IMG/VR virus record: IMGVR_UViG_3300042301_002266
Location: 21,826 to 85,825 of that record
DNA length: 64,000 nucleotides
Strand: one strand, 5' to 3'
From: a virus
Shown here: piece by piece, positions 1 through 64,000 of the stretch
Numbering within the stretch: the first letter of the stretch is position 1
Layout: every line of letters starts with the position of its first letter
Position numbers and translations under genes: made by a program
The notes under the pieces: model-generated
What the model saw: only the letters and a program-made list of their open reading frames with translations
What the model was told of the DNA's origin: nothing
Databases searched by the model: none

Positions 1-3000
1 GCTGGTAAAAGAGCTAGTGGCTTAGAAGCCATTAAGGGAACTGGTGCAGCTGGTAAATCTGCTGGAGTTGTTGGTCGTGGTGCTCAAATGGCAAGTGGTG
101 TAGGTAGGCTTGCAATGGGTGCCCTAATGTCTGGACCTGGAATAGCAGTAGCAGCAGGAGTAGCCCTTGCAGCAGCAGCGTGGGTTAAATATAAAAAAGA
201 AGTTAATGAAGCAAAAAAGGCTACTCAGGAAGCCTACTCAGTTGGTCAAAAAACAGCACAAGCTTACGGATACGAACTAACTCAAATTAGTGATAAAATT
301 AAAGAAAATGCACAGCTTACAAAAGATCTTGGAATTGGTTTTACTCAAACAACCAATACTGCTGTTTCTGAAGAAAAGAAAGCTGCTATTAAAGAAGATA
401 ACGCAAACTTAATTGCAGATCTTACAGAAAATGAAAAAAGACTAGTTGAGTCTTCTGCAGGAAATGATTATTTTGATAAAAATGCAACTAAGGTAAAGAG
501 TCAATTAATTACTAAGTATGCAACTTTAAGACAGCAGGGTGTAAGTGTTGAAGATGCAGATGAAATTATTACAACAATTGCAAGAGAAACTGGAGATGAA
601 ACTCTAAGCATTCTTAGCAACTTGAGACCACAACTTGAACAAATGAATAGTGATAATGTTAATGAAGTTTTTCAAGCTGCTCAACAAGCACAACTAAATG
701 CATTAAAAGCACAAAACGAGTTTGGTCTGGGTGGTCCTGCAGGTGCTGATGCAGCATTTAAAGAAGCAATGAAAGGATCTATGGCTGTAATTCAGTATGC
801 ACCACCAGAAGATCAGCTTTCTGCATTAAATAATTTAATTAATAACATGAGAGACTTTAGTGCTGATCAGGTTGTTAGAGGAGCAGAAGCATTAAAAGAA
901 GCAGCAGCAGCAGCCTATGGAACTCAAAGTGGAATGGGTGCCACCTTAGAACAACTATTTGGTACTACAACAGAAGATGGATATACAAAAACTGAAGATC
1001 AACAACAACAAGACTTAGTTCTTGGAACAAGAATTATGAATGCAGAACAGCAAGGAATTATTAACGAGTCTCAGCAAAGAATTATTAGTGTTGCTCTTGC
1101 AGAAGGAGACATAGAAAAAGTCAATTCAATTCTTGATGAGGTAGAAAGAAATAGAGATGTTAAAATAAACATTGATATTCAAAATAAGGAAGCAGCAGAA
1201 GCTGCACTCAAGGATCTTGACAAACAAATAACGGCACAACAAGCAAAATTTGATAGTGAAATAATTGCTAATGAAAATGCAGTTGAGGCTGAAAATAAAA
1301 GATATGAAAATGCTCAAAAAGCATCTGCAAAATTTATTAAGCAAAAGCAAGATGAAATTGAAGCAATTGATAAGAGTGCTGATGCTTACATTAAGGCTCT
1401 TCAAGATGAACAAAGGGCAGATGATTTTGCACAACAACAAAGAGACACCGCAGTTGGCGGTTTAAAGTCTCTTGCAAGTGGAGATGTATTTGGTTTTGTT
1501 CAGTCTCAACAAGAGATGGCTGGTGCAGCACAACAGTTTGGTTTTGAGTCTGAAATTAAAGCAATTGATGAAAGACGACAAGCAGCAATAGACGCAAAGC
1601 AAGAAGAAATAAAGAAAGAACAAGAACTTGCTGCACTAGCAGATGAACGTCATCAAAAGAGATTAGACGCAATTCAGGCTCAAAGAGATGCCTTAGTAGC
1701 AGCAAATGCTGCTGAAATGAAATCTTTGCAAGACCAACAAGGTGCCTGGAGCTCATTAAGTACAATGTCTGGTGGAGCATTTGACACAATGATGGGTGGA
1801 TATAGCAAGGCAGCATCAGAAGCTGGAAAGGTTGTAGCCGTTCAAATTGCAATTGCTGAATTAGCCAAGGGAAAAACTATTGAAGAAGCAATAGCTGCTG
1901 GTCAAGCATACATGAAGCAAACCTATGGAGTTCAAAACTCTGCTGGAGGAGAAGGATCTTCTGCTTACACCACAACAGGAACAACTGCAGGAAATACTGG
2001 ATCAGGAGTTAGCCCTACATCTGGAGGAGAGTCAAAGGGTGGGTATGCTATGGGTGGATACATCTCAGGTGCAGGTGGTCCAAAATCTGATTTGATTCCT
2101 GCTCGCCTATCTAATGGAGAATATGTTGTGCAAGCATCTGCAGTAGATCAATATGGCGTTGGAATGATGAATGCAATTAATGAGCAAAAATTTGCTGATG
2201 GAGGATTAGTAGAACTTAATCCAAATAAACCAGGAAAGCTTGGAGATCCTAGCACAAAAAGAAAAATTAAAATTGCTGAACAAGAGTGGGGACAAAGTTT
2301 TAATATTGTTAAGGGGGGGTATCTAAAATCTGATAAGTATTCTGGTTCTACACATACTGGAGGTGGAGTATTTGATGCCTACTATAGTGGAGGGTCTAAG
2401 CTTTTCCCTGTTGAAGCGGTAAAAGCTCTTAGAAAAGCAGGTTTTGCAGCATGGAATAGATGGCAGTTTGGAAATAACAATAAGCACATTCATGCTATTG
2501 AAATTGGTAATTCAAAGCTAAGTAAGTCAGCAGCATCACAAGTTAGATCATACTTGCGTGGAGAAGACGGATTAGGTGGAAAAGATACCTTGTCTAATGA
2601 TTATAAAATAGACACTACACCAACTTCACCAGATAGTGCATCTATTCCAGATGAGGTTGCTCCTAATCTTGATAAAATTGCAACAGCAATGGGAACTACA
2701 GCAGCTACATACAATAAAGTTATGAACGAGGGAGTCGCATCTCTAGTTGGTCGTCAATTTGGTGGATCAATGACAATGAACAAGCCTTATATGGTTGGTG
2801 AAAATGGTCCTGAAATCGTAATGCCTTATGGTTCAGGTGGAAAAGTTGTTCCTATTAAATATAATGTTCCAGCGATGGCTAGTGGTGGTATAATAAATGG
2901 TAGCATGGCTTCATCATCACCACAGATTAATGTTACTGTAAATGGTGTTAATGATCCTAAACAGGCAGCAGATAGAGCAGCCCAATTAATTAATTCAGAA

Positions 3001-3036
3001 ATGAATAGAAGAAAGTTTAGCAGGAGCATAGGATAA
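1..3036 (+). CDS. Tail tape measure protein, 5'-truncated by window edge
   Basis: The frame is open from base 1, so the gene starts upstream; 1011 codons are visible. Tape measure proteins set tail length and help deliver DNA. Seen: a hydrophobic stretch near codons 45-60, long Ala/Gln/Glu-rich helical and coiled-coil regions (codons 60-600), then Gly-rich segments ending in the typical tape-measure tail motif MVGENGPEIVMP near codon 935. Around codons 775-845 there is a compact domain with STHTGGG, an Asp-Ala-Tyr, GFAAWNRW and HIHAIEIG, resembling M15-like wall peptidase domains found in actinophage tape measures. Its stop overlaps the next start (TAATG). The role is firm; the peptidase domain is inferred. 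Confidence 0.93.
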   Translation, partial: AGKRASGLEAIKGTGAAGKSAGVVGRGAQMASGVGRLAMGALMSGPGIAVAAGVALAAAAWVKYKKEVNEAKKATQEAYSVGQKTAQAYGYELTQISDKIKENAQLTKDLGIGFTQTTNTAVSEEKKAAIKEDNANLIADLTENEKRLVESSAGNDYFDKNATKVKSQLITKYATLRQQGVSVEDADEIITTIARETGDETLSILSNLRPQLEQMNSDNVNEVFQAAQQAQLNALKAQNEFGLGGPAGADAAFKEAMKGSMAVIQYAPPEDQLSALNNLINNMRDFSADQVVRGAEALKEAAAAAYGTQSGMGATLEQLFGTTTEDGYTKTEDQQQQDLVLGTRIMNAEQQGIINESQQRIISVALAEGDIEKVNSILDEVERNRDVKINIDIQNKEAAEAALKDLDKQITAQQAKFDSEIIANENAVEAENKRYENAQKASAKFIKQKQDEIEAIDKSADAYIKALQDEQRADDFAQQQRDTAVGGLKSLASGDVFGFVQSQQEMAGAAQQFGFESEIKAIDERRQAAIDAKQEEIKKEQELAALADERHQKRLDAIQAQRDALVAANAAEMKSLQDQQGAWSSLSTMSGGAFDTMMGGYSKAASEAGKVVAVQIAIAELAKGKTIEEAIAAGQAYMKQTYGVQNSAGGEGSSAYTTTGTTAGNTGSGVSPTSGGESKGGYAMGGYISGAGGPKSDLIPARLSNGEYVVQASAVDQYGVGMMNAINEQKFADGGLVELNPNKPGKLGDPSTKRKIKIAEQEWGQSFNIVKGGYLKSDKYSGSTHTGGGVFDAYYSGGSKLFPVEAVKALRKAGFAAWNRWQFGNNNKHIHAIEIGNSKLSKSAASQVRSYLRGEDGLGGKDTLSNDYKIDTTPTSPDSASIPDEVAPNLDKIATAMGTTAATYNKVMNEGVASLVGRQFGGSMTMNKPYMVGENGPEIVMPYGSGGKVVPIKYNVPAMASGGIINGSMASSSPQINVTVNGVNDPKQAADRAAQLINSEMNRRKFSRSIG

Positions 3037-3557
3037 TGGCAACATATAGTTCATTAGATAAGGTTTGGAGAAGACCCTCCCTAATTGTTTTTTCTACAGT
3101 AGAGCCAGAAGAAGGCATTGGAATAAATGCAAATAAGTGGGATTTCAAAGGTGGAACTACTTTATATTTAACAGATGACAATAGGGCTCCTTTGCAAATT
3201 AACCCAGAAAGAATTGAATATAAAAGAAGAATGATTGATGGCACCATGCGTTCATACCATGTTGCAGATAAGAAAACATTCTCTACATCTTGGTCGGATA
3301 TTCCATCAAGAAAATTAAATGGTTCAGAATCACTAACCTCAGACACATTTGGTGCAGGTCTGGACATTAAAAATTGGCATGAAACAAATACTGGAGATTT
3401 CTGGATGCTGCTTGTATATGATACAGATGAATCAGACAATGTAGACGTTTCCGCAGAAATGTATCATGTCTTCTTCCAGTCTTTTGATTATTCCGTGTCT
3501 AGAAGAGGGCACTACAACGATCTTTGGAATGTAAATATTTCTTTGGTGGAGGTCTAG
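3036..3557 (+). CDS. Tail-tip/baseplate structural protein
   Basis: 173 residues; the start codon overlaps the tape-measure stop. It is rich in beta-type sequence (GGTTLYLTDDN, MYHVFFQSFDYSVSRRG) with no catalytic motif. Its position between the tape measure and a very large minor tail protein is that of a distal tail or baseplate hub component. No family was recognised with certainty, so the role is inferred from synteny. Confidence 0.75.
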   Translation: MATYSSLDKVWRRPSLIVFSTVEPEEGIGINANKWDFKGGTTLYLTDDNRAPLQINPERIEYKRRMIDGTMRSYHVADKKTFSTSWSDIPSRKLNGSESLTSDTFGAGLDIKNWHETNTGDFWMLLVYDTDESDNVDVSAEMYHVFFQSFDYSVSRRGHYNDLWNVNISLVEV

Positions 3558-6500
3558 TGAAAACCACAGGAAGTAGTTTTGTAGATTTATTGTTTGATAG
3601 AGAGGCATCTCTTAAATCATCTCATGTTGTAGTTGCTGAGTTCAATATGAATTCATACTATGAAATTGCAAAGCTTGGATGCTACACTGGTGCACCCTCA
3701 GCTGTTCCACAAACCTACACGGCAAGTGGATGGGATAATGGAAATGATAAAAATGCATTTGGTTCAGATGACATAGGTAATATCTATACTGATAACGATG
3801 ATAGATTAAAGGTAAGTCCATTAAGAGAATGCTTTAAGCCAAATAGACCAGATGCTGGTCTTATTCATGGAATAGCAATTAATGGATATCAAAAAAGAAT
3901 AATCTCTAGTAATGAGTATATAAAGCAATCAGGTTTTTCAAATTCAGAGACCAGGCTTTACCCAGTATCTTCAGACTCATCTTTTAAGTATTGGAACTCT
4001 TACAGAAGTTTAAATAAAACACAGGTTGGTTTATCTAACGGTTCTTTAAATATATCAAATGCTAATCCTTTTGTTGTTTATTCAAATAGCTTTAAGGCTA
4101 ACAAGATAACAATTAAAACTCAAAAAGATAAAGGATATCCAAATAAGTTTAAAATTCAATATTTAAATACAAGTAATAACTGGGTAACAGCAATTGATAG
4201 ATCATCATCTGCAAGTACTGCTGGTATTAATGGAAAGATTGAGATATCTTATGATGGAACAAGTTGGTACTTTGTAAACTCATCAAATGCTCAGTCTTAT
4301 TTAGATCAGTTTTCTGAGAACACAACACAGGCTGTAACAATGAAGGGTATAAGACTTCTTGTTTATGGAATGTCAAGACAGTATACCCCACTAGAACTTA
4401 TTGAAATTTCACCAAGGTTGGTTGTAAATATGACAAACCATGTTATGTCTTTTTCCATAAGTTCAAGCATTGGAGATAGTCAGTATGGATTGCCTTTAGG
4501 ATCGCTTGTAAGCTCTAATGGAAGCATGGTCTTGTCAAATGAAACTAGAATATTTGACAAAATGAATCCAGATTCTATTTTTACATATGTAAAAGATTCT
4601 AGTGTAGAAAATTATGAACTAGAAACAATGCTAAGGGCAAATGTTAAGTTTGTATTTTATCAAATACTTATAAATGATTTAAATGAGTATGCCGTTCCAA
4701 TTAAAACTATGTATTCAACACAATGGTCTCAGGCTTCAGAATTTACTACATCAGTAAACCTAGAAGACTATATTAAATTCTTTAGAGAAACTCAGGCACC
4801 AAACTTACTTATTGGATACAAGAATCCACTAAAGTCATCACTAGCTATTAGAATGCTATTGGATAACATTGGATATAATAAGTTTTCTTTTGAAACAAAA
4901 GATAGTATTGATCCAGAAATGAATTTCTTTTATTCCTCAAATGATTTTACAGTTGCAGAAGCACTTAATGATATTGCAACTTCGGTACAACTATCAATGT
5001 TTATGGATGCAGATAATAACTTTGTAGTTATGACAAAAGATAGAATATCTTCTAGAACTGCATTTGATATAAACTCCGCAGAAATAGAGGGAAAGAATTA
5101 CTGGTTTATTGGAAACCAACCCGTTTCTAGTGATGCTGAATATTCTTATATTCAGGATAAGTTTTCTAACATTGAGTCAATTAGTGAAACATCTATTCCT
5201 CCAGTTACCGATGGTACCGTTCAATATAAAATTATTAATATTAAAAAGGAGCCAACAGCACTTGCAGAAGAATTTGATCCAGTAAAAAGACAAGAGCTTA
5301 TTGATAAAGCATCCACTAGCCCAACTACAGTTTTAACAGAGCTTTCTTTTGTTCCAGGAATTCTTTGGGAAGCAACTCAATCAGATAGTTCTCAATCAGT
5401 TTTGATTTCAGCAATCTTAGAAAAAAGTATGTCAAAAGATGGCAGACCATTAAAAGCACTATCTGGAAAAGTAATCCCTGCCATAAATGAAGAAGATGCC
5501 ATAAGGAAAGCTTTTAGTGCCACATATCAAAATCCTGGATATACAGATGCTGATCTTTTAATTAATATTGACAACGACTCAGCATATCTATTTTTACAAT
5601 CAAATAAATATGAAGGATATGTTTACATTAATAATGAAGTTATTAAATATAACGGAATCCTTGTTAGCGTTACAGAGCCTACAAAATCATATTCTAGATT
5701 TATTTTTAATCAAGATGAGCTTGAATCCCTTAGAGGAACTATCCCTAGCGGATCAAAAGTATTGCCAAAAGCCTTAATAGTTTATATGAACTTTAAGTTT
5801 GTTGGAAAGCCAACTCTTTCAGATAATAGTTTTAGATATACTATTCAAAGCGATGGAAGAGCTCAAAATGGTACTAGTGCTCAAAAACATGTTGCAAGGT
5901 CCTCATCAGATTTTAACGATGACTGGAAAAAAATGTCAACAATTATTGCTGATAAGAAATTAGATGGACTAGGAAACAGAGAAGCTTCCTTATCTTACAC
6001 ACTTAATGGAAATCAATCAGGATATGCTAGGCTTTCAGGACCATCAAGTTTAAAGAAAGAAAATCAAAAACCAGGTGCATCAGTAAAGAACTTACAAATA
6101 GATGATTACGGTCAAAGATTTATTCATGGATATTCAAACAACTTAGAGGCTATTCCAGAAGCAGTTGGAACAAGAATGAGACTTGTAATGACTGACGGTG
6201 ATCCTAAAAAAGATACCTCGTCTCATATTGCAGGAATAGCAATGCACCTAACGGACTCTGGAATAGTTGGCGATGGCAAATATATGAGTGGATACTTTCT
6301 TGAAGTTGCACCATCAAGAGACGGAGAAGCAACTGGAAACATAAGACTTTACAGAATGACAACTACCTCTAATACAACTGAATGCTTTGTTTTAGGAACT
6401 GCTAGAGCCAATATAAGTACAACTAATTTTGTTGGAAGTGTGTCTGAAAACTCAAAATCCTTAAAGGATGGAGTTACTGCTACAATCTTTGAATTAGATT

Positions 6501-7435
6501 TAAAGTGTAAAGTAGTAAATAAAAAGGGATCCAAATTTGATTTAGAATTCAGCGTCCACTGGCAAGGTGAAAGATTGTTTAAGATTATTGACAAAAACGC
6601 ATCAAGACTGCCAAGAACAAACAGAATTGGAATGTTTGTTAGAGATGATAGTCAAGCAATATATGATCACATTTATGCTTATTCTGATGCAGAAAATAAA
6701 ATTACATCATCCTTTGAGGACTCACTTGGGTACCGCAAGATGAGCGTGGGTAAAGCAGTAAAGATGGCTGCTATAGGATCACAGAATAATAAAAAGGTTT
6801 ACTTTGAAGACTTTGCTACAATGGCTAGAGAAATTAAAAAGTTTGATGTTAAGTTTGATGCACCAACATTTACTTCATCTATGATAGATTTTTCATCAGT
6901 AAGTTCAGATTACCTTGTTAAAAACTACTATCCAAATGCCTTTGGTGCTAAGTTTTGGGTATACAACACATCAAACTCTACAATAACTCTTGGAGAAGAT
7001 TCCCTAACACCACTATTTATTAGTGGGATTAAATTAGATTATGTTGCAGACGGAGAAATAAGTCTAAAGAAATATATTGAAGATCTTGAAGATAATAACG
7101 AATACGATATTTTACAGAATAGGTTGTATCAAAATAAACAAATGTATGGTGATGTTTCTGTAGGTATTGCATCTGAGTATATTGCAACAGAAAGACAGGC
7201 AGAAAAAATGATGCAATGGATTGTTAAGAATGCATCTCAAGAAAGAAAAGAATTAAATATTTCAGCTTTTTGCAATCCCCTACTAGAACTAGGTGACAAG
7301 GTAGGAGTATTTTACTCAGATGCAGGTTACTCAGTAGATGATATTGGAAACAAGACCTATGTTGTTGCTGAAATTAACAGGGAAGTAAACGAAGCTGGTC
7401 CAACAACTTCTATCGTTATTAGGGAGTGTCCATAA
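3557..7435 (+). CDS. Large minor tail / baseplate protein
   Basis: 1292 residues from a GTG at 3557 that overlaps the preceding TAG and follows GGTGGAGGT; an ATG at 3524 in frame would overlap the previous gene more and lacks a ribosome site. The first 450 residues look like a tail-hub scaffold. Residues about 850-1050 form a concanavalin/LamG-like beta-sandwich (MRLVMTDGDPKK, SGYFLEVAPS, RIGMFVRDDSQAIYDHIYAY), suggesting carbohydrate contact. The C-terminal part (residues 1150-1292, ending in TSIVIRECP) is typical of actinophage minor tail proteins. No enzyme motif is visible. Confidence 0.85.
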   Translation: MKTTGSSFVDLLFDREASLKSSHVVVAEFNMNSYYEIAKLGCYTGAPSAVPQTYTASGWDNGNDKNAFGSDDIGNIYTDNDDRLKVSPLRECFKPNRPDAGLIHGIAINGYQKRIISSNEYIKQSGFSNSETRLYPVSSDSSFKYWNSYRSLNKTQVGLSNGSLNISNANPFVVYSNSFKANKITIKTQKDKGYPNKFKIQYLNTSNNWVTAIDRSSSASTAGINGKIEISYDGTSWYFVNSSNAQSYLDQFSENTTQAVTMKGIRLLVYGMSRQYTPLELIEISPRLVVNMTNHVMSFSISSSIGDSQYGLPLGSLVSSNGSMVLSNETRIFDKMNPDSIFTYVKDSSVENYELETMLRANVKFVFYQILINDLNEYAVPIKTMYSTQWSQASEFTTSVNLEDYIKFFRETQAPNLLIGYKNPLKSSLAIRMLLDNIGYNKFSFETKDSIDPEMNFFYSSNDFTVAEALNDIATSVQLSMFMDADNNFVVMTKDRISSRTAFDINSAEIEGKNYWFIGNQPVSSDAEYSYIQDKFSNIESISETSIPPVTDGTVQYKIINIKKEPTALAEEFDPVKRQELIDKASTSPTTVLTELSFVPGILWEATQSDSSQSVLISAILEKSMSKDGRPLKALSGKVIPAINEEDAIRKAFSATYQNPGYTDADLLINIDNDSAYLFLQSNKYEGYVYINNEVIKYNGILVSVTEPTKSYSRFIFNQDELESLRGTIPSGSKVLPKALIVYMNFKFVGKPTLSDNSFRYTIQSDGRAQNGTSAQKHVARSSSDFNDDWKKMSTIIADKKLDGLGNREASLSYTLNGNQSGYARLSGPSSLKKENQKPGASVKNLQIDDYGQRFIHGYSNNLEAIPEAVGTRMRLVMTDGDPKKDTSSHIAGIAMHLTDSGIVGDGKYMSGYFLEVAPSRDGEATGNIRLYRMTTTSNTTECFVLGTARANISTTNFVGSVSENSKSLKDGVTATIFELDLKCKVVNKKGSKFDLEFSVHWQGERLFKIIDKNASRLPRTNRIGMFVRDDSQAIYDHIYAYSDAENKITSSFEDSLGYRKMSVGKAVKMAAIGSQNNKKVYFEDFATMAREIKKFDVKFDAPTFTSSMIDFSSVSSDYLVKNYYPNAFGAKFWVYNTSNSTITLGEDSLTPLFISGIKLDYVADGEISLKKYIEDLEDNNEYDILQNRLYQNKQMYGDVSVGIASEYIATERQAEKMMQWIVKNASQERKELNISAFCNPLLELGDKVGVFYSDAGYSVDDIGNKTYVVAEINREVNEAGPTTSIVIRECP

Positions 7436-7971
7436 TGGCATCTAAATACTTTACATCAAGAGCTAAAGCTTCAAAGAAGATAACTCCTGCAGGATCAAGC
7501 AAGGTTTTTAATGATCCAAATGTTGATGAAAAATACAAAGAAGTTATTAATCAATTTCAAATGTCTCTTATAAAAAGCGGTGAAGGGTTATTAAATACAT
7601 TTACTGCTAGTACTGTAAACTCTATTCCAGAATCAATTATTCCAGCGAATGATAGTATAACTAGGCTAAATGATAGAACTATTCCACAGGCATTTGCAGC
7701 AGCAACTGCACAGGTTAGTATAACTAAAAACCAATACCTTGAAAAAATAAATATAATCACAAGGTCTATAGAATCATTGGTAAAGTTTGGTAAAAGTAAT
7801 AAGGCTTCCCTGATTGACTATTTTGGTAAGATAGATACAGCTTCGGGAACCTTTTACCCAACAATTATAAAATATGATGCTGAGGGTAATCCTGTGTACG
7901 ATATGAGGGTATCTATTGGCAATACCATAGGTGAAATAGAAGCTGAAGTTAGGACAGAACATGTATCCTAA
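7435..7971 (+). CDS. Tail-associated protein, unknown
   Basis: 178 residues from ATG 7435, which overlaps the previous stop (TAATG) and has AGGGAG just upstream; the in-frame GTG at 7426 is less likely. The protein is mostly helical, with Lys-rich N-terminal MASKYFTSRAKASKK and no recognised motif. It lies within the tail gene run, probably a small tail-tip or fibre-connector component. Confidence 0.75.
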   Translation: MASKYFTSRAKASKKITPAGSSKVFNDPNVDEKYKEVINQFQMSLIKSGEGLLNTFTASTVNSIPESIIPANDSITRLNDRTIPQAFAAATAQVSITKNQYLEKINIITRSIESLVKFGKSNKASLIDYFGKIDTASGTFYPTIIKYDAEGNPVYDMRVSIGNTIGEIEAEVRTEHVS

Positions 7972-7979
7972 TAAGGTGG

Positions 7980-7985
7980 TAAAAT
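7980..7985 (+). promoter_or_regulatory. Candidate leaderless -10 box
   Basis: TAAAAT ends 8 bases before the ATG at 7994. The purine-rich AAGGTGGT at 7973 is too far from the ATG for normal ribosome binding. The arrangement and sequence resemble the element at 39774. No good -35 is visible, so this is tentative. Confidence 0.4.
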
Positions 7986-7993
7986 AGTATATT

Positions 7994-8932
7994 ATGAGAG
8001 GTTTTTATAGAATTTATAAGGGAGACACTCTTGTATGTGAACAAGATAATGCTTTAACAGTAGTTGGAAGATCCCTTATCCTTAAAAGTTTGCTAGGTCT
8101 TATTCCTTCAGTGGGAGGATCTATTGCTATTGGAGTTGACAGTCAAGCAAATCCAGCACTAAATGCCAATAAGTTAATTGACCTAAATACAATGGGGTTT
8201 TCAATTGGTCAATCCCCAGTACAACTTGCAACATTAAATAGAACAGATAATGTTGATGCCTTAATTTTTAAAACAACAATTAACGACCCGTTAAAATACA
8301 CAATCTATGAGGTTGGTCTTTATCCAGAAGCTATACAAAATCAGATTATTCAATTTTCAGATTTACTTTTATTTAATGGAGAAAGCGATGATGGCTGGAC
8401 GGAGGGAGTAGAAGAACTATCATCAAAAACAACTGGATCAAGAATGATTTCAGAAAACATTGCCAATGGCACATACAGGATTGGAAACGAAGCAGTATAC
8501 ATAGATGCTGGATCAACAGTCTTTAGTACCGTATTTTCTAAAAACTTTACAGACTTTAGCGATAAAGATTTACTTAAACTAGCAGTTGACCCAACAGGTA
8601 CAAGTGGAACTTTATTAATTAAGTTTGAAACAAATGATACAAACTTTTATTCAAAAACTTTTACAATAGCCTCTGGAGGATATCAAATATTAAATTGTGC
8701 AAAAGATGAAATCCTGGCAACTGGAGCACCTTCATGGGCAAACATAAATAAGATATCAATCACAATGACATCAACTGGATTGGTTCTTGATGGAATTAAA
8801 TTTGATGATACAGATAACGTAGATGTAAACTACGGATTAATTTCTAGAACAGCACTTGCAACACCTATTCAAAAATCAGCAGGAGAGCCTATTACAATTG
8901 AATATTACTTAGTTTTAGGATTTAATGAATAA
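7994..8932 (+). CDS. Tail/baseplate structural protein
   Basis: 312 residues. The N-terminus (MRGFYRIYKGD) is followed by a region with repeated 'NALTVVGRSLILKSLLG' and 'YTIYEVGLYP' features that resemble fibre-attachment domains of T4-like and actinophage tail proteins. A jelly-roll-like central domain spans residues about 140-270. The stop overlaps the next ATG (TAATGG). Its role is inferred from position among tail genes. Confidence 0.75.
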   Translation: MRGFYRIYKGDTLVCEQDNALTVVGRSLILKSLLGLIPSVGGSIAIGVDSQANPALNANKLIDLNTMGFSIGQSPVQLATLNRTDNVDALIFKTTINDPLKYTIYEVGLYPEAIQNQIIQFSDLLLFNGESDDGWTEGVEELSSKTTGSRMISENIANGTYRIGNEAVYIDAGSTVFSTVFSKNFTDFSDKDLLKLAVDPTGTSGTLLIKFETNDTNFYSKTFTIASGGYQILNCAKDEILATGAPSWANINKISITMTSTGLVLDGIKFDDTDNVDVNYGLISRTALATPIQKSAGEPITIEYYLVLGFNE

Positions 8933-9768
8933 TGGATATTACAATACCAAACTTAAAACCAGGAAAACATAGAGTTCTTTTAAAATACTCTGATCCATTT
9001 TCTGTAACAGATTCTTCATTTAGTAGAGCTTTGTTTATTGAAACACCAAAAGCTCCACCACTTATTTCTAATCCAGAATTTGCACCTATAGTGACAAAAA
9101 AAGTTGTAAAGAAACAAATAACACGAACATACAATGATACTGTTAGATATAGACAAAGATCAAAAAATGTAGTTACTTTATGGACTACCGCAAATCACGG
9201 TCTTAAAAAAGGAAACAGGATAACTGTATCTGGAATGAATGGAACCGCAGCAGCAAACTTAAATGCAAGTCATGTAGTTACAACCGTACCAAATTCAAAA
9301 ATGATTAAGTTTAATAGAAAAGGTACAACTTTTGCTAAAGCTGCAGACACTGGCACCATATCTTTATCTGAAACACTAAGTGTTCCAGACTATTTTATAA
9401 TTAAAACATTTCTTCCAAATAATCTTAAAAATACTTTAGAGTGGACCTCTACTTTAAGAGATGTCGTTTTCTTTTTATGGGAAGAAGATGACAACCCTGG
9501 AGAGCTTTATTATTTAGATTCAGACATATCAAATGGATCAACAGAATTTACCACGACACCCCCAGCATATCCTGTAGGCATAACTAGAAAAAGAGCCAAT
9601 GCTGAAACTAGAATTGAGTCTGGAAATTATAAGTTTAGATATGTTATAGTTAGATACTATAAAAATTCTTCAGGATCTTGGGTTGGATATTTTCCAATGC
9701 TTTTAGGAGATTCTGTAAGTGTATCATCAATTGACGATATTATAGTATCAGCAGCAGGAGTAGCATAA
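8932..9768 (+). CDS. Tail protein with FCCH-like beta module
   Basis: 278 residues. Residues about 75-125 carry a module (VTLWTTANHGLKKGNRITV ... NLNASHVVTTV) that recurs in the genes at 9768 and 43223 and resembles the E1_FCCH domain seen in phage tail proteins. The remainder is beta-rich without active-site residues. It overlaps both neighbours by one base, indicating translational coupling in the tail operon. Confidence 0.75.
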   Translation: MDITIPNLKPGKHRVLLKYSDPFSVTDSSFSRALFIETPKAPPLISNPEFAPIVTKKVVKKQITRTYNDTVRYRQRSKNVVTLWTTANHGLKKGNRITVSGMNGTAAANLNASHVVTTVPNSKMIKFNRKGTTFAKAADTGTISLSETLSVPDYFIIKTFLPNNLKNTLEWTSTLRDVVFFLWEEDDNPGELYYLDSDISNGSTEFTTTPPAYPVGITRKRANAETRIESGNYKFRYVIVRYYKNSSGSWVGYFPMLLGDSVSVSSIDDIIVSAAGVA

Positions 9769-12700
9769 TGACTAATCAAACACAGGACTCTTTAAGCTCT
9801 CCACAATCTAGCTACTTAGAAGCAATTTTTGACCCTTTTGATGGATCATCCAAATTACTTTCAACAATTTCTTCTGCAAACTTTAACGGGGCAATCCCAG
9901 ACTTAGTTATACAATATCCAGATGCCGTAACAGATGACTTAATTCCAGGAAGATTTTTCTTAATAACAGATACCTATTATTTAATTACTAGGGTTGATGA
10001 AAATATTGATCCCATAACAACTGATACCATATCTTATAATGTTTGGTATACAGCAGGTGGAGTAGAAAGATATAAAACTATTTTAAACGGTGTAAAGATA
10101 TTTACAGACGGAACTGAGCTTCAAATTAGAAAAGATGATTGGGACAATAAATCCATAGGCTCTTCTGGATGGACAATAACTACAGAAGGAAACTCGGTAT
10201 TTTCAAATGTTGCTGTAAGAGGAACCATTGAAGCAACAGATGGTTACTTTGATGGGTTTTTAGTAATTGGTGATCCAAATGATCCAGAATTCCCAGGATC
10301 TATGAAAATTGGAACAAACGTAAATAGTACAAATGATGGTATTTATATTAATGCAAACAACTACTGGTATGATAATGGATTGTTCAAGGTTGGTAATGCT
10401 ACAAAGAATGTTACCTGGAACAATAATGACTTATCAGTAACTGGAGACATAAATGCTACTGGTGGAGTTTTCCAAGGAAAAATTCAAATAGGTAGCATGT
10501 TTCTTGGAGTAGATGCTTCGCCAACATTAGAAAATGGTATCTATATCGATGGAACAAATTATTGGTATGACGATGGAAACTTTTCGCTGGGAACGGGAAC
10601 AAACACTATTTCCTTTAATGGGTCTAATATTGTTGTAGGAACTGGTGTTAACATTGCTGGTGAAATTAGTGCTAACTCATTGCTTCTTACAAATGGTAGC
10701 TTTAGTATGTCTATTAAATCAAACCATACTCCAATCACATCTTCTATAAGAAATATAACAAAAGTAATTTTATCTGGAACATCTCCTCAATTAGCAGAGT
10801 TTACAACATCATCATCTCATCCTTTTGTAGAAGGAGACTTTATTTATGTTTCGGGTTTAAGTAATAGTGGTGGTGGACTGGGATCATTAAACAAAGTTTT
10901 TCAGGTATCTAGTGTAAGCTCAAATACGATAAATGTAAATGCAAGTAGTTCAACAAAAGTGGTAACTGTTAATGCGGATATTACAGATACAACACTATCT
11001 GTAATATCTTCAACTGGAGTTTTTGCAGGTATGGCTGTGTCTGGAACTGGAATACCACCTGGCACTACAGTAGTAAGTACAACCGCAACAGTAATAACAA
11101 TATCGAATGATACAACACAAGCATTGTCTGATGCTCCAATTACTTTTTCTCCAATAAATGGTACATATGATTCTACTGATACAGGATGGACCAATGGACA
11201 AGCAGAATTATCTTATGATGGAATTTATGTAAATCAACACAACTACTGGTATAGCAATGGTTTATTTGGAATTGGTGATGGAACCAAAGGACTAACTTGG
11301 AATGGATCAGCACTAAACGTAACTGGAGTTATTAACGCCTCAGCTGGTGGAACTATGGCAGGATGGGAAATTGGAACAGATGAAATCTTTAAAGGAACTG
11401 GATCATCAAAGATTGCATTAAATGCAGGTGCAAACCCTAAAATATATATAGGTTCAGGATTTCACTCTAGTGCAGGTACAGGATTCTATGTAGATTCAAC
11501 AGGTAAGTTTTCATTGTCAAACCTACTTACTTTTAGTCCAAGTGTTGATATTCCAGAAGCTACTACTACAGGAACATTTAATAGTGGAACAAATACAATA
11601 ACTGTGACTAGTGCATCTGGAATTGTAAGAGGCATGACGGTTCTTGGAACTGGCATAGCATCAAACTCAACAGTAACTAATATATCTGGAACAACAATTA
11701 CTACTAGCAATAATGCAATTGCAAATGGTACAGGAGTTTCTTTAACATTTATTCTTGATGATTTCTCAGAACTTCAAGTAAATGGAAGAATTAAGGGCGT
11801 TTTAGAATCAACAAGCTCAATTGTAACACCAAGGCTTGCTACCACCGCAACCTCTGTGGTAGTTTCAGGATCTGTAGGATCTCAAATTGCAACAATAACA
11901 ACAACAGGTCATGCATTTATTACAGGTGAAAAGATATTAATTGAAAATCTTCCAGCAACTAATGGATTAAATAATCTTAACAGAGAGTTTGCTATTTTAT
12001 CAATTACTGATAGTATAACACTTGTAATAAGTTTATCAGGTATAACTGGAGTAACTAGCTCAACAAATACCAGCCTAACAGGATCAATAACTTTAAGAGA
12101 ACTCACAATGGGTCTTCATCCCGCTCAAGGCACAGAATCGTATGCACATAACGCTGGAACAGGAATTAGGCTCGATAAGTTTAACTGGTGGTTTACAAAT
12201 AATCAATTTAGAGTTGGCTCAGTAGATTCATATATTAAATGGACAACAGATCCTACCCCACTCCTTGACGTGGTTGGTCAAATTAGGGCTACCTCAGGGT
12301 ATTTAGGTGGGACTGAAGATGGATGGTTAATAGAAACTGGTGTTATTAAGTCTAGTGGTTCTGGAAGTCCAGACTCTCAAGTGCACCTAGAATCTGGAAA
12401 CAATGATAACAATCCAAAAATTTATATTGGACCAGACGGTGGTCAGTGGAATGATATAGATACTCCATTTTATGTAAATTCACAAGGAGAATTTTCGGTT
12501 GGTTCTGGAGACTCTTCTTTAACTTATGAGCCAGGAATTGGTGGTAAAGGTTTAATTACGGTAACTGGTAAAGTTCAGGCATCTGCTGGATATATTGGAG
12601 GCAAGGCTCTTGGATGGCAGTTTGGAAGCAACGGAATTCTACAAACTGGAGAAGGAGCAGGAAGACTGGCTCTAGCATCATCCGTAACACAGTTTTCTGG

Positions 12701-14483
12701 TGGATTGGCATCGATTAATATTCAAAGAATTATTGTTGATGATGAGTTTGAAGACTATGAAGAAAATTTTGCTTCTCTTTACGTTACGGTAGCAACATCA
12801 GGTTTTTCTGCAGGGCTGCAAGCACAATTGCCAGATATATTATTTGACACAATTATGAAATTTGATTTTCAGTTACTTCCAACAAGCAACTTAAAAACAC
12901 TTTTGGATGGAAAGAGCATCCCAGTTACTGATGTTCTTGAACAACAAAGAGTATTTTTTGTAAAAGAAATAGATAATTATGATCCAGATGGTGGTTTTCC
13001 AGAAATAAGTTCGCCACAAGCTGCTGTAGATATTTATCCAGTATATGGATCTGCAACAACAACCCAGCTTTTCTTATATTTTACAGAAATATTTACAGAT
13101 GATGAGTTTACAACTTCTACTGGAGGTTTAGCAGTAGGTAATACCGTTGTGCTTGAATCAGGGGTGCTTCCTGGAGTAGCAGCTGGAAACTATGTAATTG
13201 CAGGAATTGGAACACAAGACCTTGATGAAGGAGTAATTTTATATGGAGAGCCTGATGAGTACAATGCAAGATTTGGAAGGCTTACCTTAACAAGAAGTGG
13301 AAGTGCAATATCTTTACAGGAAACGGGTGAAGGGGGTCTTACCCTGTTAGATACTCCTGGATACTATACGCTAGTGTTTTACCCAGAAGACTCTGGCATT
13401 ATTGTTCACGATTCAGGCACAGAAGGATTTTATTCTTACACCACAACAAAGCCAAAATTATCATTTTATGATGAATTGGCAGAAGTTCTTACATCAGATG
13501 GATACTATTACATGTGGGCAGGTGCAGATGATCCAGATCTAGCTTCATTTGCAATTAAAAAGTCCAATGCCGTGGGAGCAGATAATCTTACAATTCAGAA
13601 TAAATCTTTGGGTCAAAGTTACGCATCCCAAGCATTAGAAACAACATTTGCTCCGTTTACAGCAAAAGCAACTGGAATATCAGGATCTAGTTTTGTTCCA
13701 ATGGTAAAATCAAGAGTAGGTGGTGCAACAAAAACAAGAATATCTGTTTTAGGACAAATACATAACACAGATAACACAATTCATACAGTATTACATAATT
13801 TAAATAGCAGTGGAACAGAAGATCATAAATTCTATTTTAGAAATGATGGAATTTTACAAGCACCAGAATTTTTAGGAAAGGGTGCTGTTCCAGTAGGATC
13901 TATTGTTATGTGGTATACAGCAACACCACCTACAGGATGGTTATTGTGTAATGGTCAAGCAGTTGATTCAGGATTGTATCCATCACTTCGTGCAATAATG
14001 GCAACAACACCAGACCTAAGAGGAAGATTCCCAGTAGGATCTGGTGGAACTACGGGGGAGGTTGTAGCCAATCTTGGAACGATAGGTGGTGCTGTTAGTG
14101 CAACATACACAACTGTAACAGCACACTCACATACACTTAATGCATTTAACGTAAGCATTACAGAAGGAACAATTGCTACTAATAATACAAACCACAGCCA
14201 CGGCGTAGTTGGTAACTCTTCTATTGCAGGAAATACCGATGCTGGCTCAAGAGGAATTAGCGGAACAACTATTTTAACTCCTACTGTTAACCACGCTCAC
14301 GGAGACGGAAACTATGGAACAACTTCTGCAGGTGGAACAGATGACACAGATCATAGCCATGGCATTAATGCATTTACTGGTTCTATTACAGAGGGAACAA
14401 ACGATAATAATACGGCAGCAACATCTACAGTTGCAACAGTTCCACCATATGTTGCTGTAAACTTTATTATTTATGCAGGATAG
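9768..14483 (+). CDS. Large repeat-containing tail fibre with collar domain
   Basis: 1571 residues. Five diverged repeats of a GIYIDGTNYWYDDGNFSLG type unit (codons about 185, 255, 480, 800 and 900) build a fibre shaft. Two FCCH-like modules (near codons 340 and 700) and two 'GMAVSGTGIPPGT' type modules are interleaved. The C-terminus has a phage collar domain (GSIVMWYTATPPTGWLLCNG, near codon 1376) and four His-x-His motifs ending in a short beta tip. Such tips in T4-like fibres bind metal in a receptor-binding needle. A host-adhesion role is inferred. Confidence 0.88.
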   Translation: MTNQTQDSLSSPQSSYLEAIFDPFDGSSKLLSTISSANFNGAIPDLVIQYPDAVTDDLIPGRFFLITDTYYLITRVDENIDPITTDTISYNVWYTAGGVERYKTILNGVKIFTDGTELQIRKDDWDNKSIGSSGWTITTEGNSVFSNVAVRGTIEATDGYFDGFLVIGDPNDPEFPGSMKIGTNVNSTNDGIYINANNYWYDNGLFKVGNATKNVTWNNNDLSVTGDINATGGVFQGKIQIGSMFLGVDASPTLENGIYIDGTNYWYDDGNFSLGTGTNTISFNGSNIVVGTGVNIAGEISANSLLLTNGSFSMSIKSNHTPITSSIRNITKVILSGTSPQLAEFTTSSSHPFVEGDFIYVSGLSNSGGGLGSLNKVFQVSSVSSNTINVNASSSTKVVTVNADITDTTLSVISSTGVFAGMAVSGTGIPPGTTVVSTTATVITISNDTTQALSDAPITFSPINGTYDSTDTGWTNGQAELSYDGIYVNQHNYWYSNGLFGIGDGTKGLTWNGSALNVTGVINASAGGTMAGWEIGTDEIFKGTGSSKIALNAGANPKIYIGSGFHSSAGTGFYVDSTGKFSLSNLLTFSPSVDIPEATTTGTFNSGTNTITVTSASGIVRGMTVLGTGIASNSTVTNISGTTITTSNNAIANGTGVSLTFILDDFSELQVNGRIKGVLESTSSIVTPRLATTATSVVVSGSVGSQIATITTTGHAFITGEKILIENLPATNGLNNLNREFAILSITDSITLVISLSGITGVTSSTNTSLTGSITLRELTMGLHPAQGTESYAHNAGTGIRLDKFNWWFTNNQFRVGSVDSYIKWTTDPTPLLDVVGQIRATSGYLGGTEDGWLIETGVIKSSGSGSPDSQVHLESGNNDNNPKIYIGPDGGQWNDIDTPFYVNSQGEFSVGSGDSSLTYEPGIGGKGLITVTGKVQASAGYIGGKALGWQFGSNGILQTGEGAGRLALASSVTQFSGGLASINIQRIIVDDEFEDYEENFASLYVTVATSGFSAGLQAQLPDILFDTIMKFDFQLLPTSNLKTLLDGKSIPVTDVLEQQRVFFVKEIDNYDPDGGFPEISSPQAAVDIYPVYGSATTTQLFLYFTEIFTDDEFTTSTGGLAVGNTVVLESGVLPGVAAGNYVIAGIGTQDLDEGVILYGEPDEYNARFGRLTLTRSGSAISLQETGEGGLTLLDTPGYYTLVFYPEDSGIIVHDSGTEGFYSYTTTKPKLSFYDELAEVLTSDGYYYMWAGADDPDLASFAIKKSNAVGADNLTIQNKSLGQSYASQALETTFAPFTAKATGISGSSFVPMVKSRVGGATKTRISVLGQIHNTDNTIHTVLHNLNSSGTEDHKFYFRNDGILQAPEFLGKGAVPVGSIVMWYTATPPTGWLLCNGQAVDSGLYPSLRAIMATTPDLRGRFPVGSGGTTGEVVANLGTIGGAVSATYTTVTAHSHTLNAFNVSITEGTIATNNTNHSHGVVGNSSIAGNTDAGSRGISGTTILTPTVNHAHGDGNYGTTSAGGTDDTDHSHGINAFTGSITEGTNDNNTAATSTVATVPPYVAVNFIIYAG

Positions 14484-14492
14484 GAGGAAAAA

Positions 14493-14717
14493 ATGAATAA
14501 AGAAGATAAGTTATTATTTTTAAACAAACAGTTAGAATTTAATAATTCAGAAAAAGAAACTTACTACGGTATTTTTAATTATTTTGAAGGAGTACCACAT
14601 GAAGATATTCCATGGTTTTATCTTGACTTTAACCAAGTAAAGGATCAAATAATTGAATCTTTAGAGTCAAAACACGTTTGGCTACAAGAAAGAATTCAAG
14701 AAATAGAAGCAGAATAA
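14493..14717 (+). CDS. Small acidic protein, unknown
   Basis: 74 residues with a strong AGGAGG ribosome site just upstream. It is helical and acidic, ending in a likely coiled coil (QIIESLESKHVWLQERIQEIEAE). It immediately follows the fibre gene and might be a fibre chaperone or assembly factor, but nothing in the sequence proves this. Confidence 0.7.
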   Translation: MNKEDKLLFLNKQLEFNNSEKETYYGIFNYFEGVPHEDIPWFYLDFNQVKDQIIESLESKHVWLQERIQEIEAE

Positions 14718-14721
14718 AGGG

Positions 14722-14750
14722 TTGCAGAAACACTTTATAAATGATATAAT
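14722..14750 (+). promoter_or_regulatory. Sigma70-type promoter TTGCAG-N17-TATAAT
   Basis: A -35 TTGCAG at 14722-14727 and a -10 TATAAT at 14745-14750 with a 17-base spacer; the -10 is extended (TGATATAAT). It drives the 54-residue gene at 14775 and probably the genes beyond it. Confidence 0.75.
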
Positions 14751-14774
14751 GTACAAGAGACAAAGGAGACAGTA

Positions 14775-14939
14775 ATGTCAAAAACACTGGAACTAGTAGT
14801 ACAAGAACTGCAAAGCAGAATTGGACAAATGACTAGTAATTATGAAACACAAATGGCTGTGCTTAAGGCACAAGCAACAGAGGCACTTGAGGCAAAGGAT
14901 GCAGAAATTGCAAGTCTCAAGGAATCTAAAGGAGAATAA
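14775..14939 (+). CDS. 54-residue coiled-coil protein
   Basis: ATG with AAAGGAG upstream. The sequence is heptad-like throughout (LELVVQELQSRIGQM, EALEAKDAEIASLKE), a predicted coiled coil. It has its own strong promoter and is followed at once by another structural-type gene. Function unknown; it may trimerise or chaperone the fibre. Confidence 0.7.
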   Translation: MSKTLELVVQELQSRIGQMTSNYETQMAVLKAQATEALEAKDAEIASLKESKGE

Positions 14940-14944
14940 ATTTA

Positions 14945-15403
14945 ATGGCAGCACAACTAAGTGACGGACAACCAATTACTTTTGAGTGGTTGAATAGTCT
15001 TGTGTCTGAAATTAATACCTTGCAATCACAACTTGCAGCTAACACTAAAGCAGATGCAGAGAACAGGGCAAGACCAATTACATATGCTGGAGATGCAATA
15101 GCCTCTGCAGGTAAAATTAAAGTAATTGCTGATCAACAAAAAATTGGTGATGCTAGAAAATCTAAAGCAGCATTTAATGCATACGTTGACTTCCCTGGAA
15201 ATGGTTTTAAAGATGCAAGTGTAATTGTTGTTGCTACTGCAGATATGCGTAAGAACAAAACATCAGCAGAGCAACTTGCTGTATCAGTAGCTAATGTTAC
15301 AAAAAATGGTTTTACATGTACAGTTACTCCAATTGACGGTGAATCGCTAAAAGCAGGACAGGATGTAATTATTAATTACATTGCGGTTGGGGATGCTCCA
15401 TAA
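14945..15403 (+). CDS. Putative virion/fibre-associated protein
   Basis: 152 residues. The N-terminus is a short coiled coil (FEWLNSLVSEINTLQSQLA) followed by a beta-rich domain with VDFPGNGFKDASVIVVATA and DVIINYIAVGDAP, similar to C-terminal beta domains in phage fibre proteins. Coupled to the upstream coiled-coil gene. Receptor binding or decoration is possible but not demonstrated. Confidence 0.65.
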   Translation: MAAQLSDGQPITFEWLNSLVSEINTLQSQLAANTKADAENRARPITYAGDAIASAGKIKVIADQQKIGDARKSKAAFNAYVDFPGNGFKDASVIVVATADMRKNKTSAEQLAVSVANVTKNGFTCTVTPIDGESLKAGQDVIINYIAVGDAP

Positions 15404-15869
15404 AATACTAAATGGTTATGTTTTGGTAAAAGAGCCAAAACATCCAAAAGCCTTGCATGGAGGCTGGTATTTTGAGCACGTTATAAATATAGAAAAAGAA
15501 CTTGGAAGATACTTAAAAGAGTATGAATCCGTTCACCATATAAATGAAATAAAAACAGATAACAGAACAGATAATCTTTTTGTTTGTCATAGGGAAGAGC
15601 ATGATAAAGCTCACGGAATGAAAAATGTATCCTTATACAGAATGCATGAAACTTGGGTTGGAAAACAATGTGAGTCCTGTGGCAAAACATTTTATGGCAC
15701 ACCAAGTGTTATGAAAAAAAGAAAAAGATGTAACTCTATGTGCAAATCTAAAAAAACTATTGATAAAATTTGCTCACACTGTTACACTAGTTACACTATA
15801 CCTGCATCTGCAGATAAGCACTACAAGTATTGCTCTAAGGTTTGTCGCCTTAGAGCCAAAGCTGCGTAA
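15393..15869 (+). CDS. HNH endonuclease
   Basis: 158 residues from ATG 15393, overlapping the preceding gene by 11 bases (an in-frame TTG at 15381 is an alternative). The HNH core VHHINEIKTDNRTDNL is followed by an EH near residue 75, and three CxxC-type pairs (CESCGKTF, CNSMC, CSHCY, YCSKVC) give a zinc-finger tail for DNA binding. Such free-standing HNH genes in phages are usually homing endonucleases. Its overlap with a structural gene suggests insertion. Moderate-high confidence. Confidence 0.85.
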   Translation: MLHKILNGYVLVKEPKHPKALHGGWYFEHVINIEKELGRYLKEYESVHHINEIKTDNRTDNLFVCHREEHDKAHGMKNVSLYRMHETWVGKQCESCGKTFYGTPSVMKKRKRCNSMCKSKKTIDKICSHCYTSYTIPASADKHYKYCSKVCRLRAKAA

Positions 15870-15884
15870 ACAGAAAGGTTTACA

Positions 15885-16694
15885 ATGACAAACGATTTAA
15901 AGTGGATGATATCATCCGATCAGCAATTCCCATATCAAGATGATAAAATGATTGAGTTATGGTTTAAGGTAATGAGATGGTTTAAGCCAGACGTTGTTGA
16001 TTACTTAGGTGATACTGACGATCAGGCTTGCTATAGCAAGTACACAGAAGGACGGTCAGCAGAGTTTTTAAAGATGCACAAGGATAACAATGGCGATGCT
16101 ATTGTTCCTCTTATGAAGCATGAAGCAAAACTAGCAAGAGATTTCTACACTAAGACACGCAAGGTTGCTAAAAATGCACAGCTATTTTCTGCACTTGGAA
16201 ATCATGATATTCGTGTGTTTGATTATGTAGATGCAAAGTTACCAGATTATATTGAAGTAACTACACCAGAAAGTTTGTGGAACCTGGATAGTCTTGGATA
16301 TGATTACATCTATTACAACCAACCACCTGCTCATAGGTTTGGAGATATTCACGTTCATCATGGTAACGCTATTTCACAAAATGCAGGTGAGTCAGTTCGT
16401 AAAGATGTAGATAACTTTGGCGTATCTTTAATTCGTGGACACTCTCATCGTGCAGGTGTATACTTTAATACCTATGAACTTAGAAACGGTGGTAAGGGTG
16501 AAACCTTACGAGGTTATGAGATTGGTCATATGTGTGATGAAAAATCTACAGGAATGATGTATACAAATAATCATAACTGGCAGAAAGCATTTGCTATTGC
16601 TCACATTGAAAATGGTAATTATCCACACATTCAACTAGTTCATGTATCACCAGACTACTCTTGTATCGTTGATGGAAAGATGTTTAAAGTATAA
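15885..16694 (+). CDS. Calcineurin-like metallophosphoesterase
   Basis: 269 residues. Metal-site motifs are in order: SSDQQF near residue 10, YLGDTDD near 43, ALGNHD near 105, HVHHGN near 158 and RGHSHR near 185. The usual first D-x-H is D-x-Q (DQQ) here, so one metal ligand may differ. Phage members of this family act on phosphodiesters or DNA ends; the substrate is unknown. Its position starts the replication region. Confidence 0.88.
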   Translation: MTNDLKWMISSDQQFPYQDDKMIELWFKVMRWFKPDVVDYLGDTDDQACYSKYTEGRSAEFLKMHKDNNGDAIVPLMKHEAKLARDFYTKTRKVAKNAQLFSALGNHDIRVFDYVDAKLPDYIEVTTPESLWNLDSLGYDYIYYNQPPAHRFGDIHVHHGNAISQNAGESVRKDVDNFGVSLIRGHSHRAGVYFNTYELRNGGKGETLRGYEIGHMCDEKSTGMMYTNNHNWQKAFAIAHIENGNYPHIQLVHVSPDYSCIVDGKMFKV

Positions 16695-16702
16695 CTTTAC
16701 GC

Positions 16703-16708
16703 TATAAT
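16703..16708 (+). promoter_or_regulatory. -10 box of leaderless promoter
   Basis: TATAAT ends six bases before the ATG at 16715, so transcription would start at or next to the start codon. No ribosome site is present upstream of that ATG. A clear -35 is not visible. Confidence 0.6.
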
Positions 16709-16714
16709 TTAACA

Positions 16715-16927
16715 ATGTGGTGTAAAGTATGCAATGGCAGGGTGCTTGTTGATAGAGTTTTTAGTTCTGAAACACATATAGAATTATATTGTTTTACATG
16801 TGGAAAAAGATGGATCTTTAATCACCCCCAAAATAGAGGAAGTTTTGCAGTATGGATATGGAAAAAAGAAAGAGAAGTCCTAAAGCTTTCAGCGATGGGC
16901 AGTTGGTCAAGAAAAACCACAATTTAA
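16715..16927 (+). CDS. Zinc-ribbon protein
   Basis: 70 residues. Two Cys pairs (CKVCNG near residue 3 and CFTCGKRW near 27) form a zinc ribbon, with an aromatic-basic segment after it. Probably nucleic-acid binding. Translation would be leaderless. Its 3' part overlaps the next gene by 76 bases in another frame. Confidence 0.65.
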   Translation: MWCKVCNGRVLVDRVFSSETHIELYCFTCGKRWIFNHPQNRGSFAVWIWKKEREVLKLSAMGSWSRKTTI

Positions 16928-17394
16928 TATTCTTTCTTAATGGAGAATTACATAGGGTTGTTAGGACTAATGCCTCTGCAAACATTTGCCACGCACTTAA
17001 CTATAATCAAAACAAGATAGTTAAATATACTTACAGTGACTACAAGAAGTTTAGAAAGCCAGCATTTAGAATCGGTGAGGTAGCCAGTATTCTAAAAAGA
17101 CATGAAGATAGAATTAGAAGAGCCATTTGGAACCTAGATGTTTCCAGACCATTTATTGTAGAGTATGAAAATAGAAGTGGCGTATATTACTTTTCTGAAG
17201 AAAACATTTATGAGTTAAGAGAATTCTTTGCAAATGTTCATCGTGGCAGACCAAGAAAAGATGGCATAGTTGTATCAAAGAATGTCCCAACGGTATCTGA
17301 GATAGATGCTGTACTGGGCAAGAAACCAATTTTATATATGAGAACGAAAGAAGGAAACTTTGTTCCAGTTTGGAGTGCTGAAGAATATGAGTAA
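16852..17394 (+). CDS. Putative DNA-binding protein with winged HTH
   Basis: 180 residues. Residues about 65-110 (FRIGEVASILKRHEDRIRRA and later YYFSEENIYELREFF) resemble a MerR-type helix-turn-helix, with a basic N-terminus (MEKRKRSPK). An ATG at 16858 is an alternative start. It is probably a regulator or replication accessory factor; no phage regulator is specifically recognised. Confidence 0.7.
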   Translation: MDMEKRKRSPKAFSDGQLVKKNHNLIFFLNGELHRVVRTNASANICHALNYNQNKIVKYTYSDYKKFRKPAFRIGEVASILKRHEDRIRRAIWNLDVSRPFIVEYENRSGVYYFSEENIYELREFFANVHRGRPRKDGIVVSKNVPTVSEIDAVLGKKPILYMRTKEGNFVPVWSAEEYE

Positions 17395-17707
17395 ACATAA
17401 GAAGAAAAACAAAGACAAAGAAGAAGTGTTGACAATAACTCAAGACTATGCAATAATTAACGCAGCAAGCTCTTTACTATACGCTGAGGAACTAGCAAGA
17501 CTAAATGCAGATACTGAAATGCTATTAGCAATATCAGATAGATGGCTTAATGTCTCTAAGGTTCTTGTACTTGAAGAAGAGTTTTCTAGGAACAAAGCAT
17601 TTGGCTTTGTTGGATCAATGGAAGAAAGTGAATTAAATGGAGAAATCGGTACAGAAAGATCTGACACGGGTAAAGGTAGATCTAAAGTTCGTAAAAAATC
17701 TAGGTAA
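17387..17707 (+). CDS. Hypothetical protein, charged ends
   Basis: 106 residues from ATG 17387, overlapping the previous stop. The N-terminus is very basic (MSKHKKKNKDKEE), the middle is helical (YAEELARLNADTEML), and the C-terminus is basic (GKGRSKVRKKSR). It sits upstream of the helicase in a tight operon. No domain recognised. Confidence 0.7.
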   Translation: MSKHKKKNKDKEEVLTITQDYAIINAASSLLYAEELARLNADTEMLLAISDRWLNVSKVLVLEEEFSRNKAFGFVGSMEESELNGEIGTERSDTGKGRSKVRKKSR

Positions 17708-17858
17708 CTATGAAAGCATTCACATTGACATTGGTGTAGATGATTTCGTTCGTGACATTGATGCTAACACAGATGCTGCAGTAGATCGTATCTATGAATT
17801 TGTTTCATCAAAGCTTGTAGAAAAAGTTCAAGAAATTGAAAAGGATCTTGGTAAGTGA
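17637..17858 (+). CDS. Small conserved-type replication-region protein
   Basis: 73 residues, starting inside the previous gene (71-base overlap). The motif FVKNLGNYESIHIDIGVDD is one I associate with small actinophage proteins in replication regions; the C-terminal half is an acidic helix. No function known. The start is uncertain, as the 5' part could begin further in. Confidence 0.65.
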   Translation: MEKSVQKDLTRVKVDLKFVKNLGNYESIHIDIGVDDFVRDIDANTDAAVDRIYEFVSSKLVEKVQEIEKDLGK

Positions 17859-18190
17859 CAAAAGAATCGGTAGGTGCTGCTTTTGGCATCCTTGCTCATT
17901 ATGAAAAGTGTTACGAGAATAAGTATGGCAAGAAACCATCTTTAAATAAGTACAAAGAAAAGTGGGGAGCCATATCTTTGTTAGATGACTATGGCAAAGA
18001 AAAAGTAACTAAGGGTATTGAATATTACTTTAAGTTAAATAAAGATGGTCATCCTTTAGGTTGGCTATTCAATAATTTTGATGTAGTGTATAATTCTTAT
18101 GAATCAAACATTAGAGATGAACAATTAAGAGCAGAACGTAGAGCACAAACAGCAAAGTTGAAGCAGGAGTTTTTTAATGGGAATGCGTGA
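17855..18190 (+). CDS. Putative helicase-associated protein
   Basis: 111 residues from GTG 17855, overlapping the preceding stop (GTGA). Mostly helical with Lys/Arg-rich C-terminus (ERRAQTAKLKQEFF). It directly precedes and overlaps the DnaB-like helicase, the position of a helicase loader in many phages, but no loader signature is visible. The name is an inference from location. Confidence 0.7.
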   Translation: MTKESVGAAFGILAHYEKCYENKYGKKPSLNKYKEKWGAISLLDDYGKEKVTKGIEYYFKLNKDGHPLGWLFNNFDVVYNSYESNIRDEQLRAERRAQTAKLKQEFFNGNA

Positions 18191-19397
18191 AGAAGTAGAA
18201 GTAATTTCTGCAGTATGTAAGAATAAAGATATTCATGTTTTGTATGAAAACAATATTGACTCAATGCTTAAAAGCTGTGCAGATGTATGGGATTTTGTTA
18301 AAGAATATTACAACGAAACAAAGCAGATTCCAGATAAGGATTTACTTGCAACTAGGTTTCGTGACTTTGAACCAGTAGATGCTGGACCAACCATTTATCA
18401 TGTGAATAGACTAAAAGAAACATTTCTTGATGACTCATTAAGAAGTGCTGTTAAGAAAGCTGCTCAACTACTTCAAGATAATCAATCTTCTAACGCATTG
18501 AGTTCTTTAAACTTTGATATTTCTTCTATCTCTAGACTTACTGCAAAGGTAAGAGACATTGATGTAACTGATGTTGATGATGCACTTGCACACTTTGAAA
18601 AGACTCGTCAGGCTGCAAAGAATGGTGACGTAGGAATTAAAACTGGAATTGCTGCTTTTGATATTTGTTTGCCAATGGGAATATCAAAGGGACAACTAGG
18701 TATCCTCCTTGCATACCCTGCTATTGGTAAGTCATGGATGGCTATGTACCTTGCTGTGAAGGCATGGGAAAATGGTCGTGTGCCAATGATCTTGTCTCTT
18801 GAAATGACAGAGCAAGAAGTTCGTAATCGTATTTTTACAATTGCAGGTGATGGAAAGTTTAGCCATCGTGCAATTAGTGCTGGTCGTATAGATGAGCAAG
18901 AGTTCAAAGACTGGGCAGATAAAAACGTTGTAGGAAAACAGCCATTTAAGATTATTTCAAATGATGGTGGTAGTGAAGTAACGCCAAACGTTATTAGAGC
19001 AAAGATTGATCAGTATAAGCCTGATATTGTATTTATTGATTACTTACAGTTGATGCAAGACAATGCAGGTACAAGTCAAAACGAGACTGTTAAGATTAAG
19101 AATCTATCTAGAGAGCTTAAACTTTTAGCCATATCTGAACAAGTACCTATCATTGCAATTGCCTCTGCGACCCCTGACGATGCCTCAGACCTTGAATCTG
19201 TGCCACAGTTAGGTCAGGTAGCATGGTCTAGACAAATTGCTTATGATGCTGACTGGGTTCTTGCTATGGGTAGAAAACAAAATTCTGATGCACTTGAATG
19301 TGCATTTAGAAAGAATCGCCACGGATTCCTTGGTGACTTTATTATGTTTGCTGATTTTGATAAAGGAAAGTTTGAGGAAATTGACGATCCTTCATAG
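18177..19397 (+). CDS. Replicative DnaB-like helicase
   Basis: 406 residues with AGGAG upstream. It has a short N-terminal domain and a RecA-fold: Walker A AYPAIGKS (residues 179-186), sensor-like LSLEMTEQEV, and Walker B VFIDYLQLM (near 284-292), followed by QLGQVAWSRQIAYDAD typical of the DnaB family. It unwinds duplex DNA ahead of the phage replisome. The neighbouring primase and polymerase support the role. Confidence 0.92.
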   Translation: MGMREEVEVISAVCKNKDIHVLYENNIDSMLKSCADVWDFVKEYYNETKQIPDKDLLATRFRDFEPVDAGPTIYHVNRLKETFLDDSLRSAVKKAAQLLQDNQSSNALSSLNFDISSISRLTAKVRDIDVTDVDDALAHFEKTRQAAKNGDVGIKTGIAAFDICLPMGISKGQLGILLAYPAIGKSWMAMYLAVKAWENGRVPMILSLEMTEQEVRNRIFTIAGDGKFSHRAISAGRIDEQEFKDWADKNVVGKQPFKIISNDGGSEVTPNVIRAKIDQYKPDIVFIDYLQLMQDNAGTSQNETVKIKNLSRELKLLAISEQVPIIAIASATPDDASDLESVPQLGQVAWSRQIAYDADWVLAMGRKQNSDALECAFRKNRHGFLGDFIMFADFDKGKFEEIDDPS

Positions 19398-19409
19398 TCT
19401 TTAGTACAA

Positions 19410-19415
19410 TATAAT
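19410..19415 (+). promoter_or_regulatory. -10 box of leaderless promoter
   Basis: TATAAT ends six bases before ATG 19422; no ribosome site lies between. TTGACG at 19381 is too far (23-base spacer) to be a convincing -35. Confidence 0.55.
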
Positions 19416-19421
19416 GGATAT

Positions 19422-19757
19422 ATGGAGTTCGCAGGACACAGGAAAATTAAAGACTTTTCAATAGATGGACAGATCTATGATGATGCTGATTTTCCAAGAC
19501 TTAGAGCTCAATATGAAATAATTGTTGAAGAATATATGAGAATTAAGGGTTATGTTCCTCATCTTGATTTAGATCCAGCATTTAGTACAAGTTACAATGG
19601 ACATTCGTTCGAATTTAAGATAACATGGTACGGTATATATCTAGGAAAGGTAAAAGCTAAATGTTACAAAGGAGTAGTTGGAAACAAGCTAGTTCCAATG
19701 AGTCCTACGACCCAGACCAAATCAGAGAAATCCTCAAAGTCTGTGGAATCGAAGTAG
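19422..19757 (+). CDS. Hypothetical protein upstream of primase
   Basis: 111 residues. Contains a mixed alpha/beta region (IIVEEYMRIKGYVPHLDLD, FEFKITWYGIYLGKVKAKC) and a low-complexity Ser/Lys tail (KSEKSSKSVESK) encoded in a 97-base overlap with the primase gene. Leaderless start. No family recognised. Confidence 0.65.
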   Translation: MEFAGHRKIKDFSIDGQIYDDADFPRLRAQYEIIVEEYMRIKGYVPHLDLDPAFSTSYNGHSFEFKITWYGIYLGKVKAKCYKGVVGNKLVPMSPTTQTKSEKSSKSVESK

Positions 19758-20611
19758 GAACAGAGTTAGACTCTGACTATCTAGTATTCTGCCCATTTCA
19801 CTATAATAAAAATACACCAGCGTGTGAAGTAAGCAAAGAAAAAGGTTTGTTTGTATGCTTCTCTTGTGGTGAGCGTGGAAACCTATTAGATCTTGTTATG
19901 AGAACTACTAATAGAAATTATTTTGAAGCAAGTAGAATTATTTCTTCAGCAGAAAGAAGCATTGACTTCTCTTCTGTTATTGAAAAAGATATTGAAGTTA
20001 AAGAAGAGTTTCAGGAGTTTGACCCTGGAACTGTAACAAGATTACATTCATCCTTAATGCAAGACGAAAGGGCACTAAGTTATTTTAATCGTAGAAACAT
20101 TCTTTCAGATGCAATGAAACACTTTAGGCTTGGATACTCAGAAAAGCAAGATATGGTAACTGTTCCAGTTTATTCTCACACAAACATATGTGTTGGATTC
20201 GTTGGTCGTTCAATTGAAGGAAAGTCTTTTAAGAATTCTACAGGTCTGCCAAGAAACAAAGTTTTGTTTAATCTAAACAATTGCAAGTTTAAAGATATTG
20301 TTATTGTAGAGTCATCTTTTGATGCAATTAGATTATGGCAACTTAACATCCCTGCTGTAGCAACTCTCGGTGCAAATTTAGGAAAGAATCAGATTAAGCT
20401 TTTAAACAAGTATGCAGTTAGAGTTATACTTGCTATGGATCAAGATGAAGCAGGAATGAAGTTAATGACCAACTTAAACAATAACTTAACTGTACCAGTC
20501 CTGGCAATGGACTTCCCAGATGAAGTAAAAGATATTGGAGATATGACAGATGAGCAAATTTTATCTTCATACAAACAAATTAAATCACTTGACTTAGCAT
20601 TGTCAATCTGA
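19661..20611 (+). CDS. DnaG-type DNA primase (CHC2 + Toprim)
   Basis: 316 residues; the start follows GGAAAGG. A CHC2 zinc site is visible (FCPFHYNKN near residue 43, CFSCGERGN near 66). The Toprim core has IVIVESSFDA (near 213), LGANLGKNQ, and AMDQDEAG (near 258). It makes RNA primers with the adjacent helicase. It is shorter than host DnaG and lacks an obvious C-terminal helicase-binding domain, usual for phage primases. Confidence 0.93.
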   Translation: MLQRSSWKQASSNESYDPDQIREILKVCGIEVGTELDSDYLVFCPFHYNKNTPACEVSKEKGLFVCFSCGERGNLLDLVMRTTNRNYFEASRIISSAERSIDFSSVIEKDIEVKEEFQEFDPGTVTRLHSSLMQDERALSYFNRRNILSDAMKHFRLGYSEKQDMVTVPVYSHTNICVGFVGRSIEGKSFKNSTGLPRNKVLFNLNNCKFKDIVIVESSFDAIRLWQLNIPAVATLGANLGKNQIKLLNKYAVRVILAMDQDEAGMKLMTNLNNNLTVPVLAMDFPDEVKDIGDMTDEQILSSYKQIKSLDLALSI

Positions 20612-20617
20612 TACAAT
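20589..20617 (+). promoter_or_regulatory. Promoter TTGACT-N17-TACAAT
   Basis: -35 TTGACT at 20589-20594 and -10 TACAAT at 20612-20617, spacer 17. An inverted repeat TTGAC-N8-GTCAA (20589-20606) overlaps the -35 and could be an operator. A small hairpin (GGTTC/GAACC, 20627-20643) lies in the leader. It would drive the SSB-like gene. Confidence 0.7.
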
Positions 20618-20665
20618 GTTTAGACAGGTTCACTTACCGAACCAACTATTAAGGAGAAATATATT

Positions 20666-21322
20666 ATGGCAAGTATTACAGGTTTAGCAAATATTAAAAA
20701 CCTAATTGATCGCCCAAGAAGCGAAAGTGGTCCAAAGGCTCGCTGGCTAAAGCTAGAAGATGGACAGTCCGTTAAGATTCGTTTTCTTAACGAAGTAGAT
20801 GCAGATTCAAAAAATTACAATACAGAACGTGGTTTAGCAATTGTATGTGCAGAACATACAAACCCTAAGGACTATCGCCGTAAGTGTGTATGCACTATGG
20901 ACGAAGAAGGTCGCTGTTATGGTTGTGAGATGAACCGCCGTGATCCAAAAGCAGGATGGAAAGCTCGTCTTCGCTACTACACAAACGTGTTGGTAGACGA
21001 GGGTACTGATGAACCATACGTTGCTATTTGGTCTCAAGGCGTTGGTCCAAAGTCACCAACAACAACAACAATTGTTGAATATGCTGGTGATACAGGGTCA
21101 ATCACAAATGTCATTTGGAGATTAAAGCGAACAGGAACTGGAACACAAACCAGTTACTCCCTATTCCCACTAACTACAGATGAGTCACCATTTGATTTTA
21201 AGGGTCTTGACCTTTACAATCTTGATGAAACTGCTGTACGTCAAGTAAAGTATTCAGACCAAGAAGCATTCTTCATGGGTCTTGATGCAGACGTAAATGC
21301 AAGTGCATCAGTTGACTGGTAA
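20666..21322 (+). CDS. Single-stranded-DNA-binding-type protein with Cys site
   Basis: 218 residues with AAGGAG upstream. A central Cys cluster (VCAEH, KCVCTMDEEGRCYGCEMN, residues about 60-90) suggests a bound zinc, with aromatic/basic beta strands around it and an acidic C-terminus (MGLDADVNASASVDW) as in many SSBs. Its own promoter and its position before the polymerase agree with an SSB role, which is inferred, not proven. Confidence 0.75.
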   Translation: MASITGLANIKNLIDRPRSESGPKARWLKLEDGQSVKIRFLNEVDADSKNYNTERGLAIVCAEHTNPKDYRRKCVCTMDEEGRCYGCEMNRRDPKAGWKARLRYYTNVLVDEGTDEPYVAIWSQGVGPKSPTTTTIVEYAGDTGSITNVIWRLKRTGTGTQTSYSLFPLTTDESPFDFKGLDLYNLDETAVRQVKYSDQEAFFMGLDADVNASASVDW

Positions 21323-21329
21323 AAGTTAG

Positions 21330-21359
21330 TTGACAATCGTGAGGGTGATGGGCTATAAT
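21330..21359 (+). promoter_or_regulatory. Strong promoter TTGACA-N18-TATAAT for DNA polymerase
   Basis: -35 TTGACA at 21330-21335 and -10 TATAAT at 21354-21359 both match consensus, with an 18-base spacer. It lies just after the SSB-like gene stop and upstream of the polymerase start. Confidence 0.85.
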
Positions 21360-21375
21360 TGCTTGTCACCCTCAC
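21339..21375 (+). promoter_or_regulatory. Inverted repeat spanning the polymerase promoter
   Basis: Perfect 10-base arms GTGAGGGTGA (21339-21348) and TCACCCTCAC (21366-21375), separated by 17 bases that contain the -10 box. The right arm begins at the expected transcription start. Because the left arm is not transcribed, this is a DNA-level operator candidate rather than an RNA hairpin. Confidence 0.65.
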
Positions 21376-21394
21376 TCATTATTATTGGAGAAAA

Positions 21395-24300
21395 ATGTAT
21401 CACAATCACCACTCGCACTCATACTATAGTTTGCTAGATGGTTTCTCCTCACCAGAAGAACTTCTGAAACGTGCAGAAGAGGTGGGGATGACAGCCCTAT
21501 CGCTCACAGACCACGGAACACTTAGTGGTCATAGAGACTTTCTTATTGCTGCCAAAGACACAAAGGTAAAACCAATTCTTGGTCTTGAGGCATACTTTAC
21601 ACCTGACCGTTTAGACAAAAGAGCAAAGAAAGATCGTGGAGCAGAAGATCAAATCTATAACCACTTAATTGTTCTTGCACAAAATGAAAATGGTTTACAG
21701 AACTTATCTAAGCTATCTGAAATTGGTTGGAACGAAGGCTTCTTTTCTAAGCCTAGAATTGACTTTGATGTCCTAGAAAAGTATTCATCAGACTTGGTAA
21801 TTGTCTCTGGATGTATGAATGGTATTATTGCTAAGGCAATTCAAAATGGCAACATGGAGATGGCTAAGAAGCACACAGCGTGGTTTAAAGAGGTGTTTGG
21901 AGATAACTTCTACATGGAGTTGCAGCCTCATAATCCTGCAGAACTAAATCATCAAATGTTAGAACTAGCAGACAACATGGGTATCAAGAGTACAGTAACA
22001 CTTGATTGCCACTATGCTTCTCCAGAGGATCGGATAGCAGAAGAAATTATGCTTATCCTTGGAACACACCCAAACATTCGCAAAGAAGCAAAGTTTGAAG
22101 ATAGCCGTAAGATTAAAGACCTTATTGAAAGATTAGATTATCTTTATGGAGATCGCTTTATGTCATTCAAGGACTTAGACATTTTCCTTATGGGTCATAA
22201 AGATGTTAAAGACTTAATGATTGATCAAGGAATTGATCGTGATGATTTATATGAAAACTCAGTTGAGATTTCTGAAAAGATTGGCTCCTATGACTTTAAA
22301 GAAAATCTTGATTTGCTTCCTGCTGAATACAAAGATCCAGATTACGAACTTGAGCAGTTAGCACTTACAGGTCTTGCCAAGCGTGGGTTTGCAGACAATG
22401 AAGAATACCTTGCAAGACTAAATGAAGAATTAGATATTATTAAGTCAAAGAACTTCTCATCTTACTTTATTGTTGTAGGCAATATGATTAACTGGTCAAA
22501 AGATAATAACATCTTAGTTGGTCCAGGTCGTGGATCAGCAGCAGGTTCTTTAGTTTGTTATGCACTAGGAATTACAGAAGTAGACCCAATTAAGTATGGC
22601 TTACTATTCTTCCGTTTTATTAATCCAGAACGTAATGACTTTCCAGATATTGATACAGACTATGAAGATCGTAAGCGTGGTCAAGTTAAAGAATATCTTT
22701 CTGACCAATACACTCACGTTGCATCTATCGCAACATTCTTAACATTCAAAGATAAGGGTGTTGTAAGAGACGTTGCTAGAGCTTTTCACGTTCCTTTGCC
22801 TGAGGTTAACAAGGCACTTAAAGGTGTTGAAACTTGGGATGAGTTTATGACAGCATCAGCATGTAAAGAGTTCCGTGAAAAATATCCAGAGGTCGTAAAG
22901 TATGCTGAAAGACTTCGTGGTCGTATTCGTGGAACAGGAATGCATGCAGCTGGTATTGTAGCCTCTAAGGATGAAATCTGGCGTTATGCTCCAATGGAAA
23001 CTCGTAAAGATACTCAGTCTGATGAAAGAGTACAGGTAGTTGCTGTTGATATGGAACAGGCTGCAGATATTGGTTTGATTAAAATTGATGCACTTGGTCT
23101 AAAAACTTTAACAGTAATTCACGATACATTAGATATTATTGTAGAGCGTAAAAAGAAGAAAGTTAATTTGCGTGAAATTCCTCTTGATGATAAAGAAGTT
23201 TATGCAGACCTAACAGCAGGGTTTACTCAGGGTGTATTCCAAGCAGAAGCAGTACCATATACAAACCTTTTGATTAAGATGGGTGTCTATAACTTTGACG
23301 AACTTGCTGCATCTAACGCACTAGTTAGACCAGGTGCCATGAATACTATTGGTGCAGAATACATTAAGCGTAAAAAGGGTAAGGCTCCAGTTAACTATGT
23401 ACACGAAATTGTAAAAGACTTTACAAAGGATACCTATGGCTGTATCTTATATCAGGAACAAGTCATGCTTGCCTGTGTGCATCTTGGTGGCATGTCTATG
23501 GCAGAAGCTGACAAGGTAAGAAAGATTATTGGTAAGAAAAAAGATGCTCGTGAGTTTGATCAGTACAAGGAACAGTTCGTTACTGGTGCCTCAAAGCATA
23601 TTGAAAAGAAGCAAGCAGAAAAGTTATGGCATGACTTTGAAGCACACGCAGGATACTCATTTAATAAATCACATGCTGTGGCTTACTCAATGTTATCTTA
23701 CTGGACGGCTTGGTTAAAGAAATATTATCCACACGAATTTATGTATTCTCTTCTTAAGAATGAAAAGGATAAGGATACTCGTACAGACTACCTGATTGAA
23801 GCAAAGCGTATGGGTATATCTATTAGACTTCCACATATTAACGAGTCTGACATTGACTTTTCCCTGGACGGAGATGCTATACGATTTGGACTTGGCAACA
23901 TTAAGTTTATTTCAGAAAACATTGGTAGCAAGATTATCGCTGAAAGACCATTTAGCAGTTATCAACAGTTTAAGGAATTTGTAACGGCTAAAGGTTCTGG
24001 AGTAAACAACAGAGCAGTAGAATCATTAAATAAGGTTGGTGCTGCAGCGTTTACGGATAATCCAAGAATTGGTGATGAGAAGGATAACTATTATGAGTAC
24101 CTTAACATTCCTGAGTTTACTAGTGACATGCCAAGATGGGTTGAAGCTTATGCAAGACCACTTGAAGAATACTCAGAAGAGGGTTCCTTCCTTGTAATGG
24201 CTATGGTAAAATCTATTAAGCGTGGTGACGGCTGGAGCAGAATTGAGATTGTAGACAAAACAGGTTCGGTTGGTATCTTTGATAGATCAGATACAGTAAT

Positions 24301-24655
24301 TGAACCAGGAAAGATCTACATATTCTTAGTTGCAGATAATCGAATTGGAGCATATGCAACTGCAGAAAACATGAAGGACCTAAGTGATCCATTTATTAAA
24401 TATATACAGGCTAAGACAATGACTCTTGCTGACAATGAGCTATACACAATTAGTTTTATTCCAAGAAAAACAAAGAGTGGTCAGAAAATGGCTAATGCAG
24501 TATTAGCAGATAGAGATAAAGAGTTATATTCTCTTGTAATTTTCCCTAATATGTATGCAACTGCATTAATTAATATGAAGCCAGGTACACATTGCAAGCC
24601 AGTATTACAAACAACAACATCAGGAAGCGTAACAGTAAAGGAGTTTGAAAGATGA
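21395..24655 (+). CDS. dnaE: DNA polymerase III alpha subunit (DnaE type)
   Basis: 1086 residues from ATG 21395 (GGAG upstream; an in-frame start at 21359 overlaps the -10 box and is rejected). The PHP domain keeps all nine metal ligands: HSH at 6-8, Asp15, TDHG, GLEAY, YNHL, SGCMNG and LDCHY. The polymerase core has GPGRGSAAGS (near 374) and the catalytic PDIDTDYED (near 416). An HhH and OB-type C-terminus follow. It is the phage replicase; the intact PHP suggests its own proofreading. Four-base overlap with the next gene. Confidence 0.95.
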   Translation: MYHNHHSHSYYSLLDGFSSPEELLKRAEEVGMTALSLTDHGTLSGHRDFLIAAKDTKVKPILGLEAYFTPDRLDKRAKKDRGAEDQIYNHLIVLAQNENGLQNLSKLSEIGWNEGFFSKPRIDFDVLEKYSSDLVIVSGCMNGIIAKAIQNGNMEMAKKHTAWFKEVFGDNFYMELQPHNPAELNHQMLELADNMGIKSTVTLDCHYASPEDRIAEEIMLILGTHPNIRKEAKFEDSRKIKDLIERLDYLYGDRFMSFKDLDIFLMGHKDVKDLMIDQGIDRDDLYENSVEISEKIGSYDFKENLDLLPAEYKDPDYELEQLALTGLAKRGFADNEEYLARLNEELDIIKSKNFSSYFIVVGNMINWSKDNNILVGPGRGSAAGSLVCYALGITEVDPIKYGLLFFRFINPERNDFPDIDTDYEDRKRGQVKEYLSDQYTHVASIATFLTFKDKGVVRDVARAFHVPLPEVNKALKGVETWDEFMTASACKEFREKYPEVVKYAERLRGRIRGTGMHAAGIVASKDEIWRYAPMETRKDTQSDERVQVVAVDMEQAADIGLIKIDALGLKTLTVIHDTLDIIVERKKKKVNLREIPLDDKEVYADLTAGFTQGVFQAEAVPYTNLLIKMGVYNFDELAASNALVRPGAMNTIGAEYIKRKKGKAPVNYVHEIVKDFTKDTYGCILYQEQVMLACVHLGGMSMAEADKVRKIIGKKKDAREFDQYKEQFVTGASKHIEKKQAEKLWHDFEAHAGYSFNKSHAVAYSMLSYWTAWLKKYYPHEFMYSLLKNEKDKDTRTDYLIEAKRMGISIRLPHINESDIDFSLDGDAIRFGLGNIKFISENIGSKIIAERPFSSYQQFKEFVTAKGSGVNNRAVESLNKVGAAAFTDNPRIGDEKDNYYEYLNIPEFTSDMPRWVEAYARPLEEYSEEGSFLVMAMVKSIKRGDGWSRIEIVDKTGSVGIFDRSDTVIEPGKIYIFLVADNRIGAYATAENMKDLSDPFIKYIQAKTMTLADNELYTISFIPRKTKSGQKMANAVLADRDKELYSLVIFPNMYATALINMKPGTHCKPVLQTTTSGSVTVKEFER

Positions 24656-24996
24656 ATCTAGATAATTTAGCAAAAGAAATTCATAAGAATGCAACAGAAA
24701 AAGGTTTTTGGGACTACATGTACTCAAATGCTGAACCAGTAGGAGATACATTTATCTTTTTTGGAAAGCAACTTGCAATGATTCATTCTGAAGTTACAGA
24801 AGTGCTTGAGGCTCTTCGTAAGCAAAAAGGTGAGCAAGAGGTAGTTGAAGAACTTGCTGACATTTTAATCCGTGTTCTTGATCTTTATGAGGGACTAAGA
24901 ATGCATGGAGATGTAAAGGACTCTCTAGAAGATACTTTAATGAAGAAGATTAATATTAATACAGAACGCCCAAAAATGCATGGCGTACTGGGATGA
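24652..24996 (+). CDS. MazG-like NTP pyrophosphohydrolase
   Basis: 114 residues. The helical MazG signature is present: HSEVTEVLEALRK near residue 42 and EELADILIRVLDL near 65, giving the ExxE...ExxD metal site. Such enzymes hydrolyse NTPs/dNTPs or lower ppGpp during infection. ATGA overlap with the polymerase gene shows coupling. Confidence 0.85.
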   Translation: MNLDNLAKEIHKNATEKGFWDYMYSNAEPVGDTFIFFGKQLAMIHSEVTEVLEALRKQKGEQEVVEELADILIRVLDLYEGLRMHGDVKDSLEDTLMKKININTERPKMHGVLG

Positions 24997-25002
24997 TATA
25001 AT
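24994..25002 (+). promoter_or_regulatory. Extended -10 TGATATAAT, leaderless
   Basis: An extended -10 TGATATAAT ends six bases before ATG 25009; no ribosome site precedes the ATG and no -35 is apparent, as expected for an extended -10 promoter. It probably drives the recombination genes that follow. Confidence 0.65.
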
Positions 25003-25008
25003 AGACAG

Positions 25009-25287
25009 ATGAAAATAAGAGGATATCTTCTAGAAGGAGTAAATGAAGAATTACTACTTGTAATTAGAGGATACGATGAAGAGCAAATGTATTCTATTAT
25101 TAAAAAATTAGAATCTATGCGTGATCAAGAAGTAAAAGAATTAGCGGAAGTATTGGAGAATCATTTAAATGACCGAATTAGCAATGGAAGAAATTCTGTC
25201 AAAGCTAGACCCCAAAACAAGAAAAAGGGTTCAGGCAGCAACAGAAGTAGAAATAGAAAAACAATCAACACCAAGCCTCAGTCTTAA
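25009..25287 (+). CDS. Hypothetical protein overlapping recA
   Basis: 92 residues. A helical N-terminal half (LLEGVNEELLLVIRGYDEEQM) is followed by a basic low-complexity tail (KARPQNKKKGSGSNRSRNRK) encoded in the 119-base overlap with recA. The tail may be the secondary reading of a recA frame. Leaderless start. Function unknown. Confidence 0.6.
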   Translation: MKIRGYLLEGVNEELLLVIRGYDEEQMYSIIKKLESMRDQEVKELAEVLENHLNDRISNGRNSVKARPQNKKKGSGSNRSRNRKTINTKPQS

Positions 25288-26176
25288 CGTTGGACTAAAG
25301 GGTGGTTTTGGATATGGACGGCAGATCCTAGTATGGGGAAACAAGTCTGCTGGTAAATCATCTTTTTGTTTACAGATGATTGGTGAAGCACAAAAAGCTG
25401 GAAAGACATGTGCGTGGATTGACTCTGAAGCATCATACTCTCCAGAGTGGGCAGAAAAACTAGGAGTAGATTCTAGCAAGTTAATTTACTCTTCTGCTAA
25501 AACAATTAATGACATGGTAGACGTTTCAGTAGACTTAATGAAAGCTGGAGTAGACATTCTTGTTGTTGATTCAATTTCTGCATTACTTCCTGCTATCTAT
25601 TTTGAAAAAGATGGTAACGAACTAAAAGACTTGCAGGATACTAAGCAAATTGGTGCAGAAGCAAAAGATATGACTCACGCAGTCAAAATGCTTAACTATG
25701 TAAATGAAAATACCTTGCTTGTTTTAATTTCACAGCAACGTAATAGTTTTGGTGGAATGCATGCAACTCACATCCCCACTGGTGGTATGGCTGTAAAGTT
25801 CTTTTCATCAACAATTGTAAAATTATGGTCATCAGAATCCGAAGCAAGTTCTATCAAAGACAAAGTATCTGTTGGAGATAGACTAATTGAACAGCGTGTT
25901 GGTCGTCCAGTAAATTGGACAATTGATTACAATAAGACAGGACCACAATTTATTAGTGGATCGTATGACTTCTATTTCCAGGGAGACCATGTTGGTGTAG
26001 ATAAGGTTGCAGACCTTGTTGATACAGCAGAGCTTATGGGAATCATTGAACGTGGTGGTGCTTGGTATACCGTACTAGACCAGAGACTGCAGGGTCGTGC
26101 AAAGGTTGTTGAGTATGTAAGAGAAAACCAAGAAGTGTTTGATACTTTAGAGTCACAGGTATATTCAAAGCTATGA
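25169..26176 (+). CDS. recA: RecA-like recombinase
   Basis: 335 residues; GGAGA precedes ATG 25169 (an ATG at 25184 is also possible). Walker A GNKSAGKSSF (residues 57-66), Walker B ILVVDSISAL (near 130), and an ISQQRNSFG / MAVKFFSS segment matching the RecA L2 and C-terminal core. Catalyses strand exchange for phage recombination-dependent replication. Followed by a zinc ribbon gene with an ATGA overlap. Confidence 0.92.
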   Translation: MTELAMEEILSKLDPKTRKRVQAATEVEIEKQSTPSLSLNVGLKGGFGYGRQILVWGNKSAGKSSFCLQMIGEAQKAGKTCAWIDSEASYSPEWAEKLGVDSSKLIYSSAKTINDMVDVSVDLMKAGVDILVVDSISALLPAIYFEKDGNELKDLQDTKQIGAEAKDMTHAVKMLNYVNENTLLVLISQQRNSFGGMHATHIPTGGMAVKFFSSTIVKLWSSESEASSIKDKVSVGDRLIEQRVGRPVNWTIDYNKTGPQFISGSYDFYFQGDHVGVDKVADLVDTAELMGIIERGGAWYTVLDQRLQGRAKVVEYVRENQEVFDTLESQVYSKL

Positions 26177-26358
26177 GTATAAATCCAGAAGACTTTATTA
26201 AGTTAAAAAAGAATGATGAATCAGAAGGACTAAAGGTAACTGGAACATTTGTTTGCCAAATCTGCATGGAGTCAATTGGATTTGCTGTTCTTAATGAAGA
26301 TGAAATGGTTCTTAAGTATACTTGTGCTGCAGGTCATAACAATGAGGCAAAGCTATGA
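26173..26358 (+). CDS. Small zinc-ribbon-like protein
   Basis: 61 residues with CQICM near residue 28 and a second Cys with His (CAAGHNNE) near 51, a plausible zinc site. Start and stop both overlap neighbours by four bases (ATGA), so it is translated within the recombination operon. Role unknown. Confidence 0.75.
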   Translation: MSINPEDFIKLKKNDESEGLKVTGTFVCQICMESIGFAVLNEDEMVLKYTCAAGHNNEAKL

Positions 26359-26660
26359 GTGAAGCAGGAGAACTAAAAAGAATAGGTGCTAAAGCACACA
26401 AGAACTCTGGTCGTGGTCAGTATCAAAAAGGTGATGGGTCATGGGAAGAGTTTATTGTAGATGTAAAAGAGGCAGGTAAAAGCTTTACACTGAATGAAAA
26501 TGTCTGGTCTAAGATTGTTACAGATACCTTAAGAACAGATATGAATAAATCACCAGCGTTACTCTTATCAATTGGTGAGAAAAGAAAGATAAGATTAGCA
26601 GTCATTGAATGGGCTGCTCTAGAAGATTTAATGGAGAGAGCAAATGGAATCAACACTTGA
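26355..26660 (+). CDS. PD-(D/E)XK nuclease, Holliday-junction-resolvase-like
   Basis: 101 residues. Has the archaeal resolvase-like order: GAKAHKNSGRGQYQKGD, then FIVDVKEAGKSFTL giving the D-x-K centre near residue 38, then LLLSIGEKRKIRLAVIEW. Small size fits Hjc/Hje-like enzymes. Its operon with RecA and RuvC-type genes supports a recombination role. The second metal residue cannot be fixed from sequence alone. Confidence 0.7.
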   Translation: MSEAGELKRIGAKAHKNSGRGQYQKGDGSWEEFIVDVKEAGKSFTLNENVWSKIVTDTLRTDMNKSPALLLSIGEKRKIRLAVIEWAALEDLMERANGINT

Positions 26661-26979
26661 TTATATTAACCAAGTAACAGAGTTTAATGACATTCATGAG
26701 TTTATGAATGATCCAGAACTTGATGAAGCAATGGCAATTATTGTTAAGATTATGATGAAGCCAGATATTCCATCTGTTCAGGCAGTAGCCCTAATTGGCA
26801 AACTACAAGCAATGAGTGTTAAGTTTGCTGTACTTGCAACATACTATACAACGGTAGCAAAAGGTCCATCTGGAAGCATTAATAACACAAAGAAAAACGT
26901 TTACTATACAATGAAAGATAGTCTTGATAAAATGGTAGATGCATTGAAGTATGTAGCAAGATATAACTTAGGAGCATAA
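26644..26979 (+). CDS. Hypothetical helical protein
   Basis: 111 residues, all-helical, with an acidic N-terminal half and FAVLATYYTTVAKG near residue 60. Between nuclease genes and translationally coupled to both. Similar proteins occur in actinophage recombination operons by my recollection; the function is unknown. Confidence 0.75.
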   Translation: MESTLDYINQVTEFNDIHEFMNDPELDEAMAIIVKIMMKPDIPSVQAVALIGKLQAMSVKFAVLATYYTTVAKGPSGSINNTKKNVYYTMKDSLDKMVDALKYVARYNLGA

Positions 26980-27755
26980 TGGCAAAGAATTTAATTAAAA
27001 CACTAACAACAAAACCAAGAAACACAAAGGTAGATGCTAAAAAGCTTCGTCTTGCAATCGGTAAGTCTTATCTACAGGGTAAGAATGGAACAGATTTTAA
27101 GAAAAAGAAAACCTTCTCACCATCCACAGTTGGTTATGGGTATGGTACTTGTGCCAGATACTGGAGCCTAGCGTTTACTGGAACTGAATTTAAAGATAGT
27201 TTTAATGCTCAGGGTATGGCTGCAATGAATGCAGGTACACAGGCTCATGAGCGTATTCAGGGTGCAATGGAAAAGGCTGGACTAGTTAAAGAACTAGAAC
27301 GTGAAATTAAGTCAGTCAATCCACCAATTCGTGGGTTTGCAGATATTATCATGGAAATAGATGGCGAAGAAGTTGTAGGAGAGATTAAAACAATAAAGGC
27401 AGAAAGTTTTGATATTCGTAAAGACACATCAACTGGAGCAGACAGCCACGTTGTACAGCTTTTAATTTATATGAAAGTTCTAGGATTGGAAGAAGGATTC
27501 TTCTTGTATGAGAATAAGAATTCACATGAGATTGCAGTAATTCCAATTGTAATGTCTGAAGAAAATAAAGTTTATGCTGATTACATCTTTGACTGGATGA
27601 AAGAAGTATATCAGGCTTGGGTAGATGGTAAAAACATTAAAAGACCATTTAAAGAAAATGCATTCCCTTGCACATACTGCCCAATCAAGGATTCTTGCTG
27701 GTCAAAACCAGATGGTAGAACTAAAATTGATTCATTAAAGGTACGCAGTCAATGA
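26979..27755 (+). CDS. Cas4-like Fe-S exonuclease (PD-(D/E)XK)
   Basis: 258 residues. First Cys in YGTCARYW (Cys58), then GTQAHERIQG, GFADIIMEIDG and VGEIKTIKA give the nuclease core, a Gln/Tyr motif (VVQLLIYMKVL) follows, and CTYCPIKDSC near the C-terminus supplies the other three Cys of a 4Fe-4S cluster. Such RecB/Cas4 family proteins resect DNA ends in phage recombination. Confidence 0.9.
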   Translation: MAKNLIKTLTTKPRNTKVDAKKLRLAIGKSYLQGKNGTDFKKKKTFSPSTVGYGYGTCARYWSLAFTGTEFKDSFNAQGMAAMNAGTQAHERIQGAMEKAGLVKELEREIKSVNPPIRGFADIIMEIDGEEVVGEIKTIKAESFDIRKDTSTGADSHVVQLLIYMKVLGLEEGFFLYENKNSHEIAVIPIVMSEENKVYADYIFDWMKEVYQAWVDGKNIKRPFKENAFPCTYCPIKDSCWSKPDGRTKIDSLKVRSQ

Positions 27756-28054
27756 TCAAAGCTTGTATTGAATGTGGAAATGATTTTGAGTTTAAGACTC
27801 ATAATCAAAAGTATTGTTCTCAAACATGCTGCAGAATTTCTACAAACAAAAGAATTATGGAAAAGTATTATGCAAAAAAGGAAAGGCTTGCAGGTAAGCA
27901 AAGACTTTGTTCCTGTGGATCAACCCTAAGTATGCATAATCCAGATTCTATATGTGTTCTTTGCCAAAATAAAAAGAAAAGAGAAAGAGCAAATACCGCT
28001 AAGGAGGCAATAAAGAATGCAATTGTCAAAACTTCTAAAACAAAAAGCAGATAG
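27752..28054 (+). CDS. Zinc-finger protein
   Basis: 100 residues. A MYM/CxxC-type N-terminal finger (CIECGNDFEF, YCSQTCCR) and a second pair (LCSCGS, CVLCQNKKK) indicate two zinc sites. The basic tail (AKEAIKNAIVKTSKTKSR) overlaps the next gene by 38 bases. DNA or RNA binding is inferred. Confidence 0.75.
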   Translation: MIKACIECGNDFEFKTHNQKYCSQTCCRISTNKRIMEKYYAKKERLAGKQRLCSCGSTLSMHNPDSICVLCQNKKKRERANTAKEAIKNAIVKTSKTKSR

Positions 28055-28586
28055 AGTACTTGGAATAGATGCCTCAACTGCCTCTGTTGCATTTTGTTTG
28101 TTTGAAGATGGAGTGCCAACTAAGATGGGCAAGCTTCCAATAGTCGGAACAGATATCTATGAAAAGATTAAAGATGCCAATAATAAGGCAAAAGCAATCC
28201 ATAAGCTTTGTAATCCTGAGTATGTCGCTGTTGAGTCTGCTATAATGGTCAGATCTGCAGATGCAGGTCTAAAGATTGCTATGATTGTAGGTGCTATCTT
28301 GTCTGTAATTCTAAAGCCACAGACTAAAGTGGTCACAGTTGCACCCATTTCTTGGCAGTCCCATATTGGCAATAAAAACTTTACTAATGCAGAAAAGATG
28401 CAGGTACAAAAAGATTTCCCTGGAAAGTCAGCATCTTGGTATAAGAATAAGATCAGAGAAATAAGAAAACAAAGAACAATGGATTTCTTCAATGATAAGT
28501 TTGGTACATCAATTTCAGACAATGATGTGGGAGATGCTACAGGAATAGCCTATTATGCATATAAAACGCTTACGGAGCGTCTGTGA
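28017..28586 (+). CDS. RuvC-like Holliday junction resolvase
   Basis: 189 residues. RNase H-fold acidic residues are in place: VLGIDAST (first Asp, near residue 17), YVAVESAIM (Glu, near 72) and DNDVGDATGIAYYAYK (last Asp pair, near 167-170). Resolves branched DNA before packaging. The second resolvase-type enzyme of this operon. Confidence 0.88.
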   Translation: MQLSKLLKQKADRVLGIDASTASVAFCLFEDGVPTKMGKLPIVGTDIYEKIKDANNKAKAIHKLCNPEYVAVESAIMVRSADAGLKIAMIVGAILSVILKPQTKVVTVAPISWQSHIGNKNFTNAEKMQVQKDFPGKSASWYKNKIREIRKQRTMDFFNDKFGTSISDNDVGDATGIAYYAYKTLTERL

Positions 28587-28747
28587 AGCTTTATAAGTCA
28601 AAATCATGGCTTACCAAGAGGTACGTTTTAGATAAAAAGACAATAGAAGAGATTGCAAAAGAATGCGAAACTAGTCACCAAACGATATACAGACATCTGG
28701 TAGAATATGGTTTAATCAAAAATCAAAGAACATGGAAAAAAAGATGA
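28583..28747 (+). CDS. 54-residue helix-turn-helix protein
   Basis: GTG start overlapping the previous stop (GTGA). The HTH is clear: YVLDKKTIEEIAKECETS followed by HQTIYRHLVEYGL, with a basic end (RTWKKR). DNA-binding regulators of this type lie beside RuvC genes in actinophages. Its stop overlaps the glycosyltransferase start (ATGA). Confidence 0.75.
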   Translation: MKLYKSKSWLTKRYVLDKKTIEEIAKECETSHQTIYRHLVEYGLIKNQRTWKKR

Positions 28748-29769
28748 AGTTAAATTTAACAGGAGTAAACCTTCATAAGGGATTTAAGAATCAGGATATG
28801 GGATATCCAACTGCTGCTGCAAACATGGCTCAGGGCTTTGTTGATAATGGATTTAAGATATCTAATTTTGATTTAAATTCTAAAGTTAATATCTCGTTTG
28901 CCACACCAAATCAACACATAATGTTTTCTGGAGCGTATAATATTTTATATTCTTCTCACGAAACAACAGAGATATCAGATTACTGGGCTGAGTGTTTGAA
29001 TAAGGGTGACGAAGTTTGGGCAGCATCAACATGGACTGCAGATGTATTCAGGAAAAAGGTTGATAAGCCAATCAATGTTTATCCTCATGGTGTGTCTGGA
29101 AAGTTTGTCCCAGCAAAAAGAAAACTAAGAGAAGATAAATTTTTCTTTTTACATACTGGAGAGCCTTATGTTCGTAAAGGTGGACAGGTAGCAGTTGAAG
29201 CTTTCTTAGAAGAGTTTGCAGACAACGAAGATGTAATTATGATTATCAAAGCCTATGATCGTGGTCATACAATTCTTGTTGATGATGGAACAGGAAAAAA
29301 AGTTGCACCAGAAGTAGCTTATAAGAATGTTAAAACAATTAAACAGTCTTTAGGATTTAATGACTATCTTAAGATGTTGCATAACACACATTGCCTTGTG
29401 TATCCGTCATGGGGTGAGGGGTTTGGAATGATGCCACTAGAAGCAATGGCAACGGGTCTACCAACAATTACAACTTGGGAATGGGCAGAATATAAAGACC
29501 TAATTGATTATAAGATTGATAGCACATTGTCTGATGTACCAGATGGCTTACCAGAATACCTTACAGACACTTATCTGGGAAAAATCTATCTTCCAGATAT
29601 TAACTCTATAAGATATAATATGAAACAGGTTTATGAAAACAAGGAAGAAGAGTTTAAGAAATCTTTTGACAAGTCTATTGAAGTACACAAACAATGGAAC
29701 TGGGAAGATATAACTGCTAAACATGCGGTACCAAGAATTAAAGAAATATATGGAGAGTTAAATGTTTGA
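28744..29769 (+). CDS. GT4-type glycosyltransferase
   Basis: 341 residues from ATG 28744; an ATG at 28732 is in frame. The C-terminal nucleotide-sugar domain has YPSWGEGFGMMPLEAMATG near residue 226 and the EX7E-type acidic pair of family GT4. The N-terminal half has PHGV and VRKGGQVAVEAF. It transfers a sugar from a nucleotide donor to an unknown acceptor, perhaps DNA or a cell-surface polymer. Its location in a DNA-metabolism operon is a little unexpected. Confidence 0.88.
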   Translation: MKLNLTGVNLHKGFKNQDMGYPTAAANMAQGFVDNGFKISNFDLNSKVNISFATPNQHIMFSGAYNILYSSHETTEISDYWAECLNKGDEVWAASTWTADVFRKKVDKPINVYPHGVSGKFVPAKRKLREDKFFFLHTGEPYVRKGGQVAVEAFLEEFADNEDVIMIIKAYDRGHTILVDDGTGKKVAPEVAYKNVKTIKQSLGFNDYLKMLHNTHCLVYPSWGEGFGMMPLEAMATGLPTITTWEWAEYKDLIDYKIDSTLSDVPDGLPEYLTDTYLGKIYLPDINSIRYNMKQVYENKEEEFKKSFDKSIEVHKQWNWEDITAKHAVPRIKEIYGELNV

Positions 29770-30025
29770 ATATAAAGATAAAGAAAAGTTTCACATTGAA
29801 GTAGATCAGGTAAATCATCCTGAGCATTATACATCTGATCCGTCTGGGGTAGAGTGTATTCAGATTACAAGACACAGAAACTTTAATATTGGAAATGCCT
29901 TTAAGTACCTATGGAGAGCTGGCATTAAAGATGATAGAAAGCAAATAGAAGACTTGCAGAAAGCAATCTTTTATATCAATGATGAAATTAATAGACTAGA
30001 AGGAAAATACAATGCCAACGTATGA
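29762..30025 (+). CDS. DUF3310 protein
   Basis: 87 residues with the DUF3310 signature NHPEHYTSDPSG, then FNIGNAFKYLWRAGIKDD and DLQKAIFYIN. Widespread in phages and often near replication genes; biochemical role unclear. Overlaps neighbours at both ends. Confidence 0.88.
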   Translation: MFEYKDKEKFHIEVDQVNHPEHYTSDPSGVECIQITRHRNFNIGNAFKYLWRAGIKDDRKQIEDLQKAIFYINDEINRLEGKYNANV

Positions 30026-30185
30026 GTATACCTGTATTGAATGTGATAAGACTATTACAAAGTCAAATGTTAGGGTAGATGACAGAGATCATCAGCAATG
30101 TGGAGAATGTGAAAATGTTCTTACAAGAAGTTGGACAGTTGGACACGTTTCTGTTTGGGCTCCAACATCTGGTGGATATCGTTAA
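30012..30185 (+). CDS. FmdB-type zinc-ribbon protein
   Basis: 57 residues. MPTYEYTCIECD and CGECENVL give two CxxC pairs with the FmdB-family start (MPxYEY). The C-terminus (VGHVSVWAPTSGGYR) is short. Often a regulatory or unknown role. Stop overlaps the next ATG. Confidence 0.8.
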   Translation: MPTYEYTCIECDKTITKSNVRVDDRDHQQCGECENVLTRSWTVGHVSVWAPTSGGYR

Positions 30186-30454
30186 TGTCAAAAAGAAAGG
30201 TACAGTTAAAGTATAATCCTAATTGGGATGTTAAGTTTGAATACCAGCATGGAAAAGATACTATTGTGCCAGGAACATTAGTTAAAATAAAGAATGTTCG
30301 TGGGGAATTTAAGTTTGAAAAGTATGTCAAAAATATAGAATCAGGTATGGAATGGATTGATGTTATTGGCAATACAGGATACAGATCCTTTTATTTGCAC
30401 GACTTTAAGGGTATAATTAAACCTAAGAAGAAAAGGATTAAAAAAGATGTCTGA
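30185..30454 (+). CDS. DUF7246-like protein
   Basis: 89 residues from ATG 30185 (a longer frame from 30131 would overlap the FmdB gene). KRKVQLKYNPNWDVKFEYQH and PGTLVKIKNVRGEFKFEK resemble DUF7246-like actinophage proteins, mainly beta-type with a basic tail (KPKKKRIKKDV). Located directly before the terminase genes. Confidence 0.75.
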   Translation: MSKRKVQLKYNPNWDVKFEYQHGKDTIVPGTLVKIKNVRGEFKFEKYVKNIESGMEWIDVIGNTGYRSFYLHDFKGIIKPKKKRIKKDV

Positions 30455-30962
30455 AATTGAACTAGCTAATCGCTGGGAAAACATTAACAGAGTTGCAGAA
30501 GAGTTTTTGAGGGGAAATACAAACCCTACAGTTATTGCTAAAGCAACAGGCTTTAAAAGGGCTGAGGTTATTGAGTACCTTGATGAATGGCGTATGGTTA
30601 TTCGTAGCGATAGACAAGTTCAAGTTCGTGCTCGTGAAGCACTAGCAGGAGCAGACCAACACTACTCAATGCTTATCAAAGAAGCATGGGAAGTTATTGA
30701 AGAAGCCAAGAGGCAGGGTCAACTTCCTCAACAGACTGCAGCATTAAAGCTAGTAGCAGATGTTCAGCAAAAGCAAATTGATATGTTACAAAAAGCAGGT
30801 ATGCTTGACAACAATGAGATGGCAGAAAAGATTGTAGAAACAGAAGAAAAACAACACGTTCTTGTAGAAATTATTCGTGATGTTGTTTCAGGCTGTGAAA
30901 GATGTAAGCCAATTGTGTTTGGAAAACTTAGCAAAGTAACAGGTCAAGCAGAGGAAATTTAA
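30447..30962 (+). CDS. terS: Probable terminase small subunit
   Basis: 171 residues. N-terminal HTH (NPTVIAKATGFKRAEVIEYL) then a long helix (residues 80-140) and a Cys-containing tail. Directly followed, by one base of overlap, by the large terminase subunit, which is the usual arrangement. It would recognise phage DNA for packaging. The annotation rests on position plus HTH. Confidence 0.75.
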   Translation: MSEIELANRWENINRVAEEFLRGNTNPTVIAKATGFKRAEVIEYLDEWRMVIRSDRQVQVRAREALAGADQHYSMLIKEAWEVIEEAKRQGQLPQQTAALKLVADVQQKQIDMLQKAGMLDNNEMAEKIVETEEKQHVLVEIIRDVVSGCERCKPIVFGKLSKVTGQAEEI

Positions 30963-32743
30963 TGTTTGAAGATATTATTGATCTTCTTGGTGGCGAAGAG
31001 TTTGAAGAAAAGCCAGTTCAGCTAGAAGAATTTGTTACATCTGAAGACTTCTTAGGTCTACCACCTCTTTCCAAGTATCAATATGATGCTATTAAAGCAA
31101 TGAGTCAAATTTATAAAAAACAAACTTTAATAAACTTGTATGGAGAACAAATAGGAACAAAGATATGGAATCAAACATGTAATGAAGTTATCTTACAGTT
31201 AGGTAAGGGATCTGGTAAAGATTATATGTCAACAATTGCTGTATCCTATATGGTTTATTTACTACTGTGTTTAAAAGATCCTGCAAAGTACTTTGGTAAA
31301 CCTCCAGGTGACTCTATTGATATTCTTAATATTGCTATTAACTCTGAACAGGCAAAGAATGTTTTCTTTAAAGGATTTAAAACAAGACTAGATAAGTCAC
31401 CCTGGTTTCAAGGAAGGTACACCCCAACTGCTGGTTCTGTTACTTTTGATAAAGGCATTACCTGTCATTCAGGTCACTCTGAAAGAGAATCATTTGAAGG
31501 ATACAACGTACTGTGTGTAATTCTTGATGAGATTTCAGGCTTTGCAACAGAATCAACTTCTGGCTCTGATCAGGCAAAAACTGCTTCTGCTATTTATGAA
31601 ATGTATCGTGCATCTGTTGACTCTCGTTTTCCAGACTTTGGAAAGGTGGTTTTACTTTCTTTTCCTAGATATAAAAATGATTACATACAAACAAGATACG
31701 AATCTGTTATTGCAGATAAAACTGTTGAGATAAAAGAGCATACATTTAAGCTTGATGAAACAATAGATGATGGAGTTTCTTCTAATGAGTTTACTGTTGA
31801 ATGGGAAGAAGATAAAATTAATGCTTACAAGTTTCCAAAGGTATTTGCATTACGCAGACCAACGTGGGAGATTAATCCTACAAGAAGCATAGATGATTTT
31901 AAGATTGCATTCTATAAAAATTCAATTGATGCCTTGTCTCGTTTTGCTTGTATGCCACCTGATGCTGTTGATGCCTTTTTCCGTTCAAGAGAAAAGATTG
32001 AAACTTGTTTTAGTGGAACTAATGGTGTAGATTCAACAGGAAGATTCTTTGAGTCATTTAAACCACAAGAAGATAAAGAATACTATGTTCACGTTGACCT
32101 TGCACAAAAGCATGACCACTGTGCGGTAGCACTTGCACACGTTGATAAGTGGGTAACTCTTAGTACCTTTAATGATCATGAAGTAATTAATCCATTTGTG
32201 GTTGTAGATGCAGTTAGATGGTGGACTCCAACAGCAGATAAGACAGTAGAGTTTAAAGATGTAAAGAATTATATTCTTGAGTTAAGATCACGAGGGTTTA
32301 GAATTAAAAAGGTAACATTTGATAGATGGAACTCATTTGACATCATGAATGAACTTAAATCCCTTGGAATGAATTCAGAAACATTGTCTGTAGCAAAGAA
32401 GCATTATGAAGATATGCAAATGCTTGTAGCAGAGGAAAGAATCTATGGACCAAGAATTGATTTGCTTGTAGATGAACTATTGCAATTACGCATTATTCGT
32501 GATAAAGTTGATCACCCAAGAAAAGGTTCTAAGGATCTAGCAGATGCTGTTTGTGGTGCGATATACAACTCAATTCTAAACACTTCTCGTGGAACTAGAG
32601 AAATTGAAGTTCATACTTTTAGAGACTCAAGAGACACAAGCCATAAAGAAAAAGCAGATACTTTTTATCAAGAACCAAAGAAAAGCATGAAGGACATGCC
32701 AAATGATATATCAGATTTCCTAAGTGGAATTGGTTTTATTTAG
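30962..32743 (+). CDS. terL: Terminase large subunit (ATPase/nuclease)
   Basis: 593 residues. Walker A QLGKGSGKD (near residue 79), Walker B VILDEISG (near 186), and the C-terminal nuclease: HVDLAQKHDH (near 376) and KDLADAVCG (near 525) giving RNase H-like Asp residues. It packages DNA into heads. Long, single-ORF, and intact. Confidence 0.95.
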   Translation: MFEDIIDLLGGEEFEEKPVQLEEFVTSEDFLGLPPLSKYQYDAIKAMSQIYKKQTLINLYGEQIGTKIWNQTCNEVILQLGKGSGKDYMSTIAVSYMVYLLLCLKDPAKYFGKPPGDSIDILNIAINSEQAKNVFFKGFKTRLDKSPWFQGRYTPTAGSVTFDKGITCHSGHSERESFEGYNVLCVILDEISGFATESTSGSDQAKTASAIYEMYRASVDSRFPDFGKVVLLSFPRYKNDYIQTRYESVIADKTVEIKEHTFKLDETIDDGVSSNEFTVEWEEDKINAYKFPKVFALRRPTWEINPTRSIDDFKIAFYKNSIDALSRFACMPPDAVDAFFRSREKIETCFSGTNGVDSTGRFFESFKPQEDKEYYVHVDLAQKHDHCAVALAHVDKWVTLSTFNDHEVINPFVVVDAVRWWTPTADKTVEFKDVKNYILELRSRGFRIKKVTFDRWNSFDIMNELKSLGMNSETLSVAKKHYEDMQMLVAEERIYGPRIDLLVDELLQLRIIRDKVDHPRKGSKDLADAVCGAIYNSILNTSRGTREIEVHTFRDSRDTSHKEKADTFYQEPKKSMKDMPNDISDFLSGIGFI

Positions 32744-32769
32744 TTGTATACTATTAGTATGGAGGTATT

Positions 32770-33141
32770 ATGTTTGACGAATTAAACAGCTTTGATGAAG
32801 AAGAATTTGATGAAGAAGAAATGTTTACCTACATGATTGAAAATGGTTACATAGAGATTGCTGGTATAGATCCAGATGGTGACTTTGTTTATAAAATGAC
32901 TAGAAAGATGGGAGAGCATTTTCCTGAAGTTTTTGAAGAGCATTTGGCTATTACTAATGCCCTGGTTTTTGATGTTTGGCAAAAGGGACTCCTTGAAGTT
33001 GTAATGAATCCTAATGGCACTTGGACCATTCAAGAAAACGAAAAAACAAGGAAGTTTGAAGATTATGAAAATGATCTTACTAAAGAAGAATGGCTTTTAA
33101 TGGCTGAAGTCAACGCTATGATTGACGAAAATAGTATATAA
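32770..33141 (+). CDS. Acidic hypothetical protein after terminase
   Basis: 123 residues with GGAGG five bases before ATG. Acidic N-terminus (DEEEFDEEEMFTYMIENGY), then a mixed domain (FVYKMTRKMGEHFPEVFEEH). Similar acidic proteins follow terL in other actinophages as I recall. Function unknown. Confidence 0.75.
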   Translation: MFDELNSFDEEEFDEEEMFTYMIENGYIEIAGIDPDGDFVYKMTRKMGEHFPEVFEEHLAITNALVFDVWQKGLLEVVMNPNGTWTIQENEKTRKFEDYENDLTKEEWLLMAEVNAMIDENSI

Positions 33142-33142
33142 T
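33137..33142 (+). promoter_or_regulatory. -10 box of leaderless promoter
   Basis: TATAAT ends six bases before ATG 33149, inside the end of the previous gene. No convincing -35. Confidence 0.5.
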
Positions 33143-33148
33143 ATTATT

Positions 33149-34105
33149 ATGAATGAATTAGAAAACCTACTAACACCTGACGAAAAAGCCTTGCATGACG
33201 CATTAGTAGAAATTGCCCAACAATACGGAAAGTTTGATGAAGACGGTTCTGGAATTTGGGCAGGTTATGAATCTGCTGAAGAAAATGATGAAAAAGAAAT
33301 TGGAGTCAAGTGCTCAAACTGTGCATTATATGCAGGTGGAAACGTCTGTGAGATTATTGCTTTTGAAGTAGAAGCTGAGGGCAAATGCAGACTAGCAGTA
33401 ATCCCTGATGGCTATGTAAACATGTCTGGTCAAATGGATGATGACATGGACGATGATATGTCTAAAGCAGATATTAGTTTAACACCAACAGATGGAATGA
33501 AGTCAGCAGCCAGAAGAGCATTGGAATGGAAAAAAGAAGGTAGGCGTGGTGGAACCAGAGTTGGTTTAGCCAGAGCAAATCAAATTGTAAATGGAACAGA
33601 GCTATCAGAGTCTACTGTTGCTCGCATGTACTCATTCTTTTCACGTCACGAAGTTGATAAGAAAGCCACTGGATTTAGTTCTGGTGAAGAGGGGTTTCCA
33701 AGTCCAGGAAGAGTTGCATGGGATCTTTGGGGTGGAGATGCAGGATACTCATGGTCAACTGCTAAGTGGAACAGTATTAAAAACAGAAGAGAAAACAAAT
33801 CTGATACAATTGTAACCACGGAGGCAGACGCAGTACAAAAAAGAGATTACTCCCCTAAGCAACGCAGAGCAATGGCAGCAAGAGGTCAGGCAATGGCAGA
33901 TGGATCTTTCCCAATTGCAGACAGAGCAGACCTATCAAACGCAATTCAATCGGTAGGTCGTGCTTCAAGTTATGAAGCAGCAAAGAGACACATTATTCGT
34001 AGAGCTCGTGCATTAGGTCTTACAGAGATGCTCCCAGAAGACTGGAAGAAGTCCATGAGCAAGTCAGCAAATTATTCCGATTCAAGATTTATGAAGTATA
34101 TGTAG
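33149..34105 (+). CDS. Head-associated multi-domain protein
   Basis: 318 residues from ATG 33149. An N-terminal Cys cluster (CSNCALYAGGNVC and a later GKC) resembles small Fe-S/zinc modules of actinophage head proteins. A middle domain (MKSAARRALEWKKEGRRGGT, WDLWGGDAGYSW) is found in phage head morphogenesis proteins. A C-terminal domain resembling DUF6582 (FPIADRADLSNAIQSVGRAS, HIIRRARALG, LPEDW). Likely portal- or capsid-associated; no protease triad visible. The Asp-rich linker is near residue 105. Confidence 0.75.
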   Translation: MNELENLLTPDEKALHDALVEIAQQYGKFDEDGSGIWAGYESAEENDEKEIGVKCSNCALYAGGNVCEIIAFEVEAEGKCRLAVIPDGYVNMSGQMDDDMDDDMSKADISLTPTDGMKSAARRALEWKKEGRRGGTRVGLARANQIVNGTELSESTVARMYSFFSRHEVDKKATGFSSGEEGFPSPGRVAWDLWGGDAGYSWSTAKWNSIKNRRENKSDTIVTTEADAVQKRDYSPKQRRAMAARGQAMADGSFPIADRADLSNAIQSVGRASSYEAAKRHIIRRARALGLTEMLPEDWKKSMSKSANYSDSRFMKYM

Positions 34106-34107
34106 TT

Positions 34108-34683
34108 ATGGAATGGAAACTATTTAAAGATAGTTCTGAATACATTACTGCTGAATGGTACGAAGATCGTGATGCAGCACATCACCTAGAGCAACCAGGA
34201 CATCGTGAAAGACTATTAGCTGCACATCAATTTGTATTAGATGCAATTGAAATGGGAGCAAAAACAGTTGTTGATTTAGGTTGTGGTGATGGCGGTATGC
34301 TATCTCTACTTAAAGAAAGCAACATTAAATCTTGGGGATATGACCTAGCACCCAATAATATTAAACATGCAACTGAGGTTCGCAAAGTAGATGCTAGGTA
34401 TACAGATTTTAATAATGACTCTACTATTGAGTATGCAGACATTGCAATTATGACAGAGGTTCTTGAGCATCTTGAAGACCCACATGGTGTTGTAAGAGAC
34501 CTACCCTCAAAGTATTTAATTGCATCTAGTCCATATCACGAAACTGATAAAAATTATTACGAATTTCACTTGTGGGCTTGGGATGTTGTAGGGTATAATA
34601 ATCTACTAGAAGACAACGGATACAAAGTTTTAAAAACAGAACTTATTGACGGTTCGCAAGTATTATTAGGAGTTAGGAAATGA
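34108..34683 (+). CDS. SAM-dependent methyltransferase
   Basis: 191 residues of class I Rossmann methyltransferase: motif I VVDLGCGDGG (near residue 50), then WGYDLAP and AIMTEVLEHLEDP (near 114). The substrate is unknown; the HLEDPxG type motif resembles methyltransferases acting on small molecules or sugars. Stop overlaps the next start. Confidence 0.85.
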   Translation: MEWKLFKDSSEYITAEWYEDRDAAHHLEQPGHRERLLAAHQFVLDAIEMGAKTVVDLGCGDGGMLSLLKESNIKSWGYDLAPNNIKHATEVRKVDARYTDFNNDSTIEYADIAIMTEVLEHLEDPHGVVRDLPSKYLIASSPYHETDKNYYEFHLWAWDVVGYNNLLEDNGYKVLKTELIDGSQVLLGVRK

Positions 34684-34892
34684 TGACAGAATCAAAAGAA
34701 CGACAACTACAAATTGCAGATCGTTGTGACAGATGTGCAGCACAAGCCTTTGTTTTAGTTAAAGGTGTAACTGGAGAACTATATTTTTGCGGTCATCACT
34801 TTAAGAAAAATGAAGAAGCCTTAACTAAGTTTGCTTTTGAAATTGTTGATGAAAGAGATTTTATTAACGATCATTCTGCTTCTTCCGTATAG
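34680..34892 (+). CDS. DUF7455-like small zinc protein
   Basis: 70 residues. CDRCAAQAFVLVKGVTGELY followed by FCGHHFKKNEEAL matches the DUF7455 pattern (CxxC...CxHH) typical of actinobacteria and their phages, a useful host marker. Either of the two leading ATGs may be used. Function unknown. Confidence 0.8.
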   Translation: MMTESKERQLQIADRCDRCAAQAFVLVKGVTGELYFCGHHFKKNEEALTKFAFEIVDERDFINDHSASSV

Positions 34893-34896
34893 CAAA

Positions 34897-34977
34897 GGTA
34901 GAGTTGGGCAGGTGGTGAGCCCCATTGACTGTAAATCAATCGCTTTAGCTGTGTAGGTTCGATTCCTATCTCTACCA
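34897..34977 (+). tRNA. tRNA-Tyr (GTA)
   Basis: 81 bases. Acceptor GGTAGAG/CTCTACC, anticodon stem ATTGA/TCAAT with loop CTGTAAA (anticodon GTA), a long variable arm as usual for bacterial Tyr, and T arm with GGTTCGATTCC. 3' CCA is not encoded. Confidence 0.93.
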
Positions 34978-34980
34978 CGA

Positions 34981-34986
34981 TATAAT
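34981..34986 (+). promoter_or_regulatory. Candidate -10 box for tRNA-Asn/Arg
   Basis: TATAAT, preceded by GA, ends 10 bases before tRNA-Asn. It lies in the short gap after tRNA-Tyr. No clear -35. Confidence 0.4.
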
Positions 34987-34996
34987 TAAATATCAT

Positions 34997-35069
34997 TCCC
35001 CAATAGCTCAATTGGCAGAGCGTTAAACTGTTAATTTAAATGTTCCTGGTTCAAGTCCAGGTTGGGGAG
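34997..35069 (+). tRNA. tRNA-Asn (GTT)
   Basis: 73 bases. Acceptor TCCCCAA/TTGGGGA, anticodon stem TTAAA/TTTAA with loop CTGTTAA (anticodon GTT), T arm CCTGG/CCAGG. Discriminator G. No encoded CCA. Confidence 0.93.
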
Positions 35070-35073
35070 CAAG

Positions 35074-35146
35074 CCCTTCGTAGCTCAGTGGATAGAGCAA
35101 TAGGTTTCTACCCTACAGGTCGGGAGTTCGAATCTCTCCGAAGGGA
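35074..35146 (+). tRNA. tRNA-Arg (TCT)
   Basis: 73 bases. Acceptor CCCTTCG/CGAAGGG, loop TTTCTAC (anticodon TCT) flanked by a stem ATAGG/CCTAC with one mismatch at its outer end, T arm GGGAG/CTCTC. It reads AGA codons, which are heavily used in this AT-rich phage. Confidence 0.88.
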
Positions 35147-35226
35147 CAATGTATAACTAAATAATCAGTCTTTTAACTTTCTTTATGCTAGGATAGATAT
35201 ATAGCATTTTAAGGGGAGAAAAAAAA

Positions 35227-35733
35227 ATGAATATTTATAAAACAATTGTTGCATTTATTATTGCTTTTGCACTAATTTTGTCAACATCAGTTACTGCAAA
35301 TGCAGAAGAATCTGTTAGAAAAAAGGCTGACTTTAACCAATCTATTAAAAAAGATAGATGGGTAACTCTTAAGTTTAAAGGTAATAGCCACTTAAAAGGT
35401 AATGGAAATAGGTCTCTATTTTGCTACCAATCATCAATAAAAATGAAAGGCAAAAAGAAGCCTAAATATGTTAAGCTAAGACTGGTTAGGCTTAAGGGTG
35501 GTAATAATGATTCAACAGCCACCAATACATACTATGTGGGATCAAAGCCAAAAAGCACTTTAGTATTTTCAAATTGTTGGGTAATTGAAACAAATTCCCC
35601 AGTAGTTGTACAAATTAGAATTACTGGTGGGAGCAAGTCTTATACTTCAGATATGAGACAGTTTAAAATGTGGACTCCAGGGGCTGATTATCCTGCAGAT
35701 TTTTCTGACTTTATTCCAGAGGGTACACTTTAG
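35227..35733 (+). CDS. Secreted beta-rich protein
   Basis: 168 residues with AAGGGGAG upstream. N-terminal signal peptide (KTIVAFIIAFALILSTSVT, cleavage likely after ANA). The mature part is basic and beta-type. Its end (MRQFKMWTPG) matches the end of the protein at 36237 (TREFKMWIP), so they appear related. It sits next to the M23 lysin; cell-wall attachment or host-surface modification is possible but unproven. Confidence 0.75.
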   Translation: MNIYKTIVAFIIAFALILSTSVTANAEESVRKKADFNQSIKKDRWVTLKFKGNSHLKGNGNRSLFCYQSSIKMKGKKKPKYVKLRLVRLKGGNNDSTATNTYYVGSKPKSTLVFSNCWVIETNSPVVVQIRITGGSKSYTSDMRQFKMWTPGADYPADFSDFIPEGTL

Positions 35734-35735
35734 GA

Positions 35736-35741
35736 TATAAT
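35736..35741 (+). promoter_or_regulatory. -10 box upstream of M23 peptidase gene
   Basis: TATAAT at 35736-35741, 47 bases before ATG 35789. A short GGGA/TCCC hairpin (35748-35760) lies at the expected mRNA 5' end. -35 unclear. Confidence 0.45.
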
Positions 35742-35788
35742 AAAGGTGGGAATTAATCCCTAATTTATTATGAAAAGAGTGGTTCTAA

Positions 35789-36178
35789 ATGGGTTTACCT
35801 ATTAAGGGTGGTAAGGTTACAACACCTTACAAGAAGCTTGGAAAGATGTGGTCCAAGGGCTACCACACAGGAGTAGATTTTGCAGTTCCAACTGGAACAG
35901 ACATCATTGCTGTTGCGGATGGCAAGATTGAAAATGCATCCTGGGGTGCCAGCTACGGCACACAGTTGGTACAAAAAGTTGAAGGTGGATGGGTAATCTA
36001 TGCACACCTTTCAAAGGCTCTAGTCAAGGCTGGAGATAAAGTAAAGAAGGGTCAGCACATTGGTGAGTCTGGTAATACAGGCAACTCCTCTGGTCCACAT
36101 CTTCACTTTGAAATGAGAGATAACATTAGATGGAGTGCAGGTAAGGACATTGATCCTGCCAAGATTCTTGCATCTTAA
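35789..36178 (+). CDS. M23-family peptidase (endolysin)
   Basis: 129 residues. Zinc ligands His26 and Asp30 in GYHTGVDFAVP and the HLH motif GPHLHFEMR near residue 110 define LytM-type glycyl/peptidoglycan endopeptidases. It has no signal peptide, so a holin would be needed, or it may act from the virion. It is a single-domain enzyme with no binding domain, flanked by two related beta-rich proteins. Confidence 0.9.
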   Translation: MGLPIKGGKVTTPYKKLGKMWSKGYHTGVDFAVPTGTDIIAVADGKIENASWGASYGTQLVQKVEGGWVIYAHLSKALVKAGDKVKKGQHIGESGNTGNSSGPHLHFEMRDNIRWSAGKDIDPAKILAS

Positions 36179-36190
36179 TTAAATAGTTTT

Positions 36191-36218
36191 AGCCCCTGAC
36201 TTGATTTTGTCAGGGGCT
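36191..36218 (+). terminator. Terminator-like hairpin after M23 gene
   Basis: A perfect 10-bp stem AGCCCCTGAC/GTCAGGGGCT with 8-base loop TTGATTTT. The following U tract is weak (TTCT), so termination may be partial. The loop holds the -35 of the next promoter. Confidence 0.6.
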
Positions 36219-36229
36219 TCTGCTATACT
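36201..36229 (+). promoter_or_regulatory. Promoter TTGATT-N17-TATACT, leaderless
   Basis: -35 TTGATT at 36201-36206 inside the terminator loop and -10 TATACT at 36224-36229, spacer 17. ATG 36237 follows seven bases after the -10, so the mRNA is predicted to be leaderless. Confidence 0.65.
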
Positions 36230-36236
36230 GTTACAC

Positions 36237-36626
36237 ATGAGTGAATATGTATCATGGAAAGCTGGAGATCCAAAAATAAAACCAGCACCCCAGAAAATTC
36301 GTCCTAAGACATGGACGCAGTTAGATTTTGGAGCACAAGATTCTATTGTTCCAAAAACCACAGGAATTGCAAACTGGGCTTTTTACATTAATGTATCAGA
36401 GCTTGGTGGAGCAACCGATATGAAGATTCGTTTTACTAGAAATATTGGAACTAAAGAAGCAGACTTTACAGGTCAAAGAATGCTTGATCTAAAGCTAGAC
36501 AATATCCACAGTGGAACATGGTTTTTCAAAGCAAATAAAGGACAGCCAGTAGGTCTTGAAGTTTATCACGCAGGTAAAACAGATATGACAGTTATTACCC
36601 GTGAATTTAAAATGTGGATTCCTTAA
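36237..36626 (+). CDS. Beta-rich protein, paralogue-like to 35227 gene
   Basis: 129 residues from ATG 36237 (a TTG at 36201 would sit in the terminator loop and is rejected). No signal peptide. Motifs KTWTQLDFG, WAFYINVSELGG and the end TREFKMWIP resemble the signal-peptide-bearing protein at 35227. A jelly-roll-like fold is likely. Role unknown; possibly wall or glycan binding next to the lysin. Confidence 0.7.
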   Translation: MSEYVSWKAGDPKIKPAPQKIRPKTWTQLDFGAQDSIVPKTTGIANWAFYINVSELGGATDMKIRFTRNIGTKEADFTGQRMLDLKLDNIHSGTWFFKANKGQPVGLEVYHAGKTDMTVITREFKMWIP

Positions 36627-36630
36627 ACTA

Positions 36631-36659
36631 TTGACATTAATTTATTGTTATGATAACAT
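36631..36659 (+). promoter_or_regulatory. Promoter TTGACA-N17-TAACAT with palindrome
   Basis: -35 TTGACA at 36631-36636 and -10 TAACAT at 36654-36659, spacer 17. A perfect palindrome TGTTATgATAACA (36646-36658) overlaps the -10 and is a candidate operator. Confidence 0.65.
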
Positions 36660-36689
36660 TTACTATAACAACACTTAATAAGGATTTTA

Positions 36690-36842
36690 ATGGATAAAGG
36701 ATTTCAATACGACTTCTTTGCACAAGAATGGTCACACGTTTGTGGTGCCTGTAAAACTGAACTATATGCTCCAACCAAAAAACACATGGAAGGCAACTTC
36801 TGGTTACACACCCACTCAAATGATTGTTTGGGTGGCTGGTAA
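36690..36842 (+). CDS. 50-residue Cys/His-containing protein
   Basis: ATG with AAGGA upstream. Contains CGACKTEL (CxxC), and THSNDCLGGW, a likely zinc site. The first gene of the operon of small ORFs from promoter 36631. Stop overlaps next ATG (TAATG). Confidence 0.7.
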   Translation: MDKGFQYDFFAQEWSHVCGACKTELYAPTKKHMEGNFWLHTHSNDCLGGW

Positions 36843-37090
36843 TGGCAGCAGGTAGTGCATCAGATATTCCAGATTCCAAGTCTGATTACTGTCCTTGCAA
36901 TAGATGTACTCTAGCTCGTAAACAAGGCAGACAAGAAATTATTAGACTTGTTCGTGAATTACACACACCAGTAACTGATGGTGGCTGCGGTGATCCTGAG
37001 TGTTGTTCTTCAAGTGATTCTGAAGAATTTTGTAGCGAGTGTAACAACTATGATTATCCCTGCTCAACTATTAAAGCATTAGAAGGATAG
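36842..37090 (+). CDS. 82-residue Cys-rich protein
   Basis: ATG 36842 overlaps the previous stop. Cys motifs CPCNRCTLARKQG near residue 18, CGDPECC and CSECNNYDYPC suggest metal binding. Function unknown. Confidence 0.7.
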   Translation: MAAGSASDIPDSKSDYCPCNRCTLARKQGRQEIIRLVRELHTPVTDGGCGDPECCSSSDSEEFCSECNNYDYPCSTIKALEG

Positions 37091-37092
37091 AA

Positions 37093-37371
37093 ATGAATAA
37101 AACAGAATTAGAAAGCTTAATTTATTACGAAACAGATGAAGAGATTATGCTCATGGACGGATTTGAAGAAGCATTTATTGGTTTCTCTAGACGTTGTGGT
37201 CAACCTACGTTAGCAACTTATTCTTTTGACAAGATGATTCAGGTACTTGTTGAGCGTGATGACATGGACGTAATAGAAGCTGAAGAATATATTTCTTACA
37301 ACTGTGCTGGTGCCTGGATGGGTGAACTAACCCCAGTTATTTTATATGAACATGGAGAGTATAATGGTTAA
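37093..37371 (+). CDS. Acidic hypothetical protein
   Basis: 92 residues. Helical, acidic (YYETDEEIMLMDGFEEAF; MDVIEAEEYISYNCAGAWMG). Similar sequences occur in other phages by my recollection; function unknown. Confidence 0.72.
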   Translation: MNKTELESLIYYETDEEIMLMDGFEEAFIGFSRRCGQPTLATYSFDKMIQVLVERDDMDVIEAEEYISYNCAGAWMGELTPVILYEHGEYNG

Positions 37372-37567
37372 GGAAACACCAAGAAAAAGTTATTTTATTA
37401 AGTCAACAGATGAACTAACTGATATTTATATAAATGGTCTAAGAACCTATGTTAAAAATCGTTTAGGTGAAACTGAGATGCACATGGAAGACTTTGCGGT
37501 AGAAGCAGCAAACTTTGCAGAATGTTTTTATGCAACAATGACTGCTCTGCCAAGGGACAATGCGTGA
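37364..37567 (+). CDS. Small hypothetical protein
   Basis: 67 residues from ATG 37364 after GGAGAG. Mixed alpha/beta (SYFIKSTDELTDIYINGLRTY) with no known motif; translationally coupled. Confidence 0.65.
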   Translation: MVKETPRKSYFIKSTDELTDIYINGLRTYVKNRLGETEMHMEDFAVEAANFAECFYATMTALPRDNA

Positions 37568-37677
37568 AGCTTTCACACTCAGTTGCTGAGTTATTAATTT
37601 TAACCTTTGTAGCATTAAACTGCTATGTAAATGTAAGAAGATATGTATGGGATAGGAGGAAGCGTAATGGAATTTGA
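37564..37677 (+). CDS. 37-residue membrane peptide
   Basis: GTG overlapping the preceding stop (GTGA). One transmembrane helix (VAELLILTFVALNCYV) followed by a basic tail RRYVWDRRKRNGI, so the C-terminus is likely cytoplasmic. Function unknown. Too short for common gene finders, but the coupling and the hydrophobic segment support it. Confidence 0.6.
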   Translation: MKLSHSVAELLILTFVALNCYVNVRRYVWDRRKRNGI

Positions 37678-37909
37678 GCTTCACCACGAAAAAGATGCTG
37701 GTCCAGTAGTCCGTTGGTTTGCAACAAAACTATTAAGTATTATGCACAAAATAGAAAAGCCCCTATATGACTATGCAGATATGTACACAGCAGTATGGGA
37801 TGACTATGAAGATGAAGATAGCCTTTCTGTGCCACACAATCAAATGGGAATATTTGACAACTTAGAAACTTTACCACAATTTGAACAACTAACAGAGGAC
37901 TTAATTTAA
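37667..37909 (+). CDS. Hypothetical acidic protein
   Basis: 80 residues from ATG 37667 after GGAGGAAG. Contains an amphipathic helix (VVRWFATKLLSIMHKIEKPL) and an Asp/Glu-rich middle (VWDDYEDEDS). Function unknown. Confidence 0.7.
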   Translation: MEFELHHEKDAGPVVRWFATKLLSIMHKIEKPLYDYADMYTAVWDDYEDEDSLSVPHNQMGIFDNLETLPQFEQLTEDLI

Positions 37910-38079
37910 TGTCTGAAAATGAATATTATTACAGAGATCAAATGCGTGAACTGCAAAATGTAAATATGTTTGTAAGAGTAAATACTTTAAGAAGTGTTTT
38001 GAATAAACTTGAATGGATTAAAGAAAATGATGGAAGCATAGATCATGCTATTGAATTTATTAAATCGGAGTTAAAGTGA
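37909..38079 (+). CDS. 56-residue helical protein
   Basis: ATG overlaps the previous stop. Helical throughout (MRELQNVNMFVRVNTLRSV) and acidic/basic mixed. Function unknown. Confidence 0.65.
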   Translation: MSENEYYYRDQMRELQNVNMFVRVNTLRSVLNKLEWIKENDGSIDHAIEFIKSELK

Positions 38080-38213
38080 TACAAAAAGTTTTAAGGTATG
38101 CAGAACATTTAGGTTTAGATAAAGAAGAGTTATTAGAAATGACAATGTTAGAAGCAATGTTATTAATTGAACAAACAAAAGATATGTGGAAGGAAGTAAA
38201 ACAAATTGGGTAA
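38076..38213 (+). CDS. 45-residue helical protein
   Basis: GTG overlapping the previous stop (GTGA). Two short helices (VLRYAEHLGLDKEELLEMTM, LLIEQTKDMWKEV). Function unknown. Confidence 0.6.
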   Translation: MIQKVLRYAEHLGLDKEELLEMTMLEAMLLIEQTKDMWKEVKQIG

Positions 38214-38334
38214 GCATCACGATAAAGTTGCAAGAGCATTAGAAATTAGAATTAAAAATGTTCCTAATAGAAGCGGATATAATACTCCTGGATCAATGAA
38301 TAAAAGAAAAACTGGATACAGTAAATCAAGATAA
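38206..38334 (+). CDS. 42-residue basic protein
   Basis: TTG start overlapping the previous stop by eight bases. Basic, with KHHDKVARALEIRIK and a Pro-Gly-Ser turn (YNTPGSMNKRKTGYSK). It resembles small basic proteins I associate with actinophages, but this is a weak match. Confidence 0.5.
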   Translation: MGKHHDKVARALEIRIKNVPNRSGYNTPGSMNKRKTGYSKSR

Positions 38335-38335
38335 C

Positions 38336-38365
38336 TTGACATTCTATTATTAACTATGTTAAGAT
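38336..38365 (+). promoter_or_regulatory. Promoter TTGACA-N18-TAAGAT, leaderless, with palindrome
   Basis: -35 TTGACA at 38336-38341 and -10 TAAGAT at 38360-38365. A palindrome TTAACtatGTTAA (38350-38362) lies between and over the -10. ATG 38372 is six bases from the -10. Confidence 0.6.
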
Positions 38366-38371
38366 AGAATA

Positions 38372-38875
38372 ATGCGATTCAAAACCTTGGTTTTGATTCC
38401 CGTTATTGCGGTTCTTGCAACATTTGTTGTATCCCTACCAGTAACCCAGAATCAAACCAGTGCTAATGAGGCACCGCAAAAAATAAAGTTAGTTGTAAGA
38501 ACAACTGACACAGATAGAACAAGGCAAGTTGCAGCATCAAGATCTGCACAAAGATTTGCCTTCGGAACCCCAGCATATAATAAACAGTTCGCTGCTTTTT
38601 ATATGAAAGATAAATATAAGTGGGGTAACAAAGAACATTCCTGTTTAGTAAAGCTCTGGAACCGTGAAAGCGGTTGGCGACAAAACGCACATAATAAGAG
38701 CTCTGGAGCACATGGAATACCTCAGTCCCTGCCAGGTAAGAAGATGGCATCAATGGGTTCTGATTGGAAAACAAATCCTGAAACACAAATAAAATGGGGT
38801 TTGAAATATATAAAGGGGAGATATAAAACACCATGTAATGCTTTAGGGCATTCTAATAAACACAACTGGTACTAA
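38372..38875 (+). CDS. Secreted lytic-transglycosylase-like protein
   Basis: 167 residues. Signal peptide/membrane anchor (TLVLIPVIAVLATFVVSLP). The C-terminal part has LWNRESGWRQNAHNKSSGAH, GIPQSLPG, DWKTNPETQIKWGLKYIKGR: the Glu in NRESGW and the following order fit the lysozyme-like/transglycosylase fold of actinobacterial enzymes. It probably cleaves peptidoglycan glycans, late in lysis or during entry. Confidence 0.85.
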   Translation: MRFKTLVLIPVIAVLATFVVSLPVTQNQTSANEAPQKIKLVVRTTDTDRTRQVAASRSAQRFAFGTPAYNKQFAAFYMKDKYKWGNKEHSCLVKLWNRESGWRQNAHNKSSGAHGIPQSLPGKKMASMGSDWKTNPETQIKWGLKYIKGRYKTPCNALGHSNKHNWY

Positions 38876-38877
38876 CC

Positions 38878-38915
38878 AGATGTCCTGAGCAAAGACATTA
38901 AACTGCTCACCATCT
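38878..38915 (+). other. Hairpin between lysis gene and tRNA
   Basis: Outer arms AGATG/CATCT (38878-38882, 38911-38915) and inner arms GAGCA/TGCTC (38887-38891, 38904-38908). No U tract, so not a classical terminator; it may be a processing signal. Confidence 0.35.
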
Positions 38916-38916
38916 A

Positions 38917-38990
38917 GGGGTGTTAGCTTAGTTGGTTAAAGCCCTGAACTCATAATTCAGTAATCGTTGGTTCAAGTCCAACACACCCTA
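38917..38990 (+). tRNA. tRNA with CAT anticodon (Met or Ile2)
   Basis: 74 bases. Acceptor GGGGTGT/ACACCCT, anticodon stem CTGAA/TTCAG with loop CTCATAA (CAT), T arm GTTGG/CCAAC. It is either elongator Met or lysidine-modified Ile2; the sequence alone does not decide. Confidence 0.88.
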
Positions 38991-39001
38991 CGTTAATGTA
39001 G

Positions 39002-39007
39002 TATAAT
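39002..39007 (+). promoter_or_regulatory. -10 box upstream of tRNA-Thr
   Basis: TATAAT ends nine bases before tRNA-Thr, in the gap following the CAT tRNA. -35 is not obvious. Confidence 0.4.
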
Positions 39008-39016
39008 TTAATACAC

Positions 39017-39088
39017 GCCTCTTTAGCTCAGTGGTAGAGCAACGCTCTTGTAAAGCGTAGGTCTTCAGTTCAAGTCTGAAAAGGGGCT
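39017..39088 (+). tRNA. tRNA-Thr (TGT)
   Basis: 72 bases. Acceptor GCCTCTT/AAGGGGC (one G-U), anticodon stem CGCT/AGCG with loop CTTGTAA (TGT), T stem TTCAG/CTGAA. It reads ACA, a common codon here. Confidence 0.9.
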
Positions 39089-39091
39089 CTA

Positions 39092-39189
39092 GGTGGCAGG
39101 AAGTCGTCCTTAGTGATGGTTGATAGTTACAGTTACGAGTCCAGAGAGACACGTTTGCCAGTGTAGGTAAATAAGGTCTTCCTGTCACC
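39092..39189 (+). ncRNA. Putative structured RNA, 98 nt, between tRNA-Thr and thioredoxin
   Basis: Ends pair as a 12-bp stem GGTGGCAGGAAG/CTTCCTGTCACC (one G-U) extended by CCTTA/TAAGG after a small bulge. Internal hairpins include ACAC/GTGT (39149-39164). It has no ORF and sits directly 3' of a tRNA, probably on the same transcript. Not a tRNA, hammerhead or family I recognise. Candidate new phage RNA. Confidence 0.6.
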
Positions 39190-39210
39190 GTTTATTTAAA
39201 AGGAGAAAGT

Positions 39211-39504
39211 ATGAATATCGAAGAGTTTAATGAATTAGTTAAAGAAGGAACTACAATTGTAGATTTCTGGGCAGAGTGGTGTGGTCCATGTAAAATGGTT
39301 TCACCAGTACTAGATGAAATTGCACAAGAAACTGGATCAAAGCTAATTAAGATTGATGTAGACAATGAGCCAGAGTTAGCAAAAGAGTTTGGAATTTCTG
39401 GAATTCCAGCAATTATGATATATAATGATGGAGTAAGAACAAAATCAATTGTTGGTGCAAAACCAAAACCAGCTTTAAAGAAAGTACTATTTGACAATGT
39501 TTAA
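39211..39504 (+). CDS. trxA: Thioredoxin
   Basis: 97 residues with AAAAGGAG upstream. Active site WAEWCGPCK (Cys24, Cys27), the cis-Pro segment GISGIPAIMIY, and full thioredoxin length. Provides reducing power for phage ribonucleotide reduction or acts as a polymerase cofactor; the partner is not in view. Overlaps the next gene. Confidence 0.93.
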   Translation: MNIEEFNELVKEGTTIVDFWAEWCGPCKMVSPVLDEIAQETGSKLIKIDVDNEPELAKEFGISGIPAIMIYNDGVRTKSIVGAKPKPALKKVLFDNV

Positions 39505-39769
39505 GAAAAAAAAGCAAGATATCATGTTGGTAGAAGAGTATCAGTATCGTGCAGTAATTACTTACATGGCACAGAAGCAAGTGTATAGAGCATCCGTACA
39601 ACGTAGAATTGGTATTAATGAATGGGTAAAAGTACAATGCGGTCTTAAAGGTGTTAACTTTGCATCTAAAGAACAAGCAGAAGGTGCTGCAAAACATAAA
39701 ATTAGAGTACAAAAAAGTCTTGATGATCAAGTTAAGAGTCCTATTTCTTATATCATCTATGACGATTAA
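39497..39769 (+). CDS. Hypothetical basic protein after thioredoxin
   Basis: 90 residues from ATG 39497, overlapping thioredoxin by 8 bases. Basic N-terminus (MFKKKKQD), beta-rich middle (YRAVITYMAQKQVYRASVQR). No family recognised. Confidence 0.7.
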   Translation: MFKKKKQDIMLVEEYQYRAVITYMAQKQVYRASVQRRIGINEWVKVQCGLKGVNFASKEQAEGAAKHKIRVQKSLDDQVKSPISYIIYDD

Positions 39770-39773
39770 ATGG

Positions 39774-39779
39774 TAAAAT
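39774..39779 (+). promoter_or_regulatory. -10 box, leaderless, for fibre gene
   Basis: TAAAAT ends seven bases before ATG 39787, very like the element at 7980. No ribosome site and no clear -35. Confidence 0.5.
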
Positions 39780-39786
39780 AGGTATT

Positions 39787-42700
39787 ATGGCTTCTAAGCA
39801 ATTTAAGGTACCAATTAATTTAGTTAATTTAACTTCTGATCCCTCAGGAGCAATAGAGGGTGACATTTACTGGAACTCTGCAGACAATAAACTTAGAATA
39901 TATTATGATTCAGCATGGAATGACGTATCCTCTGGTGGGGGTGGTGAAGGTGTAGCATCTGATAGCTTTAAAACTATATCAGTAACTGGTCAATCTAATG
40001 TTGTAGCAGACTCATCTACAGATACTTTAAGCCTTGTAGCAGGTACAAACGTATCTATTACAACAGATGCTATCAATGACTCCATAACCATTAACTCTAC
40101 TGCAGCACTTACATCTGTTGATTCTATTACATATCCAGATTATATTACATTTGATACCACCCCAGAAACCGTTCCAACTGCAACAGGCTCTATTTTTTGG
40201 GACGATGGAGACGGTCTTTTAGCAACAGTTTTAAATGCAAATGTAACTATTGGATTAGGACAAGAACAGGTAGCCTTAGTTAAAAATGCTACAGGTGCAT
40301 CTATTGCTAAGGGTAAAGTTGTATACATAAATGGTGCTGCTGGTCAAAGACCAACGATTGCACTATCTGATGCTGATACAGAAGCAACATCTTCTAAAAC
40401 ATTTGGCTTAACAGCAGAAGCGATTGCAGACGGTGCAGAAGGATTTGTAGCAACCTTTGGGGTTTTGCGTGGAGTTAATACTCTTGGATTAACTGCAGGT
40501 GCTGCTTTGTGGCTATCTTCAACCGCAGGTTCATATACAACAACGGTACCAGCAGAGCCAGCACACTCTGTATTTCTTGGATATGTAGTTAAGGCTCATC
40601 AAACAGCAGGTGAAATTTTTGTAAACATTCAAAATGGCTATGAGCTAACAGAACTTCATGGTGTAGTAATTGAAGCAGATGAAAGTTTAACAGACAATGA
40701 GGTTCTTGCTTATGATACAACATCAGGACTATGGAAAAATCAAACAGCAGTAGAAGCAGGACTTTTAGATACTTCTGCAACAGAACAAACAAAGGCTGGT
40801 AATTTAATCCTTAGTGGAGACCTTACCGTAGCAACTGACATTTTTTCAACAGGATTAAATCTTGTTATATCAAATGATGAAGTTGTTTCATTTAGTACAT
40901 TAAATAATAATGCAGGTATTTCAGAAGATACTGGATTTACTATTACAACAAATGGAATTGCAACTTCAAAAGTCTGGATATTTGACAATAGCGGAAATCT
41001 TACATTTCCAGATGCTTCAAATCAGACCACCGCATTCCTGGGAATGTCTGCTTATAGCACAACAAACCTATCTGAAGGAACCAATCTTTATTACACGGAC
41101 GAAAGAGCACAAGATGCAGTTGGAAATAATCTTGGAACTGGATTGTCCTACAACGACAGCACAGGAGCAATATCCAATTCTGGAGTCCTTGACCTAACTG
41201 GCACAGCAAATGAAATTGTTGTAAGTGCTTCAACTGGTAGTATTACAATTGGAATCCCAGACTCCCCAATTTTTGTTACCCCAACCATTGGTGTTGCAAC
41301 AGCAACATCTATAAATGGAACAACCATTCCATCCTCAAAAACTTTAGTTGTAACAACTGATATTGGTTCATCTGTTCAAGCATATAGTGCTGTTCTAGCA
41401 GGAATAAATACTCTTGGAGCAGGAACTGGTTTCTTAAAAAATACTGGAGGTACATGGTCATATGATAATTCAACATACGCACCTCTGGCTTCCCCAACAT
41501 TCACTGGTACAGTAACAATTCCTGCAGGTGCAGATATTTCTGGGTACCTAACAACATCTTCTGCTGCCTCTACATATGCAACAACAGCATCTCTGTCTAA
41601 CTACCAAACATTAGATGGAGATCTTAGTGCGATTGGAGCGATATCAAGTGGGGTAGGTTTATTAAAAAGAGTTGCTCAAGACACATGGACTATTGATACA
41701 AACACATATATAACAGCAAGCTCTCCAACCATAAATACGTCAATAATTTCAGGAACATCTACCTTTAACTTAATAAACACAACTGCAACTACAGTAAACT
41801 TTGCAGGTGCTGCAACAGCACTAACCATTGGATCAAATGATGCTGCAGCAATATTAACATTAAAGGCTCCAACAATTGTAGGAACAGCAACATCTCAGGA
41901 TATATTTAATACTGTTGCAACTACCGTTAATATTGCAGGTGCCACAACTACCCTTGTGATCGGTGGCACTCCAACAGGGGCTGTTTCAGCAACTTTATTT
42001 GGTAACACAACATCAAGTGGAAATACTAAAACTATAAACATAGGAACTGGCGGTGCATCAGGATCTGTTACTAACATAAACATTGGATCTTCAACATCAG
42101 GTGCAACTGGAACAGTAAGCGTTTATCCAACAACAACATTTAGTGGAGTTGTAAATGTGCCTTACCCAACAAGTGCTAACCATGCAACAACAAAATCTTA
42201 TGTTGATACTGTTGCTGCAGGAATTAACATAAAAACTCAAGTTGTTTATGTATCACAATCAAATGTAGCAGGTACATATACTGCAGGAACATCTGACTCC
42301 TCAGGAGGAACTGGAGTAGGTGCATATATTACATCTAATATAAGCGGAGCTTTAATTCTAGATGGTCCAGAAGTAGAAATAAATCAAAGAGTTCTTCTAA
42401 AAAATCAGACAGAAGAAAGACACAATGGTATATATATTGTAACTGATCCTGGAGATGGAGATAGTCCATACATTCTTACAAGAGCAGCAGATTTTAATGG
42501 TGAAACAACAACCAATGGTTTAATTAAACCAGGAGACTATATCTTTGTAACTTCTGGAACTATATCTGCTAATGATTCTTATGTAGTCTCACAAGTAGGA
42601 ACTTCAACTAGCCCAAATGGGGCAATAAAAATTGGAACAGATGATATTTTACTTGCACAGTACTCTGGTGTACCGTCAAATATCAGCACACTTGGATATG

Positions 42701-43218
42701 TAACAACTGGTACATGGGCTGCTTCTCCAATTGATAAAGACTTTATTGATGTTGAAATTGCTAGAACAGATGACCCAGTATTTACTGGTCATGTTACAGT
42801 TCCATCACCTACAGACGATACGGATGCAGCAAATAAAGAATATGTAGATGATTTAATATTTGCAAGTCTTCCATTCCTACCAGACATTATTCCACTAGAT
42901 GATATGAGATATGAATTTGATGGAATAAAGAGCAGATTTATGCCAAAGTTTGAGGGGCAAATGGTAAATATTTACAATCCCCTTAAACTATTGCTAACAA
43001 TTAATGGTATAATACAAACAGTGGACTTTCCAGAATATGTCTGGCAATCTATGCTACCAAGAGAAGGTTTCATGGTAGATTCAGATGGATACATTGCATA
43101 TTCAGAAGTTCCACCACCAGGATCTACATTTGATGCTAGAGTAATGTTAGGTCCAAACGTCAATACAAAAAAGAAAGGATATCCATTCAAAGCGGTGGAT
43201 ATATTATTAGGAGCATAA
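39787..43218 (+). CDS. Large tail fibre protein
   Basis: 1143 residues. N-terminal segment (FKVPINLVNLTSDPSGAIEG) of the type seen in fibre proteins of aquatic phages, then extensive Ser/Thr/Ala/Gly-rich repeats (SPTFTGTVTIPAGAD, LTIGSNDAAAILTLK), a late module with ITSNISGALILDGP, and a C-terminal domain (PFLPDIIPLDDMRYEFDGIK). Probably a long fibre for receptor contact. No enzymatic motif. Confidence 0.85.
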   Translation: MASKQFKVPINLVNLTSDPSGAIEGDIYWNSADNKLRIYYDSAWNDVSSGGGGEGVASDSFKTISVTGQSNVVADSSTDTLSLVAGTNVSITTDAINDSITINSTAALTSVDSITYPDYITFDTTPETVPTATGSIFWDDGDGLLATVLNANVTIGLGQEQVALVKNATGASIAKGKVVYINGAAGQRPTIALSDADTEATSSKTFGLTAEAIADGAEGFVATFGVLRGVNTLGLTAGAALWLSSTAGSYTTTVPAEPAHSVFLGYVVKAHQTAGEIFVNIQNGYELTELHGVVIEADESLTDNEVLAYDTTSGLWKNQTAVEAGLLDTSATEQTKAGNLILSGDLTVATDIFSTGLNLVISNDEVVSFSTLNNNAGISEDTGFTITTNGIATSKVWIFDNSGNLTFPDASNQTTAFLGMSAYSTTNLSEGTNLYYTDERAQDAVGNNLGTGLSYNDSTGAISNSGVLDLTGTANEIVVSASTGSITIGIPDSPIFVTPTIGVATATSINGTTIPSSKTLVVTTDIGSSVQAYSAVLAGINTLGAGTGFLKNTGGTWSYDNSTYAPLASPTFTGTVTIPAGADISGYLTTSSAASTYATTASLSNYQTLDGDLSAIGAISSGVGLLKRVAQDTWTIDTNTYITASSPTINTSIISGTSTFNLINTTATTVNFAGAATALTIGSNDAAAILTLKAPTIVGTATSQDIFNTVATTVNIAGATTTLVIGGTPTGAVSATLFGNTTSSGNTKTINIGTGGASGSVTNINIGSSTSGATGTVSVYPTTTFSGVVNVPYPTSANHATTKSYVDTVAAGINIKTQVVYVSQSNVAGTYTAGTSDSSGGTGVGAYITSNISGALILDGPEVEINQRVLLKNQTEERHNGIYIVTDPGDGDSPYILTRAADFNGETTTNGLIKPGDYIFVTSGTISANDSYVVSQVGTSTSPNGAIKIGTDDILLAQYSGVPSNISTLGYVTTGTWAASPIDKDFIDVEIARTDDPVFTGHVTVPSPTDDTDAANKEYVDDLIFASLPFLPDIIPLDDMRYEFDGIKSRFMPKFEGQMVNIYNPLKLLLTINGIIQTVDFPEYVWQSMLPREGFMVDSDGYIAYSEVPPPGSTFDARVMLGPNVNTKKKGYPFKAVDILLGA

Positions 43219-43222
43219 AAAT

Positions 43223-46162
43223 ATGGCTAGAAAAATTTTATTTGAGACAGGTTATACATTTGACCCATCTACACGAACAGTAGTAATTCCAGATCACATT
43301 CCAAGAGAGCGTTTGCTTCTTATTACAAATGTAACAGATAACCAGGTTATCTATAACTTCTCTGACCCTAGCCTAAAGGCAACATCCTATATAGCACAAA
43401 TTGATTCTGACAACGTAGCTACTACTACTGTTGTTCTTAACTACAATACTTCTGCAATGGATTCCACAGACAAGCTTCAAATTACTGTAGACGAATACGC
43501 AGAAAGTTTCCAACCAGATGAGTCCTTTATGGATCCTGTTGGAAAAATGCGTGTATCCCTACCACAATCTCTTATTGACACAGACTTTGAATATGGAACT
43601 CAGCCTACAAAATGGGAAGTTCTTTCATTAACAAATAATAAGCCAAGTTGCTACTATGATGTTCAGACACCAGTTGCACAACCATCTGGTGGAGCTAGAA
43701 ACTTTGTATCTATTGCAGGAACAGGATCAACAAGAGTTGTAACAGTTGTTACAAGTATTGCACACGGACTCTCAGCTGGAAGTAGATTCTTTATTCAGGA
43801 TACTTTAGATGTAAATGCTGATGGATGGTATTTAGTAGCATCTGTATCAACAACAACTGTTCCTAACGATACATTTACTTACATTGCAAGAGCAAATGTT
43901 ACAAATGGATCGGTTCTTGACACTACAAAAACTTTTGCTTATAGGGCATTTAATTATTCAGGATCTACTATTCCTGTATCTGTTTCTTCAGGTGCAGCAT
44001 TCACCAACTCTGGAACTACAGTAACTTGTACAACAACAAATGCACACGGACTAGGTTGTGGAGACTTAATCTATGTAACTGGAACTACTGCAGCAACTTC
44101 TAATCCACCAAATGGTGCGTGGGAAGTTAAGACAACTCCAACTACAAATACATTTACTTTTGACGTAGTAACTGCCCCAGTAGGTGCGATCACTGCAGCA
44201 GCTACCTCTCTTACGGGAAGACCAGGAAGTCTTTCCATCCACCGCCCATTCGATGGCGGAGTCAGGTTCACTACTGGATCTTCAGCCCCTGGTACAAAAA
44301 TTGTTCGTCAAACTCGTAGATACTTCCGTTACCAATCAGGTAAAGGCATCCAGTTCTCAACTGGATCAATGCTAAAGCCTGTAATGGCAGTTGATTTAGT
44401 ATCATCCTCATCAACTACTGTAACAGTTAAAACAAGATACGAGCACTTCCTTGGAGTTGGAGCACAGGTAAAAGTTTCTGGTGCTGATCAAACAGCATAC
44501 AATGGAACATTTACTGTAACTGGAATTACAAGTGCTAAAGAGTTTACATATACTGCAAATGAAGTTCCTTCTGCAACACCTGCAACAGGATTTCCTATTG
44601 AAGTTGCCCCAACCTCATGGTTTGGTGGTCAAACAAGACTTGGTATGTTCGATGAGCAAAATGGTTTCTTCTTTGAATTTGACGGTCAAGATTTGTGGGC
44701 TGTAAGACGATCAAGTACAGATCAAATTTCAGGAATTATTGCTGCAACAAATGGATCTCCAACTATTACTGGAACAGATACAAGGTTTGCAGAACAACTT
44801 GATCCAGGTGATAAGATTGCTATTCGTGGAGCAACATATGTTGTTCAGTCAATTACAAGTAATACTCAAATGTTTGTTTTCCCAGAATATCGTGGACAAA
44901 GTATCACCTCTGGTGGTATTGTAAGCAAGGTTGTAGACTTTAAGGTAAATCAAGAAGACTGGAACATTGACACAATGGATGGAAATGGTCCGTCAGGAGT
45001 AAACTTAGACCTTGCCAAAATGCAGATGTTCTATATTGACTACGCCTGGTATGGTGCAGGAGCAATTAGATTTGGATTTAAGGATGAGCGTGGAGAAGTA
45101 ATTTACTGTCATAGAATGACACATGCAAATGTTAAAACTGAAGCATATATGAGAACTGGAAACTTACCTGCACGTTATGAAGCATCTTCAGATCCTGCAA
45201 TCACAAAGCTTTCGGCTACTCTTTCTAATGTTGCAACTTCAATGAGTGTTAGCTCAACTGTAGGATTCCCAACCACTGGAACACTTGTTGTTACCAAGTC
45301 TGGAAATACATCACAGGAAATTGAGTATATAACATATACAGGAAAGACTGCAACATCATTTACGGGTCTTACAAGAGCTATCACAAATACAATAGTTAAT
45401 CCAGTTTCAGGTGCAACTGGTGGTGGAAATGGAACAGCTCAATCGTTTACATATTCTGCTACAGCACCAGTAAAGGTTGAACTATATACAAGACAGTATG
45501 CAACAGGAACCAGTCACTGGGGATCATCGGTAATTATGGATGGTAGATATGATGATGATAAATCATTTATTTTCCAAGGTGGTATGTTAACTACAATTGC
45601 CATTCCTAGAAGCTCTTCAACAAGATATGCTTTGCTAAGTCTAAGACTTGCACCATCTGTAGATAATGGAGTCGTTGGAATTTTTGGAGAAAGAGAACTA
45701 ATTAACAGAATGCAGTTAACTCTAAGACAAATGGATATCCTTGCTCAGTCAACAGCGTCTTCATCAAATAACCCTGGAGTATTCCTTGTTGAGCTAATTC
45801 TTAATGGTAGAGTAAATACTACTGATGGAAATAACTGGACAAATGTTGGTGGATCTAGTTTATCCCAAATTGCATACCATGCATCAGAGACAACATTTAC
45901 AGGTGGAGAGCCAATCTTCTCATTCTTTGTAAGTACAGTAACTAATGAAGCATCTGTTATTCAACAAGACCTAAACCTTGTTAGAGATCTTGGAAATAGC
46001 ATTATGGGTGGTGGATTAGTTAATACTTCACCAACTACAGAAGCAAATGTTTATCCAGATGGACCAGATGTTGTTACCGTTGTTGTTAGAAATCTTAGCA
46101 GTGCAAGCGTAACCTCTGGAAGAATAAATGCTAGAATGTCATGGACGGAAGCACAAGCTTAA
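43223..46162 (+). CDS. T4-like virion structural protein, FCCH modules
   Basis: 979 residues. The N-terminal part (residues 1-150) with PDHIPRERLLLITN resembles cyanophage structural proteins. Three FCCH-like modules (residues about 165-215, 255-300, 390-440) are followed by a conserved core FDEQNGFFFEFDGQDLWAVR, IDTMDGNGPSGVNLD, MFYIDYAWYGAGAIRFG and EAYMRTGNLPARYE, typical of large tail/fibre-associated proteins of T4-like marine phages. The exact position in the virion is unknown. Confidence 0.8.
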   Translation: MARKILFETGYTFDPSTRTVVIPDHIPRERLLLITNVTDNQVIYNFSDPSLKATSYIAQIDSDNVATTTVVLNYNTSAMDSTDKLQITVDEYAESFQPDESFMDPVGKMRVSLPQSLIDTDFEYGTQPTKWEVLSLTNNKPSCYYDVQTPVAQPSGGARNFVSIAGTGSTRVVTVVTSIAHGLSAGSRFFIQDTLDVNADGWYLVASVSTTTVPNDTFTYIARANVTNGSVLDTTKTFAYRAFNYSGSTIPVSVSSGAAFTNSGTTVTCTTTNAHGLGCGDLIYVTGTTAATSNPPNGAWEVKTTPTTNTFTFDVVTAPVGAITAAATSLTGRPGSLSIHRPFDGGVRFTTGSSAPGTKIVRQTRRYFRYQSGKGIQFSTGSMLKPVMAVDLVSSSSTTVTVKTRYEHFLGVGAQVKVSGADQTAYNGTFTVTGITSAKEFTYTANEVPSATPATGFPIEVAPTSWFGGQTRLGMFDEQNGFFFEFDGQDLWAVRRSSTDQISGIIAATNGSPTITGTDTRFAEQLDPGDKIAIRGATYVVQSITSNTQMFVFPEYRGQSITSGGIVSKVVDFKVNQEDWNIDTMDGNGPSGVNLDLAKMQMFYIDYAWYGAGAIRFGFKDERGEVIYCHRMTHANVKTEAYMRTGNLPARYEASSDPAITKLSATLSNVATSMSVSSTVGFPTTGTLVVTKSGNTSQEIEYITYTGKTATSFTGLTRAITNTIVNPVSGATGGGNGTAQSFTYSATAPVKVELYTRQYATGTSHWGSSVIMDGRYDDDKSFIFQGGMLTTIAIPRSSSTRYALLSLRLAPSVDNGVVGIFGERELINRMQLTLRQMDILAQSTASSSNNPGVFLVELILNGRVNTTDGNNWTNVGGSSLSQIAYHASETTFTGGEPIFSFFVSTVTNEASVIQQDLNLVRDLGNSIMGGGLVNTSPTTEANVYPDGPDVVTVVVRNLSSASVTSGRINARMSWTEAQA

Positions 46163-46175
46163 GGAGGCGTAATAA

Positions 46176-46742
46176 ATGGGGTTAAATAAACTAAACCACA
46201 TCTATACTACTGAACCTTTAACAGTAGAGTCTTTACTGGCTACTAATGATATAGGAATTTTAGACAACATCTTATTAGATGGTCAACTTGGTGATGCAAA
46301 TCAAGTAATTGCTATAAATTCTCAAGGAAATGGAATTGAATGGGCAACATTAGATGCTTTGCCTTCCCAGTCAGGAAACTCTGGAAAGTATCTTACTACT
46401 AATGGAACAGTAGCATCCTGGTCAGATCTTCCAACCGAAGTATTTAATGCAATTGGTACTGGCTCTGCACAAAATATTGATACCGCTATTGATGAAACCC
46501 TTAATGTAGGAGCAGAATATGCAGTTGCAGTTAAAACTGCAACGGGAAGATATGTCTCAAAAGTATTATTAATTTGTGATGGAACAAATGCTGTAAAAAT
46601 TACAGAGTATGGAATTTTAACAATTGGAACTGCCCCATCTGTTACAGTGGCAGCAGGAGGTAGTGCGTCAGCACCCAGATTATCTGTAAATGCTCCATTA
46701 AATGCAACAATAACATTAGTTAGAACATTGTTGGAGATCTAA
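46176..46742 (+). CDS. Fibre-associated structural protein
   Basis: 188 residues with AAGGAGG upstream. A short N-terminal domain (LNHIYTTEPLTVESLLATND), linker and a beta-rich C-terminal part (YAVAVKTATGRYVSKVLLIC, VTVAAGGSASAPRLSVNAP). Coupled to the collar proteins; likely a fibre adaptor or tip. Confidence 0.72.
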   Translation: MGLNKLNHIYTTEPLTVESLLATNDIGILDNILLDGQLGDANQVIAINSQGNGIEWATLDALPSQSGNSGKYLTTNGTVASWSDLPTEVFNAIGTGSAQNIDTAIDETLNVGAEYAVAVKTATGRYVSKVLLICDGTNAVKITEYGILTIGTAPSVTVAAGGSASAPRLSVNAPLNATITLVRTLLEI

Positions 46743-47470
46743 TGGCTAATTTAACAATCAAAGAGGGTGTAACACTTTCTGGAATTGATTCACAAACCAG
46801 AGAGGTATTAAATTCATTTGCTCAAATAGGAATGGTATTACCATTTTTAGGTCCAGTTACTCAAACCTCATCATCAGGTGTGATAACAACAACAGCACCA
46901 CCTGGATGGCTACTATGCAATGGCAATGCTTTTTTAAATACAGTTTATCCTAGACTTGCAGCAGTTCTACAAACAACATTTTTACCAGACTTAAGATCAA
47001 AATACATTATTGGTACAACCAACAATACCTTTATTGGTGGTCCACTTGGAAACAATACACATACTCACACTTCTTCATATGGAACATCTACAGTAAGCAG
47101 TGTTGCAATTTCTTCACATGAATCAGCAGCTGGGACAGTATCATCTGGTGCTTCTGCAACAAATCATGCTCACGCAAATAATGTTGGGGCTAATATTGAT
47201 TATTTATCAGGACAAACATTTGTTAATTATGTGGCTGGAAATCAGGCTAATATTCATTTAAGAACACATCAGCATAACCTTAACGTAGCAACCAACTCTG
47301 GAGCAACAAATGATAATCATGCACATACAATTACCAGAGCAGCCTCTGGTATTACACAAGGAGCTGCTTCTACTCATACACATGCTCCAAGCTATTCAAG
47401 TACTATAAGTAGTCCATCAAGTGCAATACCTACAGTATATGTTAATTATATAATTAAGGCAGATAAATAA
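46742..47470 (+). CDS. Tail collar-domain fibre tip protein
   Basis: 242 residues. Collar motif GWLLCNGNAFLNTVYPRL, then LPDLRSKYIIGTTN, then five His-x-His motifs (HTHT, HAHA, HQH, HAH, HTHA) alternating with Ser/Ala linkers. Such tips in T4-like short fibres bind iron/zinc in a trimeric needle. It overlaps its neighbours by a base. Confidence 0.85.
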   Translation: MANLTIKEGVTLSGIDSQTREVLNSFAQIGMVLPFLGPVTQTSSSGVITTTAPPGWLLCNGNAFLNTVYPRLAAVLQTTFLPDLRSKYIIGTTNNTFIGGPLGNNTHTHTSSYGTSTVSSVAISSHESAAGTVSSGASATNHAHANNVGANIDYLSGQTFVNYVAGNQANIHLRTHQHNLNVATNSGATNDNHAHTITRAASGITQGAASTHTHAPSYSSTISSPSSAIPTVYVNYIIKADK

Positions 47471-48189
47471 TGGCTAACTTTAAGCTATCTGCGGATAACA
47501 TTCTTGATAAAAACGGTAAAATACAAAATTTTCCTATAGGCTCAATAGTACCATTCTTTGGAACAACAGTTCCAGACGGGTGGCTTTTATGTAATGGTCA
47601 ATCCCTATCAACTACTGGAGATTATAAAGACTTATATGATGTAATTGGAACTACATACGGATCTGGATCGGGTACATTTTTAGTACCAAATATAAATCTT
47701 AGTTACCCAGCATCAAGCAATATTGACAATGCAACTAACTATCCAACAACTCATTCACATAGTGGAAACATGTCTCACGTTGCTACTTCTACTTCACATT
47801 CCATAACTCATAATCATACAGGAGGAACTGTTGGAATAGATGCAGCATCAGCAAGCCATAATCATGATGCTAATGCTAACAGTGTTAATGGTGGAGTAAC
47901 TCCAGCAGCAAATACAAATTCTGTTGCAAATAGAGCAATTAATCCAGGTCCAGCAAATAACTCACCACAGGCTGCCTGGGTAAGTCATACACACAACGCA
48001 GGAACTGGAACAACAAATGTTGGAAATAGTCCGTATAATCATAATCATAATGTTATGAACATAGCAGCTTCTTTTGATACTACTGCATCAGCAGCTGCCC
48101 ACGTTGTTGGTAGCAATACATTTACTCTTTCAACAGAATCACTATTTCGCCCTGAGGGGGTGATGGCGTACTTTATTATAAAGTATTAA
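47470..48189 (+). CDS. Tail collar-domain fibre tip protein
   Basis: 239 residues. Motif VPFFGTTVPDGWLLCNGQSL, five His-x-His motifs (HSH, HNH, HNH, HTH, HNH) and an ending LFRPEGVMAYFIIKY, the typical collar C-terminus. Paralogue of the genes on either side. Confidence 0.85.
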   Translation: MANFKLSADNILDKNGKIQNFPIGSIVPFFGTTVPDGWLLCNGQSLSTTGDYKDLYDVIGTTYGSGSGTFLVPNINLSYPASSNIDNATNYPTTHSHSGNMSHVATSTSHSITHNHTGGTVGIDAASASHNHDANANSVNGGVTPAANTNSVANRAINPGPANNSPQAAWVSHTHNAGTGTTNVGNSPYNHNHNVMNIAASFDTTASAAAHVVGSNTFTLSTESLFRPEGVMAYFIIKY

Positions 48190-48195
48190 ATAAAA

Positions 48196-48978
48196 ATGGC
48201 AGACTTTAAATCAGATAAAATAGATATCATACTAGATACATATCAAAACCTTTATGCAGGGATACCCACTGGAGCACTTGTACCCATAGCAGGTCCAGTC
48301 TCTTTATACTCAGCACCCTCTGTACAATACTACATAGATTTAGGTCTTCTTCCATGCAATGGTACTCAATGGAGCATATCAACATATCAAGAACTTTATA
48401 ATATAATTACACAAAATGGATCCGTTTTTCCATTTGGAACAAACACAAATGGATCAGGTGCTGCAGGATCTACACATTTTATTTTACCTAATATGTATAC
48501 TACAAAATATTTTCTATCTGGAACAGCCTCAAATATTTCAGTATCTAATACAGTTGGTCACTCACATACACATACTGTTACTACAAACCTATCAGCAAAT
48601 AATGCAGCATGGAATCATTATCATAATTTTTCTGCTAGTTCTAATGACGTTGCTATGAATTCTCATAACCATAACTATCCTGCAGGAAATGCTTCAACTG
48701 CTGGAAATGGTGGATCAATTATATCAAAAGCTGATGCATCTGGACCAACTGCATCATCTACAAGTCATAGTCATGGAGCACTTAATATGAATGCCTCAGC
48801 CTCAGAAAATCAAAATGCTGGAAACCACTCACATACTGGAAATACAGCTACCTCTAGTGAAGTAAGTGGTGGATCTCATTCACATATTGGACAAATAACA
48901 ACAACTCCAACATTCAATAGCAATTCTGTAGCTGTATACCCATCATTTGTAAATATGCTTTACTTTATTAAGTCTTAA
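48196..48978 (+). CDS. Tail collar-domain fibre tip protein
   Basis: 260 residues. A more diverged collar (GALVPIAGPVSLYS ... LPCNGTQWSISTYQELY), six His-x-His motifs, and a C-terminus FVNMLYFIKS. Third tandem paralogue, suggesting tip diversification. Confidence 0.82.
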   Translation: MADFKSDKIDIILDTYQNLYAGIPTGALVPIAGPVSLYSAPSVQYYIDLGLLPCNGTQWSISTYQELYNIITQNGSVFPFGTNTNGSGAAGSTHFILPNMYTTKYFLSGTASNISVSNTVGHSHTHTVTTNLSANNAAWNHYHNFSASSNDVAMNSHNHNYPAGNASTAGNGGSIISKADASGPTASSTSHSHGALNMNASASENQNAGNHSHTGNTATSSEVSGGSHSHIGQITTTPTFNSNSVAVYPSFVNMLYFIKS

Positions 48979-48987
48979 TGATATAAT
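48959..48987 (+). promoter_or_regulatory. Promoter TTTACT-N17-TATAAT (extended -10)
   Basis: -35 TTTACT at 48959-48964 and -10 TATAAT at 48982-48987, spacer 17, with TGA before the -10. It overlaps the end of the third collar gene and precedes the gene at 49011 with an AGGAA ribosome site. Confidence 0.65.
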
Positions 48988-49010
48988 ACTTCTAATAGAA
49001 AGAATAGGAA

Positions 49011-49736
49011 ATGTTTAACAAAACAAACAAACAAGTAATAAAATTTAAAGCAATAGATCAAAACGTTTTTAATGTTTTTGAGCCACCTGTACCTGCAAAA
49101 AAAATGATACCAGAATGGTATAAAAGACAGGACAAGCTAACAACTCCAGGACGCTTTTCAATTGGAGAAAATGGTAATCCAAATCATACAATTAAAGCTT
49201 GTATGCCAATTTTTGATGTGATTACTGCTGGATATATTTTTAAGCTTTCTGCTGATATACATTTTATTAATGATCATAATGGAAGCATCACGTCCCAATG
49301 GAGTACAAACAACCTTAGACCTATTGAATCTCATCCAACCACCCAATATCAAGAGTATAAGGTTCCAGATGGCTATCATCATACTGCATTTAAGTTCATT
49401 CAACCTTGGGTAGTTGAAACACCACCAGGATACTCTTGTTTATTTATGCAACCAGCAATGAGAGACGATCTTCCATTTCAAATTATTCCAGCAATTGTAG
49501 ATACTGATAAGCATCCCATTAAAGTAAACTTCCCATTCTTTATTAAAGAGCATTTTGAGGGAACTCTTGAAATGGGTACACCAATTATGCAAATAATTCC
49601 ATTTAAAAGAGAAGAATGGAGCCATGAAGTACTTGAAGACTTAACTCAAGTTAATAATAAAAAGTGGCTTTCAGCAGAAGGTAAAATTGGAAATAGATAT
49701 AAATCATTCTTTAGAACAATAAAGAAGTGGGACTAA
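49011..49736 (+). CDS. Unknown protein, cyanophage-like family
   Basis: 241 residues. Begins with a PPVPAKKMIPEWYK segment, followed by IKACMPIFDVITAGY, a His-containing YHHTAFKFIQPWVVETPPG, and FFIKEHFEGTLEMGTPIMQI. I recall similar proteins in cyanophages and other aquatic phages, without a known function. It forms a coupled unit with the next two genes, has its own promoter, and lacks any obvious catalytic motif. Confidence 0.7.
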   Translation: MFNKTNKQVIKFKAIDQNVFNVFEPPVPAKKMIPEWYKRQDKLTTPGRFSIGENGNPNHTIKACMPIFDVITAGYIFKLSADIHFINDHNGSITSQWSTNNLRPIESHPTTQYQEYKVPDGYHHTAFKFIQPWVVETPPGYSCLFMQPAMRDDLPFQIIPAIVDTDKHPIKVNFPFFIKEHFEGTLEMGTPIMQIIPFKREEWSHEVLEDLTQVNNKKWLSAEGKIGNRYKSFFRTIKKWD

Positions 49737-49738
49737 TA

Positions 49739-50245
49739 ATGGGTATGACATATGAAGAAAAGTATTTTGAGTACGACAAATATATTAAACTTGTTGTAGA
49801 TCATGAACATGGACATAAGACTATTCCAGAAATTGAAAACATAGACTATAGCCTTGCCAAAGAAGAACTTTCTGAAAATGAATTTAAAATTTTTATTATC
49901 TATTCATGTTTTAAAAAAGCAATGAATGGAGACGGTGCAGAAATTATTGACATCGCTGAGGACACATTAAAAGAACTTAAAAATGCAAGTCTAGACTTGC
50001 CACTATCTGCAGAATTTATAAATTCTTTATTTAGTTTTGATTCAGTATATAAAGTAATGTATGACCTTCTGCAATTGGCTGTTGACGGTGAATATAGAGG
50101 GATTAAAAAATCAAAAGACTACATTGATGGAGTAATAGATTCTATTATTGTTCTTAAGAAATTTCAAAGACACAACGGTTTTGGAGATTTTGAATGGACA
50201 GTAAGATGGAATAATGCTATTGATTACAACCCAAAAGATACCTAA
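49739..50245 (+). CDS. Hypothetical acidic protein
   Basis: 168 residues from ATG 49739 (ATG 49745 also possible). Helical and acidic (DYSLAKEELSENEFKIFIIY); middle gene of a three-gene unit with 49011 and 50245. No family recognised. Confidence 0.68.
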   Translation: MGMTYEEKYFEYDKYIKLVVDHEHGHKTIPEIENIDYSLAKEELSENEFKIFIIYSCFKKAMNGDGAEIIDIAEDTLKELKNASLDLPLSAEFINSLFSFDSVYKVMYDLLQLAVDGEYRGIKKSKDYIDGVIDSIIVLKKFQRHNGFGDFEWTVRWNNAIDYNPKDT

Positions 50246-50982
50246 TGTCAAAAAATTTTATAGAAAAAATAAATTTGTATGATACAAATATTTACGACAT
50301 TGTTCCATCTAAAGTAAAAAAAACGTTATTAGATCAAGAAGATAATAACTCATACAAATGTAAACCACTCAATGTAGCAAATACTTACGGATGGGACGTG
50401 CTATGTCCTTTTACTTTTACAGCACATTGGAACGGTGGTAATAGGCAGCAAGATATAACTATTGAATGTTATGATGAATCTATTTGTGTTGACTGCTCTC
50501 CAATGGTATCCCACTTTGGATTTGGTACTTTAACATTTAATATGGATTTTATTATCAGAACAAATGAAAATATTTCTTTGTATGTAAGGTCTCCAATTAA
50601 TACTTATATTGAAGGAGTCCAGCCACTAGATGCAATAGTTGAAACAGATTGGCTTCCATATACCTTTACATATAATTTTAAGTTTCCAAAGCCTGGTAAG
50701 GCAAGTTTTGTAAAAGGAGATCCACTTTATACCTTTTTCCCTATTGAAAGAGGTTTTATAGAAAGCTTTGATTTAAAATCATCAAACATTAATATGTATC
50801 CAGAATTACAAAATGAATTTGAACATTATAATGATACTAGAATTATATCAAATTCTAAAGACGTAGACAATAAACCAAACAATGTCAGAGGATTCTATAC
50901 TCGTGGAGAAAATTCAATGGGAAAAAAATATAATATAAAAAATCATGTAAAAACTACAATATTAGGGTATTTTAAAAAATAA
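50245..50982 (+). CDS. DUF6065-like protein
   Basis: 245 residues. KPLNVANTYGWDVLCPFTF, then SHFGFGTLTFNMDFIIRT, LYVRSPINTYIEGVQPLD, ETDWLPYTFTYNFKFPKPG and PLYTFFPIERGF fit the DUF6065 pattern as I remember it, known from cyanophages and bacteria without function. Its ATG overlaps the previous stop. Confidence 0.7.
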   Translation: MSKNFIEKINLYDTNIYDIVPSKVKKTLLDQEDNNSYKCKPLNVANTYGWDVLCPFTFTAHWNGGNRQQDITIECYDESICVDCSPMVSHFGFGTLTFNMDFIIRTNENISLYVRSPINTYIEGVQPLDAIVETDWLPYTFTYNFKFPKPGKASFVKGDPLYTFFPIERGFIESFDLKSSNINMYPELQNEFEHYNDTRIISNSKDVDNKPNNVRGFYTRGENSMGKKYNIKNHVKTTILGYFKK

Positions 50983-50988
50983 AAATAC

Positions 50989-51017
50989 TTTACTATATTG
51001 TGTAAATTTGATATAAT
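50989..51017 (+). promoter_or_regulatory. Promoter TTTACT-N17-TATAAT (extended -10)
   Basis: -35 TTTACT at 50989-50994 and -10 TATAAT at 51012-51017, spacer 17, with TGA before the -10. Same design as 48959. A normal leader with TAAGGA precedes ATG 51048. Confidence 0.68.
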
Positions 51018-51047
51018 AGAGTCCTAATTAAATTAAGGAAATAAATA

Positions 51048-51413
51048 ATGAAAATTTTAGTATATGGTACAGATACCTTTGATGACTATTCAACATTTAT
51101 GCGTGGTCTTATAGTTGCTATTGATGAAAATGCAAAGGGATCAGACGGTAAGATTGAGGTTTTTACCGCAGGTCCTAGAAAGATCAATAGTTATACTGCT
51201 GAGTTTATTAATAAGACTGAAGGATTCTTTAGACAAAAGAAAATTAGAACAAGATTTCGTAGAATACCTCGCTCAGAAGCTATTGAAAACTTTGAGTCCT
51301 ATGGGTTTGATCATGTATTATCATTTAACAATAAAAAAGATCCCAAATTCTTTGATGTTTTGATGGATAAGGCTGAAATTCTTAACATTAATTCGTCTTA
51401 CTACAAATATTAG
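51048..51413 (+). CDS. Small Rossmann-like protein
   Basis: 121 residues. The start MKILVYGTDTFDDYSTFMRG resembles nucleotide-binding Rossmann/SLOG-type proteins; a basic middle (KKIRTRFRRIPRSEA) and a C-terminal AEILNINSSYYKY follow. Function unknown. Confidence 0.65.
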   Translation: MKILVYGTDTFDDYSTFMRGLIVAIDENAKGSDGKIEVFTAGPRKINSYTAEFINKTEGFFRQKKIRTRFRRIPRSEAIENFESYGFDHVLSFNNKKDPKFFDVLMDKAEILNINSSYYKY

Positions 51414-51415
51414 GA

Positions 51416-51421
51416 TATAAT
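51416..51421 (+). promoter_or_regulatory. -10 box of leaderless promoter
   Basis: TATAAT ends six bases before ATG 51428 with no ribosome site in between. -35 not evident. Confidence 0.55.
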
Positions 51422-51427
51422 ATACTT

Positions 51428-51790
51428 ATGGCTAATCTAGTTTTTACACCAGCAGAGGTAAATGTTTCCATGACTAAAGGAGATTCTCTTAGCATGAATA
51501 TTACCCTACAAAATGATGACGGCACTGCCTATGGATTACCTGCTGGAACATTAACTTTTACATCTTCAATTAAAAAGGTTAGTGATAGTACGTCTGCAGG
51601 AACATTTACCTGCACACAGGTTGGTACAACCAATGTTATTACGATGTATATGAGCCCTACAATAAGTGCTGCCCTAGTTCCAGGTACACAATATAAGTAT
51701 GATCTACAAATGGCTGCAGGTAATGACTCAACAGGAACAAAGAAAACTTTTATTAAAGGAACTATTGATGTGGAAAGTGATGTTACATAA
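51428..51790 (+). CDS. Fibre/baseplate N-terminal-type protein
   Basis: 120 residues, beta-rich (VFTPAEVNVSMTKGDSLSMN, YKYDLQMAAGNDSTGTKKTF). It resembles small upper-fibre or baseplate-protein domains that connect fibres to the tail. Coupled to the following fibre gene. Confidence 0.7.
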   Translation: MANLVFTPAEVNVSMTKGDSLSMNITLQNDDGTAYGLPAGTLTFTSSIKKVSDSTSAGTFTCTQVGTTNVITMYMSPTISAALVPGTQYKYDLQMAAGNDSTGTKKTFIKGTIDVESDVT

Positions 51791-52776
51791 TGTCTAATGC
51801 AAATGTTGTTGTTAATGTAGATGATGGTATTGTTACCAGTGCGTCTAGTATTTTAGCCCCTAAGGTAAACCCAGTATTTCAAGGTACTGTATTCCTTGAT
51901 GAGGATGCAGTTCTTGTTTTTGAAGGTAGTACGCCAAATAATTTTGAAACAACCTTAACTGCTGTAGATCCTACTGCAGATAGAACAATTAACCTACCAA
52001 ATCTTAGTGGAACACTTGTTGTTTCAGAGTCTGCAACATTTACTTCAAATGCTACTTTTAATGGAAATATTATTTTTGAAGGTGCAGTACCAGATAATTT
52101 TGAAACAACACTTACCGTTGCAGAACCTACGGAAGACAGAGTAATTACACTTCCGAATGCCACAACCACAGTAGTTGGAACAGATGTTGTACAAACTCTT
52201 ACAAACAAAACTTTAACAAGCCCAACAATTTCAACACCAACAGTTTCTGGACTATACCTATCAGACTCTTCAATTACTTTTGAAGGTGCAAGTGCAAATG
52301 AACATGAAACAATCCTTACAGTAGCTGATCCAACTTCTGCTGATGTTACAATTACTCTTCCAGCAACTACAGGAACTGTTGCTTTAACAAGCCAGCTTGC
52401 TTCCTATCAGCCACTTGATGCAGACTTAACAGCCATTGGTGCACTTTCTGGAACGTCAGGACTGCTAAAAAAGACTGCAGCAAATACATATGAGTTAGAT
52501 ACCACTACATATGTAAGTGCCTCTGATGTAAGATCAGGAACAACAACAGTAACCCTATCCTCTGGATATGGAACGGCAACTGTAAATGGTTTCCTTTCAA
52601 CTCAAAATGTTGTTGCAAGCTACAAGCCAGCAGCAGGTGCTTATACTTCGTCTTCAAACACTTACTCTATTGCAGTAGAAACTCCAACAGATACGACAAC
52701 TAGAAAGTTTCACGTTAAAAGTTCTAGTGGATCAGAGTCTGGATCAATAGTTTTAAACTATCTTGCAATAGTATAG
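51790..52776 (+). CDS. Short tail fibre with triple repeat
   Basis: 328 residues. Three copies of a unit with FEGSTPNNFETTLTAVDPT, FEGAVPDNFETTLTVAEPT and FEGASANEHETILTVADPT (near codons 45, 95, 155), known from fibre proteins of aquatic phages. A collar-like end is absent; the C-terminus is beta-rich. Confidence 0.8.
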   Translation: MSNANVVVNVDDGIVTSASSILAPKVNPVFQGTVFLDEDAVLVFEGSTPNNFETTLTAVDPTADRTINLPNLSGTLVVSESATFTSNATFNGNIIFEGAVPDNFETTLTVAEPTEDRVITLPNATTTVVGTDVVQTLTNKTLTSPTISTPTVSGLYLSDSSITFEGASANEHETILTVADPTSADVTITLPATTGTVALTSQLASYQPLDADLTAIGALSGTSGLLKKTAANTYELDTTTYVSASDVRSGTTTVTLSSGYGTATVNGFLSTQNVVASYKPAAGAYTSSSNTYSIAVETPTDTTTRKFHVKSSSGSESGSIVLNYLAIV

Positions 52777-52778
52777 TG

Positions 52779-52807
52779 TTGACATCTCAATTAAACAATG
52801 ATATTAT
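52779..52807 (+). promoter_or_regulatory. Promoter TTGACA-N17-TATTAT with palindrome
   Basis: -35 TTGACA at 52779-52784 and -10 TATTAT at 52802-52807. A perfect 9-base-arm inverted repeat GATATTATT-gtct-AATAATATC (52800-52821) covers the -10 and start site; it may be an operator or, in RNA, a 5' hairpin. It drives the small gene and the WhiB gene. Confidence 0.68.
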
Positions 52808-52840
52808 TGTCTAATAATATCCCAAACAATTAGGAAAAAT

Positions 52841-53071
52841 ATGTTAGTTACAAGTTATGAGTACGCCCATCAAATTGTGGACTCAAATAAGAATCTTCTA
52901 TGGGATGGATGGAATATTTTAGAAGCTAAAGAAAGCTTGGGTGCAGAATATAAGCCTGACGGTAAACTTATCAACGGTAAATGGCACTATGTAAAGTCAT
53001 TTAATTTAACAGAAAATGGTTGGGAGGTTCCAACAAAGTATGTTAGATCACGAATGGATAGTAAAAGCTAA
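52841..53071 (+). CDS. Hypothetical protein upstream of WhiB
   Basis: 76 residues. Contains WDGWNILEAKESLGAEYKPD and KWHYVKSFNLTENGWEVPTK. No family recognised. It overlaps the WhiB gene by 32 bases, so the two are translated together. Confidence 0.7.
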   Translation: MLVTSYEYAHQIVDSNKNLLWDGWNILEAKESLGAEYKPDGKLINGKWHYVKSFNLTENGWEVPTKYVRSRMDSKS

Positions 53072-53312
53072 GTGTAGGTCTATGGATCGTGAGTTATTTT
53101 TTGATAAGTACGAAGAAGATCAAGACTTAGCTAAGGTTGTGGATAACATTTGTCTAACCTGTCCAGTAATATCTGAATGCTTTACTCATGGAACAACCAA
53201 TGAGGAATGGGGAGTATGGGGTGGAGTTTATCTTGTGGACGGAGAAATTAGTCCATCCAAAAACTTCCACAAGACACCTGAAATTTGGACAGAGATTCTA
53301 GGAGCAGTTTAA
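53040..53312 (+). CDS. WhiB-family Fe-S transcription regulator
   Basis: 90 residues from ATG 53040 (GGGAGG ten bases upstream; an ATG at 53016 is unlikely). Cysteines at 12, 38, 41 and 47 (CLTCPVISEC) and the EEWGVWGGVYL turn are those of WhiB proteins, which carry a 4Fe-4S cluster and bind the host sigma factor. Found only in actinobacteria and their phages. Likely controls host or phage transcription, or its own palindromic promoter. Confidence 0.93.
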   Translation: MLDHEWIVKAKCRSMDRELFFDKYEEDQDLAKVVDNICLTCPVISECFTHGTTNEEWGVWGGVYLVDGEISPSKNFHKTPEIWTEILGAV

Positions 53313-53576
53313 GTGCCTAAGTTTACTAAAGAAATGTCAATGGCTGTACATAGATTAAAGCCACCATATAAAGGATTAATCATTGACTTTGTGGAACATA
53401 AAGATTATGTAGGTATCCGTATTTATGAGAATCAAATCATGGCTATGAATGAAACTCAAAAAGTGAGTATAATGGAGTATCTGCAATTACTTAGAATAAC
53501 TATTGAGTCATTCGGTGTAAAAGCAAATTTTGACGGAGCAAAAGGAGACCCTCCAAGAGGTACATATGTTTCATAG
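53313..53576 (+). CDS. Hypothetical protein
   Basis: 87 residues from GTG 53313 directly after the WhiB stop. Mixed fold (YVGIRIYENQIMAMNETQKV), ending in a low-complexity GAKGDPPRG. No family recognised. Confidence 0.65.
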   Translation: MPKFTKEMSMAVHRLKPPYKGLIIDFVEHKDYVGIRIYENQIMAMNETQKVSIMEYLQLLRITIESFGVKANFDGAKGDPPRGTYVS

Positions 53577-53757
53577 ATTAGTTTGGATGATTGAAGAGCA
53601 GGTAACTGCTGAATTAGTATCTTTTGGTGCTCACTCATCCCGTGTTAAGTATAATCTTAATGGAATTATATTTGACGAAATAGTTATGAACGAAGACTTT
53701 ATTCCTTATGATGAACTTGGAATCGCATACGAAACATTTGGAGACGATGATGCGTAA
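53566..53757 (+). CDS. Small hypothetical protein
   Basis: 63 residues from ATG 53566 after AGAGG (earlier in-frame starts overlap the preceding gene more). Contains ELVSFGAHSSRVKYNLNGII, beta-rich. Coupled to the glycosyltransferase that follows. Confidence 0.62.
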   Translation: MFHRLVWMIEEQVTAELVSFGAHSSRVKYNLNGIIFDEIVMNEDFIPYDELGIAYETFGDDDA

Positions 53758-54490
53758 AGCTGTTGTCTTTACATCATATAATAGATCAGATTATCTTAAA
53801 GAAACATTAAGGTCCTGGAGAGATGTTGCAAATAAAAATGGATATGATTTCTTTTTTAAATTAGAACCATCTCCCATGCAAAAAAATATGGAAAAGAAAA
53901 TGATTAACTTTTTAAGTGAGCAAAAATTATATGGAGATGTAATAAATAATCCAGAAAGATGCGGTGTTCTCCTTAATCCCTGGGAAGGTCTCAACACTAT
54001 GTTTGAACAAGGATATGACTTTGTAGTATTAGCAGAAGATGACATTGAGGTATCAGATGACATATTACATTTCTTTGACGATCTATCTGAAAGACACCTA
54101 AGAGATGAAGAACTATTAGCAATTTGTGCAAGTAATTTATGGTCAATAGAGGTAGATAATGCTGACCCTACAACATATTTTAAGCGTTCTTATTTCTCAC
54201 CATTGATTTGGGGAACTTGGAAAGATAGATGGAGTAGTTATTTAAGAGATACATGGGATAAAGATTACTCATCTGGAGGTTCAGAAAACTCTGGATGGGA
54301 TTGGAATATTGCATTAAGAGTTATTCCAGAAAATAATTTAAAGTGTATTTTCCCTGAGAAATCAAGGTCAAGACATATAGGAAAAAAGGGTGTTCATATG
54401 AGAGAAGAAGACTATCACACAAGTGTTGCCCAAAGTTTTTCTTATCATAATGATTATTTAGGATATAAGGAGATACCAAGTGCTTGGTAA
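53750..54490 (+). CDS. GT-A-type glycosyltransferase
   Basis: 246 residues; ATG 53750 is preceded by GGAG (ATG 53747 is adjacent). The N-terminal GT2-like start KAVVFTSYNRSDYLKETLRS, a LAEDDIEVSDDIL segment with a DxD-type metal site near residue 97, and a C-terminal acceptor half (GSENSGWDWNIALRV). It transfers sugars from nucleotide donors. First gene of a glycan block. Confidence 0.82.
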   Translation: MRKAVVFTSYNRSDYLKETLRSWRDVANKNGYDFFFKLEPSPMQKNMEKKMINFLSEQKLYGDVINNPERCGVLLNPWEGLNTMFEQGYDFVVLAEDDIEVSDDILHFFDDLSERHLRDEELLAICASNLWSIEVDNADPTTYFKRSYFSPLIWGTWKDRWSSYLRDTWDKDYSSGGSENSGWDWNIALRVIPENNLKCIFPEKSRSRHIGKKGVHMREEDYHTSVAQSFSYHNDYLGYKEIPSAW

Positions 54491-55148
54491 AGATGTATTA
54501 GTAATTGTTCCAACAAGAGGGAGACCAGATGCTTCAGTAGAATTTCATAAAGAGTTTTTACAAAAGTCAATGATCAGTGATTTAGTGTTTGCAATTGATG
54601 AAGACGATGCAGATAGCTACCCACGCATTGACGGTGTATTTTATGAAGTAAACCCTAGAATGGGTATGAATGGTACGTTAAATTATGTTGCAAATAAGTA
54701 TGCTAATAGTTATAAGTATATTGTATTTATGGGAGATGACCACAGGGTCAGAACCTTTGGATGGGATTTAGTTATGGCTGAAAAGATTGGTAGTCTTGGG
54801 GTTGCTTATGGTAATGATTTAATTCAGGGACAGGCATTACCAACAGCAGTAATGATGTCCTCTAAGATTATTAAGGCTATTGGATACATGGCTCCACCCA
54901 AGCAAAAACATATGTACTTGGATAACTTCTGGCTAGATCTTGGTACAAGATTAAATGCTATCCATTATCTAGAAGATGTAATTATTGAACACTTACATTT
55001 CAGCGTAGGAAAATCTGATATAGATTCAAGCTATCAAGAAACAAATGACTCTGCTATATACAATGCAGATAAAGTGGCTTATGATGAATACCTTTTAACA
55101 CAGATGGATATTGATTTAGATAAGATATTAAGATGCGTAAACGACTAA
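54480..55148 (+). CDS. GT2-like glycosyltransferase
   Basis: 222 residues from GTG 54480. VLVIVPTRGRPDASVEF start, IVFMGDDHRVRTFGWDL with the metal-binding DDH near residue 87, and a C-terminal YLDNFWLDLG. Second glycosyltransferase in the block, coupled to the previous gene. Acceptor unknown. Confidence 0.82.
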   Translation: MLGKDVLVIVPTRGRPDASVEFHKEFLQKSMISDLVFAIDEDDADSYPRIDGVFYEVNPRMGMNGTLNYVANKYANSYKYIVFMGDDHRVRTFGWDLVMAEKIGSLGVAYGNDLIQGQALPTAVMMSSKIIKAIGYMAPPKQKHMYLDNFWLDLGTRLNAIHYLEDVIIEHLHFSVGKSDIDSSYQETNDSAIYNADKVAYDEYLLTQMDIDLDKILRCVND

Positions 55149-55678
55149 GAAAAAAGTATACTGACAAAGAACTAAAACTAGTATATGCAAAACCTCACGA
55201 ACACCATCATTGGGAAGACCATAAGATTCGTGTTGAATATACCATAGAGGTCGCCAAACAAATACAGGGAGTAGAAAGTGTAGCAGACCTATCTGCAGGT
55301 GATGCCACAATTATAAACGCCTTAAATGTATCTAACAAGTTTATCGGTGATTTTGCACCTAAGTATGAGTTTGAAGGTGCTATTGAAGAAACAATAGATT
55401 TAATACCTAAGGTAGATTTGTTTATTTTATCAGAGACCTTAGAGCATATTGATGATCCTGAATATGTCTTAAAAAAGATTAGAGAAAAGACCAGCAAGCT
55501 TTTGCTTACAACCCCAGAGGGTAAGTTTGATGATACCAACCCAGAGCACTACTGGGCATGGGATAATGAAGCAATAAGAAAACTTTTAATTTCCACTGGA
55601 TTTATACCAGTAAGGTATGATAAACTTGAACTCGCTCAAAAATATTACTACGACTATCAGATATGGGTATGTGAATGA
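55133..55678 (+). CDS. SAM-dependent methyltransferase
   Basis: 181 residues. Motif I is the less usual ESVADLSAGDATI near residue 50, followed by FILSETLEHIDDPE near 100. It overlaps both neighbours. Probably methylates a sugar or a lipid-linked intermediate in this glycan block; inference only. Confidence 0.78.
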   Translation: MRKRLRKKYTDKELKLVYAKPHEHHHWEDHKIRVEYTIEVAKQIQGVESVADLSAGDATIINALNVSNKFIGDFAPKYEFEGAIEETIDLIPKVDLFILSETLEHIDDPEYVLKKIREKTSKLLLTTPEGKFDDTNPEHYWAWDNEAIRKLLISTGFIPVRYDKLELAQKYYYDYQIWVCE

Positions 55679-56541
55679 GAATTTTAATTACGGGTCATAA
55701 AGGCTTTGTTGGTGGATACTTTATGCGTAAGTATAAAGACCACGATATTGTAGGTATTGATATCAAAGAAGGCAATGATTGCCGTGACTTCTTTAAAGAG
55801 GATGACTCATACTTTGATATGGTAATTCACCTTGCTGCAATTGTTGGGGGTAGAGTAACTATTGAAGGTAATCCCCTTTCTGTGGCAACAGACCTATCAA
55901 TTGATGCAGAGATGTTTAACTGGGCTATGCGTACAAGACCAGGCAGGGTTGTTTATTTTAGTTCTTCTGCTGCATATCCAACCAAGTTCCAAACTGGTGC
56001 AAATCCATTAAAGCTTTCAGAACAAATGCTAGACTTATATGCTGTATCAAACCCAGACTTAACTTATGGATGGGCAAAGCTTACAGGAGAATATCTTGCT
56101 AGGTTTGCACAAGAGGCAGGTATTCGCACACATATATTCCGTCCATTCTCAGGGTACGGTACAGACCAAGACCTTGACTATCCATTCCCATCTTATATTA
56201 CAAGAGCATTAAGACAAGATAACCCATTTGATATTTGGGGTGATGGACATCAGGTAAGAGACTTTATCCATATGCAAGACATTGTAGATGCAGTAGATAA
56301 AGCTATTGAATTAGATATTCCTGGTCCAGTTAATCTTGGTTCAGGAGAAGCAACATCATTTAGAGACTTAGCTAAACTTGTTTGTAAATTACAGGGCTAC
56401 TCTCCAGAATATAATTTTATTGAAACAGCACCAGTAGGTGTTACATATCGTGTTTCAGATCCAAGAAAAATGTTAAGTTTTTATAAGCCAAAGATTAGCC
56501 TTACTCAAGGAATTGTTAAGGCACTAGAAGGAAATATTTAA
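55675..56541 (+). CDS. NAD-dependent sugar-nucleotide epimerase/reductase
   Basis: 288 residues. GHKGFVGG dinucleotide motif near the start (residues 7-14), SSSAAYPTKF and YGWAKLTGE (catalytic Tyr/Lys near residue 139), and FRPFSGYG. Extended SDR of the GDP-fucose synthase/UDP-glucose epimerase group; the precise sugar is not fixed. Fits a nucleotide-sugar pathway with the neighbouring transferases. Confidence 0.88.
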   Translation: MRILITGHKGFVGGYFMRKYKDHDIVGIDIKEGNDCRDFFKEDDSYFDMVIHLAAIVGGRVTIEGNPLSVATDLSIDAEMFNWAMRTRPGRVVYFSSSAAYPTKFQTGANPLKLSEQMLDLYAVSNPDLTYGWAKLTGEYLARFAQEAGIRTHIFRPFSGYGTDQDLDYPFPSYITRALRQDNPFDIWGDGHQVRDFIHMQDIVDAVDKAIELDIPGPVNLGSGEATSFRDLAKLVCKLQGYSPEYNFIETAPVGVTYRVSDPRKMLSFYKPKISLTQGIVKALEGNI

Positions 56542-57572
56542 TGATAAAATTTAAAGATTCAAAACAGTTATGTTTTGATGACATACTTATGGTGCCACAG
56601 CACTCAGATATTGAAAGCAGAAAAGACGTAAGTCTCTCAATGATTATTGGGAATGATATTATTTTAGGTTTTCCAGTAATTGCTTCTCCAATGGACACTG
56701 TATGTGAATTAGACATGGCAGTTGCAATAGGAAAAAGTAGTGGCTTAGGAATCATTCATAGATTTATGGCAATAGAAGAGCAAGTAAAACAGGTTAAATC
56801 TGCTGCCACTGAACACAAAGTAATTGTTGGTGCTGCAGTTGGTGCAAAAGGATCTTACTTGCACGATGCAGAAAGACTTGTAGAGGCAGGGGCATCTGTA
56901 ATTCTTGTTGATACAGCAAATGGTCATAGTCAATATGCTATTGATGCAGTAAAAAACTTAAAAAAACTATTTAAAGATATCCACATTATGGCTGGAAACG
57001 TTTCTACTTATGAAGGCTTTAAAGCACTAGCAAAAGCAGGAGCTAATTCTATTCGTGTTGGAATTGGTGGTGGTTCTGTATGTACAACAAGACTGGTATC
57101 TGGTCATGGTATACCTACCCTTTCCTCAATTCTAGATATTGTTGAAATGAGAAACAAATCTAAGTATTCAAATGTAGCCATTATTGCTGATGGTGGTATC
57201 AAAACATCAGGTGACATGATTAAAGCCTTCTCAGCAGGTGCTGATGCCGTTATGTTAGGATCTATGCTTGCTGGTACAGATGAGTCTCCAGGTAGCGTAT
57301 TTATTGATGCAACTGGAAAGTACAAATCTTTTAGAGGTATGGCTAGTTTAGAAGCAAATCAGGGTAAAGATATTGCTGTATCTGAAGGGGTTTCAACAAG
57401 GGTTCCTTACAAAGGTTCTGTCTATAACATTATTAATGATATCAAGGGTGGCATGGGGTCTGGATGTTCTTATTCTGGAGTTCGTAATCTTTGTGAACTA
57501 TATGATAATGCAATGTATATTGAAGTTTCAAGCCTCTCGGTAAGTGAAAGCAAGCCACACGCTATTAAGTAG
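56541..57572 (+). CDS. IMP dehydrogenase/GMP reductase-like enzyme
   Basis: 343 residues. TIM-barrel oxidoreductase: [37 protein letters not shown] with catalytic Cys near residue 180, [14 protein letters not shown] and [12 protein letters not shown]. No CBS domains, so short like many phage copies. It could raise GMP/GTP for nucleotide sugars such as GDP-mannose or for DNA synthesis; IMPDH versus GMP reductase is not separable from sequence alone. Ends the operon. Confidence 0.88.
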
Positions 57573-57590
57573 TCTTGTTATTCTCCTAAT

Positions 57591-57598
57591 GATATAAT
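57591..57598 (+). promoter_or_regulatory. Extended -10 TGATATAAT promoter for lectin gene
   Basis: TATAAT at 57593-57598 preceded by TGA. The expected start site is about 57605. TTGTTA at 57575 is too close to be a standard -35. Confidence 0.6.
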
Positions 57599-57604
57599 AG
57601 ATTT

Positions 57605-57625
57605 GTTAGTCTTTATAAGACTAAC
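57605..57625 (+). promoter_or_regulatory. 5'-terminal mRNA hairpin
   Basis: Perfect 9-bp stem GTTAGTCTT/AAGACTAAC with a 3-base loop, beginning at the predicted transcription start and ending just before the ribosome site GGGGAG. Such a structure can protect mRNA from decay; it is too close to the ribosome site to be a terminator. Confidence 0.6.
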
Positions 57626-57639
57626 GGGGAGAATAAAAA

Positions 57640-59595
57640 TTGAAAAAGATTTTTTCATACATACTATTGATGCCAATTTTAGCATCACTTACAACGCTAT
57701 TAGTATTACCTGCAAATGCAGTTATACAAGAGCAGCCATGTAATACATACTCATGGTCTGGTGAAGATGACACTGCCCATCAAATGATTTTAACAAATCC
57801 CCTAACTCTTGGGGATACAACATATAATACTACATATGTAACTACTAATGGAACACTTACCTTTGGCACTCCAGATGCTAACTTTAGTTCATACCCAAAC
57901 ACTCCGTCTATTTCTCTAGCAGGATATGACTGGGTAACATTTGGTGAAGGGGCTAGTCTAAGTTATGGCTCTACAAGTACAGGATTTTGTGTTGAATGGA
58001 GAGTAAGACCATTCCCACAAAGCACTGGTGATCTTACAATTATTAAACTAACTGTTGATACTTCAAAGCTACCCTCATGGTCTGGTATTATTGAAACTAC
58101 TGGTTGGCTTCCAACAGATCTTAGAAGAGGAATCAGGTTCGCACCTGGACAAGATGTGGTTACTATATCAGAAGCTTTTTCAATTAATGGTGGGGTTCCA
58201 GTAGAGATGCAAACCTGTTGGGATGGATCTATTATTCCTCTTTCATCAACTTGTCCTGCAGAACCACCACCAGGTCAGTGCTGGGATGGCTCAACTATTC
58301 CTTGGAATGGAACCTGTCCCCCAATACCTCCAGACACACAATGTTGGGATGGGTCTTGGGTAACTTGGAGTCAAACTTGTCCACCTCAACCGCCCCCAGT
58401 AACTTGTTGGGACGGTTCAGTAATTCCCCATAATCAAACCTGTCCACCAACTCCTCCAGATATTACCTGTTGGAATGGAGAGGTAATTAGTTGGAATGAG
58501 ACCTGTCCACAAATGCCACCTATGGTTGAATGTTGGGATGGTTCAGAAGTTAACTGGAATGAACAATGTCCACCAGAACCACCGCCAACCATTGTTTATC
58601 CAGAGGGTGCAGTATATATTACAGTTGACGAAAACGGTCAGATTGATTATTCTGCCCCTACTGGTATGAAAATTAATCAAATATTATTTGCATCATACGG
58701 TACACCTGAAAACTATCAATATGGTTCATGTCATTCTAATAATTCTTTAAGCTTAGTACAGGCTGCAATTAACAATAACCAAATTGTTATTGATACCAAC
58801 AATGATGTCTTTGGAGATCCTTGTGGTGGAACTGGAAAACGTCTTTCTATAGTTATTACTATTGAAGTTGACCCAACTTATGTTGCTCCAAGTCCTACTC
58901 CTACTGCCAGCCCTGAACCACAGCCAACAGTATCACCAGAGCCAACAGTAACACCGTCACCCCAGCCAACAGAGCCAAGCCCAGAGCCAACGCCAACTTC
59001 TGAGCCAACCTTAGAACCTTCACCAACTTCAACACCTACACCTACTCCAAGTCCTTCAAAATCTGAATCAGTGGCTCCAGTACCTCAGCCAACTCCAAGT
59101 CAATCTCCTGAGCCAGAGCCTTCAAGTCCATCAGAACCAACTCCAGATCCAACTGTGAGTCCAACTCCAGATCCAAGTCCTTCATCCACTGATCTTCCAT
59201 CTGATAATAATATCACAGATGGCTTGACCGCAGAAGAAGCAATAGCACTAGAAGAATTGCTTACAGAGTATGGTCCAACGGATCCAATATCCTTTGAATC
59301 CTTTGAAGAATCGGGTCTTGACTATGAAAATTTGCCACCAGATCAGCCAGTTATGTTAGAGAATGGAGTTATTCTTACAGCAGAAGTTGCAGATGCAATT
59401 GAAATATTTGAAAATCCATCAGAATTACTACTAACAGTCTTTACTGATCCAGGTAAGGCATTAAAAGCTTTTGCTAATGTTGGTGCAGATATGACACCAG
59501 AACAACGCAAAGAAACACAAGCAGTAGTTGTTGCGTCCATTATTGTTGGACAATTAATAGCATCAACTAACTTAATTACAGGGAGGATAAGATAA
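57640..59595 (+). CDS. Secreted multidomain lectin-like protein
   Basis: 651 residues from TTG 57640. Signal peptide (MKKIFSYILLMPILASLTTL, cleaved after ANA). Residues 28-190: a beta domain resembling nidogen-type modules. Residues 190-325: six repeats, each with CWDGS and a TCPP-type end. Residues 345-415: a SUEL/galactose-binding lectin core (ILFASYGTPENYQYGSCHS, FGDPCGGTGKRLSI). Residues 417-520: Pro/Ser/Glu-rich stalk. C-terminal helical domain and a hydrophobic end (VVVASIIVGQLIASTN). Probably a surface or virion-associated glycan-binding protein. Directly followed by two holin-like genes. Confidence 0.82.
   Translation: MKKIFSYILLMPILASLTTLLVLPANAVIQEQPCNTYSWSGEDDTAHQMILTNPLTLGDTTYNTTYVTTNGTLTFGTPDANFSSYPNTPSISLAGYDWVTFGEGASLSYGSTSTGFCVEWRVRPFPQSTGDLTIIKLTVDTSKLPSWSGIIETTGWLPTDLRRGIRFAPGQDVVTISEAFSINGGVPVEMQTCWDGSIIPLSSTCPAEPPPGQCWDGSTIPWNGTCPPIPPDTQCWDGSWVTWSQTCPPQPPPVTCWDGSVIPHNQTCPPTPPDITCWNGEVISWNETCPQMPPMVECWDGSEVNWNEQCPPEPPPTIVYPEGAVYITVDENGQIDYSAPTGMKINQILFASYGTPENYQYGSCHSNNSLSLVQAAINNNQIVIDTNNDVFGDPCGGTGKRLSIVITIEVDPTYVAPSPTPTASPEPQPTVSPEPTVTPSPQPTEPSPEPTPTSEPTLEPSPTSTPTPTPSPSKSESVAPVPQPTPSQSPEPEPSSPSEPTPDPTVSPTPDPSPSSTDLPSDNNITDGLTAEEAIALEELLTEYGPTDPISFESFEESGLDYENLPPDQPVMLENGVILTAEVADAIEIFENPSELLLTVFTDPGKALKAFANVGADMTPEQRKETQAVVVASIIVGQLIASTNLITGRIR
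58210..58610 (+). repeat. Six tandem Cys-Trp repeats in the lectin gene
   Basis: Six copies of about 21 codons each in the gene at 57640, with CWDGS or CWNGE, a short variable segment and TCP followed by Pro-rich residues. Two Cys per copy suggest one disulfide per repeat. Confidence 0.85.
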
Positions 59596-59786
59596 TGAAG
59601 AAATGGTTAACAGATAAGTTTCGTGAAACACTAAACCAAACATTCACCCTTCTTGGTATGTTCGTAGCATGGGCAGTCCTTGACGGGTCTGCTAAAACAG
59701 TAGTAGGGTGGGCAGTTTTAATTTGCACAGCAGTATGGTTGTTTTCAATGAAATTCAGGGAAGGAGAAGAAGATGGCAAAGAATAA
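59595..59786 (+). CDS. Holin-like small membrane protein
   Basis: 63 residues. Two hydrophobic segments (TLLGMFVAWAVLDG, VVGWAVLICTAVWLFSM) and a charged tail (KFREGEEDGKE). Size and topology fit a class II holin or antiholin. Its start overlaps the lectin stop by one base and it overlaps the next gene by 14. Confidence 0.72.
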   Translation: MKKWLTDKFRETLNQTFTLLGMFVAWAVLDGSAKTVVGWAVLICTAVWLFSMKFREGEEDGKE

Positions 59787-60084
59787 AGTAGACGTTACAG
59801 TTAAAGACCCTGAAACAGGGGAAGAAGTAATTGGTTCTGCTGCAGCTACAAATGTCTGGAATATATTTTTCAGAATTGTTGCAGTATTTGCAGCATCGGG
59901 ACTATCAATTATTGGTGCAGGTTCCCTTGTTGGAATTGACACACTAACTGCTGTTATTATGGCAGGTACTCTTGGTGTTGCTACAGTTGTTGAGAAGCTT
60001 GCAAGAGCATTCCTTGATGATGGTAAGCTAAGTGCTAGTGAAATCAATTCAGCCTTTAGTTCAGTAGACAAAAAAGCAGAATAG
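59773..60084 (+). CDS. Holin-like membrane protein
   Basis: 103 residues. N-terminal charged segment, two hydrophobic helices (IVAVFAASGLSIIGAGSLVG, AVIMAGTLGVATVVEKL) and an acidic tail. Together with the previous gene it makes a plausible holin/antiholin pair for release of the lysins encoded at 35789 and 38372. Confidence 0.72.
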   Translation: MAKNKVDVTVKDPETGEEVIGSAAATNVWNIFFRIVAVFAASGLSIIGAGSLVGIDTLTAVIMAGTLGVATVVEKLARAFLDDGKLSASEINSAFSSVDKKAE

Positions 60085-60103
60085 TATATAATAAAACTAA
60101 GTT

Positions 60104-60136
60104 AGACCAGAGTGATTTTCACGACTACTCTGGTCT
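60104..60136 (+). terminator. Bidirectional terminator between converging genes
   Basis: Perfect 10-bp stem AGACCAGAGT/ACTCTGGTCT, 13-base loop, followed on the plus strand by TTCTTATTCTTCTT. It sits exactly between the plus-strand lysis operon and the minus-strand genes. Confidence 0.8.
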
Positions 60137-60139
60137 TTC

Positions 60140-60361
60140 TTATTCTTCTTCATTATATTTTGCTTCTCCATTAATATAGTTTTTCATTAGTGTTGCAGTT
60201 GCCAGTGCTTCATAACACAATGCAGCACTTCTAATATTTGGAGATTCACTATCCATAGTCTTTTGAATATGTTTAATTTCAGAATCAATAAATTGATTTA
60301 AAAATACAATAAATAGCTCTTTGTCTTTAGATTGCTGAACCAAATTAATAGCATTATTCAT
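60140..60361 (-). CDS. Hypothetical helical protein
   Basis: 73 residues. Helical (FIVFLNQFIDSEIKHIQKTM) with acidic C-terminus. Last gene of the minus-strand block, ending beside the terminator. No family recognised. Confidence 0.68.
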   Translation of the reverse strand: MNNAINLVQQSKDKELFIVFLNQFIDSEIKHIQKTMDSESPNIRSAALCYEALATATLMKNYINGEAKYNEEE

Positions 60362-60381
60362 TTAATTACCTTTCTAGTAAT

Positions 60382-60900
60382 TTATATAACAAGAGTATCT
60401 ATTGGACCCTTGCACGATGGAGACAGTTCTATAGCAGCACTAACTGCTGTGATAGCTCTCTTTTCAGGAGACTTCCATGATGCGGTAGTGTATAAAGAAC
60501 CTAAGGCAATAGATGATCCAGATCCAATAGACATATAATCACATCTGATTACCTGCCAATCTGAGGTATCAACAGCAAACAATAAACCATTTACACCAAT
60601 TAGTAGTGATGCGTGAGCAGAATCTTTTAAATCCACCCCAGACTCGTTCAGAGCCTTTCTAAGGGCAGAAACGAAGGTAGTCCTCATGAATTTATCAAGG
60701 TTTCTGTTAGGAGGCGTAGGGAGCGTTAAATATTGTACCAATTGACCAGTGCCAGGTGAGTCAGAGTATCCAATTAGATACGGTCCATTTAGGGCAATCT
60801 TAGGTACACTCATAGAGGTAATAATATCATCATCTGAGATACCTCTATCTGCACACATATAGACATTATCACCATCTGCAATTGCTACAATACAGGTCAT
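60382..60900 (-). CDS. HslV/proteasome-type Ntn hydrolase
   Basis: 172 residues. It starts MTCIVAIADGDNVYMCADRG: after Met removal Thr1, Asp17 and Lys33 fall at the positions of the catalytic triad of HslV and proteasome beta subunits. Later IGYSDSPGTG and LLIGVNGLLFAVD match the family's beta strands. It has no propeptide. A phage peptidase that self-assembles is possible; partner ATPase not seen. Overlaps the cupin gene start. Confidence 0.8.
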   Translation of the reverse strand: MTCIVAIADGDNVYMCADRGISDDDIITSMSVPKIALNGPYLIGYSDSPGTGQLVQYLTLPTPPNRNLDKFMRTTFVSALRKALNESGVDLKDSAHASLLIGVNGLLFAVDTSDWQVIRCDYMSIGSGSSIALGSLYTTASWKSPEKRAITAVSAAIELSPSCKGPIDTLVI

Positions 60901-61241
60901 TCTTCTATTCTCCCATAATCATCTTCTAGTCTTACGATATCATCTTCGCCAAGGTAGTCACCAATTTGAACCTCAATGATAACAACTCTATCGCCAGGTG
61001 CAGAGATTCTATGTACTTCATTCTTCTCTACAATAACTACAGTTCCTGGACTACCTACAAACTTTTCATCTTCTACTTCAATTAGGGGAGTACCTTCAAT
61101 GACAAACCAAATCTCCCTACGATGTTCATGCTTTTGCAATGATAATCTAGAGTTAGGATTTACTACAATCTGTTTAGTTTGTAAATCATTCTTTGCACCA
61201 ATTACGGTATAGCTTCCCCAAGGACGGTCAACCTGTTCCAT
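60897..61241 (-). CDS. Mannose-6-phosphate isomerase-type cupin
   Basis: 114 residues. RPWGSYTVI, SLQKHEHRREIWFVIEG and VQIGDYLGEDDIVR match type II mannose-6-phosphate isomerase/ManC C-terminal cupins, with His/Glu metal ligands. Makes or channels mannose phosphate, linking to the sugar-nucleotide genes at 53750-57572. Confidence 0.88.
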   Translation of the reverse strand: MEQVDRPWGSYTVIGAKNDLQTKQIVVNPNSRLSLQKHEHRREIWFVIEGTPLIEVEDEKFVGSPGTVVIVEKNEVHRISAPGDRVVIIEVQIGDYLGEDDIVRLEDDYGRIEE

Positions 61242-61252
61242 TACATACTCTC

Positions 61253-61471
61253 CTAATGTTCAATTCCGTGTTCAATATCAATCTCTTTATGGATATCTCT
61301 GCGAAGCTTAGGCAATAAAATCTTTTTAAATACAATTCCATAAAGCACTCCAATAATCAATAGGTCTTGAATTATTGTCCAACCTAGTTCAGCCATGATA
61401 TGTGCTGGATCAGTAAAGATTGACCAAGCCTCTTGAAGCACACTCATTTCTTCGTGATGTTCGTGTTCCAT
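61253..61471 (-). CDS. Small membrane protein
   Basis: 72 residues. N-terminal His/Glu-rich (MEHEHHEEMS), one or two hydrophobic helices (LGWTIIQDLLIIGVLYGIVF) and a charged tail. Possibly metal-related by its His cluster; unproven. Start overlaps the previous stop. Confidence 0.7.
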   Translation of the reverse strand: MEHEHHEEMSVLQEAWSIFTDPAHIMAELGWTIIQDLLIIGVLYGIVFKKILLPKLRRDIHKEIDIEHGIEH

Positions 61472-61662
61472 TACTTATTCTCCTCATAATCTTTAATATC
61501 AAATACTCTATCTCTAGTAACTATCTTTGCCTTATCATACTTTAAGGTCTTAAACATTGTCTTAAACATTTTTTTGTCAGCATTGTTATTAACTACAACA
61601 ATACATGATTCCTTACCCTTTGCTATATGTTGAGCAAATCTATATGCTTTTCCTGGTCCCAT
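61471..61662 (-). CDS. Hypothetical basic protein
   Basis: 63 residues. Alpha/beta (CIVVVNNNADKKMFKTMFKT, AKIVTRDRVFDIKDYEENK) like a small nucleotide-binding fold. Function unknown. Coupled on both sides. Confidence 0.65.
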   Translation of the reverse strand: MGPGKAYRFAQHIAKGKESCIVVVNNNADKKMFKTMFKTLKYDKAKIVTRDRVFDIKDYEENK

Positions 61663-61793
61663 TATTTCTTACCCCTTTCAGGTACGTCTTTTAAGAAGCA
61701 TTTATCACACAATGCTCTACCATTTGTCTTTGATTCAAACCAAATATTTAACTTTTTAACATTACAATCACTGCAGGTCATTTGATACGTCAT
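61662..61793 (-). CDS. 43-residue zinc-ribbon protein
   Basis: TCSDCNVKK and LCDKCFLKD give two CxxC pairs of a mini zinc ribbon. ATG at 61793 (61781 also possible). Stop overlaps the next gene's ATG. Confidence 0.65.
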   Translation of the reverse strand: MTYQMTCSDCNVKKLNIWFESKTNGRALCDKCFLKDVPERGKK

Positions 61794-61911
61794 TTCTATT
61801 AGATTTAACTAATGTCCATAGTGCTGCTAATAGCACAACAACTAATAAGATTGGTAAAACAAATAAGAATACCATAAACAGAGTGAAGCACAATACAAAT
61901 AGGAACTCCAC
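61768..61911 (-). CDS. 47-residue membrane protein
   Basis: GTG start overlapping the previous stop (TAGTG). Hydrophobic from residue 3 to 33 (FLFVLCFTLFMVFLFVLPIL, LLVVVLLAALWTLV) with a short polar tail. One or two transmembrane helices. Function unknown. Confidence 0.6.
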   Translation of the reverse strand: MEFLFVLCFTLFMVFLFVLPILLVVVLLAALWTLVKSNRNDVSNDLQ

Positions 61912-62096
61912 TATGCATCTTCCTTCAAAAATACGGGTGGAATGATCATAAACTCGTTACTCTCAACACTATTCCACTTATTAATAGCACCTACAAGAAA
62001 CTCCCTTTTCTGTTGGAGGGTAAATGGCTGACCTGATACCTCTTCTTGTTTAGCTATAACATCTTTGATAACATCTATCATATTGTTTACATTCAT
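61911..62096 (-). CDS. Small hypothetical protein
   Basis: 61 residues from ATG 62096 (TAATG overlap with the upstream gene; a longer frame from 62135 is unlikely). Helical with FTLQQKREFLVGAINKW. No family recognised. Confidence 0.65.
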   Translation of the reverse strand: MNVNNMIDVIKDVIAKQEEVSGQPFTLQQKREFLVGAINKWNSVESNEFMIIPPVFLKEDA

Positions 62097-62428
62097 TACT
62101 GTCCTTCGGCGTTTCGGCGAAATGGAGAACCACAATCACATTCAAGTGCATTTGATGGCTGTCCCATCATAGTTGCACACCACGGTGAATGACTTGTATT
62201 ACTTTCCCACTGGCTTAAATCTTCATCTTCAAAGAGTGCTTTAATAGCATCTAAACTAATAGGTGATAATTCAATACGGGAGGGGTGGTGATAAAAGGCA
62301 TCTCTGTACTTTGCCTCATAATAGTCATTAAGAATGAATAGGGTATTATATTCACCATGTTGTTGGAAGATTGTATCCAATGCTTCTAATGCTTCATTTA
62401 GGATATTTGTATCACAATTAACGCACAT
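62096..62428 (-). CDS. Hypothetical Cys-containing protein
   Basis: 110 residues. CVNCD at the start and CATMMGQPSNALECDCG near residue 90 suggest a metal site; helical middle (ALEALDTIFQQHGEYNTLFI). Function unknown. Confidence 0.68.
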   Translation of the reverse strand: MCVNCDTNILNEALEALDTIFQQHGEYNTLFILNDYYEAKYRDAFYHHPSRIELSPISLDAIKALFEDEDLSQWESNTSHSPWCATMMGQPSNALECDCGSPFRRNAEGQ

Positions 62429-62588
62429 AAGACTTACCTTTACTTTCTACTTTTTTGGGTTTGATATGGCTGTCCATATAGTACATGTAGTACTTGACAA
62501 AGAGTTCTTCATATTCTTTATCAGTCATGTCTGGGTTATCTTCTAACTCAACAGCCATAGCTTCTTTGATCTTTGCTACTAAACTCAT
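62418..62588 (-). CDS. Small helical protein
   Basis: 56 residues from ATG 62588, which overlaps the preceding stop (ATGA); this fixes the start over an in-frame ATG at 62618. Helical and charged (AKIKEAMAVELEDNPDMTD), Tyr-rich middle. Function unknown. Confidence 0.65.
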   Translation of the reverse strand: MSLVAKIKEAMAVELEDNPDMTDKEYEELFVKYYMYYMDSHIKPKKVESKGKSYVR

Positions 62589-62731
62589 GTGTTTATACAT
62601 CCATATTCTATTACGCATTTATTAGGAATTAATTTTTCGGGGGTAGAAGGAATATCCCTTAATGACATATACATAGTAAAGATAAAGAACAATACATATA
62701 TACATATAGCCAAGAGAGCATATTTCTTCAC
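62585..62731 (-). CDS. 48-residue membrane protein
   Basis: GTG start. Hydrophobic N-terminal helix (YALLAICIYVLFFIFTMYM) then a Cys-containing tail (KCVIEYGCINT). It may be a membrane-anchored or exported small protein. Stop overlaps the next ATG, which supports its reality. Confidence 0.62.
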   Translation of the reverse strand: MKKYALLAICIYVLFFIFTMYMSLRDIPSTPEKLIPNKCVIEYGCINT

Positions 62732-62743
62732 TTGACAATGATA

Positions 62744-62881
62744 TCAACAATTTATCCAGAAGTCAATGCCTATTGGTGTTAACTTCCGTCCCTTTTGTCT
62801 AGTTGCATAATACACAACAATATATGAATAAAATATGCATAAAGTGTTGCGTAATACACAACAATTATTGGTAATACACAT
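62744..62881 (-). CDS. Possible 45-residue protein (doubtful)
   Basis: ATG 62881 to TGA 62744. Contains a short hydrophobic run and the end KGRKLTPIGIDFWINC. No ribosome site. It crosses the TGCATAA repeats; it could be a chance frame. Confidence 0.3.
   Translation of the reverse strand: MCITNNCCVLRNTLCIFYSYIVVYYATRQKGRKLTPIGIDFWINC
62802..62865 (+). repeat. 20-bp direct repeat pair
   Basis: GTTGCATAATACACAACAAT (62802-62821) and GTTGCGTAATACACAACAAT (62846-62865) differ by one base and are 44 apart. A third partial copy (GGTAATACACATG) starts at 62870. Part of the AT-rich region upstream of the minus-strand genes. Confidence 0.75.
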
Positions 62882-62959
62882 GTCTATTTGAATATAACAC
62901 TATTGATATTATATATTGATTTTATATGTGTAATTGTGACATTGTTACATAATCGTAAT

Positions 62960-63034
62960 CTAATTTACCTTGACATGATATTTCCCTTTATTTGCAGTGA
63001 TTTTTACCTCTGGTTCGTAATATATTTGCTCCAT
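62960..63034 (-). CDS. Possible 24-residue ORF (very doubtful)
   Basis: ATG 63034 to TAG 62960. Contains EQIYYEPEVKITANKGKYH; partial peptides of the YYEP type reappear beside the repeats at 63295 and 63491, so it may be a small or decayed gene copy. No clear ribosome site. Confidence 0.2.
   Translation of the reverse strand: MEQIYYEPEVKITANKGKYHVKVN
62997..63023 (+). repeat. Third copy of GTGATTT-N-GGTTCGTAAT element
   Basis: GTGATTT, ten variable bases at most, then GGTTCGTAATAT; the same halves and total length (27 bases) as in the copies at 63300 and 63496. Confidence 0.55.
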
Positions 63035-63143
63035 AATCTGCTAAAATAATGATACATTTCTTGCATAAAACATGCATAAACTATGTATAAATGAATAGAA
63101 AATGCATAAAAGTAATTGAATTTTGAACTATTTTTAAACATAT

Positions 63144-63284
63144 TTATCCAGGCTTAACTGTGGGGTATGCATAATACATATAGCTACATCTCTTACAGTC
63201 TATATATGTATATTGGGTATATGGACAATCAGATACCCGTCCCATTGTATGTCCTAATATATGACAAACTAATTTATTAAACAT
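63144..63284 (-). CDS. 46-residue Cys-rich protein
   Basis: ATG 63284 preceded by AGGAAG. KLVCHILGHTMGRVSDC and DCKRCSYMYYA give Cys/His residues for a small zinc site, as in small actinophage zinc proteins with a CxxxGH start. Not coupled to another gene; the repeat at 63295 lies just upstream. Confidence 0.6.
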   Translation of the reverse strand: MFNKLVCHILGHTMGRVSDCPYTQYTYIDCKRCSYMYYAYPTVKPG

Positions 63285-63294
63285 TGTGTCAAAC

Positions 63295-63358
63295 TTCCTG
63301 TGATTTTTTTGATTCGTTCGTAATGTATTTTTTTCAAATTTATTTCTCGGGGGTAGTC
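63295..63358 (+). repeat. Intergenic repeat, copy A
   Basis: About 64 bases beginning TTCCTGTGATTT and ending near GGGGGTAGTC; 27 of the first 30 bases match copy B. On the minus strand it supplies the AGGAA ribosome site of the gene at 63144 and covers the end of the gene at 63340. Confidence 0.7.
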
Positions 63359-63477
63359 AGAAGCTTTCTAATAGCTTCCTCTATATATCTAATAGGAACA
63401 TCATATATACCTACTAGCTTATACTTATCTAAGACTTCAAGGCATTCCATAATACCATCTTCATATGTTTTTGTCAA
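63340..63477 (-). CDS. 45-residue helical protein
   Basis: TTG start six bases after GGAG. Sequence TKTYEDGIMECLEVLDKYKL followed by YIEEAIRKLLTTPEK, amphipathic helices. Too short for common gene finders. No family recognised. Confidence 0.58.
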   Translation of the reverse strand: MTKTYEDGIMECLEVLDKYKLVGIYDVPIRYIEEAIRKLLTTPEK

Positions 63478-63490
63478 GATTTTCTCCAAA

Positions 63491-63552
63491 TTCCTGTGAT
63501 TTATTTCATTGGTTCGTAATATGTGATTTTAAATTATTTACTCGGGCTAGTC
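63491..63552 (+). repeat. Intergenic repeat, copy B
   Basis: About 62 bases, TTCCTGTGATTT ... GGTTCGTAAT ... CTCGGGCTAGTC, matching copy A. It lies immediately upstream (minus strand) of the gene at 63340. Confidence 0.7.
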
Positions 63553-63589
63553 CCCCACACCTAGACAGGGGAGGTATCTAGGTATGGGG
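63553..63589. other. Strong 13-bp hairpin
   Basis: CCCCACACCTAGA (63553-63565) and TCTAGGTATGGGG (63577-63589) pair over 13 bp with one G-U, 11-base loop. Neither side has a U run, so it may be a regulator site or RNA processing signal rather than a terminator. It follows the stop of the gene at 63598. Confidence 0.6.
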
Positions 63590-63597
63590 AAGTCTAA

Positions 63598-63783
63598 TTA
63601 ACTTATCAAAGATAAGTATGCTTCACTAGCCACATTCTTTTCAAAGTTTGGCATAAGCATTAAGCCCTTAGAGGCAAGCATATCCAAAATGTTTAGGGTA
63701 TTGATTTCATACCCATTGTCAATAAACTCATCTGCAAGATCATTAGCAAAGATTACTTGTAGGCTTGGATCATTCTTATTCAA
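63598..63783 (-). CDS. Small hypothetical protein
   Basis: 61 residues from TTG 63783, overlapping the previous stop. Acidic helical (FANDLADEFIDNGYEINTLN) then LASKGLMLMPNFEKNV. Function unknown. Confidence 0.6.
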   Translation of the reverse strand: MNKNDPSLQVIFANDLADEFIDNGYEINTLNILDMLASKGLMLMPNFEKNVASEAYLSLIS

Positions 63784-64000
63784 CTGATACCTCTGCCTTC
63801 TTCTTTGGGGCTGCCTTCTTCTTGGCTACGGGTTTTTCAACCTCTATCTTTTCTAGTTCAACTGGGAAATCAAAGATAGCATTTAGTACCTTGTATGATT
63901 CCTCAATCCAACCTCTTGCTTCATCAGATTTGATTTCTACATCTCCACCGAGAACTGCTAGAGCAATAGCACCTGCAAGGTCTTGGGAATCAAAAATCTT
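63776..64000 (-). CDS. Lys/Ala-tailed protein, truncated by window edge
   Basis: Open to base 64000; the last 74 residues are visible. DLAGAIALAVLGGDVEIKSD, then a helix, then a Lys/Ala tail (KPVAKKKAAPKKKAEVSVE) as seen in nucleic-acid-binding or histone-like proteins. The start lies outside the window. Confidence 0.65.
   Translation of the reverse strand, partial: KIFDSQDLAGAIALAVLGGDVEIKSDEARGWIEESYKVLNAIFDFPVELEKIEVEKPVAKKKAAPKKKAEVSVE

Follow-up and report, generated by a model that had tools for sequence, protein, structure and literature searches.

What is encoded, if anything, in the 98 bases that separate a tRNA-Thr gene from a thioredoxin gene in the virus record IMGVR_UViG_3300042301_002266? 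The DNA analyzed here, referred to as the window, comprises 64,000 nt of this record (positions 21,826–85,825). The stretch was originally predicted to be noncoding, to be closed by a 12-bp stem extended by five further pairs, and to represent a possible new structured RNA co-transcribed with the preceding tRNA.

The element and its relatives

The gene borders, together with the lack of any forward reading frame open throughout 39092–39189, confirmed the stretch as noncoding. The features of the locus are as follows:

38917–38991, + strand: tRNA-Met (CAT), in the same tRNA run as tRNA-Thr
39017–39089, + strand: tRNA-Thr (TGT), no CCA encoded, ending 2 nt upstream of the element
39092–39189, + strand: RNA element (98 nt), class I (unpermuted), identified by fold z score, homologues and family membership
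39092–39103, + strand: 5′ arm of the outer stem P1, GGTGGCAGGAAG, forming 12 pairs with 39178–39189 and covarying across the family
39109–39130, + strand: conserved core CTTAGTGATGGTTGATAGTTAC (family consensus CTTRG-n-GATGG-n-TAGTTAC)
39161–39166, + strand: second conserved segment GTGTAG, identified from alignments (family consensus GTGCAG or GTGC)
39178–39189, + strand: 3′ arm of the outer stem P1, CTTCCTGTCACC, supported by pairing with the 5′ arm and by covariation
39211–39504, + strand: thioredoxin gene (Pfam Thioredoxin, PF00085), the downstream neighbour of the element in the window subgroup only

The distance between the element and the thioredoxin start codon is 21 nt. Alignments showed that the second segment has T in the lineage of the window where most members have C. 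Folding of 39092–39189 gave −33.9 kcal/mol compared to −21.9 ± 2.9 kcal/mol for shuffled sequences (z −4.1), and none of 200 shuffles folded as well, in agreement with the predicted 12-bp stem, one pair of which is G-U. The five additional pairs were only partly borne out: CCTTA/TAAGG is present in the single-sequence fold, but since such an extension was hardly longer than in shuffles (mean 3.33 versus 3.15 for 83 elements; 3.54 versus 3.04 for the 54 elements not in one particular subgroup) it lacks support as a feature of the family at large. The idea that the outer stem continues into the core by way of its CUU was likewise rejected, as it was hardly above shuffles.

The first 18 bases of the element were found as an exact match in 16 IMG/VR contigs. 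A search with thioredoxin, which is independent of the RNA, yielded 248 loci, and among the best 80 of these a close copy of the element preceded thioredoxin in 15. A divergent element was found before thioredoxin in three further loci (L051–L053), and in L066, L068, and L077 an element was located elsewhere than before thioredoxin. Within the 15 close copies the core was invariant, and the 3′ part of the element varied in length and sequence. Other thioredoxin relatives contained empty sites, in which tRNA-Thr is followed directly by thioredoxin or by another gene, and the RNA therefore appears as a module that was gained or lost with clean borders. Phages related to the window with tRNA-Thr followed by thioredoxin and no RNA between them were observed at L025, L026, and L042–L046.

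Divergent members were found to have the motif CTTAG-n-GATGG-n-TAGTTAC in common. A slightly stricter motif scan detected at least 119 IMG/VR stretches, and additional scans detected 13, 49, 18, and 63 stretches in partly overlapping sets. A loosened motif gave 218 matches, counting duplicates and overlapping loci, which were tested for the outer stem; a stem score of at least 11 was reached by 199 of them versus 135 of 3000 positions drawn at random from these loci. Sixteen matches without a stem were dropped, which on reading were judged to be located at a contig end (seven), chance-like (five, several within coding sequence), odd or partial (three), or bacterial (one, L259). Two further matches with a stem score below 10 were also dropped, L015, in which the contig end cuts the element, and the bacterial contig L260. 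After removal of duplicates from the 200 matches kept, 117 distinct elements remained, so that at least 117 were gathered from IMG/VR phage contigs. Their length, as delimited by script, was 76–151 nt; 110 showed the class I order and seven were circularly permuted (class II). The covariance model R1 missed the element of the window itself, being too subgroup-specific, and its negative results thus say little.

Outer stem, conserved core and circular permutation

At the 11 innermost positions of the outer stem, the two arms of the same element formed 10.86 pairs on average over the 117 elements, with a minimum of nine. When arms were swapped between 11 sequence clusters, only 3.98 of 11 positions paired, and none of 9734 swaps reached 10 pairs. 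All four Watson-Crick types were found at each of the 11 positions across subgroups. Compensatory changes in this stem had been named beforehand as a test of the original prediction, and they were found: in an aligned subgroup of 24 members, eight of the 11 pairs change on both sides with the pairing kept, a count reached in none of 500 shuffles, and 99.6% of cells pair. Sliding the partners as a control reduced the pairing in this subgroup to 27–66%. Four of five covariation measures calculated from the same alignment were equalled by none of 500 shuffles; the fifth, further pair types, was reached by 366 of 500 and is not above chance. Ten members folded singly gave z scores from −2.9 to −7.3. 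RNAalifold applied to the 24-member subgroup found the outer stem alone, and inner helices beyond it are only weakly supported. As far as comparison of sequences can establish it, the putative outer stem was thus shown to be under selection for pairing and not for the bases themselves.

The core of the family reads CUU(A/G)G-n-GAUGG-n-UAGUUAC and is accompanied by a GUGC(AG) segment. Because the motif scans select for this core, its conservation among their matches is circular, and two sets collected independently of the core were used instead, the loci fetched with thioredoxin and a scan by stem arms only, which required the two arms of one outer stem with any 45–72 bases between them. GATGG-n-TAGTTAC was present in all 62 loci from the arm-only scan, which contain 37 distinct inner sequences. 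On reading, 39 of the 62 had the strict core and 23 had CTTGG instead of CTTAG with GATGG-nn-TAGTTAC kept. Selection on the internal core for its sequence was thereby shown, with the qualification that this too is deduced from sequence comparison.

In class I elements a stem arm is followed by CTTAGGATGG...TAGTTAC, one or more variable hairpins, GTGC(AG), and the other stem arm. In class II elements (L099, L104, L107, L124, L170, L175, and L195) the order is stem arm, hairpin, GTGCAG, a short loop, CTTAGGATGG...TAGTTACC, and stem arm; L104 has GTGTGG in place of GTGCAG. The same two core segments thus meet in both orders, which points to a core working as a three-dimensional unit.

Genomic addresses, carriers and hosts

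The proposal that the RNA is co-transcribed with a tRNA and processed from that transcript would apply to only part of the family. A tRNA on the same strand is abutted by 44 of the 117 distinct elements: 36 start within −3 to +2 nt of a tRNA 3′ end, 21 end within −3 to +6 nt of a tRNA 5′ end, and 13 have both borders at tRNAs. The other 73 do not abut a tRNA, and in 44 of these a −10-like hexamer was detected 4–10 nt upstream of the stem, compared to 3.8% of shuffled upstream sequence and two of the 44 tRNA-adjacent elements. The RNA therefore seems to be expressed in two ways, and wherever a tRNA precedes it or a −10 box is present, the transcript, which is inferred, would begin at the base of the stem. 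A second −10 hexamer within 60 nt downstream was found for 57 of the 73 elements away from tRNAs versus 11.6 in shuffles, which suggests a separate promoter for the gene that follows. In 14 of the 117, the stem is directly followed by a T run.

Neighbouring genes differed. The gene for the terminase large subunit lies just upstream of 31 of the 117 elements and an Hsp20-like gene precedes 33, whereas thioredoxin is next downstream of only 10; Pfam confirmed Hsp20 and thioredoxin in the examples tested. A cysteine-rich protein of about 91 aa is encoded downstream of 32 elements, starting about 20–50 nt after the RNA. That the elements occur at several unconnected places in the genome speaks against a cis-regulatory role for a neighbour, and as the RNA is not explained by any one neighbour, action in trans is most likely; borders formed by a tRNA or a −10 box at such unrelated addresses make a separate trans-acting RNA most likely. 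The protein of about 91 aa showed C..C...DH and C..CH patterns in class III loci (e.g., L112, L106, and L098). An HNH nuclease label given to it by eye was rejected, as Pfam gave only a sub-threshold match to an unrelated family.

Exactly one copy of the element was present in each of 30 RNA-bearing phage records tested whole, and the reversed-pattern control gave none. WhiB is encoded by 29 of these 30 records. Two publications describe WhiB as a marker of actinobacterial hosts for freshwater phages (PMC6802176; PMC10202952). The terminase of the window shares 61% identity with its counterpart in Streptomyces phages such as Gilson (Stanwilliamsviridae). WhiB and terminase similarity point to actinobacteria as the most likely hosts. 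Of 24 records related through thioredoxin, 20 encode WhiB and only one, an already known RNA carrier, contained the strict motif. The relaxed core was found in none of 24 records comprising the other 23 and Gilson, some of which are fragments, as many phage records are. Phages of this kind can thus do without the RNA, as many related ones lack it.

Among 84,980 bacterial and archaeal genomes, no match to CTTAGGATGGTNTAGTTAC was detected, and the looser CTTAGGATGGNNTAGTTAC gave two matches, one without a stem and the other with a weak, irregular stem. Thus, no convincing copy of a CTTAGGATGG-type core was found in these genomes; the scans did not cover CTTAGTGATGG..., the form present in the window, or two further variants. 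Seven blastn queries with different members against 50,697 named phages gave, among the matches listed, only tRNA or chance-like ones; divergent copies would escape such short queries.

A comparison of gene content between 10 RNA-bearing and nine RNA-free records (1015 clusters) was made without control for phylogeny and would miss small or fast-evolving partners. The best clusters were present in 9/10 versus 2/9 and then 7/10 versus 1/9 records, and no cluster absent from all nine RNA-free records occurred in more than five of the 10 RNA-bearing ones. A partner protein proposed by gene content was not convincing after multiple testing and was discarded. A protein of about 120 aa (L343, 12873–13235; about 51048–51410 in the window) was present in nine of the 10 RNA-bearing and two of the nine RNA-free records, and had no PHROG match at E 0.001. 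The window phage also encodes an IMP dehydrogenase/GMP reductase-domain protein, RecA, and a glycosyltransferase (56541–57572, 25169–26176, and 28732–29769).

Known RNAs and possible function

A match to a known Rfam family had been named in advance as an observation that would refute the prediction of a new RNA. None of the 4227 families of Rfam 15 matches the element: the window at gathering threshold gave tRNAs only, the element region gave no family match at E ≤ 10, and nine loci of other subgroups gave none on the element at E ≤ 1. ARAGORN and Rfam RF00005 recognized only the neighbours as tRNAs, as expected from the prediction that the element itself is not one. The reading as a new structured RNA is supported, and it extends to a family much larger than this single locus. 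Since neither in sequence nor in structure does a known RNA family match, we regard the family as new, although orphan small RNAs of phages as such are not without precedent. Among the listed titles and opening lines of abstracts, all from open-licence PubMed Central and without supplements, none described the motif, and an earlier description is possible.

Several functions other than the one we prefer have to be weighed. The next candidate is a base-pairing sRNA in which the invariant core segments would serve as seeds for host or phage RNAs. The anatomy of a discrete sRNA and a highly conserved core that is partly drawn unpaired would fit this, but the conserved segments are short, they are distributed over two or three separate sites, and their whole context is kept even under permutation, which leaves this explanation unlikely. 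More doubtful still is a novel class of self-cleaving ribozyme. Small ribozymes characteristically occur in circularly permuted forms that retain their core, and two permuted architectures with the same core are indeed found here; against this, no known Rfam model matches, and a selected closed stem of at least 11 bp seems to hold the ends together and not to release a product. We think no better of a cis-acting element (riboswitch, leader, or 3′ stabilizer) of the adjacent gene. The window copy lies close before the thioredoxin start codon, and the outer stem with a U run could end transcription in the 14 members that have one, but there is no consistent downstream gene, the neighbours differing by subgroup; −10 hexamers follow 57 of the 73 elements away from tRNAs, and in sister phages tRNA-Thr is followed immediately by thioredoxin, with no RNA between them.

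A role in processing or spacing within tRNA operons would account for the 44 elements that abut tRNAs, 13 of them between two tRNAs, but not for the 73 located elsewhere, 44 with their own −10 box, and is very unlikely. A packaging RNA working with terminase, suggested by the 31 elements just past the large subunit gene, is yet harder to defend: other subgroups are located elsewhere, the terminase family occurs in 16 of the 19 records compared and hence also in RNA-free ones, and a tRNA run following terminase in many of these phages and in Gilson explains the address. Y RNAs, partners of the Ro (TROVE) protein, were considered because Gilson, a relative infecting Streptomyces, is annotated with a Ro-like protein in its tRNA region. 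Y RNAs are about 100 nt long with paired ends, which the size and end-closed stem of the element resemble. TROVE (PF05731) was, however, found in none of the 30 RNA-bearing phage records, which largely refutes a phage-encoded Ro partner, Gilson lacks the relaxed core, and YrlA (RF02553) does not match the element; this explanation retains only the slightest probability.

The explanation we prefer, which in our judgement has an even chance of being correct, is that the element encodes, in phages of actinobacteria, a discrete and stable small RNA that acts in trans and whose core binds a host component, both the binding and the transcript being inferred. The RNA would either be released from a tRNA transcript when the tRNA ends are processed or be transcribed from a promoter of its own, and its closed ends may shield it from exonucleases. 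The core, displayed on a multi-helix junction, would bind a host component, most likely a protein, which may be sequestered or redirected during infection. The lack of a phage gene family restricted to RNA-bearing phages suggests a host component as target rather than a phage protein. A single copy, a near-invariant core, two permuted forms, and two modes of expression are what is expected of an RNA with a specific partner. More tentatively, and with less confidence than in the small RNA gene as such, we propose a new class of phage RNA that tolerates circular permutation around an invariant core and acts in trans on a conserved actinobacterial component; if this is true, phages of freshwater actinobacteria carry a dedicated RNA for host takeover or counter-defence. 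Actinobacteria are among the most abundant freshwater bacteria, and to our knowledge little is known about noncoding RNAs of their phages. With its 76–151 nt, the RNA is a defined object suitable for in vitro synthesis and for use as bait.

Among known systems, the species 1 and species 2 RNAs of T4 (rnaC and rnaD) are similarly small, stable phage RNAs in a tRNA cluster. The T4 rnaD starts 1 nt after tRNA-Arg, compared to 2 nt after tRNA-Thr for the window element, so that small phage RNAs within tRNA transcripts are a known situation. By the criterion of a tRNA on the same strand a few nucleotides away, the window element and 44 of the 117 elements belong to this kind. Homology to rnaC or rnaD was rejected, since the core is absent from both even when three substitutions are allowed and the predicted folds differ, rnaC ending in a T-arm-like hairpin. 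We know of no function established for the T4 species 1 and 2 RNAs, and the members in tRNA clusters reopen the old question of the role of such small stable phage RNAs.

The manA RNA (RF01745) is also a phage-borne structured RNA that can sit between tRNA genes; a relationship was rejected, since its model of 192 positions has a different consensus and no match on the element, and L052 contains both manA (2580–2764) and a family element, separately. Besides, GOLLD and ROOL are orphan structured RNAs tied to phages. They are often found near tRNAs and are several hundred nucleotides long; neither has an Rfam match on the element.

Two minor observations were made on other RNAs in tRNA regions. 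The manA copy in L052 sits between tRNA-Thr and tRNA-Asn with spacings of 6–7 and 0 nt and outside a 5′ UTR, and manA was above cut-off in four of 34 phage records searched, with a fifth below cut-off. A location between tRNAs and outside a 5′ UTR means that the cis-regulatory label may not fit these copies. In Gilson (L324), in which the Ro-like RNA-binding protein is annotated at 7831–9447, structured inserts were observed in the tRNA region at 5604–5760, 5837–6239, and 6929–7207. No Rfam family besides tRNA and tmRNA was detected in Gilson 3800–17400. Six GGGTCGGATG-like repeats, versus 1.0 expected, lie at the starts of the inserts, which by eye are roughly 75–150 nt long, some apparently within tRNA genes, and could be small introns or another RNA family.
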